The notes under the pieces were generated by a model. The model worked only from the letters and a program-made list of their open reading frames with translations. It searched no databases and had not been told where the DNA came from. Positions 1 to 64,000 of a stretch of 64,000 nt of DNA are shown piece by piece (position 1 is the first letter of the stretch; each line of letters opens with the position of its first letter). A program made the translations under genes and the position numbers. This DNA is from Rhodoferax koreense (lineage in GTDB: Bacteria; Pseudomonadota; Gammaproteobacteria; Burkholderiales; Burkholderiaceae_C), in contig NZ_CP019236.1 in the NCBI RefSeq assembly GCF_001955695.1, forward strand, positions 4,836,001 through 4,900,000, in the 5' to 3' direction.

Positions 1-2
1 CG

Positions 3-686
3 CAGATCGACCGACTGGACCGTTCGCGCAACGTGACACTGCGCGTGGAACTCAATGGCCGTGCGCTCGGCGAAGTGCAGAAGGAAGCCATGGCCTTGCC
101 GGCGTTCAAGTCGCTGCCCGCCGGCGTGCGCATCGTGGAGCAGGGCGAGCTGCAGCGCATGTCGGAGCTGTTCACGAGTTTCGGCACGGCGATGGCGATC
201 GGGGTGTTCTGCATCTATGCGGTGCTGGTGCTGCTGTTCCACGACTTCCTGCAACCCGCCACCATCCTGTGCGCGCTGCCGCTCGCCTTCGGTGGCGCGT
301 TCGGTGCGCTCTGGCTCACCAACCAAGCGTTCTCGATGCCGGTGGTCATCGGCGTGCTGATGCTCATGGGCATCGTGACCAAGAACTCGATCCTGCTGGT
401 CGAATACGCCATCGTCGCGCGGCGCGACCGCGAAATCACACGGCTCGACGCGGTGATCGATGCCTGCCACAAGCGGGCGCGTCCTATCGTCATGACGACC
501 ATCGCCATGGCCGCCGGGATGATGCCCAACGCACTGGGCCTGGGTGCGGAGCCGAGCTTCCGGCAGCCCATGGCGATCGTGGTGATCGGCGGCCTGCTCA
601 CCTCGACCGTGCTGAGCCTGCTGGTCGTGCCGGTGGTGTTCACCTACGTGGACGATCTGCTGCAGAAGTTGCGCCGCCTGCTGTAG
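3..686 (+). CDS. RND efflux pump inner-membrane protein, C-terminal part (5' truncated by window)
   Basis: The reading frame is open from the window edge, so only the last 227 residues are visible and the true start lies outside. The protein belongs to the HAE1/AcrB-type RND family, inner-membrane proton antiporters that export drugs or other toxic compounds with a periplasmic adaptor and an outer-membrane channel. Visible are the end of the periplasmic porter domain followed by the last five or so membrane helices, with the family pattern GIVTKNSILLVEYA, then RARPIVMTT and a GAEPSFRQPMA loop before the final helix. It ends with a short basic tail. Substrate cannot be read from this part. It is followed after 43 bases by the convergent GntR gene, so it is the last gene of its operon. 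Confidence 0.93.
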   Translation, partial: QIDRLDRSRNVTLRVELNGRALGEVQKEAMALPAFKSLPAGVRIVEQGELQRMSELFTSFGTAMAIGVFCIYAVLVLLFHDFLQPATILCALPLAFGGAFGALWLTNQAFSMPVVIGVLMLMGIVTKNSILLVEYAIVARRDREITRLDAVIDACHKRARPIVMTTIAMAAGMMPNALGLGAEPSFRQPMAIVVIGGLLTSTVLSLLVVPVVFTYVDDLLQKLRRLL

Positions 687-729
687 CCGGTGGATCCCGC
701 GCCACCTCGCACACGGACCTGTCCAGCCT

Positions 730-1449
730 CTAAAGGCCGCCGATGCTGCTTTTGCCAGCCTCGGCGGCATCCGCGATGCGCTGCTTGAGCACGCGGGTGT
801 AGTTGTCGCGCGTGCCGATCACATGCATGCGCATCGTGGCCTCGAACCGGGTGAAATCACCCGCCTCGAACAGTGCGAGCAGTTCGGAGTGCTGCTCGAA
901 GCCTGCCGTATTCAACACGTCCGTCGGAGCGGACAGGTAGATGCGCAAGGCCGCGATCTTGGCCGCCGCCGTGGCGTACGCGCCCTGCATGTAGGGGTTG
1001 CCGCAATGGGTAAAGAACGCTTCATGCAGCGCGGTATCGGCACGGCCATAACGCACGGCATCGCGCGCGGCACGCGCCTGCGCCATCTCGTCGATAGCGG
1101 CGCGCAGCGCCTTCACCGTGCCTTCACTGTCGTTGCGGTGCGAAAGCTCGGCCGCGCGCGGCTCCAGCACACACCTGAACTCGCACAACGCAGCGATGTC
1201 GTCCTCGCTGGGCTCGAAGACATAGCTGCCGCGCTGCGGGCGGATCACCACCAGACCTTGCAGCTGGAGCTGCCCCAGCGCCTCACGCACCGGCGTGCGA
1301 CTGACGCCGAACGACGTGGCCAGCGACTCTTCGGGAATCATGCTTCCCAGGGGGAACTGGCCGTCCGTGATCGCCTCGCGCAGACGTTGGGCAATGCGGA
1401 TGGCGAGCGACTTGGGCGTGTCGAGTCGGAAACTGGAACCAGAAAGCAC
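730..1449 (-). CDS. GntR-family transcriptional regulator, FCD (FadR) subfamily
   Basis: This 239-residue protein has an N-terminal winged helix-turn-helix (about residues 12-75, with the GntR pattern FGVSRTPVREAL and LVVIRPQRGSYV) and a C-terminal all-helical FCD ligand domain (about 85-215, with the metal-ligand type pattern DTALHEAFF and the later FEQHSELL histidine). FCD regulators usually repress sugar-acid, hydroxy-acid or amino-acid operons and release DNA on binding the substrate. The start is GTG with a GAGG about ten bases upstream; the in-frame ATG further in would cut into the DNA-binding domain. It diverges from the FAD oxidase/TRAP operon, and two palindromes lie between them, so it is probably the local regulator of that operon. 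Confidence 0.93.
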   Translation of the reverse strand: MLSGSSFRLDTPKSLAIRIAQRLREAITDGQFPLGSMIPEESLATSFGVSRTPVREALGQLQLQGLVVIRPQRGSYVFEPSEDDIAALCEFRCVLEPRAAELSHRNDSEGTVKALRAAIDEMAQARAARDAVRYGRADTALHEAFFTHCGNPYMQGAYATAAAKIAALRIYLSAPTDVLNTAGFEQHSELLALFEAGDFTRFEATMRMHVIGTRDNYTRVLKQRIADAAEAGKSSIGGL

Positions 1450-1564
1450 GGCAGGTCTACCTCATGTCTAGCCCGGGCAGCATGCCCGTGGGACTTCGGG
1501 CTGAAGTGTCTCAGAACGCATGGGCGGATGCGCAATCCGCCTTGGGAAACCCGATTGGGGAAAA

Positions 1565-1593
1565 TACTAGTGCCCTAGTACCTTGCATGCAAG
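1565..1593. promoter_or_regulatory. Two adjacent palindromes, candidate GntR/FCD operator
   Basis: Positions 1565-1580 read TACTAG-TGCC-CTAGTA (6-base perfect arms, 4-base spacer). Positions 1582-1593 are the 12-base perfect palindrome CTTGCATGCAAG. They sit in the 232-base divergent spacer between the GntR gene (start 1449) and the first operon gene (start 1682). FCD-type GntR regulators bind short palindromes of the general form T-G-N-N-N-C-A, which the second site fits. The assignment to this regulator is inference from position and shape. Confidence 0.5.
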
Positions 1594-1681
1594 ACAATTC
1601 CCTCGAATCCCCGACGATCCCTCCCTCGCTGGCCGTTTTTCGCCACTTCCCCTTCTGCTCCTCTGCCCGTTCTGTTGCGCC

Positions 1682-3160
1682 ATGACTCCATCTCCCTTTG
1701 CACCCGATACGGCGCCCGCTGGCGTCGGTACGCTGGCCGATGCACCGTCCACCAACGCCGCGCCTGCCTTTCTGGTCGCTTTGCGTGAAGCACTCGGCGC
1801 CGCCGCCGTGTTGATCGGGCCTGACGTGCCCGAACGCAACCGCAACGACTGGAGCATGCAGCAGCCCGCCCGCCCCATCGCGGTCGTCCGCCCCGTCGAT
1901 ACGGCCGGCGTGTCCATGGCCATGAAGGCCTGCCGCGCCGCCGGTGTCCCGGTGGTCCCGCAGGGCGGTCTCACCGGTTTGTGCGGCGGCTCGCGCCCCG
2001 AGGACGGCTGGGTGGCCTTGTCGATGGAGCGCATGGTGGGGATCGAGGAGATCGATCCGGCCAGTTCGACCATGACGGTCTGGGCCGGCACGCCACTGGA
2101 GCTGGTGCAGCGCGCCGCCGCGGAGGCAGGCTTCTATTTCGCGCTGGACCTGGGCGCGCGCGGCTCCTGCGCCATCGGCGGCAACCTTTCGACCAATGCG
2201 GGCGGCAACCGGGTGATTCGCTACGGCATGGCGCGCGAACTGGTGCTCGGTATCGAAGTCGTACTGCCCGACGGCACTGTCATGACCAGCCTCAACAAGA
2301 TGCTGAAGAACAACGCCGGCTACGACCTGAAACACCTGTTCATCGGCAGCGAAGGCACGCTCGGCGTGATCACCCGCGTCGTCCTGCGCCTGCATGCGCA
2401 GCCGCAGTGCACGATGTCGGCACTCTGCGCGCTGCCCGATTACGAGGCCGTGGTCAGGCTGCTCGGCGAAGCGCGGCGCGGCCTCGGTCCGCTGCTCTCG
2501 GCCTTCGAGGTGATGTGGCCCGACTATTGGGATGTGGTGACCAAGCGCGTCGGCGTGCGCAGCCCGCTGCAGCAGCAAACCGGCGGCAATGGGAAAGAGG
2601 TCTATGTGCTGGTCGAAGCCCAGGGCACGGACGAGGCCATCGACGGCCCGCGCTTCGAGCGCTGGCTCGAAAAACTCATGGAAGATGGCGCGCTCACCGA
2701 CGCGGCGGTGGCGCAGTCGGTGGCCGATACGCAGGCCTTTTGGGCGCTGCGCGATGCGTGCGCGGAATTCGTTTCCGTGCTCGGCCAGAACATCTCCTAC
2801 GACATCGGGCTGCCGGTGAAATCCATGGCCGACTACGCGGCGCGATGCAAGGCTGCGCTGGCCGAGCGCATCCCCGGCTGCGACAGCGTCTACTACGGCC
2901 ACATCGGTGACGGCAACATGCACCTGGTCGCCTGGGTGCCCGGCATGGGCCCGGGCCTGCAACCCAAGGAGCAGATGGACGAAGTCATCTACGGCCTGGT
3001 GCGCGAGTTCGGCGGCACCGTGTCCGCCGAGCACGGCATCGGCACCGCCAAGAAGAAATGGCTCGGCCACGCACGCAGCGAGGAGGAGATTGCGCTGATG
3101 CGCCTGCTCAAGGGGGCGCTCGATCCGCTCGGCCTGCTCAACCCCGGCAAGGTGGTGTGA
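1682..3160 (+). CDS. FAD-binding D-2-hydroxyacid oxidoreductase (GlcD/D-lactate dehydrogenase family)
   Basis: This 492-residue flavoprotein probably oxidises a D-2-hydroxyacid to the 2-oxoacid. The N-terminal FAD_binding_4 domain (about 45-230) shows the PP-loop region GGLTGLCGG and the segment GARGSCAIGGNLSTNAGG. The C-terminal FAD-oxidase domain shows YYGHIGDGNMH and SAEHGIGTAKK, the histidine-containing signatures of the D-lactate/D-2-hydroxyglutarate dehydrogenase branch. The ATG at 1682 is preferred; the frame is open up to a TTG at 1583, but that would place the start inside the operator palindrome. No good Shine-Dalgarno is seen, so the start is moderately certain. It is the first gene of the TRAP operon, which suggests that its substrate is imported by that transporter. 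Confidence 0.88.
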   Translation: MTPSPFAPDTAPAGVGTLADAPSTNAAPAFLVALREALGAAAVLIGPDVPERNRNDWSMQQPARPIAVVRPVDTAGVSMAMKACRAAGVPVVPQGGLTGLCGGSRPEDGWVALSMERMVGIEEIDPASSTMTVWAGTPLELVQRAAAEAGFYFALDLGARGSCAIGGNLSTNAGGNRVIRYGMARELVLGIEVVLPDGTVMTSLNKMLKNNAGYDLKHLFIGSEGTLGVITRVVLRLHAQPQCTMSALCALPDYEAVVRLLGEARRGLGPLLSAFEVMWPDYWDVVTKRVGVRSPLQQQTGGNGKEVYVLVEAQGTDEAIDGPRFERWLEKLMEDGALTDAAVAQSVADTQAFWALRDACAEFVSVLGQNISYDIGLPVKSMADYAARCKAALAERIPGCDSVYYGHIGDGNMHLVAWVPGMGPGLQPKEQMDEVIYGLVREFGGTVSAEHGIGTAKKKWLGHARSEEEIALMRLLKGALDPLGLLNPGKVV

Positions 3161-3162
3161 AC

Positions 3163-3765
3163 ATGCGAGCCGCTTCATCCCGTGCCACCCGCTCATGGGT
3201 GGACTACCTGTTCCTCGGCGTGGAGGCCGTGCTGGCCGTGCTGCTGCTCGGCATGGTGGTCATGGTGTTCGGCAACGTGGTGCTGCGTTATGCCTTCAAC
3301 TCCGGCATCGGTGTCTCAGAAGAGCTGTCGCGCATCTTCTTCGTCTGGCTGACCTTCATCGGTGCGGTGCTGGCCACGCACGAAGGGGCGCACCTGGGCA
3401 TGGACAACGTGGTGAGCAAGCTCTCGCGCAAGGGCAAGATCGTCTGCGGGGTGCTGAGCCAGGCGTTGATCCTGCTCTGCTGCGGCATGTTGTTCTGGGG
3501 CACGCTGCGCCAGCACGAGATCAACGCCACCACGCTGGCGCCGGTCACCGGCATGCCGATGAGCTGGGTGTTCGGCATGGGCTACGTGACCAGCATCGGC
3601 GTGGGCGTGCACGCGCTGCACCGTCTGTGGCGTCTGCTCAGTGGCCGCATGACCGACGCGGAGCTCGTCGAGGTGAAGGAAAGCGAAGAAGTACTGCCCG
3701 ACGCGCCCCATGGCGGGCCCAACACGCCACCCGCGCCCATGGTCACCGCCGGAGCCGCCAAATGA
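3163..3765 (+). CDS. TRAP transporter small permease (DctQ type)
   Basis: This 200-residue protein is the four-helix small membrane subunit of a TRAP (tripartite ATP-independent periplasmic) transporter. Helices are visible near residues 12-40, 52-70, 92-112 and 132-155, with the DctQ-type RYAFNSGIGVSEELSRIFFVWLTFIGA segment between helices one and two. The start ATG at 3163 lies two bases after the stop of the preceding oxidase. A proline-rich, charged tail follows helix four and is longer than usual. The stop overlaps the start of the next gene as ATGA, which implies translational coupling with the large subunit. Confidence 0.9.
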   Translation: MRAASSRATRSWVDYLFLGVEAVLAVLLLGMVVMVFGNVVLRYAFNSGIGVSEELSRIFFVWLTFIGAVLATHEGAHLGMDNVVSKLSRKGKIVCGVLSQALILLCCGMLFWGTLRQHEINATTLAPVTGMPMSWVFGMGYVTSIGVGVHALHRLWRLLSGRMTDAELVEVKESEEVLPDAPHGGPNTPPAPMVTAGAAK

Positions 3766-5039
3766 CGGTCGCCGTCTTCACTTTCTCGCTGCTGGGCGCC
3801 ATGGCGCTGGGCATGCCGATCGCCTTCGCCCTGCTGGTGTGCGGCGCGGCGCTGATGGTGTTCCAGGGCCAGGTCGACACCACCATCCTGTCGCAGAAGC
3901 TGCTCGAGGGCGCGGACAGCTTTCCGCTGTTGGCCATTCCGTTCTTCATGCTCGCCGGCGAGCTGATGAACGCCGGGGGCATCTCCAAGCGCATCGTCAA
4001 CTTCGCGTTGGCCTGGGTGGGTCACCTGCGTGGCGGGCTGGGCCTGGTGGCCATCTTCGCCTCGGTGCTGATGGCGGCCATTTCCGGCAGCGCCGCTGCC
4101 GACGCGGCGGCCATCGGCGCCATGCTGATTCCGATGATGCGCCGCGCAGGCTACAACGTGCCGCGCTCGGCGGGGCTGATCGCCGCCGGCGGTGTCATCG
4201 CCCCCGTGATCCCGCCCTCCATCGGGCTCATCGTCTTCGGCGTGATCGCCAACGTCTCCATCGGCAAACTGTTCCTGGCCGGCATCTTCCCCGGCCTGTT
4301 GATGGGCCTGTCGCTGCTGCTCACCTGGCAGTGGGTGGCCCGGCGAGACAATGTGTCCGTGCTGCCGCGCCAGACCATGGCGGCACGCACGCGGGCCGGC
4401 ATCGACGGCATCTGGGCCCTCCTGATGCCGCTGGGGATCATCGGCGGCATGAAGTTCGGCATCTTCACGCCCACCGAGGCGGGTGTGGCCGCCTGCGTCT
4501 ACGCCTTCGCCGTCGGCGTCTTCATCTACCGCGAACTGCCGCTGCGCCAATGTTATGGCCTGCTGGTGTCCGCGGCGAAGAGCACGGCGGTGGTGGTGTT
4601 CCTGATCGCCGCCGCGCTGGTGTCGGCATGGCTCATCACCACCTCGGAAGTGCCGCAGCAGGTGGCGGCGATGCTCAAGCCGTTCATGTTCAACCGCATC
4701 GTGCTGATGTTCGTGATCATGCTGCTGGTGGTGATCGTCGGCACCGCGCTCGACTTCGCGCCGACGCTGATGATCCTCACGCCGGTGCTGATGCCGGTGG
4801 TGCGCGAGGCCGGCATCGATCCGGTGTACTTCGGCGTGATGTTCATCATGAACAACGCCATCGGCCTCATCACCCCGCCGGTGGGCATCGTGCTCAACGT
4901 GATGTGCGGTGTCTCGAAAATTTCGATGGGCGAGCTCATGAAGGGCCTGTGGCCTTTCCTCTGGGCTGAACTGTTCGTGCTGCTCCTGCTCGTGCTGTTC
5001 CCGGCGTTGGTGACGGTGCCGCTGAAGTGGCTTAGCTGA
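3762..5039 (+). CDS. TRAP transporter large permease (DctM type)
   Basis: This 425-residue, twelve-helix protein is the ion-coupled translocation subunit of the TRAP transporter and has the normal family length. Typical DctM signatures are PFFMLAGELMNAGGISKRIVNFA near residue 50, ISGSAAADAAAIGAMLIP near 100 and VIAPVIPPSIGLIVFG near 145. The second half repeats the fold with PTEAGVAACVYA and DFAPTLMILTPVLMPV. The start is the ATG of the ATGA overlap with dctQ. Sodium-driven import of an organic acid is the usual role of the family; the substrate is not determined by this subunit. Confidence 0.93.
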   Translation: MTVAVFTFSLLGAMALGMPIAFALLVCGAALMVFQGQVDTTILSQKLLEGADSFPLLAIPFFMLAGELMNAGGISKRIVNFALAWVGHLRGGLGLVAIFASVLMAAISGSAAADAAAIGAMLIPMMRRAGYNVPRSAGLIAAGGVIAPVIPPSIGLIVFGVIANVSIGKLFLAGIFPGLLMGLSLLLTWQWVARRDNVSVLPRQTMAARTRAGIDGIWALLMPLGIIGGMKFGIFTPTEAGVAACVYAFAVGVFIYRELPLRQCYGLLVSAAKSTAVVVFLIAAALVSAWLITTSEVPQQVAAMLKPFMFNRIVLMFVIMLLVVIVGTALDFAPTLMILTPVLMPVVREAGIDPVYFGVMFIMNNAIGLITPPVGIVLNVMCGVSKISMGELMKGLWPFLWAELFVLLLLVLFPALVTVPLKWLS

Positions 5040-5095
5040 CCACACGCCATCCATCGTTTCGCCCATTCCAACAAAACCACTACGGAGACTTTTCC

Positions 5096-6130
5096 ATGTC
5101 CAAGCCAACCGGGCCCGCCAAAGCCACTTCCCTCACCCGCGCCGTCGCCCTAGCCGCCACGCTCGGCCTTGCCGCAGCCGCCGCCCAGGCGCAGTTCCAG
5201 GACCGCAACTTCCGCGTGTCCAACGGCGTCAGCAAGGAACACCCGATGGGCAACGGCCTGGCCAAGATGGGCGCGTGCACGCTGGAGAAAACGGGCGGCA
5301 AGATGAAGATCCAGCCGTTCTGGGACGGTGCGCTGGGCAGCGACCTCACCTCCACGCAGAGCGTGCGCTCGGGTTCGCTGGACATGGTGCTCACTTCCAC
5401 CGCCCCGGTCGTCTCGATCGTGCCGGTGCTCGGCGTGTTCGACCTGCCCTTCCTGTTCAACAACGCCGCCGAGGCCGACCAGCTGCTCGACGGCAAGGTG
5501 GGCGACTGGTTCTCGGCCAAGATGCCCGCCGTGGGCGCCATCAACCTTGCCTGGTGGGAAAACGGCTTTCGCCACACGACCAATTCCAAGCGGCCGATCA
5601 CCAAGGTGGAAGACTTCGACGGCGTGAAGATGCGCGTGATGCAGAACACCATCTTCCTGGACACGTTCAAGACGCTCGGCAGCAACGCGGTGCCCATGGC
5701 ATTCACCGAGGTCTACTCCGCCCTGGAAACGCACACCGTGGACGGCCAGGAAAACCCGTTCACCAACATCGAGAACATGAAGTTCTATGAGGTGCAGAAG
5801 TACCTCACCCTGACCAAGCATGCCTACAGCCCGACGCTGGTGCTGTTCTCCAAGAAGGTCTGGGACACGCTGTCGCCACAGGAACAGACCGTGCTGAAGG
5901 AATGTGCGGCCGTGGGGCGCACCGAGCAGCGCCGTGCCAACCGTGCCCAGGAAGCCATGAGCGTCGACAACCTGCGCGCCAAAGGCATGATCGTCAACGA
6001 GATCAGCCCGGCCGAGATGCAGCGCGTGCGCGACCGCGCCAAGGTGATCTACGAGCGCCACGCCAAGGCCATTGGCGAAGAGGCCGTCACGATGGTCACC
6101 GGCGAACTCAAACGCATCCGCGGCAACTGA
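5096..6130 (+). CDS. TRAP transporter substrate-binding protein (DctP type)
   Basis: This 344-residue periplasmic receptor delivers the ligand to the QM membrane subunits just upstream. A signal peptide runs from residue 1 to about 35, with cleavage after AAAQAQ. The DctP fold follows, with the family segments DLPFLFNNAAEADQLLDG and GVKMRVMQNTIFLDTFKTLG. The arginine in KMRVMQ is the residue that in this family pairs with the ligand carboxylate. A ribosome binding site GGAGAC lies upstream. The receptor comes after the membrane genes, an order also found in other TRAP operons. The likely ligand is a carboxylic acid, given the oxidase and aldolase neighbours. Confidence 0.93.
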   Translation: MSKPTGPAKATSLTRAVALAATLGLAAAAAQAQFQDRNFRVSNGVSKEHPMGNGLAKMGACTLEKTGGKMKIQPFWDGALGSDLTSTQSVRSGSLDMVLTSTAPVVSIVPVLGVFDLPFLFNNAAEADQLLDGKVGDWFSAKMPAVGAINLAWWENGFRHTTNSKRPITKVEDFDGVKMRVMQNTIFLDTFKTLGSNAVPMAFTEVYSALETHTVDGQENPFTNIENMKFYEVQKYLTLTKHAYSPTLVLFSKKVWDTLSPQEQTVLKECAAVGRTEQRRANRAQEAMSVDNLRAKGMIVNEISPAEMQRVRDRAKVIYERHAKAIGEEAVTMVTGELKRIRGN

Positions 6131-6165
6131 CCCTTCATTTTCAACAACCTGCCTGGACCATCCGC

Positions 6166-7104
6166 TTGAACACGACCACCTCCGCCCCTCGCTCGACAAC
6201 GCCTTTCACGGGCATCTGGCCCGCGCTGCTGACACCGCTCGACGCCGACCTCAACATCGACACCGCCACCTTCGCCCGCCATGCCCGCCGCCTGCTCGAC
6301 GCCGGCGCCGTCGGCGTGACGCCTTTCGGCACCACCGGCGAGGGGCCATCCTTCACGGTGCAGGAGCGCATCGACGCCATCAACGGCCTCGTCGCCGGTG
6401 GCGTACCTGCCGAACGCATCCTGGTCTCCACCAGCTGCGCGGCGCTGCCCGACGTGGTGACGCTGACGAAGCATGCGCTGGAGATCGGCGCCCACGCCTG
6501 CCTGATGCTGCCGCCATTCTTCCTGAAAGGCGTGCCCGACCAGGGTGTGATCGATGCCTACCGCTGGGTCATCGACACGGTCGCCGACGAGCGCCTGCGC
6601 ATCTACCTGTACCACATCCCCCAGGTCTCGGGGGTGCCGCTGAGCCATCATGTGATCCGCACGCTCAAGGATCTGTATCCGCAGACGATCGTCGGCATCA
6701 AGGACAGCGGCTGCCAGCGCGAAGCTTCGCTGGCGCTTGCCGATGCGTTCATGAGCGAGGTGATGGTCTACGTGGGCAACGAAACCGATCTTCCCGTCAT
6801 GGGCCAGCGTGGCAGCACCGGTGCGGTGAGCGGCGTGGCCAACATCCTGCCACGCCTCGTGCAGCGCCTCGTGCGCGACCATGCCCTGCCGGGCGCGGCC
6901 GATGACTTGGCGCGCGTGCAGCTCTTCCTGAGGATTCTCGGCGGCTACGGCATGACGGCCGCCTTCAAGGGCATGTTGGCCGAGCTGTACGATGAGCCGG
7001 GCTGGGTGCGCGTGCGCCCGCCCCTGGTGCCGTTGGATGGCGCGGAACAGGAGCGCCTGCGCCGCGAACTGGCGGCCTTCGGTATCGACCCGCAACGCGA
7101 CTGA
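6166..7104 (+). CDS. Dihydrodipicolinate synthase (DapA)-family aldolase/lyase
   Basis: This 312-residue class I aldolase-type TIM barrel shows the pyruvate-binding motif FGTTGEG near residue 45, the catalytic tyrosine in IYLYHIPQVSG and the Schiff-base lysine in IVGIKDSG. The family includes 4-hydroxy-tetrahydrodipicolinate synthase but also 2-keto-3-deoxy sugar-acid aldolases, N-acetylneuraminate lyase and keto-deoxy-glucarate dehydratase. Placement between a TRAP receptor and an SDR in a GntR-controlled operon argues for a catabolic keto-acid role, not lysine synthesis. The start is a TTG at 6166; the frame has no later ATG that keeps the barrel complete. Its Shine-Dalgarno is weak. Confidence 0.85.
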   Translation: MNTTTSAPRSTTPFTGIWPALLTPLDADLNIDTATFARHARRLLDAGAVGVTPFGTTGEGPSFTVQERIDAINGLVAGGVPAERILVSTSCAALPDVVTLTKHALEIGAHACLMLPPFFLKGVPDQGVIDAYRWVIDTVADERLRIYLYHIPQVSGVPLSHHVIRTLKDLYPQTIVGIKDSGCQREASLALADAFMSEVMVYVGNETDLPVMGQRGSTGAVSGVANILPRLVQRLVRDHALPGAADDLARVQLFLRILGGYGMTAAFKGMLAELYDEPGWVRVRPPLVPLDGAEQERLRRELAAFGIDPQRD

Positions 7105-7115
7105 ACGGACGAACC

Positions 7116-7877
7116 ATGCAACTCGAAGGAAAAGTCGCCTGGGTCACGGGCGGCGGCAGCGGCATCGGCCTGGCCGGTGCGATGGAACTGGCCAAGGCCG
7201 GTTGCCGAGTGGTGATCTCGGGACGCGACGCCGACAAGCTCGCGGCCGCGGTGGCACAGGCCGAGGGCCGGGGCGCCCCGGTGGGCTCGATCACGGCCGA
7301 GCCGCTGGATGTCTCCGACGGCACCGCGGTCGACCGTGTCGCAGCATCCATCCAGGCGAGCCTGGGGCGTGTCGATATCCTGGTCAACAGCGCCGGACTG
7401 AACCACCGCAAGCGTTACTGGGGCGAAACCGATGGCGCCACCTTCGACAACGTGATGTCCATCAACCTCAACGGCGCGGCGTACTGCACACTCGCCGTAC
7501 TGCGGGGCATGCAGGCACGGCGCGAAGGCACGGTGATCAATGTCGCGTCGTTCGCCGGCTGGCACTTCGAATACCTCACCGGTCCCGCCTATACCGCCAG
7601 CAAGGCCGCCTTGATGGCGCTTACGCATTCGTTCAACATCGAGGAAGGCCTGCACGGGCTGCGGGCCACCGCCCTGTGCCCCGGCGAGGTGGCCACGCCC
7701 ATCCTGAAGAAACGGCCCATCGAACCATCTGAGGAAGACAAGGCCAGAATGCTCCAGGAAGCGGACCTCGGCCGGACGATCCGCTTCATCGCGGAGATGC
7801 CGCCGCATGTCTGCATCAATGAAATGGTGATCTCCCCGGTGTGGAACCGCACCTACATCGGAGACCGGAAGCTGTGA
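7116..7877 (+). CDS. SDR-family NAD(P)-dependent oxidoreductase
   Basis: This 253-residue classical short-chain dehydrogenase has the cofactor motif TGGGSGIG near residue 10, the structural NSAG motif near 90, the catalytic serine in VASFAG and the Y-x3-K pair in YTASK. It starts 11 bases after the aldolase stop with a GGACGAA ribosome binding site. As the last gene of the TRAP operon it probably acts on the imported substrate or on an aldolase product. The exact alcohol substrate cannot be told from sequence. It converges on the HD-GYP gene with a 64-base spacer in which no terminator hairpin stands out. Confidence 0.9.
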   Translation: MQLEGKVAWVTGGGSGIGLAGAMELAKAGCRVVISGRDADKLAAAVAQAEGRGAPVGSITAEPLDVSDGTAVDRVAASIQASLGRVDILVNSAGLNHRKRYWGETDGATFDNVMSINLNGAAYCTLAVLRGMQARREGTVINVASFAGWHFEYLTGPAYTASKAALMALTHSFNIEEGLHGLRATALCPGEVATPILKKRPIEPSEEDKARMLQEADLGRTIRFIAEMPPHVCINEMVISPVWNRTYIGDRKL

Positions 7878-7941
7878 ACTGACCCGGGCTTCACGGCGCT
7901 GCCGGTCGCCGCGCACCGATCAGGAGCAACCGGTTCGGGTG

Positions 7942-9183
7942 CTAGAGGGCACTGCTCGCCGAGCCCATCCACAAGTCGTTCAGGTCGGGAAACTGCCATT
8001 TCGCCGGATCTTCCCTGTGCAGGATCTTGTCGCTGCAGCCTGCGCTGGAAAGGTCGATCAACTCAGGGGCGATGCGCTGGTTCGACTTGGTCGAATAAAA
8101 CACCCGCACGCGGGGCAGCATGAGCGACTTCTTGCTCTGCTCGACCACGATGGCCAGCAAGCCGGAGGCGAGCATGACCAGAGAGCCGGTTGGATAGATG
8201 CCGACACTCTTCACGAAGGCATGGAACACCGGCAGATCGAAGTGGCCCTTCGACCACTCGGCCATCTTGCGCAGTGACTCCGCCGGATCCCATCCGCTCT
8301 TGTAGGGCCGATTGGAAGTGATGGCGTCGTACACGTCGCACACCGCCCCCATCTTGGCGAACAGGCTGATCTCGCCGGTATGAAGGCCCTCGGGGTAGCC
8401 CGATCCATCGGTCTTCTCATGGTGGTGCAGGCACACATCCAGCACCACCGGGTCCATGCCGGCGACGCCCTGGAGCATCTCGTAGCCAAGTGCGGGGTGG
8501 TTCTTGACGATCACATACTCGGCCTCGGTCAGCTTGCCGGGCTTGTTCAATACGCTCATCGGCATCTTCACCTTGCCCAGATCATGCAGAAGGCCTGCCA
8601 TGCCCGCCGAATGGACCTGCGCTTCGCTCAGGCCCAGTTGGCGCGCCAGCACCACCATCAGCGCACAGACCGCGACGGAGTGCATGTAGGTGTAGTCGTC
8701 GGCCGTCTTGAGACGCGCCAGGCTGATCATCGCGGACGCATTGCGCGTCACCGAATCCGAGATCTCGGCGACCAGCTTCTGAACCTGGGCCGTGTCGATG
8801 GCATGGCCCATGCGGGCCTCCTGGAACATGGCGGTCACCGCCTGCTTCGATTGCGCGCAGATCTTCGCCGCCTTGCCGATTTCGCGCGCCAGGGCCACCG
8901 GTTCATTCTTGCGTTTGTCCAGATCGGCAAGCTGGCCGAGTTCGCTGTCGACCTGGAACTGCACCTCCGCGCGGGTCACGGCAGGCTCACCGCGCGGCAC
9001 ATCGGTGCCCTTGGACACGTCGATCCACACGTCCCGCACGCTCGTCGCCAGAATGCGCTCCAGGTCCTTGGCGTTGCGCAGAACGAAGCCCGAACGCCAG
9101 AACGGGTGCTCCATCCAGGTTCCGCAGAATTCTTCGATGTACATGCCCAGCCGAAGTTGCTGGGTGCTGATTCGTTTAAGCAT
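7942..9183 (-). CDS. HD-GYP cyclic-di-GMP phosphodiesterase with N-terminal DUF3391-type domain
   Basis: This 413-residue cytoplasmic protein begins with a DUF3391-like region (MLKRISTQQLRLGMYI) that often precedes HD-GYP domains. The phosphodiesterase core shows the HD dyad and lysine in LLHDLGKVKMP, then HHHEKTDGSGYP, the extended GYP motif. HD-GYP enzymes hydrolyse cyclic-di-GMP to GMP. The ATG at 9183 overlaps the stop of the upstream EAL gene by eight bases, implying coupled translation. The frame stays open another 30 codons upstream, but that stretch is the coding end of the EAL gene in another frame and looks unlike protein. It probably forms a degradation module with the next gene. 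Confidence 0.9.
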   Translation of the reverse strand: MLKRISTQQLRLGMYIEEFCGTWMEHPFWRSGFVLRNAKDLERILATSVRDVWIDVSKGTDVPRGEPAVTRAEVQFQVDSELGQLADLDKRKNEPVALAREIGKAAKICAQSKQAVTAMFQEARMGHAIDTAQVQKLVAEISDSVTRNASAMISLARLKTADDYTYMHSVAVCALMVVLARQLGLSEAQVHSAGMAGLLHDLGKVKMPMSVLNKPGKLTEAEYVIVKNHPALGYEMLQGVAGMDPVVLDVCLHHHEKTDGSGYPEGLHTGEISLFAKMGAVCDVYDAITSNRPYKSGWDPAESLRKMAEWSKGHFDLPVFHAFVKSVGIYPTGSLVMLASGLLAIVVEQSKKSLMLPRVRVFYSTKSNQRIAPELIDLSSAGCSDKILHREDPAKWQFPDLNDLWMGSASSAL

Positions 9184-11035
9184 GGTCGGTGTTCTGGCGC
9201 CTGTCTGAAAACTCCGGTAGCCTCGCGTCCGCAGCCTGCCGGGCATGCCGCTGGAACGGCAACTTCGGCTCACGCATGAACGTCAATACCTCTGCGGCCT
9301 CCACTGGCCTGGACAGGAAGTATCCCTGCATGGCATCGCAAGGGGTCTGCGATAGTAAATCGTAAATGCCCTTGGTTTCCACACCCTCGGCCAGCACCCG
9401 ATAACCCAAGGTGTGGCCCAACGCAATCAGCGACTGCAGCAGCGTCCAGGCCCGTGCGTCTGCGACGATCGGCTTGACCAGCGATTGGTCGATCTTGATC
9501 AGATCGACCGGCAACTTCTGAAGACAAGCCAGGTTGGAATAACCGATCCCGAAGTCGTCGAGCGAAATCTGCGCGCCCATCTCACGCAGTTCGGCCAGTG
9601 CCGCGAAACTGCGCTCTCCGGTCAAGACGGCGTTTTCGGTGCACTCGACGTGCAGGTGCCGCGGGTCGATACCATGCAACGCGCAGGCGTTGCCCACGAT
9701 CTTCACGAAATTCGGATGTTCGAGGTTGCGTGCCGAAACGTTCACCGCCATCGAGATGAACAGTCCTTGCGCTTGCCACGCGGCCGTCTGCGCCAGCGCC
9801 GCGTGCAGCACCCATTCCGTCAGCAGATGGATCGTCGACGTGTTCTCGATGGCGGGAATGAATTCGGCCGGCGACACGTCGCCCCATTTTGGATGGCGCC
9901 AGCGAACCAGCGCCTCGACCGCATTGAAGCGCCTGGACCTGAAATCGAGCTTGGGCTGGTAGACCAGGCGCAGCTCTCCGCCGTTCATAGCGATCGGCAG
10001 CGCCCGCAGCATCGCGTAGCTGCGGCGGTGAACCTCATCGAAGACCGGCTGGTGCATGAGGAACGGCAACTGCCTGCGTTCGGCCAGGTGCATGGCTGAA
10101 GTTGCCTTGCGCAACACGTCGCTGGCGTCGGCCTCGCCCGACTCGTAGGTCACCGCGCCGCATTGCACTTCGAGCTCGATGGCCAGGTCGCCAACCCGAA
10201 TCGGCCGAGCCAGCGCCATCAGGATCTGGCTGATCGCGGCCGCATGCCCGGCCGTCCCGCGCCCTCGCAGCACGAATGCGAACCGGGTGTCGCTCACGTG
10301 GTACAGGGGCGACCGGCCATCCAAAATCTCCTGCAGGCGGGCTGCGATATGCCGGAGCGCGATCTCCACCGCGGTGATACCGACCGCGAGCAGCGCGCTC
10401 TGCAACCGCGCATGGTTCATGATGTCCACCAGCACCAGCGTGTGCTGCCCGGTGTCGCCTGCCAGCGCCAATTCTTCGAGGTCGACCGCCCATTGCGCGC
10501 GGTTCGGGAGCCGAGTCACATCGTGAAGACGCCCGGCCGATTGGTAGAGGTCGATCTGTGCCATGACCAGCCTGGCCAGGTCTTCCAGTTGCCTGCACTG
10601 CGCCGGTGTGAAGCTTCGGGGCCGATAGTCGATCACGCACAGGCTGCCCAGCGCATGCCCTGCCGCCGAGACCAAGGGAGCGCCAGCGTAGAAACGAATG
10701 CCGGGGCAACCCGTGACGAAGCGATTGCGATGAAACCTGTCGTCCAGCGCCGCATCCTCCACCACCAGGACCGATGGCTCCTGCACGGTGAAGGCGCAGA
10801 AAGCCGTGTTCCAGTCGGCTTCGATGAAATCCGGGCCGACGCGCGACCTGAACCGCTGCCGGTCGGCCGTGACCAGGGAAACCAATGCCGTCGGTACATC
10901 GAAGAGCTGCTCGGCAAGCCGGGTGATGCGCTCGAAACCTTCGTTTTCGGGCGAATTCGCCAAGCGCTCGGACTGCAGGGCGAACAGCCAATCGGCCTCG
11001 CCGCGTTCGGTTTGGTCGTTCAAGATGCCCTCCAT
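9176..11035 (-). CDS. GAF / degenerate GGDEF / EAL cyclic-di-GMP phosphodiesterase
   Basis: This 619-residue protein has an N-terminal GAF sensor (about 20-170), a GGDEF-like domain (about 180-335) and an EAL domain (about 345-595). In the GGDEF-like domain the signature position reads SDTRFAF, so diguanylate cyclase activity is not expected. The EAL domain keeps its catalytic set: EALVRW, VNVSARNLE, ECTEN, DDFGIGYSN, IKIDQSLV, AEGVE and MQGYFLSRP. It should hydrolyse cyclic-di-GMP to pGpG, with GAF and the dead GGDEF as regulatory parts. It is followed by the HD-GYP gene with an 8-base overlap, so two different phosphodiesterases are produced together. A large palindrome lies upstream. Confidence 0.92.
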   Translation of the reverse strand: MEGILNDQTERGEADWLFALQSERLANSPENEGFERITRLAEQLFDVPTALVSLVTADRQRFRSRVGPDFIEADWNTAFCAFTVQEPSVLVVEDAALDDRFHRNRFVTGCPGIRFYAGAPLVSAAGHALGSLCVIDYRPRSFTPAQCRQLEDLARLVMAQIDLYQSAGRLHDVTRLPNRAQWAVDLEELALAGDTGQHTLVLVDIMNHARLQSALLAVGITAVEIALRHIAARLQEILDGRSPLYHVSDTRFAFVLRGRGTAGHAAAISQILMALARPIRVGDLAIELEVQCGAVTYESGEADASDVLRKATSAMHLAERRQLPFLMHQPVFDEVHRRSYAMLRALPIAMNGGELRLVYQPKLDFRSRRFNAVEALVRWRHPKWGDVSPAEFIPAIENTSTIHLLTEWVLHAALAQTAAWQAQGLFISMAVNVSARNLEHPNFVKIVGNACALHGIDPRHLHVECTENAVLTGERSFAALAELREMGAQISLDDFGIGYSNLACLQKLPVDLIKIDQSLVKPIVADARAWTLLQSLIALGHTLGYRVLAEGVETKGIYDLLSQTPCDAMQGYFLSRPVEAAEVLTFMREPKLPFQRHARQAADARLPEFSDRRQNTDHA

Positions 11036-11356
11036 CCTCGCTCGCCCGCGCGGCTAGCGGTGACGCGGGAAAATAGCAGGGGCAGCAAAAAAATGGCTTC
11101 CATGGCGAAATCAAATCGGGTGACACAACGCGCCCAAGACAGCTCGCTGGACATCAAGGTCACACACGAACACGGCGCTGGGCGGGAAAATATACCAATT
11201 CGTCACAAGGTGACTGGTTGGTATATTTTCCATCAACACTGCTTTGAACGCTGTGACTTTTTGCTATGGAAGCGATAGTTCGCGAAGCTTCTTGCCGACG
11301 TCGGCACCCCGCGCCGACGCGTGTTTTGCCCAAGATCTATCCATGACCTCGCCTCA
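11036..11356. other. 321-base intergenic region between two c-di-GMP genes
   Basis: The stretch separates the GGDEF gene, which ends at 11357, from the EAL gene, which starts at 11035, both on the minus strand. It contains the 45-base palindrome at 11186-11230. A 12-base palindrome GCCGACGTCGGC lies at 11294-11305 and TTCGCGAA at 11279-11286. No open reading frame with coding character is seen. It should hold the promoter of the EAL/HD-GYP pair, but no -35/-10 pair stands out. Confidence 0.6.
11186..11230. repeat. 45-base concentric interrupted palindrome
   Basis: The outer arms are GAAAATATACCAA (11186-11198) and TTGGTATATTTTC (11218-11230), exact reverse complements over 13 bases. Inside them, on the same centre (11208), are GTCAC (11202-11206) and GTGAC (11210-11214) around the trinucleotide AAG. 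The three bases joining outer and inner arms are two G-U wobbles and one mismatch. The arms are AT-rich in a GC-rich genome. It lies about 150-195 bases upstream of the EAL gene start. It could be an operator for a dimeric regulator, a hairpin in the leader RNA, or a remnant of a mobile element; no uridine run follows on either strand. Confidence 0.8.
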
Positions 11357-13003
11357 TTAATTCGCCGACGAGAGATCGGGCGACTTGCGCGAATACATCG
11401 CCTCGTCGCTGCGATGCAAGGCCGACTCCACCGTGTCATCGGGCTGCACCTGGCTGATCCCGATGCTGACGGACATGCTGAGGCCAGGCGCGACCGAGCC
11501 CCATTCAAAGCCGGCGACGGCCCGCCGGATCCGCAGGCAGATGTGCTCGGCCTGCTGTTCCGTGGTGTTGTTGAACAGCACCACAAACTCGTCACCGGCC
11601 CAGCGCGCCGGAAGGTCGTCCTGCCGCATTTCGGCCGAGATGATGGCCGCCACCGTCTTGAGGACACGGTCGCCCACGCTGTGGGTAAACCGATCGTTCA
11701 CGGTCTTGAACCGGTCGACGTCGACCATCGCCACCGAAAGCGGTCGGCCCGACTGGACAGAGGCGGCGATGCGCTCTGCGAGCGATTGTTCGAAATACCT
11801 GCGGTTGGCAATGCCGGTCAACGCGTCCTCGAGGGACCACCGTTCGAACTTCTTGGACACCATGAGCGCCTGTTGCAGGTGCCGCTCGCTTTGACGGGCT
11901 CCGAGCCGCCAGGAAACCAGGGACTCGCGACTGCCCAGGCCTTCGGCCACCACGCGTCGCTCGCGCTGGCGCAGCCTCCGGTAGGCCAGGCGGACGGCGG
12001 CTTCCTGGTTCTGCCATTCATAGACTTGCGCGAGCAGCAGGTCGGCCATGCACGCGAGCTGTTCGTGCTCGACGGTCAATGCCATCTCGCGCATCGCCTT
12101 CAGCTCGTTCTCGGCGCGGGGCCAGTCTTCCTGCACCCAGGCCAGTTCGGCATGGCACCAGCGCACGAAGGAGTCGAGCCAGGTCATGCTGTCCGACAGT
12201 GAGTCGCTGGCCGCGGCGAGTACATCTCGCGCCGCAGAGAAATCACGTTGCCAGATCGCCACCAAACTCGTCGACGCGAGCGAAATGGTGCGCGCCATCG
12301 ATCGCAGCCCGGGCTGCATGGGCATCCCCTGTCCCGCGCGCTCCAGTGCCAGGCATTCCTTCATGAGGCGATCGAGCTTCCCCAGACCCTGCATCCGCCC
12401 GGTCTGGTACCTCTCGTCCACCAACCTGGCAGCCTCGACCCAGACCTGGTTGAGCCGTGGTTGGTAGATGCTCAGGGCGGGCTGGCAGCTTTGGGCGATC
12501 TGCACCGCCTTCTCGAGGGCGGCATCCGCGCGCGCATGGTCCCCGCTCCAGCAATAGGCGAGTCCGAGGCAGTTGTAGGCCGCCACGGTCTGCGGCCGCG
12601 GTGGCCCCACATCGCACAACCGCGTGGCAAGGATGGCAGCCTCGACCGCTTCCTCGTTGCGGCCCAGCAGCATGGTTACGTGCGCATAGATCGTGAGTGC
12701 ATGGGCCTCGCCGTGCTCATCGCCCAGCTGCTCGAACAGTTGGGCCGCGCGGCGTGCCGCATCGCTGGCGCGCCTGAGTTTCGAGCCGACGCGGTCGCAA
12801 TGCGCCAGGCACGCCAAGGCACGGGCCTCATAGCGGATATCGCCCTCGTCCACCGTGGCCAGTACCCAGTGCGCAAGCTCCCGGGTTCGTTCGAGCTGCC
12901 CCTCTTCCATCGCGGCGTAGGCATCGGACAGCGCATTTTCCTTGTCCAGACTCGGCTCTCCAGCGTTCACCCGCGCCAGGCCGGTCACCAAAAAGCGCCC
13001 CAT
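11357..13003 (-). CDS. Diguanylate cyclase with N-terminal TPR-like helical domain
   Basis: This 548-residue protein has a long alpha-helical N-terminus (about 20-360) with repeated TPR-like motifs such as AAMEEGQLERTRELAHW and LFEQLGDEHGEAHALTIYA, followed by a GGDEF domain (about 375-535). The signature is AGDEF at residues 469-473, a variant common in active enzymes, and RxxD (RQDD) sits five residues before it, the allosteric product-inhibition site. It should make cyclic-di-GMP from two GTP, controlled by a protein partner or an unknown signal on the TPR-like part. No membrane segment is visible. It is on the same strand as the two phosphodiesterases but 321 bases from them, so it is probably a separate transcript. 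Confidence 0.9.
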   Translation of the reverse strand: MGRFLVTGLARVNAGEPSLDKENALSDAYAAMEEGQLERTRELAHWVLATVDEGDIRYEARALACLAHCDRVGSKLRRASDAARRAAQLFEQLGDEHGEAHALTIYAHVTMLLGRNEEAVEAAILATRLCDVGPPRPQTVAAYNCLGLAYCWSGDHARADAALEKAVQIAQSCQPALSIYQPRLNQVWVEAARLVDERYQTGRMQGLGKLDRLMKECLALERAGQGMPMQPGLRSMARTISLASTSLVAIWQRDFSAARDVLAAASDSLSDSMTWLDSFVRWCHAELAWVQEDWPRAENELKAMREMALTVEHEQLACMADLLLAQVYEWQNQEAAVRLAYRRLRQRERRVVAEGLGSRESLVSWRLGARQSERHLQQALMVSKKFERWSLEDALTGIANRRYFEQSLAERIAASVQSGRPLSVAMVDVDRFKTVNDRFTHSVGDRVLKTVAAIISAEMRQDDLPARWAGDEFVVLFNNTTEQQAEHICLRIRRAVAGFEWGSVAPGLSMSVSIGISQVQPDDTVESALHRSDEAMYSRKSPDLSSAN

Positions 13004-13156
13004 CGGAGGCCGCCGTCAGACAAAGGGTCAGGCTTGAACGCCGGATTGATTCTCACAGCTTGTCCTCAAAAGAATTCCAAGAACGTTATGTTACAGATGC
13101 ATTGTAGAGGGATGATGTATTCGTCCGTGCGTTCTTTCGCGCCAGGGCAGCACAAA

Positions 13157-13240
13157 CCGGACGCACACCGAAAAGGTCCGGGAAAGGGCAAGTTTTTGCG
13201 CCATTGAATGGGGCCGAAGGCTTCACAGTCGGTGCCTTCG
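13157..13240. promoter_or_regulatory. Inverted repeats in the spacer between GGDEF and FAD oxidase genes
   Basis: The divergent spacer 13004-13273 contains CCGGAC (13157-13162) paired with GTCCGG (13176-13181), and CGAAGGC (13215-13221) paired with GCCTTCG (13234-13240). The second pair ends 33 bases before the oxidase ATG at 13274 and could form a hairpin in its leader or act as an operator. A short ORF of 31 codons (13112-13207) ends directly at the alternative ATG 13208; its ribosome binding site is poorly spaced and I do not call it a gene. Confidence 0.3.
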
Positions 13241-13273
13241 AATTACCACTCACGTCTTCATCGATCCAAACAC

Positions 13274-14890
13274 ATGCCAATTCAATTCAACCGGAAATAC
13301 AGACGCGACCTCGCCTTCTTCGCGCATTGGGACCAGCTCGACGACGCCCTCTTCGACCGCGTTCCCAGGGAACGGCTGAAGGCCGCACAGGCCCGCCTGC
13401 AGGGCTACATCGTGCTCCCCGGCGACCCCGCCTACGACAGCGACCGCAAGCTGGCCAACCCGGTGTTCGATGCCTATCCCACCGTGATCATCTATTGCGA
13501 GGTGGAAAGCGATGTCGCCATCGCGCTGGAGCTCGCGCGCGGGCAGAAGCTACCGTTCACGGTGCGCTCGGGCGGGCACTGCACGGCCGGGTTCTCTGCC
13601 GGTGCCGGTGCCTTGATCGACGTGAGCCACCTCGATGACGCCACCGTCGACGTGGCGCAGGCGATCGCCACGGTGGGCACCGGCTGCCCGTTCAAGAAGT
13701 TCGACAGCGTCCTGGCGGCCTGCGGGCTGCACGTGCCGGGCGGCGAGTGCGAGGACGTGTGCATCGGCGGCTTCATGCAGGGCGGCGGATACGGATTCAC
13801 CTCGGTGACCTATGGCATGAACTGCGACAACGTGATCGACTTCCGCATGATGCTGGCCGATGGCCAGATCGTCACCGCCAGCGAAACGGAGAACGCCGAC
13901 CTCTGGTGGGCGGTGCGCGGCGGCACCGGCGGTAACTTCGGCGTGCTGCTGACGGTGCGCTATCGCCTGGTTCCCCTCGGCGCCGTGTTCGGATGGGCGC
14001 TGATCTGGCCCCTGCAGACCGAACCGGACTTCGAGAATGCGACCGACGCACTGATGACGCTCCAATCCCGCTACATGCTCGAGAACCTCGACCCCGCGTT
14101 GAACATCCAGGTCTCCCTGTGCTTCCAGCCCGGCACCACGGCCAACCTGCCGTCCGACACGCCGCTGCAGCCCTACCTGATGGTGCGCGGGCTGTATGTG
14201 GGCTCCGCGTCGGACGGCCAGGCCGCGATCCAGCCCTTGTGTGATCTGCCGGGTGTGATCCTGCAGTGGTCCAAGATGGACAGTTTCTTCACCCTCAACG
14301 ATGAGCTCCTGAACGTCCCGTACAGCATGCCCTGGTTCCCGCCGGAGGTGACGTCGCCCCCGTGCGAGGACAAGGCGTCCCGCTACGTCAGCCGGCCACT
14401 CACCCCGTCCGAGTGGCGCGGCCTGCTGGACTACTTCGTGTCGTCTCCGAACACCTGGTCCTACTTCTACATGGAGTTCTACGGTGGCGCCATCAACGCC
14501 TATCGGCGCGACGGCAACGCCTTCGTGCACCGCCATGCGGCATTCAATGCGGTGCTGGACGTGTTCTGGCTCGACGAGGTCGACCGTCCCGCGGCAGAGA
14601 ACTTCCTGCTGGGGTGGATGGACTACATGGCACCGATGTGGAACGGCGAGATCTACCAGAACTACCCGCGCCTGGACGAGCCCGCCTACGGTGCACGCTA
14701 TTGGGCCGACGCGCAGGCCGGCCTGTATGCGGTCAAGACCAAGTACGACCCGAGCCACGCATTCACCTTTGCGCAGGAGGTACGGCCGCCCCCGTTGGAA
14801 GGCCAGACCACCGCGCCGGCCACGATGCCGGCTGGGGTGAAGCGCGCGCTGAGCGAGCCGATTGCCTACGCGCAGCCGCCTGGCGCGTGA
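13274..14890 (+). CDS. FAD-linked oxidase with berberine-bridge (BBE) C-terminus
   Basis: This 538-residue flavoprotein has an FAD_binding_4 domain (about 60-230) and ends with the BBE segment (NYPRLDEPAYGARYWADAQAGLYAVKTKYDP). The histidine in RSGGHCTAGFS and the cysteine in GGECEDVCIGG are at the two positions that in this family can tether FAD covalently, so bicovalent flavin is possible. Relatives oxidise sugars, oligosaccharides or alkaloid-like compounds with oxygen. No signal peptide is visible, so it is probably cytoplasmic. The ATG at 13274 was chosen because the added 22 residues from an ATG at 13208 have no homologous look; neither has a strong ribosome binding site. The LysR gene downstream may regulate it. 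Confidence 0.85.
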   Translation: MPIQFNRKYRRDLAFFAHWDQLDDALFDRVPRERLKAAQARLQGYIVLPGDPAYDSDRKLANPVFDAYPTVIIYCEVESDVAIALELARGQKLPFTVRSGGHCTAGFSAGAGALIDVSHLDDATVDVAQAIATVGTGCPFKKFDSVLAACGLHVPGGECEDVCIGGFMQGGGYGFTSVTYGMNCDNVIDFRMMLADGQIVTASETENADLWWAVRGGTGGNFGVLLTVRYRLVPLGAVFGWALIWPLQTEPDFENATDALMTLQSRYMLENLDPALNIQVSLCFQPGTTANLPSDTPLQPYLMVRGLYVGSASDGQAAIQPLCDLPGVILQWSKMDSFFTLNDELLNVPYSMPWFPPEVTSPPCEDKASRYVSRPLTPSEWRGLLDYFVSSPNTWSYFYMEFYGGAINAYRRDGNAFVHRHAAFNAVLDVFWLDEVDRPAAENFLLGWMDYMAPMWNGEIYQNYPRLDEPAYGARYWADAQAGLYAVKTKYDPSHAFTFAQEVRPPPLEGQTTAPATMPAGVKRALSEPIAYAQPPGA

Positions 14891-14971
14891 CCCACGCCCT
14901 TTCCGCCATCCAGCGGGACCACCATGGCGCGATGCACATCGCTCGCGCATGATTTTTGCTGAAAGAATGGG

Positions 14972-15988
14972 ATGAAAAACGCCTCCCAGAGACTGACGGC
15001 TGCGCTCAGGCTGCGCCAGTTCGAGCTGATCTGCACGCTGTCCGACACCGGCAACATGCGTGCGGCGGCACAGCGGCTGCACATCACGACGGCGGCCGTC
15101 AGCAAGGGCCTGCATGAAATCGAGTCCCTGTTCGGCGTGGAGATGTTCCATCGCCTGCCGCGCGGGGTGGTGCCCACCGCCACCGGTGCGTTGATTGTCC
15201 AGCGCGCACGCGTGATGCTGAACGAAGTCGCCGCGCTGTCGGACGAGATCGCAGCCAGTGATCCGGGTGCGAACGACGTCCTCAAGATCGGGGCGCCCCC
15301 GTTCATCGCATGGACGCTGATCCCGAGGCTGCTCAGCGACATGGCCGCCGAAGGCCGGAACCCGCGCGTGAGCATCGTGGAAGGCCGGCTCGCGGACATC
15401 GGTCGCCAGCTCGAAGCCGGCGAGATCGATGTGCTCGTGACCATGAACTCACCCTCCGAACTGGGCGGACTCAAGCCCGACGGCTTCGTGATCGAACAGA
15501 TCGGCCTCGAAAGCTGGACCGTGGTCTGTGCACCCACGCATCCCCTGGCATTGGCCCCCCAAGGCCCGACGAGGACCTGGGCCGATCTCGCCAGCGAGAA
15601 ATGGGTGCTGCCGCCGCGGCCGACCAACTCCCGCATGATGCTCGACCACGTCTTCGCGCAGCACGGCTTGCGGCAGGTGATCCCGCACCTGGAAGCGATG
15701 AACGCCATCACCCATCTGCAGTTGGCGCAACAGGGCCTGGGCATCACGCTGGCCGCCAGCAGCGTCGTGGCGGAACGGCTTCAAAGCGGAAGCCTCGTCG
15801 AGATTGCAGTGGAAGATCCACCGCCGCCGGTGCCCATCGTCCTGGTCTACCGGCTCAAGGCGGCTTACAAAGGGAACCTGGCGGCGCTCTGTGCGTCGGC
15901 GCAGCGCCTGCGCAACGAAGCAACATCGGTGGTGCGCAAGGAGAGCGCGGACATCAGGAAATTCTCGTCCCGGAAATCCCGCCCGTAG
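14972..15988 (+). CDS. LysR-family transcriptional regulator
   Basis: This 338-residue regulator has an N-terminal helix-turn-helix (about 12-70; ICTLSDTGNMRAAAQRLHITTAAVSKGLHEIE) and a periplasmic-binding-like effector domain (about 100-300). The C-terminal tail is about 25 residues longer than usual and strongly basic (NEATSVVRKESADIRKFSSRKSRP). That tail is encoded in the 124 bases that overlap the convergent opine-dehydrogenase-like gene. It starts 81 bases after the FAD oxidase on the same strand. Its target may be that oxidase or the convergent genes; the sequence does not say which. Confidence 0.9.
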   Translation: MKNASQRLTAALRLRQFELICTLSDTGNMRAAAQRLHITTAAVSKGLHEIESLFGVEMFHRLPRGVVPTATGALIVQRARVMLNEVAALSDEIAASDPGANDVLKIGAPPFIAWTLIPRLLSDMAAEGRNPRVSIVEGRLADIGRQLEAGEIDVLVTMNSPSELGGLKPDGFVIEQIGLESWTVVCAPTHPLALAPQGPTRTWADLASEKWVLPPRPTNSRMMLDHVFAQHGLRQVIPHLEAMNAITHLQLAQQGLGITLAASSVVAERLQSGSLVEIAVEDPPPPVPIVLVYRLKAAYKGNLAALCASAQRLRNEATSVVRKESADIRKFSSRKSRP

Positions 15989-16995
15989 GCGAATGCCAGC
16001 AACGTGATGCAAGACGACAGCATCGGCGTCTCGACCTGCGCCAAAGCGGCGAGTGCCTCCAGAAAAGCCAGGCCGAACGGACCATCTTCGAGCACGTAGC
16101 GGTGGTCCAGATGGGTGGGCCCATGGGGTCCCATGCCGCGGGCGTGGATCAGCGCCGCCATCGTGTGCAGCGAAGCGACCGGGACCTGGTACGAACGGCT
16201 GTAGTGTTCCTTGAGCGAAGGCAGCTCGAACGCAAAAGCCTGCGCCACGGCCAGCCTCTCGCGGTCCAGCGCCTCCGCGATACGCCCCACCACCGGCGAG
16301 AAGCATCCGAACAGCGGCCAGGCCTCGCCCAGGTCCATGCGCGTGAGGTTCGGAATGACTTCGGCGGCGTGGGCGATGGGATTGATGTTGGCCAGGGTGG
16401 GCACGAGCAGGTTGTCCGCCAGTGCGAACCGGTCGCCCAGCAGCCTCTGGCAGAGCGCGAGCGCGCTGGCGGCATGGCCCGCTCCCTTGGCCGCGAGGTC
16501 GATGCGCTCGCGCAGCGGGTTGACATGCAGCGTCCCGGCAGAAAGGAAATGCGCCGTGGTCACCGTGGTTCCCCAGCCCGCGACCTGGACGGACTGCCCG
16601 TGCGACTGCGCAGACTCCTGGATCCACAACGGACACAAGGAAAGCGAGCCGCTGACGATCAGGGTCTGTCCATTGCGCCAGAGCCGGTTCAAGGGGGCCA
16701 GGACATCGGCGTAGGCATTGCCGGGAAGACAGACGATGACCACACCGAAGTCGGCGAGCGCCGAGGGTTCGGCGAGAAAGCTCAGTTCGAATTTGCCGGT
16801 CATGGCCCCGACGCAGGAGAGTTGGGCTTTGCCCTCGCGGGGCTCCAGGTGCGATGCGCGAGGCGCCCAGAGACGGACGCGGTGTCCGCGGGCCATGAGA
16901 TACGCCGCCGTTGCGCAGCCGATGGCGCCGGCCCCGATGACGGCCACGTCGACCGGCGCAGCAGCGCGGGCGGGCACAGTGGTTGGATTGGTCAT
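15865..16995 (-). CDS. NAD/NADP octopine/nopaline dehydrogenase-family protein
   Basis: This 376-residue protein begins with a Rossmann fold (VAVIGAGAIGCATAAYLMARGHRV, residues about 16-40). The C-terminal part (about 190-330) has the opine-dehydrogenase features NINPIAHAAEVIPN and the histidine-containing GPHGPTHLDHRYVLED. Family members reductively condense an amino acid with a 2-oxoacid, or run the reverse reaction to break down opines. The gene follows the Bug receptor on the same strand, separated by an 89-base spacer with a repeat, so uptake and oxidation of an opine-like compound is a reasonable guess. The 3' end overlaps the convergent LysR gene by 124 bases. Confidence 0.82.
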   Translation of the reverse strand: MTNPTTVPARAAAPVDVAVIGAGAIGCATAAYLMARGHRVRLWAPRASHLEPREGKAQLSCVGAMTGKFELSFLAEPSALADFGVVIVCLPGNAYADVLAPLNRLWRNGQTLIVSGSLSLCPLWIQESAQSHGQSVQVAGWGTTVTTAHFLSAGTLHVNPLRERIDLAAKGAGHAASALALCQRLLGDRFALADNLLVPTLANINPIAHAAEVIPNLTRMDLGEAWPLFGCFSPVVGRIAEALDRERLAVAQAFAFELPSLKEHYSRSYQVPVASLHTMAALIHARGMGPHGPTHLDHRYVLEDGPFGLAFLEALAALAQVETPMLSSCITLLAFAYGRDFRDENFLMSALSLRTTDVASLRRRCADAQSAARFPL

Positions 16996-17001
16996 GTCAA
17001 T

Positions 17002-17075
17002 GGCGCCCGGCCGCCCGAAGGCGCTGACGCGCCCCCTCGGGGGCCAGCGATACGCGAAGCGATGAGCGTGGGGGT
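17002..17075. repeat. Intergenic GC-rich repeat of the type seen in Comamonadaceae
   Basis: The spacer between the Bug receptor and the opine-dehydrogenase-like gene contains GGCGCCCGGCCGCCCGAAGG, then the hairpin GCCCCC-TC-GGGGGC at 17031-17044, then CAGCGATACGCGAAGCGATG and GCGTGGGGG. From memory, segments with a CCCCCACGC block, a CGAAGCG-type block, a CCCCGAGGGGG hairpin and a GCCTTCGGGCGG block recur between genes in Comamonadaceae genomes. Only one copy is seen here. It may act as an attenuator or transcript-end structure within the operon. Confidence 0.55.
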
Positions 17076-17084
17076 TGTTTCATG

Positions 17085-18062
17085 TCAGTCGAGGACGATG
17101 CGGCGTTCGGTGATCACGCGGCCCCACCGCGCGCTGGTTTCGAGCATGTCCTTGCGGAGCTCTTCCGGCGTGCTGGCGACCACTTCCACGCCCTGGCGCC
17201 GCAACTTGTCACGCAACTCCTGCCCGGCCAGCACCACGCGCACGGACTCGTACAGCCTGTCCACCACCTCCTTGGCCGTTCCCGCCGGGGCGAACAGGCC
17301 GAATTTGGTGGTCGCATCGAACTGCGGAATGCCGGATTCCCCGACGGTGGGCACGTCCGGCAACATGGGCGAACGGGCCGAGCCGGTCACGGCCAGGGGT
17401 TTCAGGCGGCCGCCCGCGATCAGGGGCAGGGCGACGCCGATATCCACGAAGCCAACGTCGACTTCGCCCATGGCAATCGCCATCGTGGCGGGGCCACCGC
17501 CTTTGTAGGGAATATGGGTCATGGAGGTCTTGGTGAGGTCCATGAAAAGCTCGCTCGCCAGGTGGCTCGTCGACCCGCTTCCACCGGTGGAGAAGTTGAG
17601 TTTTCCCGGATTCGCACGGGACATGTCGAGCAGGTCCGCGAGCCCGCGGGCCGTGGAGGCGGGCTTGACGGTCAGGATCAGCGGGCTCGCGGCCAGCAAC
17701 GAGACGGGCGCCAGCGCATCCTGGCTATACGGCAGCTTCTTGATCAGATGGGGCGCGATGGCGTAGGTGCTGTTGGTGGCCAGGATCAGGGTGTAGCCAT
17801 CCGGCGCCGCCTTGGCGACCTCGGCCTGTCCGATGGTGCCTACCGCGCCGGGGCGGTTGTCCACCACGACAGACTGCCCCAGATGCTTCGCCATCTCCGC
17901 GCCGATCTGGCGGGCGAGGATGTCCGTGGCGCCACCGGGTGCCCAGGCGACCATCAATTTGATCGGCCTGCTCGGGTAGGGAGAAGGCTGCGCCACCACA
18001 GGGGACGCGACGACACCGCAGGCGACGCTCGCCATGAGCAGCAATGCATGGGCAATTTTCAA
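17085..18062 (-). CDS. Bug-type (TctC) periplasmic substrate-binding protein
   Basis: This 325-residue receptor has a signal peptide (MKIAHALLLMASVACG...VVAQ) and the Bug fold, with YPSRPIKLMVAWAPGGATDILAR after the cleavage site, AAPDGYTLILATNSTYAIAP, HIPYKGGGPATMAIAMGEVD and VPTVGESG. Bug proteins bind small carboxylates or amides for tripartite tricarboxylate transporters; many have no nearby membrane genes, as here. The start is a TTG at 18062: AGGAG lies exactly six bases upstream and the protein then begins directly with the signal peptide. The frame is open to 18137 but the extra 25 residues would precede the signal sequence. It is probably cotranscribed with the opine-dehydrogenase-like gene. 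Confidence 0.9.
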   Translation of the reverse strand: MKIAHALLLMASVACGVVASPVVAQPSPYPSRPIKLMVAWAPGGATDILARQIGAEMAKHLGQSVVVDNRPGAVGTIGQAEVAKAAPDGYTLILATNSTYAIAPHLIKKLPYSQDALAPVSLLAASPLILTVKPASTARGLADLLDMSRANPGKLNFSTGGSGSTSHLASELFMDLTKTSMTHIPYKGGGPATMAIAMGEVDVGFVDIGVALPLIAGGRLKPLAVTGSARSPMLPDVPTVGESGIPQFDATTKFGLFAPAGTAKEVVDRLYESVRVVLAGQELRDKLRRQGVEVVASTPEELRKDMLETSARWGRVITERRIVLD

Positions 18063-18222
18063 TCCGGACTCCTGAGAAACATCAAGCCCGGTCAGTCTAG
18101 GACGCAGCTTCCGCGGTGGATAGCGAACAATTTTCAAGCCCTGTTAACCGCCGGTAGACGTCGAGCGACGTCCCTTCCACGCTTCGGCACCGCAGGCTGC
18201 GCGCAGTGCGGAGGGCGGTGGC

Positions 18223-18684
18223 TCAATCCCTGACCAGGTGCGGGGGCAGCAGCCGGGCCGCCTTCTGGAAGAAAAGGAATTCGTCGTCGGTCATCCCCTC
18301 CGCCGAGAAGTCGAAATGGCACAAAGTGCCGAAGAGCTCGCCGGCATTGTCCAGCAACGGGACGCCGTGGTAGGACAGCAGTACGCCCTGGTAGGCGTGG
18401 CCGTTCAGCCGGTGGTCCAACGCGCTGTTTCCGGTTCGAAACTGCCCGTTGCGCATGACAAACTGGCAGAAGCTGTCGCCGATGGGCACTTCATCGAACA
18501 CGTCCGGTTTGGGTTCGGCCGCCTTGTCGTGGAACTCCACCGCCCGCATGGATTGCCCGGTAAAGCGGAACGCGGCGGTGTAACGGTGCGCCACGCGGTC
18601 GTTCAGCGCCGCCAGGCCTGCCTTCAAGCCGCCGGTCTTGAGCGTGTCCTTGAACCGCTCGAGTTCGAAAAATTGGTGATCCAT
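18223..18684 (-). CDS. Stand-alone GAF-domain protein
   Basis: This 153-residue soluble protein is essentially one GAF domain: YTAAFRFTGQSMRAVEFHD near residue 35, DSFCQFVMRNGQF near 70, and the closing strand ELFGTLCHFDFSAEGMTDDEFLFF near 115. The pattern resembles GAF sensors that read small molecules or redox state and ends with the short helix that usually links to an output domain, yet no output follows. The ligand is unknown. It lies 160 bases upstream of the Bug receptor on the same strand, with no obvious functional tie. Confidence 0.75.
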   Translation of the reverse strand: MDHQFFELERFKDTLKTGGLKAGLAALNDRVAHRYTAAFRFTGQSMRAVEFHDKAAEPKPDVFDEVPIGDSFCQFVMRNGQFRTGNSALDHRLNGHAYQGVLLSYHGVPLLDNAGELFGTLCHFDFSAEGMTDDEFLFFQKAARLLPPHLVRD

Positions 18685-18880
18685 GCGATTGCCTATCCCT
18701 GTGCGCCTGGCAACCCTCGTCCAAGATGGGCCATTGTAGGTGAGTGCCGCCCCAACAGCCTGTGGCCCACATCGTTCGAATCCTTGCGATTTCGCAAGTG
18801 CCGTATCTCCGACGTGGTTGCTAATTCAGTCGGTCCTGCGCCACGCAGCTTCCAAGCCCACATCTACCAGGAGAAAAGAA

Positions 18881-19570
18881 ATGATGACCAGATTTGCGCA
18901 ACTGCTGTTCGCGCTCCTTTTGACGTCGAGCCATTTAGCCCATGCGTCTTGGACGAGCTTTTCGCTCGATCAGATCGACGCGCCGCTCAGCGCCCCACGC
19001 CACATCGACATCGCCACTCTCGATCCCTTCGCCTTGGGAACGACGATCGAACTCGGTGTGCCATCGGTGTCGCCAGGAACTCCGCTCTTCAGTTTCAGGA
19101 ACGCCACCGGCTTCACGCTGGACGACTTCCATGTGACCATCACCTGCGTACAGACCGATCTCAACGCATGCAACGGTGGGCAGGTATTCGGCCCCTCCCA
19201 GCCATCGAGCGACATCTTCAGTCAAGTCTCCGACAACGTGGTCCCCTCGCAGAATGCCGGGATCTACACATGGAATTTCGACTTTTCCGGCGGGGATATC
19301 CTGCCGGGCGAACTCTTCGCCATCGTTGACAAGGGCAACGCTCTCGGACTTCCGCCCGCCGTGCTCGGCATCACCGCACGCGCTTCAGTCCCTGAGCCAA
19401 GCAGCGCCTTGTTGACCCTCTCGGCGTTGGCCTTCGTCGGCCTGATCAGCCGGCGTCGGCGCGTCGTCAAGTGCCCCATCCCCCCCCGCAGGTCGGTGGT
19501 GCATGTTCTCCAACTCAGGAATCCGCAGCACCGCGCGAGCCCATTCACAAGGCATACATCGATGGGCTGA
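18881..19570 (+). CDS. PEP-CTERM sorting-domain surface protein with atypical C-terminal extension
   Basis: This 229-residue exported protein has a signal peptide (MMTRFAQLLFALLLTSSHLAHA) and a beta-rich middle with no named domain. A PEP-CTERM sorting signal runs VPEPSSALLTLSALAFVGLI followed by SRRRR, near residues 170-195. Such proteins are cut by an exosortase and linked to extracellular polysaccharide in biofilm formers. The start is set by AGGAG eight bases before the ATG. The odd point is that about 35 residues follow the arginine cluster, where this class normally ends. The extension overlaps the acyltransferase gene by 100 bases and crosses a run of eight cytosines at 19480-19487. 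No exosortase gene is in the window. Confidence 0.82.
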   Translation: MMTRFAQLLFALLLTSSHLAHASWTSFSLDQIDAPLSAPRHIDIATLDPFALGTTIELGVPSVSPGTPLFSFRNATGFTLDDFHVTITCVQTDLNACNGGQVFGPSQPSSDIFSQVSDNVVPSQNAGIYTWNFDFSGGDILPGELFAIVDKGNALGLPPAVLGITARASVPEPSSALLTLSALAFVGLISRRRRVVKCPIPPRRSVVHVLQLRNPQHRASPFTRHTSMG

Positions 19571-21507
19571 GGGCCTTGGCGGTGTCCATGGTGATCCTGA
19601 ATCACTTCCACGCCGATTGGATGCCGAGTGGATTCATCGGGGTAGATGTTTTCTTCGTGATCTCCGGCTACGTGATCACGCTGAATCTGGCGTCCAAACA
19701 ACACCTCCGCTTTGCCGAGTTTTGTCTCGGCTTCTACGCGCATCGCATCAAGCGGCTGTTTCCCGCACTGTGCCTGATGGTGGTGCTGTCGAGCGTGGCG
19801 ATCAGCCTCTTCAATCCAGACGCACACAGATCCATCAATACGGGCTGGACCGCGCTGTTCGGCGCATCTAACATCTTTCTGTGGGCCCAGGCCAACGATT
19901 ACTTTTCGGGCGCCACCCAACTCAATCCCTTCACGCACACCTGGTCGCTGGGTGTTGAGGAACAGTTCTATTTCGTTTTCCCGGTGATCCTATGGATTGG
20001 CCTTGTCAAACTGGGCCATCGCCCGAGGCTGCTGACGTACTTCCTGGCTGCCACATGCACGCTCTCCGTGGTCTCATTCCTGGTCTACTCGCAGCTAAAA
20101 CCCATGGCCGCCTACTACCTCATGCCGACCAGATTCTGGGAGTTGGCCAGCGGCGCAATGCTCGCACTCGGCACGCGGCGCAGCCGATCCAGGCCTGGCA
20201 GGCGGTTCCGCAACGCGCCCGCTGTGGCGATGGCCGGTCTGTTCTCGACATGTTTGCTACCCGCCACATGGTTTTCCGTGTCCATACCGATGGCGGTACT
20301 TTTCACAGCGGCGATGATTCATCAAGAGCGACGGGACCATTACGTGTACGACGCTCTTTCGGGAAAGGTCGCCGTGCATCTGGGAAGGGTCTCATACTCC
20401 CTTTATCTTTGGCATTGGCCGTTGCTGGTCGTCGGCAAATGGACCATCGGCGCGGGACCATTGGCTTCCCTGGCGGTGTTGCTCACGGTGATACTGTTCG
20501 CAGAGATGAGCTTTCGCCATGTGGAGCAGCCGTTTCGCCTTTCGCGCTGGGGACCCACCGAATTTCGAACCTTGTCCTACGGGCTCGGAGCGCTTTCCAT
20601 CACGGCCGTCCTTCTGCATGCAGGACTCAAACCGATCGCAGACGGCCTCTATCTCGGCATTCGCCCCGCCCTTGCCGAGCGCGGCGCAGAAAGCCTGGCT
20701 AGACCGTACACCGCCATCGACGGCCTTGCCTGGGCGGGAGAAAAATGTGTCCTGCAGAGCAACCGGGACGTCGGCAAGACGATCGATCCGCAGGCGTGTT
20801 CGTTCGGCGCTTCTCCGAACCCCAGACGCATCATTGTTTTTGGTAATTCGTTCTCTGCCGCCTTTCTCCATGGGCTCGAGGAACTGGCACGCAATGACAG
20901 ATTCACCATCACCCTGACCTCCTCATGGGGTGCCTCAGCCACGCCCAACATGCCCAACAAGAGCGAATGGAGCGCGGTCAACACCTACTACTGGGACAAG
21001 ATCTACCCCGAGCTTGCCTCATCCCTCAAGAGCGGCGACTGGGTATTTCTGATGAGCGACCTGCATGATTTTTCCCCAAGCAAGGCCAGCCTGGAATCCC
21101 GCGATCTGATTGGCAGGTACCGCAGTGAACTGTCTGGAATGGCTCAGCAACTGGGCAGGCGCAGAGTGAAGCTCGCTGTGTTGCACGGCAACCCATTCGC
21201 CAGAGAGGCGCAGTGCGAGCCGGCGATCGCCCTGGCTCAGTGGTTCTCTCCTTTTGGGAGACCGTGCAACTTCTATGGGAAGGAAGACACCCTTCAACGA
21301 AGAAGGCCACTGGATATTGCATTGAAATCGCTGGGATCTCAAATTGTCATCGTGGATCTTCTGGACGTGTTCTGCCCTTCCGCGACTTGCAACTACGAAG
21401 GGAAATCGGGCGAAGTCCTGTACCGGGACGGTTGGTCTCATCCTTCGGCGGAAGCCGCCCGGCTTTCATATCCCATCTTGCGCGATGCGTTCACCGCCTT
21501 ACGCTGA
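19471..21507 (+). CDS. Acyltransferase 3 / SGNH-domain membrane protein (OafA-like)
   Basis: This 678-residue protein has an N-terminal acyltransferase-3 domain with about ten membrane helices (about 25-375; YIDGLRALAVSMVIL, GVDVFFVISGYVIT, SLGVEEQFYFVFP) and a periplasmic SGNH hydrolase-like domain (about 440-675). The latter carries the serine in VFGNSFSAAF and the histidine in DGWSHPSAEAARL. Relatives O-acetylate lipopolysaccharide, capsule or peptidoglycan sugars. The start is uncertain: the first possible codon is GTG at 19471, which has no Shine-Dalgarno and lies inside the preceding PEP-CTERM gene, so translation is probably coupled. The pairing suggests that both act on the same surface polysaccharide. 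Confidence 0.88.
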   Translation: MPHPPPQVGGACSPTQESAAPREPIHKAYIDGLRALAVSMVILNHFHADWMPSGFIGVDVFFVISGYVITLNLASKQHLRFAEFCLGFYAHRIKRLFPALCLMVVLSSVAISLFNPDAHRSINTGWTALFGASNIFLWAQANDYFSGATQLNPFTHTWSLGVEEQFYFVFPVILWIGLVKLGHRPRLLTYFLAATCTLSVVSFLVYSQLKPMAAYYLMPTRFWELASGAMLALGTRRSRSRPGRRFRNAPAVAMAGLFSTCLLPATWFSVSIPMAVLFTAAMIHQERRDHYVYDALSGKVAVHLGRVSYSLYLWHWPLLVVGKWTIGAGPLASLAVLLTVILFAEMSFRHVEQPFRLSRWGPTEFRTLSYGLGALSITAVLLHAGLKPIADGLYLGIRPALAERGAESLARPYTAIDGLAWAGEKCVLQSNRDVGKTIDPQACSFGASPNPRRIIVFGNSFSAAFLHGLEELARNDRFTITLTSSWGASATPNMPNKSEWSAVNTYYWDKIYPELASSLKSGDWVFLMSDLHDFSPSKASLESRDLIGRYRSELSGMAQQLGRRRVKLAVLHGNPFAREAQCEPAIALAQWFSPFGRPCNFYGKEDTLQRRRPLDIALKSLGSQIVIVDLLDVFCPSATCNYEGKSGEVLYRDGWSHPSAEAARLSYPILRDAFTALR

Positions 21508-21521
21508 CGCAGGCCACCGCC

Positions 21522-21535
21522 TTGCGCCATCTCAA
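21522..21535 (+). promoter_or_regulatory. FNR-type site upstream of phosphoribosyltransferase
   Basis: TTGCG-CCAT-CTCAA matches the FNR/ANR consensus TTGAT-N4-ATCAA in its core TTG-N8-CAA. Its centre is 21528.5. A -10-like AACAAT lies at 21558-21563, which puts the site about 41 bases before a start near 21570, the class II activator position. The gene start is at 21628. Confidence 0.55.
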
Positions 21536-21627
21536 TCCAGGCACACGCCGTGCGACGAACAATGGAAGGCCAGTTTTCGCAGCATCGCCTGCCCGCACCC
21601 AGGACTCACTCGGAAGGACCCCATGCC

Positions 21628-22290
21628 ATGTTTGCCGACCGACTTGACGCCGCCGAGCGCTTGGCCGAGGCGCTTCAACACTACGGAGATCGACAACCTT
21701 TGATCCTCGCCATTCCCCGGGGAGCGGTGTTCATGGGCGCGGTGCTGGCGCGCCGCCTGCACGGCGAACTGGACGTCATCATGGTTCGCAAGCTTCGAGC
21801 GCCAGATGCACCCGAATTCGCCGTGGGCGCGGTCGATGAGGCCGGTTGGACGTACATTGCGCCGCATGCGCAAGCCGCTGGCGCCCAGCCTGGCTACCTC
21901 GAGGCAGAGACGCGGGGGCAGTTGCGCGAAATACGCCGTCGCCGCGCGCTTTACACGCCGGGGCGCCCGCCCGTGGAAGCCACCGGCCGAACCGTGATCG
22001 TGGTGGACGACGGCCTGGCCACGGGCGCCACGATGATCGCGGCCCTGCATACCGTGCGAGAACGCAAGCCCGCCCGGCTGGTATGCGCGGTCCCCGTGGT
22101 CTCCCCACACGCTCTTGCGCAGGTTCGGGTCCTCGCGGACGAAACGGTCTGCCTCCAGGCGTCGGCTAATCTCCGTGCTGTGGGTCAGTTCTACCGCGCA
22201 TTCCCGCAGGTGGAAGATGCCCAGGTGGCGGCTTTGCTCAACGCGAGGAATACGGCCGCTGCCGCGCGCAAGGATGCGCGTGGCGCCTGA
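21628..22290 (+). CDS. Phosphoribosyltransferase-domain protein
   Basis: This 220-residue type I phosphoribosyltransferase fold has the PRPP-binding signature VIVVDDGLATGATM near residue 125, the early loop AIPRGAVFMGAVLARRL near 25 and the flexible-hood region VRKLRAPDAPEFAVGAV near 50. Proteins of this group, unlike purine salvage enzymes, are often found among stress and dormancy genes and their substrate is unknown. The start at 21628 is preceded by GGAAGGA; an earlier frame opening at 21550 would overlap the proposed promoter. Transcription probably begins near 21570 under the FNR-type site. The next gene is convergent, 59 bases away. Confidence 0.85.
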   Translation: MFADRLDAAERLAEALQHYGDRQPLILAIPRGAVFMGAVLARRLHGELDVIMVRKLRAPDAPEFAVGAVDEAGWTYIAPHAQAAGAQPGYLEAETRGQLREIRRRRALYTPGRPPVEATGRTVIVVDDGLATGATMIAALHTVRERKPARLVCAVPVVSPHALAQVRVLADETVCLQASANLRAVGQFYRAFPQVEDAQVAALLNARNTAAAARKDARGA

Positions 22291-22349
22291 TGGACGATTT
22301 TCGCGCCGACCGATCGGCAACCGCAGCGACGGCCGCACCTTCCCGTGGC

Positions 22350-22718
22350 CTAGGTCGGCGATGCCTCCTGAAGCCGCGCTTCCTCGTGCTTGCGCCAAAG
22401 CGCATAGAAGCGACGGAATTCATCGTCTCGGCGTCCTCGCAGGCCCGTGTCGTGCCAGCCTGCCAGGAATTCGGACTCCTCGACGGTCAACCCTCGCAAA
22501 ACCTCCTGGTCGGCGGCATTGCGCGACAGGGCACCGACTCGGATGAGGCGTGCACGCACCTGAGGCGGGAAAGCCAGGAAATCAGACGTGCCGGAAGTTT
22601 GCGCAGCATCCATGCAACAACACCGCGATGTTTCAGCATCCCGGGCGCTTCGCCTCATGCGGCCAGCCCACCGCTGGAACATGGCCACTGAATCCTCGTC
22701 GAATGCCATGGCTGCCAT
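22350..22718 (-). CDS. Hypothetical protein, 122 residues, in stress cluster
   Basis: I do not recognise a domain. The protein is soluble and mostly helical, with a CCC triplet near residue 33 and a charged C-terminal half (LTVEESEFLAGWHDTGLRGRRDDEFRRFYALWRKHEE). It starts three bases after the stop of the ribosome-hibernation-like gene, so the two are surely cotranscribed. Codon use has a GC-rich third position like its neighbours. A 133-codon ORF on the opposite strand (22290-22691) shares the TGATG junction with the phosphoribosyltransferase but has a low-complexity composition; the minus-strand frame is preferred. Its role may be tied to translation arrest or stress survival by context only. 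Confidence 0.6.
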   Translation of the reverse strand: MAAMAFDEDSVAMFQRWAGRMRRSARDAETSRCCCMDAAQTSGTSDFLAFPPQVRARLIRVGALSRNAADQEVLRGLTVEESEFLAGWHDTGLRGRRDDEFRRFYALWRKHEEARLQEASPT

Positions 22719-22721
22719 CTC

Positions 22722-23150
22722 TCAAACGTTGTTTTCATGGATTGGCACAACAGCCGAACGCAGGGCGGCTCGGGCCGGCGCCTGGCCCGGCCAGGACATC
22801 GGATGTTCGCGCACGCCCGCGTCTGGGCCTTCGTTCAGGCTCCGCACGGGCCGCATGCTGTCTTCCAGTTGCCGCCGGGCCCGGCTGAAGACCTGCCGCA
22901 CCGAGGTGCGTGCATCGGGTGACTCGGCGGCGCGCACCTGCAGTTCACGACCAGGCAGCCGCACGACCAGACGAACCTGCCGGTCGTGCTGCGGCGTGGA
23001 GGGTTGTCCTTTCTCCGGCCCGATGAAAACCCGGCAGGTCATGGCGCACCGGACCGCACTCAGCAGCTTGGCCGCCTCTTCCCTTGCCACCGTTTCGATG
23101 CCAACCGGTGCTCGCGTACTCGACATGTGGATCTGGATGCTGTCTTCCAT
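22722..23150 (-). CDS. HPF/RaiA-like (ribosome hibernation / sigma-54 modulation) family protein, divergent
   Basis: This 142-residue protein resembles the hibernation-promoting factor fold in its first 100 residues. It opens with a strand (SIQIHMSST), has a helix ending in LLSAVRCAMTCRVFIGPEKG, then strands VRLVVRLPGRELQVRAAE and a final helix DARTSVRQVFSRARRQLED. Such proteins bind 30S subunits and stall ribosomes in starving or hypoxic cells. Similarity is judged by pattern, not alignment, and the C-terminal 40 residues have no counterpart in short HPF. It is followed at three bases by the 122-residue hypothetical gene and preceded by the phasin-like gene, probably one transcript. Confidence 0.6.
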   Translation of the reverse strand: MEDSIQIHMSSTRAPVGIETVAREEAAKLLSAVRCAMTCRVFIGPEKGQPSTPQHDRQVRLVVRLPGRELQVRAAESPDARTSVRQVFSRARRQLEDSMRPVRSLNEGPDAGVREHPMSWPGQAPARAALRSAVVPIHENNV

Positions 23151-23251
23151 TCGAACTCACCTGTTCTTTCTTTTGTTCCGTCATTCGCGCCGCCGCAGGA
23201 TCGGCCCATCGCATCCATCGAAGCAACAAGCCAGTGACGTGCAGCCCCTCC

Positions 23252-23785
23252 CTACTTGCGCCCGCGAGGCTCCGTTGCCGGCATGACCGCGGCCACCCAG
23301 GCCTTGGCCACCGCCTGCCACGTGGTCAGCGAGCGGTCCAGCCAGGGGGCCATGGCAGGCGTGGTAACGCGCCTGGCACCGCCGTCGAAAAAGGGCATCG
23401 CACACAATTTCGACGCACTTTTGCCGTTCGCACGAATGGCCTTCGCAATGGCGGACTGCATTTCCGCCCAGGCATTCGCCATCTCTGCCTGCCCACTCAA
23501 GGTCTGCACGATGCCCTTCGTCACCAGCTCGCGCTGGATGTCCAGCCAATCCTTCGGATGGCGGCTGAGGACCAGCCCGCGTTCCGCCTCGGCCACCTCC
23601 TCAACCCATTGCCGGCAGAGGTCGGACTGCACGCGCCGCATCTGCTCCAGGAAGTAAAGCATCAGGTGATGCGTCTGGAGATCCGCGGATTCGGCGGCCG
23701 TCACATCCTCGACGTCCTCGATCTCGGCCTCGTCGGATCGCGCCATTCGCCGTGCGGTTCGCTGAGCATGTGCGTTGTTTTCCAT
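23252..23785 (-). CDS. Phasin-like helical protein
   Basis: This 177-residue helical protein looks like a member of the broad phasin group that coats polyhydroxyalkanoate granules. Supporting features are the long amphipathic helices (LEQMRRVQSDLCRQWVEEVAEAERG, VQTLSGQAEMANAWAEMQSAIAKAI) and the late FFDGGARRVTTPAMAPWLDRSLTTWQAVAKAW. The match is by pattern and is not certain. The start is set by GGAGTTCCC directly before the ATG. An FNR-type site and a good -10 sit upstream, giving a leader of about 70 bases. It is probably the first gene of a transcript running through the HPF-like and 122-residue genes. Confidence 0.6.
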   Translation of the reverse strand: MENNAHAQRTARRMARSDEAEIEDVEDVTAAESADLQTHHLMLYFLEQMRRVQSDLCRQWVEEVAEAERGLVLSRHPKDWLDIQRELVTKGIVQTLSGQAEMANAWAEMQSAIAKAIRANGKSASKLCAMPFFDGGARRVTTPAMAPWLDRSLTTWQAVAKAWVAAVMPATEPRGRK

Positions 23786-23890
23786 GGGAACTCCTTGGGT
23801 TCTGGTGGCAGCGGTCGTGCGTCACGCTTCACTGGATCGCTCGTGTCGGGTCAGCCTTCACAAAGTCTAGGCAGTGAACCGGCGACTGCG

Positions 23891-23904
23891 TTGCGCTAAG
23901 TCAA
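23891..23904 (-). promoter_or_regulatory. FNR-type site upstream of phasin-like operon
   Basis: The plus strand reads TTGCG-CTAA-GTCAA, core TTG-N8-CAA; on the gene strand this is TTGAC-N4-CGCAA. A -10-like TAGACT (four of six to TATAAT) lies at 23864-23869 on the minus strand, giving a predicted start near 23857. The site centre is then at about -41, the class II position. The site overlaps the last codons of the FAD-patatin gene. Confidence 0.6.
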
Positions 23905-26229
23905 GCCCGGCCTCCAGGAAAGTGGCGATGCCAAATTCCTGGCCAGGTCGGCACGTTGCAGGGCGAGCAGCCCGGCCCGGTAGCCCTCCAATCGGTGCAG
24001 GCGCAACGTCGTGCTCGAAAAATCGAAATCACGCGATGCCGTCTCGTCGGGCGATGCCTCGCGCACGATGCGGGTGATGTCCACATGCGGGTCGTCACCC
24101 ATCAAGTCGACGTACCGCGGCCGCTGGCGCAATTGATCGGCGGCCATCGGCTCCATCTGCGACAGGCACTCCTCTACCAGCTTGCGGAATTCACCGAGCA
24201 CGGCATCCTCGGAACCAGTGCGGCGGATACGCTCCGCATAGATGATTTCGTCGCGCCGGCTCCACACGTCGGCCATCGTCTTGGGCAGCTCGCGCTGACT
24301 GCTGAAGAGATCGACCACCACCACCCGCTTGCCGGCCACGCCACAGCGCTCGACAACCTGTTCCAGCGGCGAGTTGCTGACGATGCCGCCGTCCCAGTAG
24401 TGGCGCTCGCCGATGCGGGTCCAGGGCAGGCCCGGCGGCAGGCTGCCGCTGGCGAGGATGTGGTCCACGCCGATATCGTCCACATAGCTGTCGAACAGCC
24501 GCAGCTCGGCCGTTTCGACCTCGACCGCGTTCACCAGCAGCCGCACCGGACTGGTACGCAGACCCCCGAAGTCCACGTATTTCTCGAGCAGGCTGCGTGC
24601 GGGCGAGAAGTCATAGAACGACGTCCACGCCATGGCCGGCTGCCCGTCCCATGCCGCCGACAGCCAACGCGGCCGGAACAGCGCGGGAACACCCCACCAC
24701 ATGGCCTGCAGGCTGGCCAGCCAACGGCGCATCGGCTCGTGGGAAACGCTCGGGGTGCTCATCGCCACCTCCGACCAGAAGGCCTCCAGCGCACGGGCCG
24801 CACCCTTCGGGTGGGAAGCCATGATGGCGCCGTTGAAGGCACCGATGGAGACCCCGGCCACGACGTTGGCCCGTAGCTGCGCTTCCTCCAGCGCCTTCAC
24901 GACACCGCATTCGAAGGCCCCCAGCGCGCCGCCACCCTGCAGGATCAGCACCGTCTGGCTGGGCACACGCAGCAATGAGAACGACCCCGAATGCGCACCT
25001 TCACGGGACCGGCCGATGTGCGTCCGATAGCGGATCAGCCCGCGTGCGGCACGGGTCTCGGCCGCAGGCCGGCCAGTAGTGACCAGCGCCCGCGGAATAT
25101 GGTCCCGCAGGAACAGCGTGGCCCATGCGCCACTGTCCAGTGCGCCCATCTCGATGCGTTCGGTCGCGCCTTCGGCCGCGCCCAGGAACTGAAATCCACG
25201 GTCGAAGACTTCACAATAGAAGGTGGAGACCTCGTCATAGGGCAGGTTGCGGCCCAGCATGTTCTTGGCGGCCAGCCGGCCCTGCCTGACGGCGTTGTCC
25301 CAATGCTCGATGCGGCGCCGCTTTTGGAACACCGGGTCGAAGAAGTTGGCCACGTCGCCCGCGGCGAAGACGCCCTGCGTCCCGCTTTGCAGGCGATCGT
25401 CCACCAGCACGCCATCCTCGCAGGGAATGCCGCTGCCCGCCAGGAAAGCGACATCGGGCCGCACGCCGATGCCGACGATCACGAGGTCGCAGCCCAGCAC
25501 CCGTCCGTCACCCAGCACCACCCCTTCCACGCGCGTGCGCCCGCTCAGGGCGGTGGCCTCGCCGATCGCCAGCCGCACGCCGTGCCGCTCATAGAGCGAT
25601 GCAAAGTAACGCACTAGTCCCGGCGCCCGCAGAACATCGAAGCGGCCTCGTCGCGGCGCCAGCATGGTCACGTCCAGCCCCTTCTGGCACAGCGTCGCGG
25701 ACACCTCCATGCCGATGAAGCTGGCGCCGATGACGACCACGCGCCGCGCTCGCGCGGCCGCGGCGTGGATGGCGGCGGCATCTCCGGCATGACGCAGGCA
25801 ATACACGCCTGGCAGGTCCGCGCCCGGCACCGCCAGCCGCACGGCATGAGCGCCCGTGGCCACGAGCAAACGACCGTAACGCAGCGGCGGCCCCCGGTCG
25901 AGCCGAACCTGCCTGGCCGCAGCATCGACATGGACCGCGCGCGTGCCGAGCAGCAACTCGACCTCGAGCCGCTCGTAGACCTCCGGACGCAGCACCGGCT
26001 GCGGTGGCCTCGCCTCGGCCGACAGCAGCAACCGCTTCGACAGCGCGGGGCGGTGGTAGGGCGCGATCGGCTCGGCGCACACCATGGCGATGGTGCCCGT
26101 GGCACCTTCGGCCCGCAGCGTTTCCGCCGCCGTGGCGCTGGCCAGTCCGCCGCCGATCAGGACGAAGTCGCAGTCTCGGGCCTCGATGGCGGTTGAGCCT
26201 TCTTCCGGATGCAAGCCTGCGTGGTCCAT
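23896..26229 (-). CDS. Fusion of FAD/NAD reductase (ferredoxin-reductase type) and patatin-like phospholipase
   Basis: This 777-residue protein joins two enzymes in one frame. Residues about 20-405 are a two-dinucleotide-fold flavoprotein of the rubredoxin/ferredoxin reductase group: FVLIGGGLASATAAETLR for FAD, YHRPALSK, VVVIGASFIGMEVSATL for NAD(P)H and GVFAAGDVANFF. After a short linker, residues about 428-640 are a patatin domain with GGGALGAF (oxyanion), GVSIG (nucleophile Ser461) and DGG (Asp613). The tail HVDITRIVREASPDETASRDFDFS resembles the C-terminal segment of DUF3734 patatins. The ATG at 26229 was chosen; the frame opens earlier only with a TTG. An FNR-type site lies 35-48 bases upstream. 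The link between reductase and lipase activity is unknown. Confidence 0.9.
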   Translation of the reverse strand: MDHAGLHPEEGSTAIEARDCDFVLIGGGLASATAAETLRAEGATGTIAMVCAEPIAPYHRPALSKRLLLSAEARPPQPVLRPEVYERLEVELLLGTRAVHVDAAARQVRLDRGPPLRYGRLLVATGAHAVRLAVPGADLPGVYCLRHAGDAAAIHAAAARARRVVVIGASFIGMEVSATLCQKGLDVTMLAPRRGRFDVLRAPGLVRYFASLYERHGVRLAIGEATALSGRTRVEGVVLGDGRVLGCDLVIVGIGVRPDVAFLAGSGIPCEDGVLVDDRLQSGTQGVFAAGDVANFFDPVFQKRRRIEHWDNAVRQGRLAAKNMLGRNLPYDEVSTFYCEVFDRGFQFLGAAEGATERIEMGALDSGAWATLFLRDHIPRALVTTGRPAAETRAARGLIRYRTHIGRSREGAHSGSFSLLRVPSQTVLILQGGGALGAFECGVVKALEEAQLRANVVAGVSIGAFNGAIMASHPKGAARALEAFWSEVAMSTPSVSHEPMRRWLASLQAMWWGVPALFRPRWLSAAWDGQPAMAWTSFYDFSPARSLLEKYVDFGGLRTSPVRLLVNAVEVETAELRLFDSYVDDIGVDHILASGSLPPGLPWTRIGERHYWDGGIVSNSPLEQVVERCGVAGKRVVVVDLFSSQRELPKTMADVWSRRDEIIYAERIRRTGSEDAVLGEFRKLVEECLSQMEPMAADQLRQRPRYVDLMGDDPHVDITRIVREASPDETASRDFDFSSTTLRLHRLEGYRAGLLALQRADLARNLASPLSWRPGLT

Positions 26230-26263
26230 GCAGGCATCTTGTCGACCGCGGCGCGCGAAAGCT

Positions 26264-26277
26264 TTGAGCCACCTCAA
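26264..26277 (-). promoter_or_regulatory. FNR-type site in spacer between FAD-patatin gene and response regulator
   Basis: TTGAG-CCAC-CTCAA is a perfect five-base inverted repeat and matches TTGAT-N4-ATCAA at eight of ten positions. Its centre (26270.5) is 41.5 bases from the FAD-patatin ATG at 26229. If it acts as a class II site the transcript would start at or near the ATG (leaderless), with CAAGAT at 26236-26241 as a weak -10. It might instead serve the divergent response-regulator gene 130 bases away. Confidence 0.5.
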
Positions 26278-26399
26278 ACTCGGCCGAGCCCCGATGATTC
26301 GATCTGTTACAGACTGTCCAGCATACGCAGTGAAAAGCCCGCGCAATAATTGAAACAAGGTTTTCGCTACCTCACAACTGGCCCACCCGCCCGACGCCC

Positions 26400-27134
26400 G
26401 TGAAACAATCCATCCACCTCGCCATCCTGGACGATGAACTCGACATCCGGATGCTGGTTTCGAACTATCTCAGCGGGCACGGGTACCGTGTGAGTTGCCT
26501 GAAGAATGGCGCCGAAATGTACGCCCTCATGTCCCGCGATCCGGCCGCCCTGGTCCTGCTCGATCTGGGGTTGCCGGGTGAGGACGGCCTATCCATCGCC
26601 AGGCAATTGCGCCAGCAATGGCGCTGCGGGCTGGTGATCGTCACCGGCCGGGGCGAAGCCGTGGACCGCGTGGTCGGGCTGGAGCTTGGCGCGGACGACT
26701 ACATCACCAAGCCGTTCGATCTTCGCGAGATGGCCGCCCGGATCAAAGCCGTGCTGCGTCGGCTCCATCCGGCCGATTTCGACGGCGCGAGCGGCCCGGC
26801 TCCGCTGTCCGAACCATCCCTGTGCTTCGATGGCTGGCGGCTCGACCCGGGCGCGCGCAGGCTGATCGACGAGGCCGGCGGCGAAGTGCCTCTGACTTCT
26901 GGCGAATTCGACCTGCTGCAGGTCTTCGCGCGCCACGCCGGCCGTGTACTGAGCCGCGACTTCCTGCTAGACCATACCCGCGGCCGCGATGGCGGGCCGT
27001 TCGACCGCACGATCGACGTACAGGTCAGCCGGTTGCGCAGGAAGATCGAGGAGGACCCGGATCACCCGCGACGCATCAAATCGGTCCGGGGCGCGGGCTA
27101 CCTGTTCGTGCCGCCCGTCACGCGCGAGGGATGA
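26400..27134 (+). CDS. OmpR/PhoB-family response regulator
   Basis: This 244-residue regulator has a receiver domain (about 5-118; acidic pocket LDDELD, phosphoacceptor aspartate in LLDLGLPG, switch T in VIVTGRG and lysine in YITKPFDLRE) and a C-terminal winged-helix domain (about 145-240; LTSGEFDLLQVFARHAGRVLSRDFLLD and TIDVQVSRLRRKIE, GAGYLF). The start is GTG. The stop overlaps the kinase start as ATGA, so this and the next gene are a coupled two-component system. Targets are not visible; the stress cluster around it and the FAD-patatin promoter next door are candidates. Confidence 0.93.
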   Translation: MKQSIHLAILDDELDIRMLVSNYLSGHGYRVSCLKNGAEMYALMSRDPAALVLLDLGLPGEDGLSIARQLRQQWRCGLVIVTGRGEAVDRVVGLELGADDYITKPFDLREMAARIKAVLRRLHPADFDGASGPAPLSEPSLCFDGWRLDPGARRLIDEAGGEVPLTSGEFDLLQVFARHAGRVLSRDFLLDHTRGRDGGPFDRTIDVQVSRLRRKIEEDPDHPRRIKSVRGAGYLFVPPVTREG

Positions 27135-29227
27135 GCATGGCCCGGCATCAGTCGCATCCATGGGTGGCCGGCACGGGCGGCGACATGCAGGCCGACAGCG
27201 CCATGCTGGCTGCCATCTTCCTGGCCAATCCGGATGCCCTGCTCGCCGTGGACGGCGACGGCGCCATCGTGCTGGCCAACCACGCCGCCACCAATCTCCT
27301 CGGCTACTCCGAACAGGAGCTTCGGCAGATGAACGTGGACATGCTGGTGCCCGCCAATGCGCGCGCTGCGCATGCCACGCACCGCCAGGACTACGCGCGC
27401 GCGCCACAGGCACGACCCATGGGGGAGCGCAGCGAACTCTGCGTGCGATGCAAAGATGGCCAGGAGGTGATGGTGGAGATCGCACTCAGCCCCATGGCGC
27501 GGTCCGGTCGCCCCATGGTGCTGGCATCGATCCGTTCGATCGGCGCGTACCCACGCGTACGTCAGGCCTTGCGCCGGGCACGGTACAGCGAAAGCCTGGC
27601 GCGACTCGGGCATGTGGTGGTCAACGCGCGGGACCCACAGACGGTGCTCGACCTGTTGCCCGGTGTCGCTGCCGAGGCACTGGAAGTCGAAAACGTCGCC
27701 GTCTTCCTGCTGGAGGACGACCACCAGCACCTGCGCGTGGCCAGTTCGGTCGGCGACATCCAGGGCCAGCAGACCGGCATGCGCATTCCCTATGAGAAAA
27801 AGAGTTCGCTAGGCCTGGTTCTGGCGGGTGGCCACAACCTGATCGTCGAGGACTACTGCCGCGAAACCCGTTTTGACGTGCCCGAGGCCTACCTCCGGGC
27901 GGGACTGGCCAGCGCAGGAGTCACGCCAGTGCACGATCATGGCCGGATGATCGGCGCGCTGGCGGCGCGTTCCCGCACGCCGTCGCGTTTCGGCAGCGAG
28001 GAGATGCACTACCTCGAATCCCTGGCGAGCCTGCTCGGCACCTACCTGCAACGCGTTCGGGCGGACGCCGCCCTGCGCCATGCCCAGACCCTGGAGAGCG
28101 TTGGCCAGTTGTCCGGCGGCATCGCCCATGACTTCAATAACCTCCTGACCGTGATCCAGGGCAATCTGGAAGTGCTCGGAGAACGCCCCCCTTCCTCGAT
28201 CGACGACGAAGCCAGGGAACTGGTGGGCACGGCAGCCCGTGCCGCGCGGCGAGCCGCCGAGCTCACCGCCAAGCTGCTGGCGTTCTCGCGGCGCCAGGTG
28301 TTGCAGCCTACGGCAGTGAACGTGGCGGCTCTCATCTCGTCGCTGGCCGACATGCTGCGCCGTACGCTGGACCGGCGCATCGAAATCTCCGTGCGGGTCG
28401 ACCCCCAATGCCCGGCGATCCAGGTGGACGAAGTCGAGCTCGAAGCTGCGTTGCTGAACATCGCCGTGAATGCGCGCGACGCGATGCCCGAAGGCGGCAG
28501 GCTGCGCTTCGAGGCAACGCGCAGCCAGGCCCTGCCAGACGACGTGCGCACGGAGTTGACGGAAGACGCCGCAAGAGGGACCGAAGGTTTCGTGACCATC
28601 GCCGTTACGGACGACGGCTGCGGCATGCCGCCCCAGGTGAAGGAACGCGCTTTCGAGCCGTTCTTCACCACCAAACCGCAGGGCCGTGGCACCGGCCTGG
28701 GCCTGAGCACGGTGTTCGGCTTCGTCAAGCAGTCCCACGGCACGGTACGCATCGACAGCGAATCCGGGCGGGGCACCACGGTCCGGCTGTACATGCCTTG
28801 CGCCGCGGCACGGCAGGCCTGCGCGGAACCTGCACCGCCATCCGAGGCATTGCCCGTCGGCTTGCACGTCCTGCTGGTGGAGGACGATCACGACGTGCAG
28901 GCCACGACGGTCCGCCTCCTTCATGACATCGGCTGCAAAGTGCATGCTTTCAATAGCGGCGAGGCCGCACTCGATGCCCTGCCCCGCCTGGGTACCGTCG
29001 ACCTGCTGCTGACCGACGTGGCATTGGGCAGGGGCATGCGCGGCACCGCGCTGGCGGCCAAGGCGCAAGGCTTGCGCCCCTCCATGGCAGTGGTGCTGAT
29101 GTCGGCCTTTTCCACCGATTTGCTACAGGTGAACCAGGAAGCGCCGCCGGACTGGGAACTGCTGGCCAAGCCCTTCTCGCGCGAGGAGTTGTCAGGCGCG
29201 CTGGCACTGGCCCTGCACCAGCGCTGA
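27131..29227 (+). CDS. Soluble hybrid sensor histidine kinase (PAS-GAF-HisKA-HATPase-REC)
   Basis: This 698-residue protein has no membrane helix. In order: a PAS domain (about 20-130; LANPDALLAVDGDGAIVLANHAATNLLGYSE), a GAF domain (about 150-295), a dimerisation/phosphoacceptor domain with [11 protein letters not shown] (His333), an ATPase domain (about 440-555; NAVNARDAMP-like N box, DDGCGMPP, FFTTKPQGRGTGLGLS) and a C-terminal receiver (about 575-695; LLVEDDHDV, LLTDVALG, LAKPFS). The PAS domain shows no obvious heme or flavin ligand motif, so the signal is unknown; cytosolic PAS plus GAF sensors often read redox state or gases. It is translated by overlap with the response regulator. Confidence 0.92.
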   Translation: MSMARHQSHPWVAGTGGDMQADSAMLAAIFLANPDALLAVDGDGAIVLANHAATNLLGYSEQELRQMNVDMLVPANARAAHATHRQDYARAPQARPMGERSELCVRCKDGQEVMVEIALSPMARSGRPMVLASIRSIGAYPRVRQALRRARYSESLARLGHVVVNARDPQTVLDLLPGVAAEALEVENVAVFLLEDDHQHLRVASSVGDIQGQQTGMRIPYEKKSSLGLVLAGGHNLIVEDYCRETRFDVPEAYLRAGLASAGVTPVHDHGRMIGALAARSRTPSRFGSEEMHYLESLASLLGTYLQRVRADAALRHAQTLESVGQLSGGIAHDFNNLLTVIQGNLEVLGERPPSSIDDEARELVGTAARAARRAAELTAKLLAFSRRQVLQPTAVNVAALISSLADMLRRTLDRRIEISVRVDPQCPAIQVDEVELEAALLNIAVNARDAMPEGGRLRFEATRSQALPDDVRTELTEDAARGTEGFVTIAVTDDGCGMPPQVKERAFEPFFTTKPQGRGTGLGLSTVFGFVKQSHGTVRIDSESGRGTTVRLYMPCAAARQACAEPAPPSEALPVGLHVLLVEDDHDVQATTVRLLHDIGCKVHAFNSGEAALDALPRLGTVDLLLTDVALGRGMRGTALAAKAQGLRPSMAVVLMSAFSTDLLQVNQEAPPDWELLAKPFSREELSGALALALHQR

Positions 29228-29322
29228 ACATCCCCCCAGGCGCCCTCGGGGCTGCAGGTTCGATCGGATGCGCAAATGCCGCGTCAGGTCGGCCAGTTGC
29301 CTGCCCGCGTGGCGCAGCACGC

Positions 29323-30126
29323 TCAGTGCAGCACCGGACCCAGCCCGGCCAGGCTGTCCTGCACGAAGTCGTCCAGGCCATCGATGTCCGGAATGGCAAT
29401 GTCGCGCCGGCCCTTCACCGGAAACGCGATCAATTGCATCCTCGACAGCAGCGTCAGTGCGCGGCTCACGGTCTCCAGCGTCATGCCCAGGTGGTTGCCG
29501 ATCTCGGCGCGCGTGAGTCGCAATGCGATCTGGTCGGTCCGCAGGCCCCGCGCCTGCAGCGCCAACGCCCACTCGTGCAGAAAATTGGCGACGCGCGCGT
29601 CGGCCGGCAGCGTGCACACCGACATCAGGGAGTTGCGGCTCTGGGCCATCTGCAGTCCCATCGCCTGGTGCAAGGCGGTGAGCAGGGCCGGTTGCTGCGC
29701 GCAGGCGGCCAGCAGCGCATCGTAGCGGAACGACCAGAGCTCCCCGGTGTCCATCGCCACCGCATCACAGGCGTAGACGCCGTTGGCAATGCCGTCCAGG
29801 CCCAGCCAATCGCCGCGGAACTTCAGCCCGACGATCTGCTCCCGGCCATCCTGGGCCAGATTGACCACCTTGAAGGCGCCCGAGTGGGCGAAATGCAGGT
29901 GCGTGAAGCCGATCCCCGCCTGGTAGACGGCCTCGCCCGCATGCACGATGCGTCGGCTCGGTGCCAAGGCCGAATTCAGCAGCGCGGCCGTATCCGCGAT
30001 GTGCGCCTGCTCGACCAGCCCTCGACGGCGCACGGGCCGCTCGACCCGGGTCGACGGGTCGCCGCGCAGCGGCTGGACCTGGAAGTTCTGGACTGTGGCG
30101 GGGTGCAGTTGGGTTTGGATGAACAT
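29323..30126 (-). CDS. Crp/Fnr-family regulator with FNR-type recognition helix but no Fe-S cysteines
   Basis: This 267-residue protein has a cyclic-nucleotide-binding-like sensor domain (about 45-165; HAGEAVYQAGIGFTHLHFAHSGAFKV, GREQIVGLKFRGDWLGLDGIA) and a C-terminal winged helix (about 190-255). The recognition helix LTRAEIGNHLGMTLETVSRAL has the E-x2-S-R of FNR, which reads TTGAT half sites. FNR holds its iron-sulfur cluster with cysteines near its N-terminus; here no cysteine occurs before about residue 115, so oxygen sensing by that cluster is not expected. It may respond to NO, heme or redox state like DNR-type proteins, or simply to its own level. A perfect FNR box lies 150 bases upstream. 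Confidence 0.9.
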   Translation of the reverse strand: MFIQTQLHPATVQNFQVQPLRGDPSTRVERPVRRRGLVEQAHIADTAALLNSALAPSRRIVHAGEAVYQAGIGFTHLHFAHSGAFKVVNLAQDGREQIVGLKFRGDWLGLDGIANGVYACDAVAMDTGELWSFRYDALLAACAQQPALLTALHQAMGLQMAQSRNSLMSVCTLPADARVANFLHEWALALQARGLRTDQIALRLTRAEIGNHLGMTLETVSRALTLLSRMQLIAFPVKGRRDIAIPDIDGLDDFVQDSLAGLGPVLH

Positions 30127-30275
30127 GGAAGGCTCCGAAGTGAATGGTGATGGTTTGGATTGAGGTTAGGGTCAGCCTGCGGCATGCATGAAAACCGTCT
30201 GAAACGCCGCGTGCCGTTGTGTGAACCGTCGGTAACAGCACACCACGGCAGCCGTCAGCCACAGTTGACCGGCGC

Positions 30276-30289
30276 TTGATGCACATCAA
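30276..30289. promoter_or_regulatory. Perfect FNR box
   Basis: TTGAT-GCAC-ATCAA matches the FNR/ANR/DNR consensus at all ten specified positions. It lies in the 229-base divergent spacer between the Crp/Fnr gene (start 30126) and the carbamoyltransferase-like gene (start 30356). For the latter, a weak -10 (AAGATT, 30312-30317) gives a start near 30324 with the site centred at about -41. Autoregulation of the Crp/Fnr gene is also possible. Confidence 0.8.
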
Positions 30290-30355
30290 ACCTCAGCCCG
30301 CAGCCGCTTCCAAGATTCGAACCGAACGCTGCATGCCCACCGACACCTCCGCTTC

Positions 30356-30844
30356 ATGATGTGTGCCCGTCCCCATATCGATCTCCATGGCCTGCCCAGC
30401 CTCTCGAGGCTGCTGGCCAGCGCGCGTGGTCTGCGCAATGCACCGGCTCGCTCGGTGCGCAGGCTCGCGCTGCGCGGGAGCCACCTGGGCTTGCTGACCC
30501 GGGAAGTCGACAAGGCCAGCGCCGAGCGGTTCTGCCGCGCTGCAGAAGCCCTCGGCGCCCATGTGTCGCAGGTCACCCCGGCGCTCACAGACAGCAGCCT
30601 TCCGGCCGACATCGACCGGCTCGCCGGGGTCTTGGCTCGCCTCTATAGCGGAATCGAGTGCCAGGGCATCGCGCCGTCGCTTGTCGGCCGCATCGCGGCG
30701 AAGTCGGGTGTGCCGGTGTTCGCGGGCCTGGCCACGCCAGCGCACCCGCTGGCGGAGGCCGTCACAGCCATGGGTGGCGAAGGCAGCGACGAGGAGAAAT
30801 GGATCTGGCTGATCCAGGCGGTGCTGCTCGAACGGATCGGATGA
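30356..30844 (+). CDS. Truncated, motif-less ornithine carbamoyltransferase-like domain protein
   Basis: This 162-residue protein resembles only the N-terminal (carbamoyl-phosphate-binding) half of ornithine carbamoyltransferase. The family track is clear in FCRAAEALGAHVSQVTPALTDSSLPADIDRLAGVLARLYSGIECQG followed by VPVFAGLATPAHPLAEAV. However, the S-T-R-T-R carbamoyl-phosphate motif, expected where DKASAERF stands, is missing, and so is the whole ornithine domain. It is unlikely to be a working transcarbamylase; binding or regulation of the catabolic pathway is a guess. ArcB-type enzymes of the arginine deiminase pathway are classically under ANR control, and this gene has a perfect FNR box upstream. 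Confidence 0.6.
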   Translation: MMCARPHIDLHGLPSLSRLLASARGLRNAPARSVRRLALRGSHLGLLTREVDKASAERFCRAAEALGAHVSQVTPALTDSSLPADIDRLAGVLARLYSGIECQGIAPSLVGRIAAKSGVPVFAGLATPAHPLAEAVTAMGGEGSDEEKWIWLIQAVLLERIG

Positions 30845-30906
30845 GCGCTCCCAAGCCAGGCGGTACCTGGCGCAAGACGCCCAGGGCAGGCGGCCCGACC
30901 ACACGC

Positions 30907-31725
30907 TCAGTGCGCCATCAGCACCGGCAGGGTCATGCGTTCCAGCAGCGTGCGGGTGGATCCACCGAGCAGCAGTTCACGCAACCGGCTGTGGTGGTAG
31001 CAACCCATGACGAGAAGCTGGCCGTTCAGGTCGGCGGCACGCGACAGCAGGCGTTCACCGACATCGCCGGTGTCCCGGTCGGCATGCAGGACCGGGTCGA
31101 TGCCATGATGCTTCAGGTAGCCCGCGAGCCGGACGAGCGCGAATTCCGCATCGTCGCCGTAGGCCAGCGCATGCACCCGCTTCGCCCGCATGAGCCAGGG
31201 CAGCGCCGCGCTGACAGCGCGGGCCGCCTCGCGGTTTTCCTTCCACGCGATCAGCACCGTACCACCGACCTCGGTGGCCGGGCCGGCGTGGGGCACGAGC
31301 AGCGTCGGCTTGCCGGTGGCCGCCATGACGTCCGGCACGAAGTCGGTGGGCACGTCTTCGCCTTGCGTGTCGTCCGGATCCCGCTGCCCCAGCACAAGCA
31401 AGTCCGCGTAGAACGCCCGCTGCATGAAACCATCCGGCGCCGAAGGCAGCTGCTCGCCCCAGCTCAGCCGTGGCGCACCGGCGGCATGTGCCTCGAAGAT
31501 GCGGTGGGCCTTGGCGCGACGCGCGCGGTCGAGCTCCTCCATGATCGGCACGGCCTGTCCTCCGCCCCGAAGCGAAGCAGCGTATTGCTGCAGAGCCGAA
31601 ACCACCGCGTATTGCACGGTGGTTTCGGCATCGAAGGCATCGGCCAATTGGCGCGCGACCTGCATCCGCTTGGCGGCGTGCGAGGACGAGTCCAGGTGAA
31701 CAAGGATCGAGGCAAGGGTTTTCAT
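30907..31725 (-). CDS. Universal stress protein, tandem UspA domains
   Basis: This 272-residue protein consists of two UspA-like domains. The first (about 1-140; MKTLASILVHLDSSSHAAKRM) lacks a full ATP motif. The second (about 150-272; TVLIAWKENREAARAVSAALPWL, ending LLVMGCYHHSRLRELLLGGSTRTLLERMTLPVLM) keeps the G-x2-G-like and G-S-T elements of ATP-binding Usp proteins. The ATG at 31725 has a near-ideal GGAGG seven bases upstream and was chosen over the earlier in-frame start at 31830. Usp genes are frequent members of hypoxia regulons, and an FNR-type site lies 61 bases upstream. The gene converges on the carbamoyltransferase-like gene with a 62-base spacer. Confidence 0.9.
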   Translation of the reverse strand: MKTLASILVHLDSSSHAAKRMQVARQLADAFDAETTVQYAVVSALQQYAASLRGGGQAVPIMEELDRARRAKAHRIFEAHAAGAPRLSWGEQLPSAPDGFMQRAFYADLLVLGQRDPDDTQGEDVPTDFVPDVMAATGKPTLLVPHAGPATEVGGTVLIAWKENREAARAVSAALPWLMRAKRVHALAYGDDAEFALVRLAGYLKHHGIDPVLHADRDTGDVGERLLSRAADLNGQLLVMGCYHHSRLRELLLGGSTRTLLERMTLPVLMAH

Positions 31726-31786
31726 GGGAACCTCCGATGGATGGCGGACGCGGGACACCAAGTTAGCCGACGGCCCTGCGCACGGC

Positions 31787-31800
31787 TTGCGCCACGTCAA
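31787..31800 (-). promoter_or_regulatory. FNR-type site upstream of universal stress protein gene
   Basis: The plus strand reads TTGCG-CCAC-GTCAA (gene strand TTGAC-N4-CGCAA), with the same half sites as the phasin-like operon site at 23891. A weak -10, TAACTT at 31760-31765 on the minus strand, puts its centre at about -41 and leaves a leader of about 28 bases before the ATG at 31725. Confidence 0.55.
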
Positions 31801-31848
31801 TGAGCGAAGGCCTCGTGCAGCAATCGGCACGACCGATCAGGAAGCGGG

Positions 31849-31862
31849 TTGATCCAGGACAA
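31849..31862 (+). promoter_or_regulatory. Half-degenerate FNR-type site upstream of small secreted protein gene
   Basis: TTGAT-CCAG-GACAA has one perfect half site and the CAA of the other. A -10-like TAGAGT (four of six) lies at 31884-31889, so transcription would start near 31896 with the site centred at about -41 and a 17-base leader carrying AAGGAG. Confidence 0.5.
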
Positions 31863-31912
31863 GGCGGCTTGCGCCGTGGCGCCTAGAGTGGGCTTGTTCG
31901 AAGGAGATGGCC

Positions 31913-32323
31913 ATGAAGACCTGTTCACGCGCCGCAGCGACGGCGGCCTTGTGTGTTGCGTTCTGTATCGCGCCGCCACTTGCGGCGCACGCGGGCCAGG
32001 CGGTCCCGTTCCAGAACGGTGGCATCGGCGACGAGAGCCGGCAGGAAATGGCCGCGGCGCGCCACCAGTATCGGCTGCGCATGAGCTTCGCAGAGACGCG
32101 CAGCGGTGCCTACATCACGGGTGTGAGCGTCGTCATCGAGCGCGGACAGAACGGCGGCCAGCTACGTTTCGAGGACTGCGGCCCGCTCTTCTATGTGGCC
32201 ATGGAGCCTGGCGTGTACCACGTCACCGCGACCTACGGTGGGCTGAGCCAAAGCCGCGTGGTGGACGTCCGACACGGCGCCCGCGAACTCGTCCTGTACT
32301 GGCCCGCCGCGTCTGAAAGTTGA
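31913..32323 (+). CDS. Small secreted protein with carboxypeptidase-regulatory-like beta sandwich
   Basis: This 136-residue protein has a signal peptide (MKTCSRAAATAALCVAFCIAPPLAAHA) and a mature part of about 110 residues. The latter looks like a small beta sandwich of the carboxypeptidase regulatory type (SGAYITGVSVVIER, YVAMEPGVYHVTATYGGLSQSRVVDVR). The function is unknown; a periplasmic or cell-surface location is expected. Of two nearby ATGs, that at 31913 is preferred because AAGGAG lies six bases before it, whereas it abuts the one at 31907. The gene diverges from the universal stress protein and precedes a small membrane protein gene by 28 bases. Confidence 0.72.
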   Translation: MKTCSRAAATAALCVAFCIAPPLAAHAGQAVPFQNGGIGDESRQEMAAARHQYRLRMSFAETRSGAYITGVSVVIERGQNGGQLRFEDCGPLFYVAMEPGVYHVTATYGGLSQSRVVDVRHGARELVLYWPAASES

Positions 32324-32351
32324 AGCGTCCCTGCTTCTACGAAGGAAAACC

Positions 32352-32558
32352 ATGACGCACTTGCTCGCCCAGAACCTCGGCCTGCTCGACAGGCTCGCAC
32401 GCATCGGCCTCGGTGTCGTGCTCATCGGCCTGGCCGCATTCGGCAGCATCGGCGCCTGGGGCTATGTCGGCGTGCTGCCGCTGTTGACTGCGATTGCCGG
32501 CAGTTGTCCCGCATACCGCCTGTTCGGCTGGAGCACCCGCGCAGATGCGCGCCATTGA
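32352..32558 (+). CDS. DUF2892 (YgaP-type) small inner-membrane protein
   Basis: This 68-residue protein has the DUF2892 layout: N-LGLLDRLARIGLGVVLIGLAAFG, a glycine turn, a second helix GYVGVLPLLTAIAGSCPAYRLFGWST and a short tail. The pattern N-x3-R-x2-R and the G-x-CPxY element are characteristic. E. coli YgaP fuses such a region to a rhodanese domain; here it stands alone. AAGGAAAA lies before the ATG. It probably shares the transcript of the secreted protein and closes the stress cluster; the LOG gene is convergent 12 bases away. Confidence 0.85.
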   Translation: MTHLLAQNLGLLDRLARIGLGVVLIGLAAFGSIGAWGYVGVLPLLTAIAGSCPAYRLFGWSTRADARH

Positions 32559-32570
32559 GCCTGCCACCGG

Positions 32571-33119
32571 CTAGGTCAGCAGGCAGTCGACCACCTTCGC
32601 CAGCAGATCTTCCGCGTCCGCGGCTGCCACCGCGCCGGGCAGCGCCACGTCGCCGTGCAGCACGAAAACAGGCTTGCCCCATTTCAGGCCCATCGCCATC
32701 TCGGACAGCGTGCCCATGTTGCCGCCGATGGCCACCAGGCAGACACCGCTGCGCGCGACGATCGCGTTGCGCAGTTCGCCCATGCCGGTCGGCACGGCCA
32801 CGCTGAGCCATTCGTTGGCGTTGCGGTCGTCCTCCTCCGGCAGGATGCCGATGGCGATGCCGCCGGCCCCGGTTGCGCCGCGGGCCGCCGCCGCCATCAC
32901 ACCGCCCCGCCCCCCGCAGACGATGGCCATGCCGGCCCCGGCGAGGTGGCGGGCAACGAACTCGGCCGCCTCGCACTCGCGCGGTCCGCCATCCCCGGGC
33001 CCGATCACGGCGACCGGCTGGCGGTGCCGATGGCTTCCCTCCTGCCGCTGCGCCAGCCGCGCGAGCGCCTCAATGACCGGCGCCGACGGCACGGCGTTCA
33101 CGCTTTCGTGTGACGACAT
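32571..33119 (-). CDS. LOG-family (lysine decarboxylase-like, TIGR00725-type) protein
   Basis: This 182-residue Rossmann-like protein has the motifs VAVIGPGDGG, MAIVCGGRGGVMAAAARGA and AIGGNMGTLSEMAMGLKWGKPV; the last corresponds to the PGGxGTxxE site of LOG phosphoribohydrolases and keeps its glutamate. Family members release bases from nucleoside monophosphates or have unknown roles. The ATG at 33119 has GGGAG just upstream and lies 50 bases inside the end of the ABC permease gene. It is thus the last gene of the ABC operon, a combination whose logic is not obvious. Confidence 0.8.
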   Translation of the reverse strand: MSSHESVNAVPSAPVIEALARLAQRQEGSHRHRQPVAVIGPGDGGPRECEAAEFVARHLAGAGMAIVCGGRGGVMAAAARGATGAGGIAIGILPEEDDRNANEWLSVAVPTGMGELRNAIVARSGVCLVAIGGNMGTLSEMAMGLKWGKPVFVLHGDVALPGAVAAADAEDLLAKVVDCLLT

Positions 33120-33891
33120 CTCCCACTCCCATCACGATCACACATACCACCATCAGCACCAGCGAGAGCGCCGCTGCCAGCGGAAAATCCGATCCCCCGT
33201 CGCTGACCTGCGAGAGCAGCATCAGCGGGAGGATGTTCAGCTGCGTGCCGACCAGGGCCAGCGCCGTGCCGTAGGTGCCCATGGCCAGGGCGGCCACGAC
33301 GCAGGCGCTGGCCAGAACGGACGGCGCCACCTCGGGCACGACGGTGTCCCAGAAGGCGCGGGCGCGCGACGCCCCCAGCGTGCGCGCCGCCAGTGCCGGG
33401 CGCAGGTCCAGGTTGGCGAACACCGGGTACAGCGACAGCGCCACGCGCGGGATCAGGTAGTAGGCATAGGCAAGACCCAGGCCTGTCACGCTGTAGATCC
33501 AGCTGCCGACCACGGCCGGGTCGGCGCCGAGACCCGCGAGCAGTTGCGTCACGAAGCCGGCGCGTCCGAACGCAAGGATGAACCCGTAGGCGATCACCAG
33601 TCCCGAGAAGGCCAGCGGTAGCCCGAGCAGCGTCATCATCCACTGGCGGCGGTGGGCCGGCTGCCGCGCAAGCTCGATCGCAATGCAGGTGCCCACGGCG
33701 GCCGACACGGTGCCAGCGGCCACACCGAGCAGCAAGGTGTTGCGCAGCGCACCAAGAAACAGCGGCTGGCCGAACAGCCGCGCGAACGCGCTGCCGCCAT
33801 CCGCAAAGGCTTCGGGCAGCAACGCCGCCAGCGGTGCCGCGAAGAACAGCGCCATGAAGAGCCAGGCCGGCCAGGCCCCGAAACGCCGCAT
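33070..33891 (-). CDS. ABC transporter permease (binding-protein-dependent importer, PotB/PhnU type)
   Basis: This 273-residue integral membrane protein has about six helices and the permease signature for contact with the ATPase near residue 195 (AARTLGASRARAFWDTVVPEVAPSVLASA, an EAA-like loop). It starts three bases after the binding-protein stop and overlaps the LOG gene by 50 bases. Together with the other permease it should form the membrane channel of an importer of the polyamine/phosphonate/iron class; the substrate cannot be fixed from sequence. Confidence 0.9.
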   Translation of the reverse strand: MRRFGAWPAWLFMALFFAAPLAALLPEAFADGGSAFARLFGQPLFLGALRNTLLLGVAAGTVSAAVGTCIAIELARQPAHRRQWMMTLLGLPLAFSGLVIAYGFILAFGRAGFVTQLLAGLGADPAVVGSWIYSVTGLGLAYAYYLIPRVALSLYPVFANLDLRPALAARTLGASRARAFWDTVVPEVAPSVLASACVVAALAMGTYGTALALVGTQLNILPLMLLSQVSDGGSDFPLAAALSLVLMVVCVIVMGVGDVVTRKRERRAVGAGH

Positions 33892-33894
33892 GGC

Positions 33895-34974
33895 CTACTT
33901 GCCCACCGTCGCTTGTGCCCAGAGCTGGTCGAGCTCGGCCTTGCGCTCGGACGCCTTCACCACATCCAGCGGCCGGACCTGCGGCGCCGGTGGCATTTTG
34001 GCCGCGACGTCGGCCGACAGGGTGATGCCGGGCACGGCCGGCCGCACGAAGCCTTGCGCGAACAGCGACTGCCCGGACTCGCTCATGATGAAGTTGAGCC
34101 ACAGCTTGCCGGCGTTCGGGTTCGGGCCGTTCTTCACCAGGCTGATGGCGTACGGGGCCGCAACGCTGGCCTCTTTGGGGATCACCACCTCGACCGCATC
34201 CCCCATGCCGTCGACATGCTTGGCCTTGAGCCCGTCGTTCTCGTAGCTGATCCACACCGGGATCTCGCCCTTGAGGAACTTGGCATAGGGCGTGGTGCCC
34301 TCCACCCGCAATACATTGCCGGCGGTGTGCAGCCTGCCAAGGTAGTCGGTGCCGGGCTTGATGTTGTCGACGTCGCCGCCGTTGGCGTAGGCCGCGGCGA
34401 AGGTCAACACCTGGCCGATGCCGGTGGAGCGCGGATCGAGGTAGACCACCGAGCTCTTGAACTCGGGCTTGAGCAGGTCGGCCCAGCCGGTAGGCGTGTT
34501 CTTCACCAGCTTCTTGTTGACCAGGAACGCAATGTTGAGCGTGTGGATCGTGAACCAGCGGCCCTCGGCCTCGCGGAACACGCCCGGCAGCTTGTCGAAG
34601 TTCACCGGTTTGAAGGGCGCGACCACGTCTTTCTTCACCGCGTCGACCGCGGACGCCGCGAAGTAGTACGCCGTATCGGCCTGCGGGCGCCGGCGCGTCT
34701 TGTCCAGCGCAACCACGGTGGCGGCCGAGCCGATGTCGTTGTAGGTCAGCTCGATCTCGGGATAGCGCTTCTTGAAGTCGCGGAACAACGACTTCCAGTT
34801 GGCCCATTCAGGGCCGGTGTCGAAGGAAACGCAAAGGCCTTCCTTCTGGGCTTCGGCGTACAGGGCCTTCTCGCCGGCATAGAGTTCGGGCCCATCGAAG
34901 GCGAAAGCGGTGCGCGCGACGAGCGCGGCCAGCGGAAGTGCGCCGGCGGCCTGGATCAAATGTCTGCGTTGCAT
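33895..34974 (-). CDS. ABC transporter extracellular solute-binding protein (family 1)
   Basis: This 359-residue periplasmic protein has an N-terminal export signal beginning MQRRHLIQAAGALPLAALVARTAFA (twin arginine at 3-4, so Tat export is possible). A family 1 bilobal fold follows, with LYAEAQKEGLCVSFDTGPEWANWKSLFRDFKKRYPEIELTYND at the start and WADLLKPEFKSSVVYLDPRSTGIGQ in the first hinge. The pattern fits the thiamine/iron/2-aminoethylphosphonate group of receptors. It lies between the ATPase and second permease genes of the operon. The ligand is unknown. Confidence 0.88.
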   Translation of the reverse strand: MQRRHLIQAAGALPLAALVARTAFAFDGPELYAGEKALYAEAQKEGLCVSFDTGPEWANWKSLFRDFKKRYPEIELTYNDIGSAATVVALDKTRRRPQADTAYYFAASAVDAVKKDVVAPFKPVNFDKLPGVFREAEGRWFTIHTLNIAFLVNKKLVKNTPTGWADLLKPEFKSSVVYLDPRSTGIGQVLTFAAAYANGGDVDNIKPGTDYLGRLHTAGNVLRVEGTTPYAKFLKGEIPVWISYENDGLKAKHVDGMGDAVEVVIPKEASVAAPYAISLVKNGPNPNAGKLWLNFIMSESGQSLFAQGFVRPAVPGITLSADVAAKMPPAPQVRPLDVVKASERKAELDQLWAQATVGK

Positions 34975-35033
34975 GGAAAGCTCCTTGGTGTTGGGGGTGA
35001 AAGTGAGTTGGCAAGATCGGGCTTGGTGGCGGG

Positions 35034-36062
35034 TCAGTCGTCCAGCAGCCGCACGTGTTCCGGTGCGATGCCGATGGCCTCGCGCGCCGGCCAGGCCGAA
35101 TCCGCCAGAAAGGGGCGGCTGGCGCCGGGCACCTCGAAGTCGTAGCGGGTCAGGGCCCCCAGGAAGCGCTGCGCGCCGGCGCGGCCTGTGAGCCGGTTCA
35201 GGCTCCCCGCAGGCGGATCGCCCTGGATGTGTTCGGGCCGGATCAGCACGTGCACGGCCGCGCCGGGCCTGCGCGAGCCGGTCGGCGCGGCGAGCTCCGC
35301 GAATCCGAGGTCCACGCGATCGCTGGCGCAGACCGTGGCCGGCAGCAGGGTCGACAGGCCGACGAACTGGGCCACGGCCCGGCTGGCCGGACGCTCGTAC
35401 AACTCGCGCGGCGCCGCGATCTGCAGCAGCCGGCCGTCCTTCATCACGGCCACGCGATCGGCCATGGTGAGCGCTTCTTCCTGGTCGTGCGTCACCAGCA
35501 GCGTGGTGGCATTGAAGCGCTGCTGGATCGCTCGGATCTGGTCGCGCAGATGGCCACGCACGCTGGCGTCGAGTGCGGACAGCGGCTCGTCGAGCAGCAG
35601 CGCGCGCGGGTCGATGGCCAACGCACGGGCCAGCGCCACGCGCTGCTGCTGGCCGCCCGAGAGTTGCGCCACGGCGCGTTGCGCGTAATCGCCCAGTCCG
35701 ACGACGTCGAGCAGTTCCTGCGCGCGCCGCGTGCGCTCGGCCGCGGGCATCTTGCGCAGCTTCAGGCCGTAGGCCACGTTGTCCAGCACGTCGAGGTGCG
35801 GAAACAGCGCATAACTCTGGAACACCATGCCGATGTGGCGCTGGTGCACCGGCTTGTTCGACAAGTCTTCGCCGTCAAGCGCGATGCGACCGCTGTGGCC
35901 GGTCTCCAGGCCGGAGACGAGCTTGAGCAGGGTCGACTTCCCCGAGCCGCTCGGCCCGATCACCGCGACCAGTTCGCCGGTGCGCACGTCCAGCGAGATG
36001 TCGTGCAGGCCCTGCGTGGTGCCGGGGTAGCGGTAGCTGACTTGATCGAGGACAAGGCTCAT
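35034..36062 (-). CDS. ABC transporter ATPase (PotA/PhnT type)
   Basis: This 342-residue ATPase shows Walker A GPSGSGKST near residue 38, the Q loop in GMVFQSYALFPHLDV, the LSGGQQQRVALARAL signature, Walker B ALLLDEPLSALDA and the switch histidine in LLVTHDQEEA. A TOBE-type C-terminal domain (about 240-342) matches the spermidine/iron/phosphonate importers. The start ATG overlaps the preceding permease stop as ATGA (36059-36062). The frame stays open far upstream, but that part is the permease gene read in another frame. Confidence 0.93.
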   Translation of the reverse strand: MSLVLDQVSYRYPGTTQGLHDISLDVRTGELVAVIGPSGSGKSTLLKLVSGLETGHSGRIALDGEDLSNKPVHQRHIGMVFQSYALFPHLDVLDNVAYGLKLRKMPAAERTRRAQELLDVVGLGDYAQRAVAQLSGGQQQRVALARALAIDPRALLLDEPLSALDASVRGHLRDQIRAIQQRFNATTLLVTHDQEEALTMADRVAVMKDGRLLQIAAPRELYERPASRAVAQFVGLSTLLPATVCASDRVDLGFAELAAPTGSRRPGAAVHVLIRPEHIQGDPPAGSLNRLTGRAGAQRFLGALTRYDFEVPGASRPFLADSAWPAREAIGIAPEHVRLLDD

Positions 36063-36859
36063 GAACGTGACCTGATGAGGGAAGAAGAAAACAGGGCCGA
36101 AGCCCCGGCGAGCAGCAGCAGGATCACCGTGGCCGCGCAGGCGAAGCCCGTGGCACCGTAGAAGGCCTGCAGCAGCACCACGGGATAGGTGCGGTTCTGG
36201 AAGCTGGTCAGCAGGTTCGACAGGCCGAACTCGCCCACGGAAATGGCCGCGACCATCACCAGGCCACTGATGAGACTCTGGCGCAGGCTGGGCAGCACGA
36301 CGGTGGTGAACTGGCGCCAGTTCGATGCGCCGAGCGTCGCAGCGGCCTGCTCCAGGCGCTCGAGCCCGAGGTGACGCAGGTCGGCGAGCAAGGTGTTGGT
36401 CAGGTAGGGCAGCGTGTGGATGGCATGGGCGGCAATCAGCAGCGGCATCGAGCCGAGCCAGGGCAGCCAGTCGCTGTTGAAGACGATGATGTAGCCGAAG
36501 CCCAGGGTGATCGTCGGCACCGCGATCGGCATGGCGCTGACCAGGCGCGACGCCAGGCCGCCGCCTCGTCGCGCGCCGTGGTAGAGCGCATAGGCCAGCG
36601 GCATGGCCAGCACGGTGTTGATCGCGCAGGCCGCCAGCGCCACCAGCAGGCTGTTGACGAAGGCCTTGCGAAACGACGGGTCCTGCCACAGATCGAGGTA
36701 CCAGCGGGCGGTCAGGCCGGTCGGCAACAGGGTGTTGGTCCAATTCTCGCCTGTGCTGCCCACCATGAGCAGGGCGATCGGCAGCACCAGGTAGAGGCCG
36801 TAAATCAGGGCAAGGCCGCGAATCAAATGAATGTCTCCATTGTTGTGAACACCGGGCAT
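36059..36859 (-). CDS. ABC transporter permease (PotC/PhnV type)
   Basis: This 266-residue membrane protein has about six helices and the EAA-like loop LEQAAATLGASNWRQFTTVVLPSLRQSLISG near residue 175. It is the first gene of the four-gene importer operon. The ATG at 36859 gives an unusual polar N-terminus (MPGVHNNGDIH). A TTG at 36826, eight bases after GGAG, would start directly before the first helix and may be the true start. The gene diverges from a LysR gene and the leader ORF, with 156 bases between the two main starts. Confidence 0.88.
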   Translation of the reverse strand: MPGVHNNGDIHLIRGLALIYGLYLVLPIALLMVGSTGENWTNTLLPTGLTARWYLDLWQDPSFRKAFVNSLLVALAACAINTVLAMPLAYALYHGARRGGGLASRLVSAMPIAVPTITLGFGYIIVFNSDWLPWLGSMPLLIAAHAIHTLPYLTNTLLADLRHLGLERLEQAAATLGASNWRQFTTVVLPSLRQSLISGLVMVAAISVGEFGLSNLLTSFQNRTYPVVLLQAFYGATGFACAATVILLLLAGASALFSSSLIRSRS

Positions 36860-36974
36860 ACTTTCCGGCTGCGCCAGTGTTGCCAGGGTGGCGTCACCGT
36901 CGTTGCAAATTCTAGGAGGAGGCCCAATGAAGATGGGTGAAAAGTGGATGACGTCTGTTGAGCAATCGGAAAGT
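36860..36974. promoter_or_regulatory. Eight-base inverted repeat bracketing the ABC/LysR divergent spacer
   Basis: ACTTTCCG at 36860-36867, adjoining the permease start, is the exact reverse complement of CGGAAAGT at 36967-36974. The arms are about 100 bases apart and could be paired operators for the divergent LysR protein. The LysR link is inferred from position only. Confidence 0.3.
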
Positions 36975-37019
36975 GTTTGTCATCGAGCCTTCATGAAGCT
37001 GCGGCAGGCTCCGGCATGA
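36927..37019 (+). CDS. 30-residue leader ORF translationally coupled to LysR gene
   Basis: An ATG at 36927 is preceded by AGGAGGAGGCCCA, the strongest ribosome binding site in this region. The ORF encodes MKMGEKWMTSVEQSESVCHR plus ten more residues and stops at TGA 37017-37019. This overlaps the LysR start codon as ATGA (37016-37019). The LysR gene itself has no comparable ribosome binding site, so its translation may depend on ribosomes ending on this ORF. The peptide has no recognisable domain. It could be a regulatory leader peptide, or the original N-terminal region of a longer protein now in another frame. Confidence 0.55.
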   Translation: MKMGEKWMTSVEQSESVCHRAFMKLRQAPA

Positions 37020-37933
37020 AGCGCGACTGCCCCACCATCCAGGAGCTGCTGGCTTTCGACGCGGTCGCGCGGCACGAAAGCATCACGCTGGCGGCCGGCG
37101 CGCTGTGCATCACCGTGAGTGCGGTCAGCAAGCAGATCGCGGGGCTGGAGGCCTTCCTCGGCGGACGCGAACTGTTGCAGCGCAATGGCCGCGGCGTGCA
37201 GCTCACGCCCCAGGGCCGGGTGTACTGGCAGAAGATCGCCGGCGGCCTGCGCGCCATCGAGACCGCCACCTTCGAGGCGCGTTCGGGCGACGCCGGCGCC
37301 GGGCTGCTGACGCTCGCCAGCGTGCCCACCTTCCTCACCAAGTGGCTGATTCCCCGCCTGCCCGCGTTCGGCCGGCAAAGCCGGCAGGTCACCCTCAGCT
37401 TCAGCCGGCACCTCGAACCCACGGAAGGCATTCCTGTCGGCGTGGACGCCGCGATCCGATATGGCACCGACGGCTGGCCGGGCGTCGTGTCCGAATACAT
37501 CGCCGGGCGCGAATTCGTGTTGATCGCCGCCCGCTCGCTGGTCGAAGAGCGGCACCGCATCGCGCAACCGGCGGATCTGCTGGGCCACACGCTGCTGCAT
37601 CACGAGGGTGCGCCGACGGCATGGCGCCAATGGGCGGCCGACCACGGCATGGCCGAAAACCAGACCGTCTCCGGGCCGCGTTTCGCGCAATATGCCTCGT
37701 TGATCCAGGCGGCCGTCAACGGCCTGGGCATCGGACTCGTCCCGCGCATCCTGGTCCAGGGCGAACTGGCCGAAGGTGTGCTGGTGTCGCCGTGCGGAGT
37801 GCCAGTCATCGTCGACCAGGGCCACTACCTCTGTTACCGGCCCGACCGGCTCATGCTGCCCGGCTTCGCGGCCTTTCGCACTTGGCTGCTGGCACAAGGG
37901 GCAGAATCCCGCGGGGCCGAAGGGCGGGGTTGA
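37016..37933 (+). CDS. LysR-family transcriptional regulator (GcvA-like)
   Basis: This 305-residue regulator has the winged helix at residues about 8-68 (LLAFDAVARHESITLAAGALCITVSAVSKQIAGLE) and an effector domain with GVDAAIRYGTDGWPGV and VNGLGIGLVPRILV, the pattern of the GcvA-like branch. The ATG at 37016 overlaps the stop of the 30-codon leader ORF. The frame is open upstream only from a TTG at 36977, which lacks a ribosome binding site. It diverges from the ABC importer operon, the usual arrangement for a LysR regulator and its target. Bacteriophytochrome genes follow on the same strand after a hairpin. Confidence 0.92.
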   Translation: MKRDCPTIQELLAFDAVARHESITLAAGALCITVSAVSKQIAGLEAFLGGRELLQRNGRGVQLTPQGRVYWQKIAGGLRAIETATFEARSGDAGAGLLTLASVPTFLTKWLIPRLPAFGRQSRQVTLSFSRHLEPTEGIPVGVDAAIRYGTDGWPGVVSEYIAGREFVLIAARSLVEERHRIAQPADLLGHTLLHHEGAPTAWRQWAADHGMAENQTVSGPRFAQYASLIQAAVNGLGIGLVPRILVQGELAEGVLVSPCGVPVIVDQGHYLCYRPDRLMLPGFAAFRTWLLAQGAESRGAEGRG

Positions 37934-37973
37934 ACGGCCGGGCGAGGTTCTGCCGCTGGGGCATGGCTGAAAA

Positions 37974-38007
37974 CCGTGGAAATTGCGCGTTTTGCAATAA
38001 TCCACGG
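37974..38007 (+). terminator. Hairpin between LysR gene and phytochrome operon, possible terminator or attenuator
   Basis: CCGTGGA (37974-37980) pairs with TCCACGG (38001-38007), and ATTGC (37982-37986) with GCAAT (37994-37998) around the loop GCGTTTT. A run of six T begins only at 38021, 13 bases after the stem, so it is not a classical intrinsic terminator. It lies 33 bases before the phytochrome start codon and could equally shape the leader RNA. Confidence 0.45.
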
Positions 38008-38040
38008 ACTTGTATTTCCATTTTTTGAAACTGTTGAAAC

Positions 38041-40284
38041 GTGCACGTTGACCCTCGCCTCCGGCCCCCACGCCTGGCTGAAACCACCCCGACCGGCCTG
38101 GCAGACTGTGCAGCGGAGCCGATCCGCACTCCGGGCGCCATCCAGCCCCACGGCTGGCTGCTGGTGCTCGATCCGATGGACTGCGGACTGCTGGCCTTCA
38201 GCGACAACCAGGACCAGCCGCGTGCACGAAGCGCCATTGGCCTGCTCGATCCACAACGGCTGCGCTCGCTCGTCCCCGACGCACTCCCTGTCGGGCTCGG
38301 CGCGCTTGTGCTTGACGGCGAGCGCTTCGACGTGTCCGCGCACCGCACACGCCAGCATTGCGTCGTGGAGTTCGAATATGCGACCGACGGTCCAGGCGAC
38401 GACGCCCCGCTCTACCGCCTGACCCGGTCCTTCCTCCCCAGGCTGCAGCGGGCGGGCGAACTGAACGAACTCGCCCGCCTCGCCGCGGCCGAGATGAAAT
38501 GCCTCACCGGCTTTGGCCGATGCCTGGTCTACCGGTTCGACGCCGCCGGCCACGGGGAGGTACTGGCCGAGGAACTCGATCCGGGCTACGACAGCTACCT
38601 CGGCCACCATTTTCCCGCCGCCGACATTCCCCCCCAGGCGCGCGAGCTGTACCTGCTCAATCGCGTGCGGCTCATCGCCGACGCCGACTACACCCCGGTG
38701 CCGCTGGCGGCGCTGGCGCCCGAACTGGCCACCGAGGCGGTCGACCTGTCGCAGGCCCAGTTGCGAAGCGTATCGCCGGTGCACCTGGCCTACATGCGCA
38801 ACATGGGCACGCTGGCCTCGATGTCCGTGTCGATCGTGATCGACGGCCGGCTGTGGGGCCTGATTTCCTGCCATCACCACACGCCGCGGCGGCTGTCGCT
38901 GCCCTTGCGGCGCGCCTGCGAACACCTGGGCGAACTGCTGGCGTTGAGCATCCAGTCCAACGAGGTGACCAGTTCGGCCAGGAGCAGCCTGGCGCTGCGC
39001 CAACTCACCCTGGAACTGGTCGCGCAGTTGTCCGACAGCGACGCCTCGCTGCAGCAACTGGTGGCGCACCCCTCCCAGCTGCTGCGCCTGACGCAGTCGC
39101 GGGGCGCGGCCGTGGTGCGGGACGACCAGCTGTGGACCACGGGCGAAGTGCCTGGTGACGACCAGATCCAGGCACTCGCCAACTGGGTCGCCGGGCTGGG
39201 TGTGACGGTGTACGAGAGCAGCGCGCTGGCCCAGCACTTCGGACAGGCGCCGATTCCGCACGCGGCCGGCGTCCTGGCGATCTCCATTTCGCAGGTGCAC
39301 CGCCACCTGATCCTCTGGTTCAGGCCGGAAATCGTGACGACGGTGACATGGGCCGGCGACCCGCGCAAGGCCGAGCCGGGTGGCGATGGCCACATCCATC
39401 CGCGGGCCAGCTTTGCCAGTTGGGTGGAGACCGTGCGCGGCCGGTCGCTGCCATGGTCGGCCGAGGAGGTCGGTGCGGTCAACGAGTTGCGCCAGGCGCT
39501 GATCGGCATCGTGCTGCGCCGAGCCGAGGAAGTGGCCGAGATGGCGACCGAGCTCGGCAGGGTCAACAAGGAGCTGGAAGCCTTTTCGTACACGGTGTCG
39601 CACGATCTTCGCGCGCCGATGCGGCACATCGCGGGCTATGTGGACCTGGTGGTCGATGCGGAAGGCGGGCAGCTTTCCGAGCGCGCCAGGAAATACCTGG
39701 CCAACGTCAAGGAGGCGTCGGTGTTCTCCGGCAAGCTGGTCGACGCGCTGCTGGAGTTCTCGCGCATGAGCCGCTCGGCGCTGAAGGTGAGATCCGTGAA
39801 CGTCGGCGTGATGGTCGAAGGCCTGGTCCGCGAACTGAGCCGGCACGAGCGGGCCTCGCAGGTCGAATGGCAAATCGCGCCAGACCTGCCCGCGCTGCAG
39901 GCGGACCCGTTGCTGCTGCAGGTCGCGGTGCGCAACCTGATGGCGAATGCGGTGAAGTACTCCCGCACCCGCACCCCGCCGCGCATCACCATCCGGCCCG
40001 TGAGACGGGCGGACGGCGACGGCATCGAAGTCGAAGACAACGGTGTCGGCTTCCAGATGAAGTACGTGGACAAGCTATTCGGCGTGTTCCAACGCCTGCA
40101 TGCCGCCGAGGAATTCGAAGGCACGGGCATCGGGCTGGCCAATGTGAAGCGCATCGTCGAACGCCATGGCGGAACGGTGTACGCGCACGGCGAAGTCGGC
40201 CATGGCGCCCGTTTCGGCTTCGTCCTGCCCCGACCCGCGGCAGACCCGCACCTCGATTCCAGAACTGGAGATCTCCTTGCTTAA
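38041..40284 (+). CDS. bphP: Bacteriophytochrome histidine kinase (PAS-GAF-PHY-HisKA-HATPase)
   Basis: This 747-residue red/far-red photoreceptor has the biliverdin-attachment cysteine at residue 23, followed by EPIRTPGAIQPHG in the PAS domain. The GAF domain (about 140-320) carries PAADIPPQAR (variant of PASDIP), the histidines in SVSPVHLAYM and SCHHHTPRRL. The PHY domain (about 330-500) has the tongue motif PRASFASW. The kinase part has SHDLRAPMRH (His521) and ATPase boxes ending GTGIGLANVKR. All chromophore-contact motifs look intact. The start is GTG at 38041 with a poor ribosome binding site. No heme oxygenase gene is in the window. The stop overlaps the next gene by eight bases. Confidence 0.95.
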   Translation: MHVDPRLRPPRLAETTPTGLADCAAEPIRTPGAIQPHGWLLVLDPMDCGLLAFSDNQDQPRARSAIGLLDPQRLRSLVPDALPVGLGALVLDGERFDVSAHRTRQHCVVEFEYATDGPGDDAPLYRLTRSFLPRLQRAGELNELARLAAAEMKCLTGFGRCLVYRFDAAGHGEVLAEELDPGYDSYLGHHFPAADIPPQARELYLLNRVRLIADADYTPVPLAALAPELATEAVDLSQAQLRSVSPVHLAYMRNMGTLASMSVSIVIDGRLWGLISCHHHTPRRLSLPLRRACEHLGELLALSIQSNEVTSSARSSLALRQLTLELVAQLSDSDASLQQLVAHPSQLLRLTQSRGAAVVRDDQLWTTGEVPGDDQIQALANWVAGLGVTVYESSALAQHFGQAPIPHAAGVLAISISQVHRHLILWFRPEIVTTVTWAGDPRKAEPGGDGHIHPRASFASWVETVRGRSLPWSAEEVGAVNELRQALIGIVLRRAEEVAEMATELGRVNKELEAFSYTVSHDLRAPMRHIAGYVDLVVDAEGGQLSERARKYLANVKEASVFSGKLVDALLEFSRMSRSALKVRSVNVGVMVEGLVRELSRHERASQVEWQIAPDLPALQADPLLLQVAVRNLMANAVKYSRTRTPPRITIRPVRRADGDGIEVEDNGVGFQMKYVDKLFGVFQRLHAAEEFEGTGIGLANVKRIVERHGGTVYAHGEVGHGARFGFVLPRPAADPHLDSRTGDLLA

Positions 40285-40738
40285 ACCGATCCTGCTCGTC
40301 GAAGACGACAAACGCGACCTCGAACTGACCCTGATTGCTCTGGAGCGCAGCCAGTTGGCCAACGACGTGGTCGTGATGCGCGATGGAGAACAGGCATTGG
40401 ACTACCTGCGCCGCGAGGGCCCGCACGCGGACCGGGCCGAAGGCAACCCCGCGGTGGTACTGCTCGACCTCAAACTGCCCAAGGTCAACGGCATCGAGGT
40501 GCTGCAGGCCGTGCGCGGCGACGCGGCGCTGCGTGCCATTCCCATCGTCATGCTGACCTCGTCGCAGGAAGAGGCGGATGTGCTCAGGAGCTACGAGCTC
40601 GGCGTGAACGCCTATGTGGTCAAGCCAGTCGCCTTCGATCAATTCGTGAGCGCCATCGCCGACCTGGGCATATTCTGGGCCGTGCTGAACGAACCACCGC
40701 CCGGCTCGCTCAAGGTCAGCCGGCGCGGCGAACCATGA
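40277..40738 (+). CDS. Single-domain CheY-like response regulator of phytochrome type
   Basis: This 153-residue protein is a receiver domain only, of the group that pairs with bacteriophytochromes (Rcp1-like): acidic pair VEDDKRD, phosphoacceptor in VVLLDLKLPKVNG, VMLTSSQEEADVLRSYELGVNAYVVKPV. The start is a TTG at 40277, fixed by GGAG exactly six bases upstream and by the fact that the protein then begins at the first strand. It overlaps the phytochrome gene by eight bases and the next gene by ATGA, so all three are coupled. It should take phosphate from His521 of the phytochrome. Confidence 0.93.
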   Translation: MLKPILLVEDDKRDLELTLIALERSQLANDVVVMRDGEQALDYLRREGPHADRAEGNPAVVLLDLKLPKVNGIEVLQAVRGDAALRAIPIVMLTSSQEEADVLRSYELGVNAYVVKPVAFDQFVSAIADLGIFWAVLNEPPPGSLKVSRRGEP

Positions 40739-43263
40739 AAAGCACCGCCGACCCACACGCCCCGCTGCGCGTCTTGCTGTTGGAAGACTCCGCCTTCGAC
40801 GCCGAACTGCTCACGGAAGCGCTGCGCGAGATCTACCCCAAGGCGTCGATCGACGTGGTGGCCAATGAGGCGCACTACCACCGGGCCCTGGTGCAGACCG
40901 CACCGGACGTCATCCTGTCGGACTACGAATTGCCCGGCTTTTCGGGGACCCAGGCCCTGTCGCTGGCCAGCCAGCTCGTGCCGCGGGTGCCCTTCATCTT
41001 CGTCTCGGGCATCATCGGCGAGGACAACGCGGTCGAGCTTCTCAAGCGCGGGGCCACCGACTATGTGGCCAAGGGGCGACTCGGCCGCTTGCCGCAGGTG
41101 CTCGAGCGCGCGCTGCGCGAGGCGGCCGAGCGCAATGCGAGGCAGACCGTCGAAGTGCAGCTGGACAAGGTGCACCGCGACTTCTCGGTCGTCGACAACC
41201 AGCGGCTCGCGCTCATCAACCTGAGCGACCGGATCCGCGACCTGGACGATCCGGTCGAGATTGCGTATGCGGCGGCCGAAACCCTGGCGCATGAGCTCAA
41301 GGTGGACCGCGCGGGTTACGGCATCGTGAACAAGCTCGCGGAGACCATCGACATCGCCAAGGACTGGAACGCGCCCGGCGTGAACTCGCTCGCGGGTCGC
41401 CTGCGGTTCCGCGACTACGGCTCCTACATCGAGGACCTGGCCCAGGGCCGCACGGTGGCGTTCGAGGATGCGCGCACCGATCCGCGAACGAAGGACACCG
41501 CCGCCGCGCTGGAGCGGATCAACGCCCGCGCCGTGGTCAACATGCCGCTCACCGAGAAAGGCAACCTCGTCGGCCTGCTCTACCTGAACCACGGCAGCGT
41601 ACGCGCATGGACGGACACCGAGATCGGATTCGTGCGGGAAGTCGGCGACCGGGTCCGCTCCTCGATCGCCCGGCGCGAGGCGCAGGCCGAACTCCAGCTG
41701 CTGGCGCGATCGCTCGAGAGCCAGGTGCAGCAACGGACCTATGAACGCGACCGCACCTGGGCGCTGAACCAGGACCTGCTGGGCGTGGCCAGCGTCGACG
41801 GCCATTTCGAGAGCATCAATCCCGCATGGCAGGCGGTGCTGGGCTGGCAGGAAGCCGAAGTGCGCGCGGCACCTTTGCGCACCCTGGTGCATCCCGAGGA
41901 TCTCGACGCCACGGATGCGGCCATGGCGGCGCTGAAGAACGGCGCAAAGACGACCCATTTCGAGAACCGCTGCCGCACCACCCTCGGCGACTACCGCTGG
42001 CTTTCCTGGACCGCGGTGCGCGACGACGGCCATGTCTACACCGTGGCGCGCGACATCACTTCCGAGAAGGTGCACGCAGCGGAACTCGATGCCGCCAAGG
42101 AACAGCTGCGCCAGAGCCAGAAGCTCGAAGCCGTGGGCCAGTTGACCGGTGGCCTGGCCCATGACTTCAACAACCTGCTGGGGGCGATCAAGGGCTGCCT
42201 CGAACTGATCCGCCGCCGCAACAAGGAAGGCCGGGCGCAGGACATCGACCGCTACGTCGAACTCGCCCAGGGTGCAACCGCGCGTGGCGCCGCGCTGACG
42301 CACCGCCTGCTGGCCTTCTCGCGCCAGCAGACGCTCGATCCCAAGCCCCTGGACATGAACCGCCTGGTGGCCGGCATGCAGGAACTGATCGCGCGCACCA
42401 TGGGCCCGGGCATCACGATGGAGGTGGTCGGCGCCGCCGGCCTGTGGACGGTGGAGGCCGATCCGAACCAGCTCGAGAATGCCTTGCTGAACCTGTGCAT
42501 CAACGCGCGCGATGCCATGCCGGATGGCGGCAAACTCAGCATCGAGACCGGCAACCGCTGGCTCGACGAACGTACCGCACGCGAGCGCGACGTATCGCCA
42601 GGCCAGTACGTGTCGCTGTGCGTGAGCGACAACGGTGTCGGCATGCCGCCGGAGGTCGTGGCGCGCGCCTTCGATCCGTTCTACACGACCAAGCCGCTCG
42701 GGCAGGGCACGGGCCTGGGGCTGTCGATGGTCTATGGGTTCTCCAAGCAATCGGGCGGGCAGGTGCGCATCTATTCCGAAGTCGGCAAGGGCACGATGGT
42801 CTGCATCTACCTGCCTCGCCATGCCGGCGAGGAAGAGGCGGCGGCCAAACCCGATGCGGTCCAGGAAGCCATGCCTGCACAGCACGGGCGTACGGTCCTG
42901 GTGGTCGATGACGAGGCCTCATTGCGCATGTTGCTCGTCGAAGAGCTTCGGGAAGCCGGCTACCGGGTGCTCGAGGCCGGCGACGGCGCCGAGGCGCTCC
43001 AGTTGCTGCAGACCGCAGGACGCGTCGACATGCTGGTCACCGACGTGGGCCTGCCCGGTGGCATGAATGGGCGTCAGGTCGCCGAGGCCGCACGTCTGGC
43101 ACGCCCGGGACTGCAGGTGCTCTTCATCACGGGCTATGCGGAGAACGCCGTGCTGAGTCACGGGCATCTGGACATCGGCATGCACGTGTTGACGAAACCC
43201 TTCGAGTTGAGCGTGCTGGTGCGGCGTGCCAAGGAGATGCTTGCAGATTCGCCCGGCCCCTGA
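40735..43263 (+). CDS. Hybrid histidine kinase REC-GAF-PAS-HisKA-HATPase-REC
   Basis: This 842-residue soluble kinase begins with a receiver (about 8-125; [23 protein letters not shown]), then a GAF domain (about 160-320), a coiled linker, a PAS domain (about 340-445; [24 protein letters not shown]), a HisKA with [11 protein letters not shown] (His476) and an ATPase domain (about 575-690; [22 protein letters not shown]). A C-terminal receiver (about 718-838; [23 protein letters not shown]) closes it. With a receiver at each end it can accept phosphate and pass it on, so it probably extends the light signal into a multistep relay. The final output protein is not in the operon. Confidence 0.94.
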
Positions 43264-43288
43264 GCTCGCACGGGCGGCCGTGATTGGC

Positions 43289-44209
43289 TCAGCCGAGCCG
43301 GCGCAGGGGAAGGCCGGCGCTGTCCATCTTCGAAAAAAGCACGGTGCCGTGGGTCGAGTCCGTCACGAACAAGGTGCTCCGCCGCTCCCCGCCGAACGCG
43401 ACATTGGTCGTCGACGCGCCAGACGGGCCCCGCAGAATCTGCACCGGTTCCGCCCGCCGGTTGAGGACCCACACGTAACCCAGGCCCGGATTGGCGATGA
43501 TCAGCCGGTCCGACTCGTCCACGGCCAGGCCGTCGGGTCCGCTGGGTCCATACGAGGTGAAGAACTGACTCACCTTGGTCACGCTGCCATCCTCCATCAG
43601 CGGCACGCGCCAGATGCAGTTGCCACGCGTGACGGCCAGGAACAAGACCCGTTCGTCCGCCGAAAGCGCCACGCCGTTGGGACTCGGCACATTGGCGAGA
43701 AGGACATCCAGCTTTCCTGTCGGTGAGAGGCGGTAGACGCGGCCGGTGGGATCGTGCAGACCGCTCTGCCCCTGGTCGGTGAAGAACAGATTGCCCTTCG
43801 CGTCGAACACCAGGTCGTTCACGCCCTTGAACCGTTCGCTGTTGCGCCGTTCGAGATACGGCGTCACGTTGCCTGTCGCCACATCGACGCGAACAAGCCC
43901 CTGCTTGTAGTCGGTCACCAGGAGCTCCCGCGCATTGAGGAACTTCATCCCGTTCGGCTCGCCGTCGTATTCGGCGACAAGACTCCATTCGCCCGCCGCA
44001 TCGATCCGGAAGATGCGGCCCCAGGGGATGTCCGTGACATAGAGGTTCCCGGCATCGTCGAACACCGGCCCCTCGAGAAACGAATCGACGGGCTGGCCAC
44101 CCCGGTTGGCATCGGCCCAGGCGCTGCGCACGCCGGTCCTGCGCCAGCGCTCGGGCATGCTGGTGAAGGTTTCGAGTTCACGTACCACAGGTGCTTGCAG
44201 AAAAAACAT
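43289..44209 (-). CDS. SMP-30/gluconolactonase-family lactonase
   Basis: This 306-residue six-bladed propeller has the expected metal ligands: the glutamate in LEGPVFDDAGNLYVTD, asparagines in VNDLVFDAKGNLFFTD and SPNGVALSADERVL, and the aspartate in PDGLAVDESDRLII. Members hydrolyse sugar lactones or related esters. It follows the Bug receptor after nine bases and is the last gene of a run of catabolic genes on the minus strand. There is no signal peptide, so the reaction is cytoplasmic. Confidence 0.9.
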   Translation of the reverse strand: MFFLQAPVVRELETFTSMPERWRRTGVRSAWADANRGGQPVDSFLEGPVFDDAGNLYVTDIPWGRIFRIDAAGEWSLVAEYDGEPNGMKFLNARELLVTDYKQGLVRVDVATGNVTPYLERRNSERFKGVNDLVFDAKGNLFFTDQGQSGLHDPTGRVYRLSPTGKLDVLLANVPSPNGVALSADERVLFLAVTRGNCIWRVPLMEDGSVTKVSQFFTSYGPSGPDGLAVDESDRLIIANPGLGYVWVLNRRAEPVQILRGPSGASTTNVAFGGERRSTLFVTDSTHGTVLFSKMDSAGLPLRRLG

Positions 44210-44218
44210 GGCGGTCCT

Positions 44219-45211
44219 CTACTGCTTTTCGATCTGGGCCGAAGCCGCCACCTTGCTCCACAGCTGGGTGTTGTCCGCCAGCATCCTGGCAAACGCCGTT
44301 CCGTCCACCACTTTGGGCACGGCGCCCAGATCATCGGCGAATTTCTGGATGTCCGCGCTGGCCATGGCCACGGCGATTTCCTTCTGCAGGCGCTGCAGTG
44401 TCGCCGCCGGCGTGCCTTTCGGCGCCCACAGGCCCGTGAAGTTGATGACGCCGTAGCCATGGATGCCGGCCTCCTCGAAGGTCGGCGTGTCCGGTGCGGC
44501 CTTCAGCCGCTTGTCGCCGCTGATGGCGAGCAGCCGCAGCTTGCCCCCCTTGACCTGCCCCATGACGCCAGGCGTCGATGCGATCTGGAAGTCGATGCTG
44601 TGGCCCATCAAGGCCAGGGTGGCTTCGCCGGCGCCCTTGAACGGCACATGGGTGGCGTCAAGCCGGGCCACGCTCTTGAGGGCCTCCGTCGAAAAGTGCG
44701 GTGTGGTGCCCGCGCCGCCCGTGCCGTAGTTGAGTTTGCCTGGATTGGCCCTGGAATACGCCACCAGGTCGGCCACGGTCTTGAAATTCGAATCGCCCGC
44801 AACCACCAGCGCCATCGGCGCAAAGTTGAACGCGGACACCGGCACGAGGTCCTGGTCGTAGTCCCATGGCAGCTTCTTGAAGACGTTGGGAAGAATCGAA
44901 TAGGTCGTGTCGTTGGCCATCAGGGTGTACCCATCCGGGGCCGAGCGGGCCACCTGCAGCGCCCCGATCGTGCCGGTGCCCCCCGCCTTGTTCTCGACGA
45001 TGAAGCTCTGGCCCGTCTGCTCGGTCAGCTTCTGCGCAATCCTGCGCGTGACCTGGTCGACGGCGCCGCCCGGCGGATAGGGCACGACGATCTTGACGAC
45101 CTTGTCCGGGTAGGCGCCTTGGGCCATGGCGCCGGCCGGAAGCGCGCATGCGACCGCGAGAGCGCACCACACGACAGTGGTGCGACGGGAAATTTTCAGG
45201 GGATGGTTCAT
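44219..45211 (-). CDS. Bug-type (TctC) periplasmic substrate-binding protein
   Basis: This 330-residue receptor has a signal peptide beginning MNHPLKISRRTTVVWCALAV and ending at AMAQ. The Bug core shows YPDKVVKIVVPYPPGGAVDQVTRRIA, SAPDGYTLMANDTTYSILPNVF, THVPFKGAGEATLALMGHS and TPTFEEAGIHGY. The ATG at 45211 is preferred since it starts the signal peptide and has GAGAGA upstream. The frame extends to an ATG at 45298 that overlaps the upstream receptor stop, so coupled initiation there cannot be excluded. Two Bug genes in tandem suggest different ligands for one pathway. Confidence 0.9.
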   Translation of the reverse strand: MNHPLKISRRTTVVWCALAVACALPAGAMAQGAYPDKVVKIVVPYPPGGAVDQVTRRIAQKLTEQTGQSFIVENKAGGTGTIGALQVARSAPDGYTLMANDTTYSILPNVFKKLPWDYDQDLVPVSAFNFAPMALVVAGDSNFKTVADLVAYSRANPGKLNYGTGGAGTTPHFSTEALKSVARLDATHVPFKGAGEATLALMGHSIDFQIASTPGVMGQVKGGKLRLLAISGDKRLKAAPDTPTFEEAGIHGYGVINFTGLWAPKGTPAATLQRLQKEIAVAMASADIQKFADDLGAVPKVVDGTAFARMLADNTQLWSKVAASAQIEKQ

Positions 45212-45294
45212 GTTTGTCTCTCTGTCGAGTTTGGCAGCCTTTCGAGCCGCCGATAGCCCGGCCGTCGGCCGGATGGAGGTGGTGTCTTCTTCGC

Positions 45295-46284
45295 TCATTC
45301 CGCCTTGAGGTCCAGGTCGCGGGCAAGCTTGGTGTAGGTGGCTACCTCACGCTCGACCTGGGCCGAGAAGGCGCTGCCGCAAGTGGTGTCGGCGTCCAGA
45401 CCGAGGCCACGCAGCTTCTCGGCGGCGGCCTCGCTCCTGGCAAACTCCGTGGCCACACGTTCCAGGGCCTTGGCCACCGGGGCCGGTGTCCCCGCAGGGG
45501 CCAGCAGGCCGTACCAGGCGTCGGCGGAATAACTGCCGCCACCGGCTTCGACGAAAGTCGGCACCTGCGGCAGAAGCGGCGAACGCCTGGCGGAAGCCAC
45601 GGCCAGCGCATTCACCTTGCCCGTCCTGATCTGCTGCAACACCGATCCCAGCGTGGCAAAGGAACTGTCCAGTTGCCCACCCATCAGGTCCGTGACGACG
45701 GGCGCGGCGCCTTTGTAGGGCACGTGGTTCAGCTTCAGGCCGGCGCTGCGTGCGAACATTTCGGTGGCGAAATGCCCGGAGCTGCCGACGCCCGCCGTGC
45801 CGGCGCTCACACTGCCGGGGCTCTTGCGTGCGCGATCCATGAATTCGCTCAGGGTCTTGACCGGCATACCCGGCCCCACGACCAGTACCGTGGGACTCGT
45901 CGCGACGGTGCAGATCGGCGCGAACGAATGCACAGCATCGAATTTCACCTTGCTGTACAGCGCCGGAATCATCGTGTGGTTCGTCGCGCCGAAGAGGAGG
46001 GTGTAGCCATCGGCGGGCGCACTGGCCACGGCTTGCGCGGCAATGATGGTGTTGGCACCGGGCTTGTTGTCGATGATGAACGGCTGACCGAGCGTGCGGC
46101 TGGCGTAATCGGCAAATGCGCGGGCCACCACGTCCGTCGGGCCGCCTGCGGCGAAGCCGACCACCAGCTTGACGGGCTTGTCGGGATAGGAGGCGGTCTG
46201 GGCATGGCCGGGGCTTGCCCACAACAGGCTGCCGGCCACGAGGCAGAGCGAGGAAACAAGGGATGGGCTGGGCGTGTATTTCAT
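45295..46284 (-). CDS. Bug-type (TctC) periplasmic substrate-binding protein
   Basis: This 329-residue receptor has a signal peptide (to about residue 28, GHAQ) and Bug motifs YPDKPVKLVVGFAAGGPTDVVARAFADY, APADGYTLLFGATNHTMIPALY, LNHVPYKGAAPVVTDLMGG and VPTFVEAGGGSYSAD. It lies 54 bases downstream of the cyclase gene and directly before the other Bug gene, all on the minus strand. No TctA/TctB membrane genes are near; Bug receptors commonly share distant membrane units. Confidence 0.92.
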   Translation of the reverse strand: MKYTPSPSLVSSLCLVAGSLLWASPGHAQTASYPDKPVKLVVGFAAGGPTDVVARAFADYASRTLGQPFIIDNKPGANTIIAAQAVASAPADGYTLLFGATNHTMIPALYSKVKFDAVHSFAPICTVATSPTVLVVGPGMPVKTLSEFMDRARKSPGSVSAGTAGVGSSGHFATEMFARSAGLKLNHVPYKGAAPVVTDLMGGQLDSSFATLGSVLQQIRTGKVNALAVASARRSPLLPQVPTFVEAGGGSYSADAWYGLLAPAGTPAPVAKALERVATEFARSEAAAEKLRGLGLDADTTCGSAFSAQVEREVATYTKLARDLDLKAE

Positions 46285-46338
46285 GTCTCGTCCTGGATGA
46301 AGGTTGCCGTGTTCACCGGCTTTGGGATGCGAAGGGTT

Positions 46339-47403
46339 TCAAACGGTGGCAACGGGGGTTGCCGGGGAGCCTGCGGCGCCTGGCAGCCGCAACGGTGGCG
46401 CGGTCAGCAGGAAGCGATGGCGGCCATGCGTGCGCAGCCACCTCGCCAGCGGCGTCAGCAGCCACAGTTCGCCGAGGTGGATGCCATTCTTGAAAAGGCA
46501 GTGCTCGTGCAGCGGAAGGCGTGGCCCGCGCAGCGGTGTCGGCGTGGTGAGTCGGGGCTCGACCAGTTCGACGGCAGGGTTGTCCGCCAGCAGGCAGGCC
46601 AGCCGGCTGTCCACGATCCAGTTCAACAACTTGGCGTCGCGGCCGTCCAGCCCCGTTCCGGTCTCATGCAGGCGCTCGATGTCCGGTTGCCGGTTCATGG
46701 CCAGCAAGGTGTCGGCGAAACCGGTGTGCAGGCACACCATGTCGCCGGGTTCGATGGCGATGCCATCGGCCTCCAGGATGCGCATGACCTGGTCGTAACC
46801 CACGGCCTGTCGCCGGCGGCCCAGGTGGTGTTCCAGATCGATCATCACGCCCCGGCCCTGCGCGCCGTGCTCGGCCAGGTGCTCGATGCCGAGCGCGCCG
46901 GCGTTGGGGCCCGGGAAGCGCGCCCAGTCGGCAACGGCATCGGGATCTTCGGTAGCGCCGTGGATTTCAACGCCGGCCCGGAAACCGTTGTAGAACACCG
47001 CTTCGGCATGTCCGTCACCGTCCGCGTCGAAACGGCTGCCCATGTGCGCCAGGCTGTCCCACTGCGTCGAATACTGCGTGTTCATGAGCAGCACCTCGTC
47101 GCACACCACGTCGGTGAGGTCCGTATCCTCGTCCGCGTAGGACCAGCAGAAGCCCTGCTGCCCCCGGCTTTTACCGTCTCGCAACGTGGAGAACTTCTGC
47201 ACGGGCAGGCGACGCGGATTGAGTGCCATGCCGCCGGGCACGTCGAGGGGCAGGGACAGGCAGAACGTCAGCCCCTCCCTTACCTCGGCAATGCCCTGCA
47301 ACACCTTGGCGCGATCGACCAGGTTCATGCGCCCACGTTGATCGTCGACGCCGAACTCGCCCCAGTTCGCGCCTGCGGGTGCATGTTTCCATCGGCGTGT
47401 CAC
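46339..47403 (-). CDS. Cyclase-family protein (kynurenine-formamidase fold)
   Basis: This 354-residue protein belongs to the metal-dependent cyclase/formamidase family. The metal site region reads NTQYSTQWDSLAHMGS, a variant of H-x-G-T-H-x-D in which the histidines are glutamines. The second half has YNGFRAG and later LHEHCLFKNGIHLGELWLL. The family hydrolyses amides or lactone-like rings. The start is GTG at 47403, ten bases from the dehydrogenase stop. It lies in an apparent operon with a hydroxyacid dehydrogenase and an RraA-type aldolase, so a ring-opening or ester-cleaving step in aromatic or heterocyclic breakdown is plausible. Confidence 0.82.
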   Translation of the reverse strand: MTRRWKHAPAGANWGEFGVDDQRGRMNLVDRAKVLQGIAEVREGLTFCLSLPLDVPGGMALNPRRLPVQKFSTLRDGKSRGQQGFCWSYADEDTDLTDVVCDEVLLMNTQYSTQWDSLAHMGSRFDADGDGHAEAVFYNGFRAGVEIHGATEDPDAVADWARFPGPNAGALGIEHLAEHGAQGRGVMIDLEHHLGRRRQAVGYDQVMRILEADGIAIEPGDMVCLHTGFADTLLAMNRQPDIERLHETGTGLDGRDAKLLNWIVDSRLACLLADNPAVELVEPRLTTPTPLRGPRLPLHEHCLFKNGIHLGELWLLTPLARWLRTHGRHRFLLTAPPLRLPGAAGSPATPVATV

Positions 47404-47412
47404 GGCAGCCCC

Positions 47413-48339
47413 TCAGGCGTGGGCCGGCTGGCGGCTCAGGACTTCGAGCGCATTCTTCACCGCTGCGACGCCCATATTCACGTAGGCATCGCTGGTCACG
47501 CCACCGATGTGCGGGCTCAGCACGAATCCCTTTTGTCCCTGGAAAGGGTGCCCGGCCGTCATCGGCTCGACGGCAAAGCTGTCGAGGCCTGCGCACATCA
47601 CCTGTCCGGACTGCACCGCCGACAACAGGGCGGATTCGTCGATCAGTCCGCCCCTGGCCGTGTTGACCACGATCACGCCCCCCTTGCATTGCGCCAGGGT
47701 CTTGGCGTTGAGCAATCCCCGGTTCTCTTCCGTGAGCGGGCAATGCAGCGAGATCGCATCGGCGCGCTCCCAGATCGCCGGCAACTCGACCCGTTCGATG
47801 TAGTCCGGCAGTTCCTTGGCGAACGGATCGAAACCGATCACCCTCATACCCAGCGCGTCGGCCATGCGTGCGAAGCGCAGCCCGATGGCGCCCAGTCCGA
47901 TCAGGCCGACCGTGCGACCGCCGAGCTCGACGCTCTTGTGCGTCGCCTTGTCCCAATGGCCCGCATGCATGCGGGCGTCGAGCGTGACAACGGACTTGGT
48001 ACAAGCGAGCAGCAGCGCCAGGGCCTGCTCCGCCACGGCGGCCGCGTTGGCGCCGGCGGCCGCGACCACGGCGATGCCACGTGCCTTGGCCGCGACCTTG
48101 TCGATGGTGTCGGTGCCGCTGCCATGCTTGGAGATGACCTTGAGCGCGGGGGCTGCATCCATTGCCGTGGCGCCGATACGGCTGTAGCGCATGATGACGG
48201 CCTCGGGGTTGTGGACACGGCACAGTTCAACGATGTCGTCCTCGGAGGGCGTCTTGCCGGCGAAGATCACGTCATGGCCTTCGAGCAGCGCCATGGCCTG
48301 CGGCGCCAGGTCGGCGCCGGTCACGAGGAAGGTACTCAC
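47413..48339 (-). CDS. D-2-hydroxyacid dehydrogenase
   Basis: This 308-residue protein has the NAD-binding motif VGLIGLGAIGLRFARMADALG near residue 145 and the catalytic trio: Arg in VNTARGGLID, Glu in FAVEPM and His in LSPHIGGVTSDA. It reduces a 2-oxoacid or oxidises a D-2-hydroxyacid with NAD(P). The start GTG overlaps the stop of the RraA-like gene (48336-48339) and has AAGGAGAG upstream, so the two are coupled. The longer open frame upstream is the RraA gene in another register. Confidence 0.93.
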   Translation of the reverse strand: MSTFLVTGADLAPQAMALLEGHDVIFAGKTPSEDDIVELCRVHNPEAVIMRYSRIGATAMDAAPALKVISKHGSGTDTIDKVAAKARGIAVVAAAGANAAAVAEQALALLLACTKSVVTLDARMHAGHWDKATHKSVELGGRTVGLIGLGAIGLRFARMADALGMRVIGFDPFAKELPDYIERVELPAIWERADAISLHCPLTEENRGLLNAKTLAQCKGGVIVVNTARGGLIDESALLSAVQSGQVMCAGLDSFAVEPMTAGHPFQGQKGFVLSPHIGGVTSDAYVNMGVAAVKNALEVLSRQPAHA

Positions 48340-49025
48340 AGGGACTCTCCTTCCTGCAGCACGCCGGCGCTGCGCAAGGCCGCCGTCAGCCACTTGGCGG
48401 CGGTGTCTCCGGTCTTGATCGCGGCGATGCGCGCGGCCTCGTCCTTGACCTTCTTGCTGGCGAGCGGCAGCAGGGCTTCGATCTTTTCGCGCTCCACCAC
48501 CACGACACCGTCCGCGTCGCCGATCACGAAGTCGCCCGGGTACACCGTGACACCGCCGACGCACACCGGGTGGCCGATGCGGCCGCCAACGTTCTTCGTC
48601 GGGCCGTTGGGGTTGGTGCCCACGGAGAACACCGGATAGTCCATCTCGTCGATCTCGAGACTGTCGCGCGCGGCGCCATCGAGTACCACGCCGGCGATAC
48701 CGAGTTGCCGGCAGGCGGTCATCATGATCGTGCCCATCAGCGCCGAAGTCTGGTCGCCCTTGCCATCAACCACCAGCACGTCGCCGGGCTTGGCCAGGGC
48801 GATGGCGGCATGGATCATGAGGTTGTCGCCTGGACGAACCTCCACGGTGATCGCCGTACCGGCCAGTTTCATGCGCGGGTGCAGCGGCTTGATGCGGCCA
48901 TGCATGGCGCCACGGCGGCCGGCCACGTCGGCCAGGATCGCGGGCTGGAATTCGGCGGCTTGCTTGACGATGTCGGCGGGGACGCGGGCAAAGTCGCGAA
49001 TGATGTCGGGAAGGTTGTTGCTCAT
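48336..49025 (-). CDS. RraA-family aldolase/decarboxylase
   Basis: This 229-residue protein has the RraA/HMG-CHA aldolase fold: KLAGTAITVEVRPGDNLMIHAAIALAKPGDVLVVDGKGDQTSALMG and the metal/substrate site GIAGVVLDGAARD with its R-D pair, then VGGVTVYPGDFVIGDADGVVVV. The family cleaves 4-hydroxy-4-methyl- or 4-carboxy-4-hydroxy-2-oxoadipate to pyruvate plus a keto acid, or decarboxylates oxaloacetate. Coupling to a hydroxyacid dehydrogenase and nearness to a LigI-like amidohydrolase favour this catabolic role over RNase E regulation. Confidence 0.88.
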   Translation of the reverse strand: MSNNLPDIIRDFARVPADIVKQAAEFQPAILADVAGRRGAMHGRIKPLHPRMKLAGTAITVEVRPGDNLMIHAAIALAKPGDVLVVDGKGDQTSALMGTIMMTACRQLGIAGVVLDGAARDSLEIDEMDYPVFSVGTNPNGPTKNVGGRIGHPVCVGGVTVYPGDFVIGDADGVVVVEREKIEALLPLASKKVKDEAARIAAIKTGDTAAKWLTAALRSAGVLQEGESL

Positions 49026-49075
49026 GAAGCGCTTTCAGGTAGGTGAAGGGAAGAAAGAGAAGCTCATCGAGGCGA

Positions 49076-50062
49076 TCAGTCCGCCTTGATGCCGGCCGCC
49101 TTGATGACCTTGGCCCACTTGGCGAGGTCGGCCTTCTGGGTGTCGGCGAGCTGCTGCGGCGTGCTGCCGACCAGGGTGACCCCGAGCTTGTCGGCCATGG
49201 CGACGATCTCCGGGTCCTTGAGAATGCGCACGATCTCGGTGTGCAGCCGCTGCACCACGGCCGTGGGCGTGCCTGCTGGTGCGTAGACCGCCTGCCATTG
49301 TTCGACGGTGAAATCCTTGAAACCGGCCTGCGCCATGGTGGGCACCGCGGGCAACGCCTTGAGCGGTTCGGCCGAGGTCACGGCCAGGGCCTTGAGACGG
49401 CCGCTCTGGATATGGGGCAGCGCGGCGGCGACGGGCGCGAACATGAAGCTCACGTGGCCGGCCAGCACGTCCTGGATGGCCGGCGTGTCGCCCTTGTAGG
49501 GCACATGGGTCATCCTCGCGCCGGTCTGAAGGCCAAGCAGTTCTCCCTGCATCTGCAGGATGGTCCCGCCGCCGCCGGAGGCGAACGACAGGCTGTCCGG
49601 CGCGGCCTTGGCCTGGGCGACCAGATCGGCGACGGTCTTGAAAGGCACGGCAGACCCCGTCACCAGCACATGCCGGATGTTGCCGATCAGCGTGATCGGC
49701 TCGAAGGCCTTGACGGCGTCGTACTGCATCTGCGGCACGAGACTGGGCACGATGGCTTGCGGTCCGATGGAGGTACCGAGCAAGGCGTAGCCGTCCGGCG
49801 CGGCGCGGGCGACGAAGGCCGAACCGATGGTGCCGGTCGCACCGGCCTTGTTGTCGACGATGACGGTGGTCCCGAGCGCCGACCCCAGGCGCAGCGCAAT
49901 GGCCCGCCCCAGAATGTCGGTGGTACCGCCGGGTGGATAGGGAACGACCCAGGTGATGGGTTTGCCGGTCGGCCAGTTGCCCTGCGCCGACACTGGCGCG
50001 GCGACCAGCGCGATGGCAGACAGGGCAGCGGCGCACCAGGCGCGGCGATGCAGGGAAACCAT
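49076..50062 (-). CDS. Bug-type (TctC) periplasmic substrate-binding protein
   Basis: This 328-residue receptor has a signal peptide (to about residue 27, VSAQ) and Bug motifs KPITWVVPYPPGGTTDILGRAIA, APDGYALLGTSIGPQAIVPSLV, MTHVPYKGDTPAIQDVLAGHV and VPTMAQAGFKDFTVE. It lies between the amidohydrolase gene (22 bases) and the RraA-like gene (50 bases) on one strand, so it probably supplies the substrate of this operon. Confidence 0.92.
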   Translation of the reverse strand: MVSLHRRAWCAAALSAIALVAAPVSAQGNWPTGKPITWVVPYPPGGTTDILGRAIALRLGSALGTTVIVDNKAGATGTIGSAFVARAAPDGYALLGTSIGPQAIVPSLVPQMQYDAVKAFEPITLIGNIRHVLVTGSAVPFKTVADLVAQAKAAPDSLSFASGGGGTILQMQGELLGLQTGARMTHVPYKGDTPAIQDVLAGHVSFMFAPVAAALPHIQSGRLKALAVTSAEPLKALPAVPTMAQAGFKDFTVEQWQAVYAPAGTPTAVVQRLHTEIVRILKDPEIVAMADKLGVTLVGSTPQQLADTQKADLAKWAKVIKAAGIKAD

Positions 50063-50083
50063 GGTGATTCCTTCGTTGAAAAG

Positions 50084-51013
50084 TCAGAAGCCGTAGAGCT
50101 CGGCCGGGTTGTCGACCAGCACCCGTTGCAGCGAGGCCGGTGTTTCGGCCCAGTCGGCGAGCAGCGCCATCTGCCGGGCGTCGTCCGGCAGGGGCTGATG
50201 CCCGGCAGAGGCGGAGGCGTGTGGCCAGTCGCTACCCCACAACATGCGGTGGGGTGCTACCGCCAGGTAGCTGCGCGCCAGGGGCGCGATATCGCCGTAG
50301 CCGGGCGGGCCCTGCTCCGTGACGATGTAGCCGCCCGACAACTTCATCCAGGCGCGCCCTTCTGCCAGCAGTTCCAGCACCAGGCGGTGCGCCGCGTGGC
50401 CGGCCATGGAGGGGCTGATCCGTCCGAAATGGTCGAACACTACCGGTACCGGCAGCGCCCTGAGCGCCGGCCCGAGCGTGGCCAACTGCGCCGGGGGCAT
50501 CAACAACTGCAGGTGCCAGCCGAGGTCTGCGATGCGGGCCGCCAGCGGAGCCATCTGTTCGGCGGAATTCGTCAGACCCAGCGACAGATTGAGCCGCACA
50601 CCCCGCACCCCCGCGTCGTGCAGCCGGCGCAAGGTGGCGGCGTCGATGGATGCATCGACCACCGCGACACCGCGTGCTGCATCACCGAACGTCGCCAGGG
50701 CTTCGAGCATCGGGCGGTTGTCGCTTCCGTAGGTCGACGGCGTCACGAAGACGACCCGCTGCGTGCCCGTGCGCCGCTGCAGGCGGCGGTAGTCCGCCAC
50801 GCTCGCGTCCGGGGGCGTCAAGCGCGCGCCGGGCACGGCGGGATAGCTGGCGTCGTAGACATGCACGTGGCAGTCGCAGGCGCCGGCGGGGACCTCGACC
50901 TCGCAGCGTCCCCGGCCGGCCGAGAACGGTGCGACGAGAGCGTCCGCTGAAGGCAGGGGCTCGGGGCGCCCCGGTGTCGGTATCCGGTGATCCATCTCGG
51001 GGACGAGCGACAT
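50084..51013 (-). CDS. Amidohydrolase-family lactonase, LigI-like (COG3618)
   Basis: This 309-residue TIM-barrel hydrolase has the pattern ACDCHVHVYDASYPAVPGARLTPPDASVADYRRLQ near residue 45, then VVFVTPSTYGSDNRPMLEAL, VRGVRLNL, FDHFGRI and LWGSDWPHAS. The order and wording strongly recall 2-pyrone-4,6-dicarboxylate lactonase (LigI) and relatives. It probably opens a pyrone or other lactone. The ATG at 51013 follows the upstream Bug stop by five bases; its ribosome binding site is weak. Together with the RraA-type aldolase it would fit the ends of a protocatechuate 4,5-cleavage-like route. Confidence 0.85.
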   Translation of the reverse strand: MSLVPEMDHRIPTPGRPEPLPSADALVAPFSAGRGRCEVEVPAGACDCHVHVYDASYPAVPGARLTPPDASVADYRRLQRRTGTQRVVFVTPSTYGSDNRPMLEALATFGDAARGVAVVDASIDAATLRRLHDAGVRGVRLNLSLGLTNSAEQMAPLAARIADLGWHLQLLMPPAQLATLGPALRALPVPVVFDHFGRISPSMAGHAAHRLVLELLAEGRAWMKLSGGYIVTEQGPPGYGDIAPLARSYLAVAPHRMLWGSDWPHASASAGHQPLPDDARQMALLADWAETPASLQRVLVDNPAELYGF

Positions 51014-51018
51014 CGGTG

Positions 51019-52014
51019 TCAATCGATCCTGGCGCCCGAGCTTTTGACGATCGCACCCCACCGCACGATCTCGTTGTGGATGAGTGTGGCGAAGGCCTCC
51101 GGCGTGCCACCGGTCACCGTTGCGCCCTGTGCGCTGAGCTTGCGCTGCACGTCGCCGGACTGGATGGCCTTGTTGAACGCCAGGTTGAGGCGCGTCACCA
51201 CCTCCTTGGGCAGGTTCGATGGCCCCGCGATCCCGAACCACGTGACCGCCTCGAACCCCTTGTAGCCTGACTCGGCCACGGTGGGGACGTTGGGCAAGTC
51301 GGCACTGCGTTGCGCCGAGGTGACGGCCAGGGCGCGCATCTTGCCGCTGCGGATATGACCGATCAAGGTGGGCACCGACGACATGTACATCTGGACCGAA
51401 CCACCGATCAGGTCCGTCGAGCCTTGCGCCGCGCCTTTGTACGGCACATGCGTGAAGGTCACGCCCGCAATCTTCTGGAACTGCTCCGTGGCCAGGTGCG
51501 CGACCGTGCCATTGCCCGAGCTGGCGTAGTTGAGCGCGCCGGGCTTGGCCTTGGCCGCGGCCACGACATCCGCGAGCGTCTTGAACGGCGAGTCGGCCGC
51601 CACGACCAGCACCAGCGGTGCGCTGGCGACCAGGCCAATGGCGGTCAGGTCTTTCTCGGGGTCATAGGGCAGCTTGGGGTACAGCGTCGGATTGATCGCC
51701 AGATTGCTGGTCTGGCCGAGCACGATGGTGTAGCCGTCGGGCGCCGCCTTCGCTGCGGTATCCACACCCAGATTGCCGCCGGAGCCAGGGCGGTTGTCGA
51801 TGATCAGAGTCCACCGCTCCGTCACGGCCACCTGGTTGGCGATCTCGCGGGCGATGATGTCCGTACCCCCACCGGCTGGAAACGGCACGACGACGCGGAT
51901 GGGCCGCTGGGGGTAGCTCTGCGCGAAAGCCTCGCCCTGCGGCAAGGCCATGAATGCCGTGGCGAAAGCGGCTGTCACCGCCGCCGATCTGAGGCCGATG
52001 AGGCGAAAGGTCAT
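51019..52014 (-). CDS. Bug-type (TctC) periplasmic substrate-binding protein
   Basis: This 331-residue receptor has a signal peptide (to about residue 31, EAFAQ) and Bug motifs YPQRPIRVVVPFPAGGGTDIIAREIANQ, APDGYTIVLGQTSNLAINPTLYPKL, THVPYKGAAQGSTDLIGG and VPTVAESGYKGFEAV. GGAG eight bases before the ATG at 52014 fixes the start. It diverges from the IclR gene and is the first gene of the run that continues with the LigI-like amidohydrolase, so IclR control of the whole run is likely. Confidence 0.93.
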   Translation of the reverse strand: MTFRLIGLRSAAVTAAFATAFMALPQGEAFAQSYPQRPIRVVVPFPAGGGTDIIAREIANQVAVTERWTLIIDNRPGSGGNLGVDTAAKAAPDGYTIVLGQTSNLAINPTLYPKLPYDPEKDLTAIGLVASAPLVLVVAADSPFKTLADVVAAAKAKPGALNYASSGNGTVAHLATEQFQKIAGVTFTHVPYKGAAQGSTDLIGGSVQMYMSSVPTLIGHIRSGKMRALAVTSAQRSADLPNVPTVAESGYKGFEAVTWFGIAGPSNLPKEVVTRLNLAFNKAIQSGDVQRKLSAQGATVTGGTPEAFATLIHNEIVRWGAIVKSSGARID

Positions 52015-52053
52015 GGATGTCTCCGTTGTTTGTTCGATGAGACTATTTTCCAG

Positions 52054-52098
52054 CCTCGTTCCATTCAGTACAATGGCGTTGCACTGTTTGAAACGAGG
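52054..52098. promoter_or_regulatory. Candidate IclR operator region
   Basis: The 91-base divergent spacer holds CCATT-CAGTAC-AATGG (52061-52076) and the longer-range pair CCTCGTT (52054-52060) with AACGAGG (52092-52098). IclR proteins commonly bind imperfect palindromes between their own gene and the target; assignment here is by position. Confidence 0.4.
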
Positions 52099-52105
52099 TC
52101 CACGA

Positions 52106-52864
52106 ATGACGGACGAAAACGAGCGCGCCGCAAACTCCGGTGAAGAAGGTGGCGTCATTGCCGTGACGCGCGCGCTGCGGCTTCTGGAAGCCTTTGGCGT
52201 GGCGGATGCGCAGCTGAGCTTGGCCGAACTCAGCCGCCGCACCGGGATGCACAAGACCACCGCCCTGCGCATTGCGCGCACGCTGGCGCTGGACCAATAC
52301 CTGGTCCAGAAGGAAGATGGAACGTGGCGGCTCGGGCGGGCCGCCGGATGGCTGGGGGCCTGTTATCAAGCGACGTTCAACGTTCAAGAGGTGGTGGAGC
52401 CGGTGCTGCGTGAACTGGCGAGCAGGACCGGGGAAAGCGCTTCCTTCTACGTGCGCGAAGGCGACGCCCGCACCTGCCTCTTCCGTGTCGAAGGGCCGCA
52501 GGCCATCCGGCACCATGTACGGGTCGGTGCAGCGCTGCCGTTGAACCTGGGCGCGCCAGGCCGCGTGATCCTCGCCTTTTCAGGAGAACCGGGTGAGACG
52601 TACGAGTCCATCCGACGGCGCGGTTATCACCTCTCCCTTGGCGAGCGGGAACCCGAGGTCTCCAGCGTGTCCGCACCGATCTTCGGCGTGCAATGGCGCC
52701 TGCTGGGGTCGGTCTGCATCTCGGGGCCGACCGCGCGTTTGCCCCAAGCCAAACTGGAAGAGCACGCCACCACCATCATCGAAGCGGCGAACCAGTTGTC
52801 CTACGCGCTGGCTGGCGGGCAGCGACCGGTGAGAGTTGGCCCGACAGCAACCTGGCACCCCTGA
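52106..52864 (+). CDS. IclR-family transcriptional regulator
   Basis: This 252-residue regulator has an N-terminal winged helix (about 18-85; VTRALRLLEAFGVADAQLSLAELSRRTGMHKTTALRIARTL) and a C-terminal IclR effector domain (about 95-245; LRELASRTGESASFYVREGD, LPLNLGAPGRVILAFSG, SVSAPIFGVQWRLLGSVCISGP). Members respond to aromatic or organic acids. The start has GAGG eight bases upstream. It diverges from the Bug/LigI-like/RraA run, which it probably regulates, and precedes another Bug gene on its own strand. Confidence 0.93.
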   Translation: MTDENERAANSGEEGGVIAVTRALRLLEAFGVADAQLSLAELSRRTGMHKTTALRIARTLALDQYLVQKEDGTWRLGRAAGWLGACYQATFNVQEVVEPVLRELASRTGESASFYVREGDARTCLFRVEGPQAIRHHVRVGAALPLNLGAPGRVILAFSGEPGETYESIRRRGYHLSLGEREPEVSSVSAPIFGVQWRLLGSVCISGPTARLPQAKLEEHATTIIEAANQLSYALAGGQRPVRVGPTATWHP

Positions 52865-52921
52865 AAGGCGCCTTTACGTCATGCGGTGTTGGTGCAAACC
52901 CTGTCATATTTACTGAAATAT
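52864..52921. promoter_or_regulatory. Palindromes upstream of solitary Bug gene
   Basis: AAAGGCGCCTTT (52864-52875) is a perfect 12-base palindrome that begins on the last base of the IclR stop codon; ATATTT-ACTG-AAATAT (52906-52921) is an AT-rich inverted repeat. The spacer 52865-53051 should contain the promoter of the Bug gene at 53052. No clear -35/-10 pair is seen; the AT-rich repeat is the best operator candidate. Confidence 0.35.
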
Positions 52922-53051
52922 CACGATATTCTTGACGCTCGGCACAGCCCGGCGGCACTCTGCCACACCCGCTTCTCCAATCTGGCCTGCAGGAGCGCTC
53001 GTGTGCACGGCGTCGCCCCTTCCCTCGAACAACCGACCCTGAGAGACAACC

Positions 53052-54020
53052 ATGAAACCACTGCGCACTTTCCTGCCGGCAGCCTTTCTGAGCCTGGCGA
53101 CAACTTTCTCCACGCTACCGGCCCTCGCGGCGGATTTCCCCAACCACCCGATCGAGATGGTCGTGCCCTCTTCCGCCGGCGGTGGCACCGACGTGATGGC
53201 GCGCCTGTTTGGCGAGACGGCCAAGAAATACCTGAACCAGCCCATCGTGGTCAGCAACAAGCCCGGCGCCAGTGGTGCCATCGGCATGGGCGAGGTGCAG
53301 CGCGCCCCGGCCGACGGCTACAAGATCGCGGTGCTGATCTCCGAGCTGGCCATCATTCCGCACCTGGGCATGACCAAGTTGACGGTGGCCGACTTCATTC
53401 CCCTGGGCCGCCTCAACGGTGATCCGGGCCTGATCGCGGTGCGCGCCGAGTCGCCGTACAAGACCATCGAGGATCTGCTCGAACAGTCGAAGAAGCAGCC
53501 CGGCAGCGTGTCGATGGGCAACGCCGGCACGGGCTCGATCTGGCACCTTGCCGCGGCCGCCGTGGAAGACAAGACCGGCGTGAAATTCAACCATGTCCCC
53601 TACCAGGGCGCCGCACCGAGCGTGGCCGCACTCGTGGGCGGGCACGTGGACGCGATCACCGTGAGCCCGGCCGAGATTGGCCAGTTCGTTGTCGCCGGCA
53701 AGGTGCGCGTGCTGGTGTCGATGGCCGACCGGCGGCTCGCGGCGCCCTACGACAAGATCGAAACCTTCAAGGAAAAGGGCATCGACCTGGTGGTGGGGAC
53801 CTGGCGTGGCCTCGGCGTGCCGTTGAACACCCCCGCCGAAACCGTGCAGGTGTTGCGCGACGTCACGCGCAAGGTGGCCGAAGACCCGGCGTTCAAGGAG
53901 GGCCTGACGCGTGGCAACCTGCTTCCCGCCTACATGGACGGCGAGCAGTTCCAGGCTTTCATGGCCAGCCAGTCCGCCTATTTCAAGAAGCTGACGGCCG
54001 CCCTCAATCTGCAGAAGTAG
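53052..54020 (+). CDS. Bug-type (TctC) periplasmic substrate-binding protein
   Basis: This 322-residue receptor has a signal peptide (to about residue 26, PALAA) and Bug motifs FPNHPIEMVVPSSAGGGTDVMARLFGE, APADGYKIAVLISELAIIPHLG, NHVPYQGAAPSVAALVGGHVDAI and KIETFKEKGIDLVVG. GAGAGACAACC precedes the ATG. It converges on the aminotransferase gene with 27 bases between stops. It is the only plus-strand Bug gene here and may be cotranscribed with or separate from the IclR gene. Confidence 0.92.
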   Translation: MKPLRTFLPAAFLSLATTFSTLPALAADFPNHPIEMVVPSSAGGGTDVMARLFGETAKKYLNQPIVVSNKPGASGAIGMGEVQRAPADGYKIAVLISELAIIPHLGMTKLTVADFIPLGRLNGDPGLIAVRAESPYKTIEDLLEQSKKQPGSVSMGNAGTGSIWHLAAAAVEDKTGVKFNHVPYQGAAPSVAALVGGHVDAITVSPAEIGQFVVAGKVRVLVSMADRRLAAPYDKIETFKEKGIDLVVGTWRGLGVPLNTPAETVQVLRDVTRKVAEDPAFKEGLTRGNLLPAYMDGEQFQAFMASQSAYFKKLTAALNLQK

Positions 54021-54047
54021 ACAAGCCCGGCCGAAGCCGTGCCGAGG

Positions 54048-55295
54048 CTACCGTTGCGCAGGCCCGGCCGCCATCTCCCGTGCGGCGCTTGCGGTGGCGC
54101 CGGCCCATCGCTGAAGGACGTCGTCGTCATGCCTGGCCGAAAGGTAGTGGCGGCCATAGGTACTGAACATGGACATGACCCCATTGCGGCGCAGCGCGAC
54201 GTGCAGCCTGGCGGTGAAGTCGGCATCGGACATCCTGGCCGCCTCGCGGTAGTTCGACGGCGGGTTTGGGCCGCGCCAGATGGTGAAGACCGTGCCGTAG
54301 CCACTGGTGCAGACCTGGACGCCTTCCCGCGCGAACGCATCCACCGTGTGCTGCCGCAGATCATTCCCGGACTGTTGGAGCGCCGCGTAATCGACTCGGT
54401 CGAGCGCATGCATGGCGGCCTTCACCGCGGCGCAGGCCACAGGGTTGCCGTTGTAGGTGCCGGCCCTGGTGACGCCACGGTTTTCGAAGGCCGCCATCAC
54501 CTCCTGCGTGCCGACGAGCGCCGCCACGGCGACACCGTTGCCGATGGCCTTGCCCACGGTGGCCAGGTCGGGTTGGATGCCCAGCAGGTGACTGGCGAGC
54601 CCGGCGTGCAGCCGAAAGCCCATCAGCACCTCGTCCATGATGACCAGTGCGCCTTTGCTGCGGGCGACCAGGGCCACGTGGTGAAGATAACCCGGCGCCG
54701 CAAGGATGCAGCCCGCATTCGCCATCATGGGCTCGAGCACGACGGCGGCGATGTCGTCGCAATCCTCGAACAAGCGTTCGACGTCCTGGCTGTCGTTGAA
54801 GCGCAGCAGCAGGGTGTCGCCCTGCGCGGGCCGCTCGGTGGCCGCCATCTTGGCCTCGGCCGAGCCCGCGTTGCCGAAGGCCATGTCGTCGAACCAGCCG
54901 TCGTAGCCCGCGGCCATCTTCACGATCTTGCGCCGGCCGGTGACGGCGCGCGCCACGCGACAGGCCAGGTGCACGGCCTCGCTGCCCGAGTTCACGAAAA
55001 CCACCTTCGTCAGGTCCTGGGTGTGGGCCGCCAGGCTGGCCGCGGCTTCTTCCTCCAGCGCATGCGCGTAGGCGGGCATGGAGCCCCGGTCCAGCGCCTC
55101 GCGGATCGCTTCGGTCACCACCGGCTCATTGTGGCCCAGGAATGTCGCCCCGAACCCGAGCGCGGTGTCCACGTAGCGCCGGCCCTGGTCGTCCCAGACG
55201 TAAGCCCCTTGCGCCCTGTCGACCAGGAAAGGTCGCCCCTCGAGATCGGGGACGGTCCTGCCGCCGCTGGAAATACCACCTACCAGATGTTGCAT
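54048..55295 (-). CDS. Class III aminotransferase (glutamate-1-semialdehyde aminomutase-like)
   Basis: This 415-residue PLP enzyme shows YVDTALGFGATFLGH, VNSGSEAVHLACRVAR for phosphate binding, VLEPMMANAGCI, the aspartate in LVIMDEVLMGFR and the Schiff-base lysine in ATVGKAIGNG. The overall pattern resembles HemL, but position behind a TRAP transporter and the absence of tetrapyrrole genes argue for a catabolic transaminase acting on the imported amine or amino acid. It starts three bases after the large TRAP subunit gene, so it belongs to that operon. Confidence 0.9.
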   Translation of the reverse strand: MQHLVGGISSGGRTVPDLEGRPFLVDRAQGAYVWDDQGRRYVDTALGFGATFLGHNEPVVTEAIREALDRGSMPAYAHALEEEAAASLAAHTQDLTKVVFVNSGSEAVHLACRVARAVTGRRKIVKMAAGYDGWFDDMAFGNAGSAEAKMAATERPAQGDTLLLRFNDSQDVERLFEDCDDIAAVVLEPMMANAGCILAAPGYLHHVALVARSKGALVIMDEVLMGFRLHAGLASHLLGIQPDLATVGKAIGNGVAVAALVGTQEVMAAFENRGVTRAGTYNGNPVACAAVKAAMHALDRVDYAALQQSGNDLRQHTVDAFAREGVQVCTSGYGTVFTIWRGPNPPSNYREAARMSDADFTARLHVALRRNGVMSMFSTYGRHYLSARHDDDVLQRWAGATASAAREMAAGPAQR

Positions 55296-55298
55296 CTT

Positions 55299-56585
55299 TC
55301 AAACTCCAAACAGACGTGGCAGCCCATCGTTCAGCCACGGAAATGCCACCAGGGCCGCGACACAGACCACGCTGGCGATCCAGTAGGGCACGAGCCAGAC
55401 GGAAACGGACCACATGTCGATCTTGGCGACGTTGCAGACCACGAAGATGTTGGTGCCGATGGGCGGGGTGAACAGGCCGATGCCCAGCGTCATCGTGAAG
55501 GCGATGCCGGTCTGGTAGGGCGTCATGCCGGCGTCGAGGGCGATCGGCACGAGGATCGGCGCGAGGATGATCAGCGCCGGGCCCAGGTCCAGCCAGAAGC
55601 CCACCACCTTGAGCAGCAGCAGGACCATGACGATGGTCATCAGCGGCGAGGTGTGCAGCCCGGTGATCCAGGCGGCGGCGTCCGTGGGCACCTGCTGCAC
55701 CGTCAATATCCAGGCGAAGGGCGTCGCCAGCGCCATGATCATCATGATCACCCCGGTGGTGGCCGCAGCCGCGGCGGCTGCCGAATAGAGCGAGCGCAGG
55801 GGCAGCTCGCGGTAGACGAAGATGCCGACGAGGAACGAATAGACCACGGCCAGGGCCGAGGCTTCCGTGGCGGTGGCGATGCCGCCGATGATGGAGCCCA
55901 GCACCAGCGCCGGCATCAGCAACGCTGGCAATGCGCCCAGCGCATCCCGTCCGATCTCGCGCCAGTTGACCGGCGCATCGTTGCGCGGAAAGCCATGCCG
56001 GCGCGCGACGATGTAGGACGTGATCATGAAGGTCGCGGCGATGAACGTGCCCGGCAGGATCGCGGCGACCAGCAGGCCGCCGATCGAGGTGTTCGTCAGC
56101 ACGCCATACAGGATCAGCACGACACTCTGCGGCCCGATGATGCCCAGCGTGCCGGAAGCCGCCGTCACCGCCGCGGCGAAGGCCTTGGGATAGCCGCGCT
56201 TGGCCATTTCCGGAATCATGATCGACCCGACCGCGCCGGTGTCGGCCGTGGCCGAGCCGCTGATGCCGCCGTAGACGAGCGCCGTGGCGACGTTGACCAG
56301 GGCGAGCCCGCCCGTGATGCGGCCGAAGACGTGTTCGGCCAGGCGCATGATGCGCACGGTCAGCCCGCCGCGGTTCATCAGCTCCCCGGCGAACAGGAAC
56401 AGTGGAATGGCGGCCAGCGAGATCGCGTCGGCACCGCGCAGTGTCTCCTGCGCGAACCATTCCAGCGGCAGGCCGAGGTGGCCGAAATAGATGGCCAGGA
56501 TGCTCGCCACGCCCATGCACCAGGCGATCGGCACGCCGATCAGGAGCATCAGCGAGAAGCTTCCGATGAGGATGGCGACGGTCAT
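55299..56585 (-). CDS. TRAP transporter large permease (DctM type)
   Basis: This 428-residue, twelve-helix protein has DctM signatures: AIPLFLFAGELMNRGGLTVRIMRLAEHV near residue 58, YGGISGSATADTGAVGSIMIPEM near 105 and SGTLGIIGPQSVVLILYGVLT near 145; LGPALIILAPILVPIALDAG marks the second half. The start is the ATG of an ATGA overlap with the small subunit (56582-56585); the longer open frame upstream is that gene read in another register. It forms the ion-coupled channel for the second TRAP system of the window. Confidence 0.93.
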   Translation of the reverse strand: MTVAILIGSFSLMLLIGVPIAWCMGVASILAIYFGHLGLPLEWFAQETLRGADAISLAAIPLFLFAGELMNRGGLTVRIMRLAEHVFGRITGGLALVNVATALVYGGISGSATADTGAVGSIMIPEMAKRGYPKAFAAAVTAASGTLGIIGPQSVVLILYGVLTNTSIGGLLVAAILPGTFIAATFMITSYIVARRHGFPRNDAPVNWREIGRDALGALPALLMPALVLGSIIGGIATATEASALAVVYSFLVGIFVYRELPLRSLYSAAAAAAATTGVIMMIMALATPFAWILTVQQVPTDAAAWITGLHTSPLMTIVMVLLLLKVVGFWLDLGPALIILAPILVPIALDAGMTPYQTGIAFTMTLGIGLFTPPIGTNIFVVCNVAKIDMWSVSVWLVPYWIASVVCVAALVAFPWLNDGLPRLFGV

Positions 56586-57100
56586 GCCGCACCTGCCTTT
56601 CCGCCGTGCGTGCGCAGCGTGGCCAGGATGCCGGCCAACCGCGAGAGGGCCATGCAGACCGCAGAAACGCCGAGCACCAGCACCGTTGCCGTGATGATGC
56701 CCGTCGGCAGCCTCAGTACCGAGGTCGGGACCATCCACGAGCGCTGCCATACCGCCCAGCCGCTGAACAGGAAAGCCATCCCCATCGTCAGCAACGCGGC
56801 GGCGGCCACCGCATCGAAGAACGCCTTGATGCGCGGAGGCGACGCATGGTTGATGGCCTCGAACGCCACGTTTTCCCTGCGCATCTCGGCATTGACGACG
56901 CCGACGAAGGTGATCCAGATGAAGGCGATGCTCGCGACCTCGAAGGACCATTCCACGCCACCGAACTCGAAGTAGCGCGCAATCACACCGAGCAAGGTGG
57001 AGGCGAACATGATGACGAAGGCCATCACGCCGACGAACTCGAAGACGAGCTTGATCCAGCCTCGCCCGCCGGGCGAGGTTTGCAGGGAAGCCTGGTTCAT
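56582..57100 (-). CDS. TRAP transporter small permease (DctQ type)
   Basis: This 172-residue membrane protein has four helices (about 17-40, 52-70, 92-112, 128-155) and the DctQ pattern RYFEFGGVEWSFEVASIAFIWITFVGVV. The ATG at 57100 starts 11 bases after the receptor stop; the frame opens earlier at 57163 but inside the receptor gene. It bridges receptor and large subunit of the transporter encoded around it. Confidence 0.9.
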   Translation of the reverse strand: MNQASLQTSPGGRGWIKLVFEFVGVMAFVIMFASTLLGVIARYFEFGGVEWSFEVASIAFIWITFVGVVNAEMRRENVAFEAINHASPPRIKAFFDAVAAAALLTMGMAFLFSGWAVWQRSWMVPTSVLRLPTGIITATVLVLGVSAVCMALSRLAGILATLRTHGGKAGAA

Positions 57101-57111
57101 GGCGTTGCGCT

Positions 57112-58113
57112 TCAGTTGGCCGAAGCCGCTTGCTTGACGCTGGTCACCAGGTCGGCGCCCCATTCACGCGAGAAGGTGGTGTACACCGGCGCCACCAGGG
57201 CCACGAAGGGCGTGGTGTTCACGGTGCTCACCTTGACGCCCTTCTCCTCCAGCTTCTTCTGGGTCTCCGCGTAGGTCTTCGACAACTCGCCGCGGTACCA
57301 CGCCACCGTGTCGGCCGCGGACTTCTTGACGGCCGCCTGCTCTTCAGGGCGGAGCTTGGCAAACTTGCCCTTGTTCATGTACCACCAGTTGGCGGTCCAG
57401 ATATAGTTCGACACCGAAAGGTTCTTGGCCACCTCGAACCAGCGCGAGTCATAGTAGTCGCGCATCTCCGGCTCGACCGCAGCCACCACGCGCGACTGCA
57501 GCGCGGTGTAGACCTGGCCGAACGGAATCGATTCCGCCAAGGCGCCGAGCTGCTTCATCGTCGCCAGAATGACGGGATTCGGCGGCGTGCGGATCTTGAC
57601 GCCGGCCAGGTCGCCGGGCACGGCGATCGGCTTGTTCGTCGCGAACTGGCGGAAGCCGGAATCCAGCGCGCCGAGCATCAGGTAACCCCGATCCTGGCCG
57701 AACTGTTGCACCTTCTGGCCCTCGGCACTGTCGAGAAACTTGTGCACGTTGTCCGCGTCGCGGAACAGGAACGGCAGGGAGAGCACATTCAGGCGAGGAT
57801 CGATCGCGTCGACCGCGCCACCAAGGCCAATGTCGATCGAGCCGGCGCCGACGCCGTCGGCAATCGGCCCTTCGTCGCCCAGTTGCGCGTTCGGGAAGAT
57901 CTGGACCTTGACCGAGCCTTTGGTCATTTCCGAGACCTCGGCCGCGAACCGCTGGACCGCCTGGTTGATGAGGCTTTTCGGGGCCGACGCGTGCGCCAGC
58001 CTGAGCACGGTTTCCGCATGCGCGGCACCGCCCAGGACACTCGACAGACCCAGCATGCCTGCGACCAGCGTGGCCCGGAAATTGCGATATCGAAAATGGA
58101 CCGTATGAAACAT
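57112..58113 (-). CDS. TRAP transporter substrate-binding protein (DctP type)
   Basis: This 333-residue periplasmic receptor has a signal peptide (to about residue 33, GAAHAE) and DctP features: LRLAHASAPKSLINQAVQRFAAEV, SLPFLFRDADNVHKFLDS, and the ligand-arginine segment GVKIRTPPNPVILATMKQLGA. A family feature later is IWTANWWYMNKGKF. It is the first gene of the second TRAP operon (P-Q-M-aminotransferase). It diverges from a LysR gene with 197 bases between; an inverted repeat 35-73 bases upstream of its ATG is a candidate operator. Confidence 0.93.
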   Translation of the reverse strand: MFHTVHFRYRNFRATLVAGMLGLSSVLGGAAHAETVLRLAHASAPKSLINQAVQRFAAEVSEMTKGSVKVQIFPNAQLGDEGPIADGVGAGSIDIGLGGAVDAIDPRLNVLSLPFLFRDADNVHKFLDSAEGQKVQQFGQDRGYLMLGALDSGFRQFATNKPIAVPGDLAGVKIRTPPNPVILATMKQLGALAESIPFGQVYTALQSRVVAAVEPEMRDYYDSRWFEVAKNLSVSNYIWTANWWYMNKGKFAKLRPEEQAAVKKSAADTVAWYRGELSKTYAETQKKLEEKGVKVSTVNTTPFVALVAPVYTTFSREWGADLVTSVKQAASAN

Positions 58114-58147
58114 GGATTTCCCCTTTGCAACCTAGTTTGCGACCTTG

Positions 58148-58186
58148 TTTGATTCACCCAGGCTCATGATAATTTTGTGAATCGAA
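58148..58186. promoter_or_regulatory. Inverted repeat in TRAP/LysR divergent promoter
   Basis: TTTGATTCAC (58148-58157) and GTGAATCGAA (58177-58186) are reverse complements at nine of ten positions around a 19-base spacer. Location between divergent LysR and DctP genes fits a LysR-type binding site. Confidence 0.5.
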
Positions 58187-58205
58187 ACCGATGACGCAAA
58201 GTTTT

Positions 58206-58267
58206 GATGCCTCCATCAGCGTTGCTGATGGTTGCGCTGGCGACAGCGCTTGGGGGAAGGCGGCATC
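58206..58267 (+). ncRNA. Possible three-way-junction leader structure before LysR gene
   Basis: GATGCC (58206-58211) can pair with GGCATC (58262-58267) and encloses two perfect hairpins: CCATCAGC-GTT-GCTGATGG (58213-58231) and GCGCTG-GCGA-CAGCGC (58234-58249). The element ends 43 bases before the LysR ATG at 58311. CCTCC at 58210-58214 could alternatively pair with the GGGGG at 58252-58256. No known riboswitch class is recognised. It might instead be DNA-level operators. Confidence 0.4.
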
Positions 58268-58310
58268 GGTCCTGCTTTCAAATTTCATGCGGTGGCGGCG
58301 AGACTGAACA

Positions 58311-59171
58311 ATGCGCAATCTGGACAGCGATGCAATGGCGGCCTTCGTGGCCGTTGCGGAAACGGGAAGCTTCACAGCGGCCGCGGAGCGGCTCGGCCGT
58401 ACGCAGGCCGCGGTCAGCATGGCGGTGAGCAAGTGGGAGGAACGGCTGGACCTGCGTCTGTTCGACCGCGGCCATCGCCGCGTGACCCTGACACCGGTCG
58501 GCGAGAGACTGCTGGGTTACGCACGCCGCATACGGGCGATCGAGGACGAGGCGCTGGCGACCCTGCCCGACGGCAGCAACGAAAGCCGCGTGCGCCTCGG
58601 CATGCCAGACGATTACCTGACCTTGTTCGGCACGGCCTTGATGCAGCGTTTCGTACCGATGCATCCGAAGATCAACCTCGACCTGCAATACGATTTTTCC
58701 CACCGCCTCGAATACATGGTCGAGAACCGGGAACTGGATATCGCCATCATCACCCAGAGCCTGGCCGAGCCCAAGGGCGAACTCGTTCGACGCGAAAGAC
58801 AGGTGTGGTGCTCGGCCGCAGGACGCTTTCCCGAACGCGCGAACTGCCTGCACCTCGCCCTGTTCCCGGAGGGCTGCCGGGCGCGGCCGCAGGTGCTTTC
58901 AGCCCTGGACCAGGCCGACCGCCGCTGGCGCATCGTCTATTCCTCTTCCGACCTGGCGGGCATCCAGCTTGCCGTTCATTCGGGCGATTTGTTGACGGTC
59001 CTGCCCGAGACCGCCGTACCCGCCGGCTGGCGCAAGCTCGGGCCGGAGCACGGACTGCCCGAACTTCCCCAGTTGCGCCTGGCCATGGTGCTTCCGCAGC
59101 AGTCTCGCCTGCCGACCAGGCAGCTCGCCTCTTTTCTGCGCGAAGAGTTCCAGGGTACGCTGGCCGGTTGA
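58311..59171 (+). CDS. LysR-family transcriptional regulator
   Basis: This 286-residue regulator has its helix-turn-helix at about 6-65 (AFVAVAETGSFTAAAERLGRTQAAVSMAVSKWEERL) and an effector domain of the usual length. The divergent TRAP/aminotransferase operon is the likely target. The start ATG has no strong ribosome binding site; a structured leader lies before it. The gene converges on the cupin gene with 15 bases between stops. Confidence 0.92.
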   Translation: MRNLDSDAMAAFVAVAETGSFTAAAERLGRTQAAVSMAVSKWEERLDLRLFDRGHRRVTLTPVGERLLGYARRIRAIEDEALATLPDGSNESRVRLGMPDDYLTLFGTALMQRFVPMHPKINLDLQYDFSHRLEYMVENRELDIAIITQSLAEPKGELVRRERQVWCSAAGRFPERANCLHLALFPEGCRARPQVLSALDQADRRWRIVYSSSDLAGIQLAVHSGDLLTVLPETAVPAGWRKLGPEHGLPELPQLRLAMVLPQQSRLPTRQLASFLREEFQGTLAG

Positions 59172-59186
59172 TCCATGTGACGCCCT

Positions 59187-60353
59187 TCAATCCACCGTCG
59201 CCGTCAGCGCAACGGCATCGGGCAGGGTCACCTCCAGCAGCTTGAAATCCGCCGAAGCATTTTCGAATGCATAGCGCTGCCCGGTGGGCAGGGTGATGCT
59301 GTCATCGACGCCCAGATGCAGGCGCTGATCGTCGTAGCAGATGTCGGTTTCACCGGCCAGCACGAAATAGAAACAGAACTCGGACTCATGCTGCTGGCGT
59401 GTTGTCGATGCGCCGGTGCCGGCCGGCCTGACGATGCGGACGCCGGCCAGCCCATCGGTTGCAGCGCCGATACCGGTGTCCTGGTGCTCGAATCCATCGA
59501 GCCGCCAGGGCTTCCAGGGTGCCGCCTCGGCCAAATGGCAGACGAAACGCTGGCCGCCGAAGTCATGCGTCGCCGGCAGGTCCTCCGAGGGCAGGGTCAA
59601 TTGGTGTTCCGCAATGGTGATGTGTTCCGCCGGCGTCCCCACCTCGATGACCTCGGCCCCGGCCGAACTCTCCAGCACGCGGTGGCGAATCATCGGGGGC
59701 TGCAGGACACAGTCGCCTGCCTTGAGAAGGATGGGGCCGCCCTGCCCTTCGTACAACACGCGCACCCATCCGGTTCGGCAGAAGATCATCTGGAACCGCA
59801 CCTTGTGGTAGTGCACGTAGTCCGGCACCTCGCCGCCCTCCAGGATGCGGATGTGCGATGCGATGAATGCCCCGCCATGGCGCTCCGGCAGCAGATCGCG
59901 GTAGCGCAGTCCAGCCCGCCCGACGGTCCAGTGCGTCGCATCGCCGGAGCGGCTCACGACCAGGGCCTGCACGGTCGCGGGCAGTCGGTAGGCGGGATCC
60001 GCCTCGACGAAACGCACGACCGTTCCGTTGGGTGCGGTCAATTCCCGCCGGCCGCCGTCGACGGTGGCGGGGTCATCGCAGAGCAGGCTGATGCGCGGCG
60101 TGGCATTGGCTACACCGGCGGACAACTGGAGCCGCAGGCCGTAGCCCGAGATCAGCGCTGTCTTCGGGTTGTCCGCGGGAAAGATCGCATCGATGCGAAA
60201 GCTCAGTTCCTCCGTGAAGAACGTCAGCGTCGGCAGCAACGCGTCGCAGCCCAGCTGGACCATGGCGCCGCGGACGCCCTGCAGCGTGAGAGGCCTGGCC
60301 GGTGTAGCGGAAAGGCCCGCTGTCTTTTCGATGTTGGCTGTGGGTTCGGTCAT
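59187..60353 (-). CDS. VOC (glyoxalase-like) plus bicupin fusion protein
   Basis: This 388-residue protein appears to have three parts. An N-terminal half-VOC region (about 25-75; VQLGCDALLPTLTFFTEELSFRIDAIFPADN) resembles the first strands of glyoxalase/dioxygenase folds. Two cupin domains follow at about 165-245 (HIRILEGGEVPDYVHYHKVRFQMIFCRTGWVRVLYEGQG, with H-x-H and later CVLQPPMIRHRV) and about 305-380 (HESEFCFYFVLAGETDIC, ITLPTGQRYAF). The first cupin keeps a metal site; the second lacks the full histidine set. It may be a dioxygenase or isomerase of ring or sugar breakdown. It lies downstream of a Bug gene in reverse order on the same strand as that gene. Confidence 0.75.
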   Translation of the reverse strand: MTEPTANIEKTAGLSATPARPLTLQGVRGAMVQLGCDALLPTLTFFTEELSFRIDAIFPADNPKTALISGYGLRLQLSAGVANATPRISLLCDDPATVDGGRRELTAPNGTVVRFVEADPAYRLPATVQALVVSRSGDATHWTVGRAGLRYRDLLPERHGGAFIASHIRILEGGEVPDYVHYHKVRFQMIFCRTGWVRVLYEGQGGPILLKAGDCVLQPPMIRHRVLESSAGAEVIEVGTPAEHITIAEHQLTLPSEDLPATHDFGGQRFVCHLAEAAPWKPWRLDGFEHQDTGIGAATDGLAGVRIVRPAGTGASTTRQQHESEFCFYFVLAGETDICYDDQRLHLGVDDSITLPTGQRYAFENASADFKLLEVTLPDAVALTATVD

Positions 60354-60387
60354 TGTTTTGTCTCTTGGAAAGCTGCGGATGGCTGGT

Positions 60388-61395
60388 TCAGTCGAGCGAG
60401 AGCTTCAGTTGCTGCGCGACGCGCCGGAAGGTGGCGGTACTGGCCTGGATGGTCGTCTTCATCTCCGCCGGGCCGATGGCGACCGGCTCCAGGTAGGCCG
60501 CCACCGCGCGCGCCTTCACGTCCGGTTGCGCCATGATCTCGAGAACCTCCTTGGTCAACCTCGACTTGATCGCCTCAGGCGTGGCAGCCGGCACCATCAT
60601 TCCGAAGAAAGGCTGAACTGCGGCCTGCCCATAACCGAGCTCGGACAGGCCCGGCAAATCCGGCAACAGGCCCGTGCGGCCCGCCCCTCCGTGCGCCAAT
60701 GCCCTCAGGCGCCCGCTCTTGAGCTCCCCACCGACGCTGGCGAGCGTCTCGAAACTCAGGTCGACCTCGCCGCGCAGCAGCGCCAGCTTCGCATCGGCCG
60801 CACCTTTGTAGGGGATGGCTTCGAGCTCGACCCCGGCCGCATGCGCGAGCAGCGCACCGCACAGGTGGTTGGCGCTGCCGTCGCCATAGGTCGCATAGCG
60901 GATGGTGTTCGGATGGTTCTTCGCCGCCTGCAGCAACTCGGCCAAGGTCCGGTAGGGCTTCTCCGATGCGGTGACCAGGATGTTCGGCGTGTAGTTGACC
61001 AGGGCAATCGGTGCGAAGTCGCGCTCGACGTCGAAAGGCAGCGTCTTTCGCAGTGCCGGCAGCACGCTGAAGCTGCCGACGCCGGCAAGCAGGATCGTGT
61101 TGCCGTCCGCCGCCGACTTGGCCACGCTGTCGACGCCGATGATGGTGGCACCGCCCGGTTTGTTATCGATGATGACCGGCTGCTCGAGACGCTTGGCCAA
61201 CTGCTCGGACAGTATCCTGGCGATGGTGTCCGAGGCGCCACCGGGCGCGAACGGCACCACGATCCGGATGGCCTTGTTCGGCCAGGAGGAGGGGGAGGCG
61301 GCGGCCGCGATGCGCGATCCGGCGCAATTCAGCAGCAGACCGGCGGCAGCGAGGGCGATGCGCCGCCGGTTGGCATTCACGGGCGTGGTTGTCAT
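60388..61395 (-). CDS. Bug-type (TctC) periplasmic substrate-binding protein
   Basis: This 335-residue receptor has an export signal with an arginine cluster (NANRRRIALAAAGLLLNCAG) and Bug motifs WPNKAIRIVVPFAPGGASDTIARIL, SAADGNTILLAGVGSFSVLPAL, IPYKGAADAKLALLRGEVD and LPGLSELGYGQA. A cysteine at the end of the hydrophobic core might allow lipid attachment, but the context is not a clear lipobox. It lies between the porin gene and the cupin gene on one strand, suggesting porin, receptor and enzyme for one substrate. Confidence 0.9.
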   Translation of the reverse strand: MTTTPVNANRRRIALAAAGLLLNCAGSRIAAAASPSSWPNKAIRIVVPFAPGGASDTIARILSEQLAKRLEQPVIIDNKPGGATIIGVDSVAKSAADGNTILLAGVGSFSVLPALRKTLPFDVERDFAPIALVNYTPNILVTASEKPYRTLAELLQAAKNHPNTIRYATYGDGSANHLCGALLAHAAGVELEAIPYKGAADAKLALLRGEVDLSFETLASVGGELKSGRLRALAHGGAGRTGLLPDLPGLSELGYGQAAVQPFFGMMVPAATPEAIKSRLTKEVLEIMAQPDVKARAVAAYLEPVAIGPAEMKTTIQASTATFRRVAQQLKLSLD

Positions 61396-61434
61396 GGGCT
61401 TCTCCGAGTGTTGCAGTTTCAGGGTGTGGGTGAA

Positions 61435-62589
61435 TCAAAACTTGTGCCGTATGCCCACGCGGGTCAGCACCTGGGAGCTGCTGCCACCAGGCGCGCCCTC
61501 CCCCATGCCGGGGGTGAGCATGCGCGAGGCGGTCTGGTAGCCGGCATTGGCGTACAAGTCGGTCCGCTTCGACAGGAAATAGTCCAGGCCCAGGTTGTAT
61601 TGCGTCAGGCTGCCCGACGGCGCGGCGACGAACTTCACCTTGTCATGAATGACGCTGGCGTTGAGGTTCAGCGCCGCAGTGACGGCGTAGCTGACGCCCA
61701 GGTCCAGTACATTCACGCGTTCGCTCCCTGGGCCCCGCAATGCGCGGGAAGCACTGGCCACCGCCAGCGGCTGCACGGTGTTGGACCATGTGCCGTGCAG
61801 CCGCGTGTTACCCCATTGGTAGGCTGCGCCCAGGGTGAAGGTGCGCAGCGCGACGTCGCCGGGCACCCCGACCACGCCGGCGGCCGGTGGCTGCGCGCCG
61901 ATGTTGGCCGCGCCCGTATCGGCAAAGCTGCTGGCCGAACCGGCGACGCCCAGTTGCGACTGGTAGTAGCCCGCCGCAAGGCGGAGTTTGTCGTCGGTGT
62001 AGTCGAGTCCCGCGCCGAGCGCCCGGCCCGAGGTGACCGTGGCGTTTTCACCGAACCCGATCATGGCGGTGCCCATCACCCCAGCGATCCGGGGCGACGT
62101 GTACCGCACCGAATTGTTGGTGCGATCGGTATAGGTGCGATCGAGTCCGTGGATGGTCGAGACCTGCGACCCAAAATCCAAGGTCGATGACAAAGCGCCC
62201 ATGTCGTCCAGGAAGTCCGGCTGCCGGCCGGCCAGCACCGTTCCGGAGCCGCCCTGCATGCCCACCACCGAGCGCCGACCGAACAGCAGGCCGCCCTGCG
62301 CTGCGGTGCCGGTGTCCAGGTTGATGCCGGACTCGATGACGAACAGCGTCTTCAGCCCGCAGCCGAGATCCTCCGTTCCGCGAAAGCCCAGCCGCGAGGC
62401 TTGCATCGCCCCGGGGTGAACCGACAGCCGGTGCCCCACCGATTGTCCGGACGCATCGACGTTGCGGTTGGTGTAGGTGATGCCCGTGTCCAGCAGCCCG
62501 TACAGCGACACCGACGATTGGCCGTAGGCGGTCCCCGACACCAACGCACAACCGCCCACCAACGCGATGGCGCTCCATTGCTTTCCCAT
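61435..62589 (-). CDS. General porin, beta-proteobacterial trimeric type
   Basis: This 384-residue outer-membrane protein has a signal peptide (to about residue 23, GTAYGQ) and opens with SSVSLYGLLDTGITYTN. Typical porin segments follow: SRLGFRGTEDLGCGLKTLFVIE, LFGRRSVVGMQGGSGTVLAGRQ and NSVRYTSPRIAGV. It ends VLTRVGIRHKF, with the C-terminal phenylalanine used for barrel insertion. It should form a diffusion pore for small anions or solutes and lies upstream of the Bug gene, 39 bases apart, so the two may be expressed together. Confidence 0.93.
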   Translation of the reverse strand: MGKQWSAIALVGGCALVSGTAYGQSSVSLYGLLDTGITYTNRNVDASGQSVGHRLSVHPGAMQASRLGFRGTEDLGCGLKTLFVIESGINLDTGTAAQGGLLFGRRSVVGMQGGSGTVLAGRQPDFLDDMGALSSTLDFGSQVSTIHGLDRTYTDRTNNSVRYTSPRIAGVMGTAMIGFGENATVTSGRALGAGLDYTDDKLRLAAGYYQSQLGVAGSASSFADTGAANIGAQPPAAGVVGVPGDVALRTFTLGAAYQWGNTRLHGTWSNTVQPLAVASASRALRGPGSERVNVLDLGVSYAVTAALNLNASVIHDKVKFVAAPSGSLTQYNLGLDYFLSKRTDLYANAGYQTASRMLTPGMGEGAPGGSSSQVLTRVGIRHKF

Positions 62590-62717
62590 GTGAATTCTCC
62601 GATTTGGAAGTTAAAGAATCTTTGGCGGCTTCAAAGGCCGAGGTCTGTCGACAAAAATCGGACACAGCGATCCAACCGAACCCGATCCGCGGGCTCGTTC
62701 AGGTGGGTTGTGCCGAT

Positions 62718-64000
62718 CTATGGGCTCGCCGGAACCGTGCTGCGCCTGGAAGGCGTGTCGGCCTCGCCCAGGTCCCAGAACACGCCAGCCATGATCTGCA
62801 AGGCCTGCCGCGTCACGCTGGCGAGCACGTGCTCGTTGGGTGCGTGCTGCGCACAGCCCGGATAAGAGTGAGGAATCCACAATGTCGGCAGGCCAAGGAT
62901 GTCGGCAAACGCGTCGTTCGGCAGCGATCCGCCAAGGTTGGGGAGCAGCCGGGGTGGCCGCCCTACCGTGCGGTCGATCGACGCCATGCACCAGTGCACC
63001 CAGGGCGAGTCCGGGTCCAGCCGCGTGGCCATGGCCTCGGTTCCGTTCTGGCTCACCGCCACGTCATCGAAGCCGTGGTCGTCGAGATGGCGCCGGATGT
63101 GGGCAATGAAGTTCGTGTTGTCGCTGCCCACCACGTACCGGATCTGGCACATCGCGTAGGCACTTGCCGGGATGGCATTGACAGGCGCTTCCGGGTTGCC
63201 GGTCTTGAAGGTGATGACTTCGAAGGAGTTCCAGCCGAACACACGCTCGGAAGGCGTCAACCCGGGTTCGCCCCAGTTCGGCGCGATGGCCGGCGCGTCG
63301 GCATCGGTGCCGACTTCGATGGTCCGCAACGCCTGGCGAACGTTGTCCGGCAGGCAGTTAGGCAACAACGCGGGCACGAGGATGCGGCCACGCTCGTCCA
63401 CCATGCTCGCAATCGCATGGGCCAGCCGCACGCCCGGGTTGCTGAGCAGGCCACCCCAATTGCCGGAGTGGTGTGCGCCCTCCCGCAACTGGATGCGCAG
63501 ATCGAAATTCAACCCACCGCGCGCGCCGAGGAAGACCGTTGGCTCGTCGGCGGCCAGGCGGGGGCCGTCCGATGAGATGAACACGTCGGCCTTCAGGAAA
63601 TCCCGGTACTGCCTGCACACCTCATGCAGGCCGTGCGAGCCTGCTTCCTCGCCCATCTCGAGCAGGATCTTCATGTTGAAGCCGAGCTTGCCGCCGCGGG
63701 CCTGTCGCACCTGCGCCAGCGCCGCCAGGTTGATGGAGTGCTGAACCTTGTTGTCGGCCGTGCCGCGGCCGTACCAGCGGTCGCCTTCGACGGTCAGCGT
63801 CCAGGGACTGAGCCCTTCGCGCCACTGTGCGTCGTAACCGTTGACGACATCGCCGTGGCCGTAGCTCAGCACTGTCGGCACATCGTCGCCCTCGATGCGT
63901 TCGGCCAACAGGAAGGGGCTGCGTCCGGGCTCGGGGTTGTCGATGATCCGGTACGAGAAACCCATGGCCTCAAGCTCGGGCACGATCAGTTCGGTCAGGT
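62718..64000 (-). CDS. M20-family metallopeptidase/deacylase (5' end beyond window)
   Basis: At least 427 residues of an M20 dinuclear zinc hydrolase are visible; the frame stays open to the window edge, so the N-terminus lies outside. Metal and catalytic residues are present in order: YGHGDVV (His), WYGRGTADNK (Asp), EMGEEAGSHG (Glu-Glu), FISSDGPR (Asp), HSGNWGG in the lid domain and IPHSYPGCAQHAPNEH near the C-terminus. The length and GRGTADNKVQ pattern fit dipeptidase-like members more than ArgE or DapE. It probably removes an amino acid or acyl group in the same catabolic region. It is followed by a 128-base spacer and the porin gene. Confidence 0.9.
   Translation of the reverse strand, partial: LTELIVPELEAMGFSYRIIDNPEPGRSPFLLAERIEGDDVPTVLSYGHGDVVNGYDAQWREGLSPWTLTVEGDRWYGRGTADNKVQHSINLAALAQVRQARGGKLGFNMKILLEMGEEAGSHGLHEVCRQYRDFLKADVFISSDGPRLAADEPTVFLGARGGLNFDLRIQLREGAHHSGNWGGLLSNPGVRLAHAIASMVDERGRILVPALLPNCLPDNVRQALRTIEVGTDADAPAIAPNWGEPGLTPSERVFGWNSFEVITFKTGNPEAPVNAIPASAYAMCQIRYVVGSDNTNFIAHIRRHLDDHGFDDVAVSQNGTEAMATRLDPDSPWVHWCMASIDRTVGRPPRLLPNLGGSLPNDAFADILGLPTLWIPHSYPGCAQHAPNEHVLASVTRQALQIMAGVFWDLGEADTPSRRSTVPASP

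Follow-up and report, generated by a model that had tools for sequence, protein, structure and literature searches.

We consider it fairly probable that positions 21,522 to 31,862 of the window (the whole 64,000-nucleotide stretch of Rhodoferax koreense DNA analyzed here) belong as an outlying satellite to the FNR/FixK-box regulon of this genome, arranged round a core of hybrid kinase, response regulator and Fe-S-less activator that would work like the rhizobial hFixL-FxkR-FixK cascade. The initial annotation reported six TTG-N8-CAA sites in this stretch, and all six 14-mers were found where it had placed them. The boxes and the genes that they adjoin are as follows.

21522..21535, plus strand: FNR/FixK-type box TTGCGCCATCTCAA, with a -10-like AACAAT at 21558-21563, before the phosphoribosyltransferase gene
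21628..22290, plus strand: phosphoribosyltransferase-domain protein
22350..23785, minus strand: probable operon of a phasin-like gene (23252-23785), an S30AE/HPF-like gene (22722-23150) and an unknown gene (22350-22718)
23891..23904, minus strand: box TTGACTTAGCGCAA (minus-strand reading), with a -10-like TAGACT at 23864-23869, before the phasin-like, HPF-like and 22350 genes
23896..26229, minus strand: FAD oxidoreductase-patatin fusion
26264..26277, minus strand: box between the FAD-patatin and response-regulator genes, with a minus-strand -10-like CAAGAT at 26236-26241
30276..30289, plus strand: perfect FNR box TTGATGCACATCAA, with a -10-like AAGATT (30312-30317) facing the OTC-like gene
30356..30844, plus strand: stand-alone OTC-like protein (carbamoyl-phosphate-binding domain), divergent neighbor of the regulator
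30907..31725, minus strand: universal stress protein (Usp)
31787..31800, minus strand: box, with a -10-like TAACTT (31760-31765) facing the Usp gene
31849..31862, plus strand: box TTGATCCAGGACAA, with a -10-like TAGAGT (31884-31889) facing the small-protein gene at 31907
31907..32323, plus strand: small protein with a signal-like N-terminus (our own reading) and no NCBIfam match

The site at 30276 is the perfect FNR box; it reads TTGAT-N4-ATCAA and is one of eight such sites in 5.9 Mb. By our own gene calls five of the six boxes are intergenic, and the sixth, at 23891, overlaps the FAD-patatin stop codon. The gene labels given earlier were mostly borne out: Pribosyltran, Pyr_redox_2 with Patatin, and Usp were matched and Phasin_2 fell exactly at its cutoff, but S30AE stayed below it. 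The OTC-like gene has no Pfam match of its own, and its label comes from sub-cutoff OTC models and from relatives that match OTCace_N.

We scored matches to TATAAT at the class II -10 position, +28.5/29.5 from each box centre. The three sites said to carry four of six matches at this spacing (21522, 23891 and 31849) all do, and the two described as weaker, 30276 on the plus strand and 31787 on the minus strand, have three each. The box at 26264 has three on the minus strand and two on the plus strand; transcription from the minus-strand hexamer would start at or beside the FAD-patatin start codon. Among 114 site-directions from random control stretches, drawn from the window's genome only, four of six was reached by one and three of six by 19, so the three four-match cases are notable and the three-match cases weak.

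Conservation was assessed around 20 orthologues of the Crp/Fnr gene within the stretch, drawn from the best-scoring ones with contig room, each with 20-kb surroundings, out of 41 genomes. Genes there were called with our own dicodon caller; the start codons of four window genes and the crp coordinates were set by hand, with crp estimated in two loci. The Pfam tally used 75 of 77 control genes drawn and left out two genes of locus L102 that belong to the orthologous core, the Crp gene (9733-10455) and its divergent gene (8770-9594). In the intergenic DNA of the 20 loci, TTG-N8-CAA ranks first of 64x17 palindromic dyads (58 against 6.3 expected, z 20.6). With the reversed pattern and other spacers as controls, intergenic matches numbered 56 for TTG-N8-CAA and 3 for its reverse (38 and 2 without the crp promoter), and six other spacers gave 2-7. 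No box lay within 400 bp of crp in 4 of the 20 loci. Where a start follows 30-125 bp downstream, 41 of 60 site-directions show a -10 at the class II offset, as against 8 of 50 others. Given this conservation and the -10 spacing, the six sites look like real, functional on-switches of the FNR/FixK class II type. Conservation does not extend to the specific target genes, judging from these loci, where tblastn found no homologues of FAD-patatin, phasin or HPF-like genes.

The stretch also encodes the proposed core, with one further DNA element.

26400..27134, plus strand: OmpR-type response regulator with a Trans_reg_C output domain, candidate FxkR-like
27164..29227, plus strand: hybrid histidine kinase PAS-GAF-HisKA-HATPase-REC, candidate hFixL-like
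29323..30126, minus strand: Crp/Fnr protein of 267 aa with an FNR-type helix and no N-terminal Fe-S cysteines
30211..30237, minus strand: K-box-like direct repeat TGTTACCGACGGTTCACACAACGGCAC within the promoter of the crp/fnr gene

The E-x2-S-R helix ascribed to the Crp/Fnr protein is present, as T-L-E-T-V-S-R. None of the four cluster-binding cysteines is found in this protein, a Trp aligns with the fourth FNR cysteine, and a C-x2-C-x4-7-C N-terminus occurs in 0 of 46 regulators examined. We therefore rejected the protein as an Fe-S FNR, the ligands being absent. Both this absence and the promoter repeat had been missed by the initial annotation. In the regulator tree the beta proteins form one clade (100/100), which is not placed firmly relative to the rhizobial activators and FNR (p-AU 0.453).

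The two proximal half sites of the repeat are centred at about -62 with respect to the regulator's own -10-like TAACCT (30163-30168); the third is degenerate. With a matrix trained without the window, the repeat scores 27.1, compared with 7.9 for the next best in the window and 11.5 for the best in 400 kb of the same genome. A strong repeat (at least 25) stands in one copy upstream of crp in all 20 orthologous loci, the same promoters having trained the matrix, which was seeded by a consensus of the same 32 promoters; the only omission was that of the window when it was itself scored. The promoter of Variovorax paradoxus VAI-C, which is independent of the matrix, scores 29.2; this score and those of the alpha loci and 14 further crp homologues used fixed background frequencies. 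The -10 lies 49-51 from the centre of the repeat in 21 of the 32 promoters and 60-61 from it in 5, with no TANNNT in the remaining 6, which puts the centre at about -62 if the -10 hexamer starts at -12.

Seven of the 14 further crp homologues come from genomes that have the response regulator, and the repeat (21.6-30.9) accompanies six of these, the exception being a second crp copy (G143:C1). All six genomes with neither response regulator nor kinase lack it (-2.4 to -11.5); their crp homologues are also more diverged. G118, among these 14, and G101 have both repeat and kinase beside crp with no response regulator detected in their fragmented assemblies. The repeat thus appears largely to track the adjacent response regulator and PAS hybrid kinase, and probably serves that response regulator. 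Orthologues of the latter (at least 290 bits) were detected in 33 of the 200 genomes sampled, every one of which is also among the 41 that have crp orthologues.

The kinase PAS matches the haem PAS of DosP/FixL and keeps the proximal-His position in 23 of 23 cases. Where FixL has its Arg, 18 of 20 beta kinases carry Met and the kinase in the window carries Ser. Haem sensing is unproven since the Arg is not kept, and we rejected a proven haem PAS as an overclaim.

In the circuit that we propose, low oxygen would be the signal, the PAS-GAF hybrid kinase would pass phosphoryl groups to the OmpR-type response regulator, and the latter would contact the K-box-like repeat in the crp/fnr promoter. 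This promoter would supply the Fe-S-less FNR-type activator, which would act at class II TTG-N8-CAA promoters of stress genes, among them the OTC-like, Usp and phasin/HPF genes, and would share these boxes with two four-Cys FNRs. The sites, their spacing and conservation, the missing ligands, the repeat and the fact that it occurs together with the response regulator can be read from the sequence; the contacts, the direction of phosphoryl transfer, the signal and the sharing of boxes are predictions.

The genes of these two four-Cys FNRs lie at C1:1808434 and C1:1877591, and both proteins have the same E-x2-S-R helix as the local one. Between their genes lie a COX1 (ccoN-like) gene preceded by a perfect box, and an island at C1:1842-1852 kb with 12 TTG-N8-CAA in 10 kb and Usp (four), BON, Hsp20 and phasin genes. 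On these grounds the six boxes and their genes probably belong to an FNR-box regulon that spans the genome. It is possible, if rather unlikely, that the boxes are real but read by these two FNRs, the local Fe-S-less protein being minor or differently triggered. The helices, island and boxed COX1 gene would fit, as would two FNRs that co-activate Usp genes in Herbaspirillum seropedicae (available text of PMC5934665) and the FNR-box-like motif on induced genes of Burkholderia cenocepacia, which has several FNRs of undefined function by the available text of PMC4505428. Against this, boxes are strongly enriched in the 20 loci around orthologues of the local regulator, the one FNR-type protein covered by that count. 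In addition, FNR-type boxes are absent from the 260 bp upstream of FAD-patatin homologues in nine other genomes (0 of 9), eight of which lack a crp orthologue; this tally excludes a bare TTG-N8-CAA match that lies 29.5 bases inside the estimated start of one homologue.

The earlier proposal of a purely local regulon, with the Crp/Fnr protein of the cluster in control of just these genes, now seems improbable. The regulator does lie inside the cluster and boxes precede most transcription units, but two other FNRs share its helix, and the 1.84 Mb island has a higher density of boxes beside genes of similar kinds. The class II -10 of the perfect box faces the OTC-like gene; towards the regulator, whose start is 156.5 bp from the box centre and whose promoter has its own repeat and -10, there is none (0 of 6 matches at the right offset). 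From this -10 placement we judged autoregulation of crp by the perfect box unlikely as its main control.

In bare-motif density, the 10,341-bp stretch has 6 sites against 1.3 expected from the genome rate (Poisson estimate ~0.002, uncorrected for the choice of stretch) and one match to the reversed pattern; the 1.84 Mb island is denser. The motif is common (749 genome-wide), so window statistics are weak, and we dropped bare-motif counts in window or genome as uninformative. Chance, with the cluster as noise in a frequent 6-base pattern, agrees with the whole-window count (13 against a shuffle mean of 10.0; at least 13 in 19 of 100 shuffles) and with the genome-wide excess of the reversed pattern (909), but is made very unlikely by the comparative data, namely orthologous-locus conservation and class II -10 spacing.

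The proposed kinase-fed circuit most resembles hFixL-FxkR-FixK(f) of Rhizobiaceae, which, in the available text of PMC7888657 and PMC4999443, likewise combines a hybrid PAS kinase with receiver, an OmpR-type response regulator, a K-box at about -62 that is a direct repeat with 10 bp between half sites, and an Fe-S-less FNR-type activator with anaerobox-type targets. The K-box upstream of Rhizobium fixK is given as GTTACA-N4-GTTACA at -62 (PMC7888657, Table 1, as available). The present circuit differs in being betaproteobacterial, in its kinase (a GAF domain and a different PAS), in its stress-gene targets, and in a repeat with other half-site letters and an extra upstream half site. The beta half sites GTTCAC/GTTTAC/GTTAC are similar but not identical to GTTACA; two of the three alpha loci contain exact GTTAC-N5-GTTAC, and scanning the promoters of these three loci with the full beta matrix gave no match. 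Their triads bear generic record names and were taken as hFixL-FxkR-FixK from gene order, in two also from the K-box; a like triad with generic record names, on pRlvB of R. leguminosarum UPM791, sits among Usp, BON, Hsp20 and acetate-kinase genes. The beta response regulators do not join the three rhizobial ones in the tree, OmpR-family paralogues lying between (split 96/91), and a joint clade is not rejected (p-AU 0.226). The response regulator and activator are candidate orthologues at most, with a proposed likeness in function.

Other systems are alike in part. The output domain of FixJ is of another type than OmpR. FixLJ-FixK (alpha; B. dolosa, available text of PMC6127331) also runs from sensor kinase through response regulator to FNR-type activator, but the response regulator here has an OmpR-type output (Trans_reg_C), not a FixJ-type one. 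Fe-S FNR/ANR proteins share recognition helix and box and differ in having Fe-S ligands. The low-oxygen-activated (lxa) locus of Burkholderia cenocepacia was reportedly described by Sass in 2013. As far as the available text of PMC4505428 and PMC4981469 goes, it is also a Usp stress cluster with an FNR-box-like motif and two-component genes, and has a local Crp-family gene, BCAM0287, with two further FNRs elsewhere. Burkholderia FNRs are described as keeping their cysteines (PMC4505428, same limit) and the local protein has none; the gene content also differs. The stretch has a single Usp gene, and the island at 1.84 Mb, which has four, fits lxa better.

The cascade has been proposed to have arisen in a Rhizobiaceae ancestor (PMC4999443, available text). 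A search of named genomes for the regulator returned two Variovorax MAG loci only, and the named relatives are Burkholderiales. Among the matches listed, literature pairing hFixL with Betaproteobacteria, Burkholderiales or Variovorax was mainly unrelated, which does not establish absence from print. We lean slightly towards the view that an oxygen cascade like hFixL-FxkR-FixK, with a K-box-like repeat in the corresponding promoter position, is distributed across the window's family, so that its origin would not lie in the Rhizobiaceae ancestor only, or it would have arisen twice with nearly the same DNA code. If so, the rhizobial oxygen relay would extend to free-living Burkholderiales, tied there to stress-survival genes, and the oxygen circuit would be more widespread. 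It would also give a testable answer to the presence of several FNR-like proteins, some sensing oxygen by Fe-S clusters and the local one fed by a kinase, and the promoter repeat would be a ready marker for finding the circuit elsewhere.

The initial annotation had proposed that six TTG-N8-CAA sites in window 21522..31862 (hereafter the stretch) form a local FNR-type regulon run by the Crp/Fnr protein encoded among them. All six sites lie where claimed, and the features of the locus are as follows.

21522, 23891, 26264, 30276 (perfect FNR box), 31787 and 31849: TTG-N8-CAA sites
26400..27134 (+): OmpR-type response regulator
27164..29227 (+): PAS hybrid kinase
29323..30126 (-): Crp/Fnr regulator gene (crp)
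30211..30237 (-): repeat in the crp promoter
30356..30844 (+): divergent OTC-like gene

As a bare pattern, TTG-N8-CAA is weak evidence. The window holds 13 matches vs 10.0 in shuffles, and in the whole genome (5.9 Mb) the reversed pattern is the commoner of the two (909 vs 749). The stretch, which was picked after the fact, has 6 where the genome rate predicts 1.3, and it contains one of the eight genomic copies of the strict form TTGAT-N4-ATCAA. A possible seventh site, TTGCGATTTCGCAA (window 18784-18797), is intergenic and lies beyond the stretch; a four-of-six hexamer at +29.5 from it points to gene 18881-19570 (+), whose C-terminus looks PEP-CTERM-like by eye.

Among 200 sampled genomes of the family, 41, including the window's own, encode an orthologue of the local regulator (above 178 bits, with the next match down at 139), and the two same-genus genomes in the sample have none. 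The 20-kb surroundings of 20 of these orthologues were compared with 20 random 20-kb stretches of the window's own genome. In intergenic DNA of the orthologous loci, TTG-N8-CAA ranks first among 64 x 17 palindromic dyads (58 vs 6.3 expected) and the runner-up, TGA-N6-TCA, belongs to the same motif; TTG-N8-CAA is absent from the 12 dyads listed for the random stretches. The orthologous loci hold 56 intergenic matches; the reversed pattern yields 3 there and six alternative spacers yield 2-7, and leaving out the crp promoter gives 38 vs 2 reversed. As the random stretches themselves contain 20 intergenic matches vs 6 reversed, part of the enrichment is genome-wide. The sequence comparison indicates that these sites are the mark of a real regulon, dense around the local Crp/Fnr regulator.

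With the box centre set at 0, 20 of 27 TANNNT occurrences start at +28.5 or +29.5 (55 offsets, 91 site-directions with a downstream gene). Over the same offsets, the 20 intergenic site-directions without a downstream gene gave zero TANNNT, and the 55 coding ones gave 8, two of these at +28.5/+29.5. At least three matches to TATAAT stand at these two offsets in 41 of 60 site-directions with a start 30-125 bp downstream, vs 8/50 other directions and 19/114 random own-genome sites. The spacing of box to -10 is class II, with the centre near -41.5. The three sites for which such hexamers had been named (21522, 23891 and 31849) do show four matches each, and 30276(+), 31787(-) and 26264(-) show three each at the class II offset. 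For the 26264 site, the predicted transcription start would fall roughly at the FAD-patatin start codon. Of the 45 orthologous box promoters that have a -10 (loci L083-L102, e.g. L095:346 and L097:15526), 11 likewise place the ATG 38-47 bp away from the box centre, so that their predicted transcripts would be leaderless or almost so. In 16 of the 20 orthologous loci a box stands no more than 400 bp away from crp; in the divergent intergenic regions the -10, which many orthologues have as a TAG-N-CT type, points to the OTC-like gene, and the crp start is mostly 130-170 bp off the box. The window's perfect box matches TATAAT at three of six positions towards the OTC-like gene and at none towards crp.

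The 77 box-downstream genes in the orthologous loci include Crp families (17), OTCace_N (14), Usp (7), OmpR-type response regulators (6), HemN (2) and COX1 (1). As a control, 77 genes were drawn in these loci and two that belong to the core were omitted, which left 75; the 25 families shown for this set include no Crp, OTCace_N or Usp, and it contained nine response regulators and six kinases. The stand-alone OTC-type carbamoyl-phosphate-binding-domain protein (window 30356-30844) is present in 17/20 regulator loci, usually as divergent neighbour. When window genes were searched by tblastn in the 20 loci, Usp matched in three loci and the phosphoribosyltransferase in a single locus, with zero matches for the FAD-patatin, phasin-like and HPF-like genes. 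The FAD oxidoreductase-patatin fusion (window 23896-26229) is patchy, reaching at least 720 bits in 9/199 other sampled genomes; among these nine, G095 alone encodes a crp orthologue. No FNR-type box occurs in the 260 bp upstream of these nine homologues, and one has a bare TTG-N8-CAA match slightly inside its estimated gene start.

The box regulon around the regulator and its class II spacing uphold that much of the proposed local regulon; against it stands a denser island elsewhere, near two four-Cys FNR genes. The products of these genes, read from sequence, keep the full set of four cysteines as well as the E-x2-S-R helix. The island (contig C1, 1842000-1852000, fetched as L171; see also L172 and L173) has 12 TTG-N8-CAA in 10 kb with one reversed, among genes for four Usp, BON, Hsp20 and Phasin_2. 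A COX1 (ccoN-like) gene preceded by a perfect box follows 11 kb beyond the island, and gene and island are both situated between the two FNR genes. One of these (L173:3961-4749) has boxes before it (L173:3895) and directly after it (L173:4750), which suggests autoregulation. Separately, the 23.9-kb contig C2 and C1:713000-731000 give paired HTH_Crp matches with equal scores, and C2 may be a repeat of parts of C1. The N-terminal cysteine cluster is found in 0/46 regulators of the local regulator's group, itself included, and alignment with solved FNR places a Trp at the position of the fourth FNR cysteine, the cluster ligand at number 122. The initial observation is confirmed, and its interpretation is partly supported.

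An alignment of 32 distinct crp upstream regions revealed a second conserved element, with the fullest form GTTTAC-N5-GTTTAC-N5-GTTAC. A matrix built without the window gives its copy 27.1, where the runner-up in the window scores 7.9 and the top of 400 kb of own genome is 11.5. In all 20 loci a single copy scoring at least 25 stands upstream of crp, these being the same promoters that trained the matrix; the eight extra matches (9 to 13.9) comprise five shifted readings of that repeat, one at another place in its promoter and two outside it. A simple pattern from the window's two half sites is unselective alone, with two occurrences in the genome vs four for the reversed control. From the centre of the proximal half-site pair to the -10 is 49-51 in 21/32 regions and 60-61 in 5/32 (no TANNNT in 6/32), placing the repeat at about -62, provided the hexamer starts at -12. 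Excerpts of PMC7888657 describe an FxkR-bound K-box in R. leguminosarum 3841, GTTACA-N4-GTTACA with half sites 10 apart, at -62 of fixK9a and fixK9b. Exact GTTAC-N5-GTTAC lies between the response-regulator and activator genes in the fetched S. meliloti and R. leguminosarum loci and is missing there in the fetched Agrobacterium locus; the full beta matrix has no match at any of the three promoters.

Response-regulator orthologues (at least 290 bits; next match 257) occur in 33/200 genomes, every one among the 41 with a crp orthologue, and 16/20 loci carry kinase and response regulator inside the fetched 20 kb. In a fresh test on 14 further crp homologues, the repeat (21.6-30.9) was present in 6/7 copies from response-regulator-bearing genomes, the exception being a second copy in G143, and in 0/6 from genomes with neither response regulator nor kinase (-2.4 to -11.5). 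Genome G118 has the repeat and a kinase adjoining crp, with no response regulator detected, and G101, from the matrix set, likewise shows repeat and kinase with none detected. Crp proteins without the repeat are more diverged; G173 has both repeat and response regulator and clusters in the regulator tree with G131 and G050, which lack the repeat, so descent alone does not explain the distribution. Variovorax paradoxus VAI-C, whose promoter was no part of the matrix, shows the repeat (29.2) in the interval that separates crp from the OTC-like gene; genes nearby encode the kinase and response regulator, Usp, BON, phosphoketolase and PhbB.

The kinase has PAS-GAF-HisKA-HATPase-REC domains, and its PAS matches the DosP and FixL haem PAS. 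The proximal-His position is kept in 23/23 kinase PAS (20 beta, 3 alpha), and the FixL Arg position is Met in 18/20 beta kinases and Ser in the window kinase. Beta response regulators form one clade (100/98), and the three rhizobial ones fall apart from it, with other OmpR-family paralogues intervening (split 96/91); the topology test does not reject a clade that unites the two groups (p-AU 0.226). The rhizobial triads, which have generic record names, were taken as hFixL-FxkR-FixK from gene order and a K-box in 2/3. PMC4999443 traces hFixL-FxkR-FixKf back to the ancestor of the Rhizobiaceae, and the word Betaproteobacteria is absent from its text; a non-exhaustive literature search found no betaproteobacterial version of the circuit. 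The nearest stress locus described in the excerpts consulted is lxa of B. cenocepacia, with an FNR-box-like motif, BCAM0287 inside it and BCAM0049 and BCAM1483 elsewhere (PMC4505428, PMC4981469). Because of the PAS residues, the response-regulator tree and the generic triad names, we limit our claim to relay-like working and do not claim part-by-part orthology. We propose, as a better-supported account than a regulon under the local regulator alone, that kinase, response regulator, repeat and crp would form a circuit functioning like the hFixL-FxkR-FixK relay.
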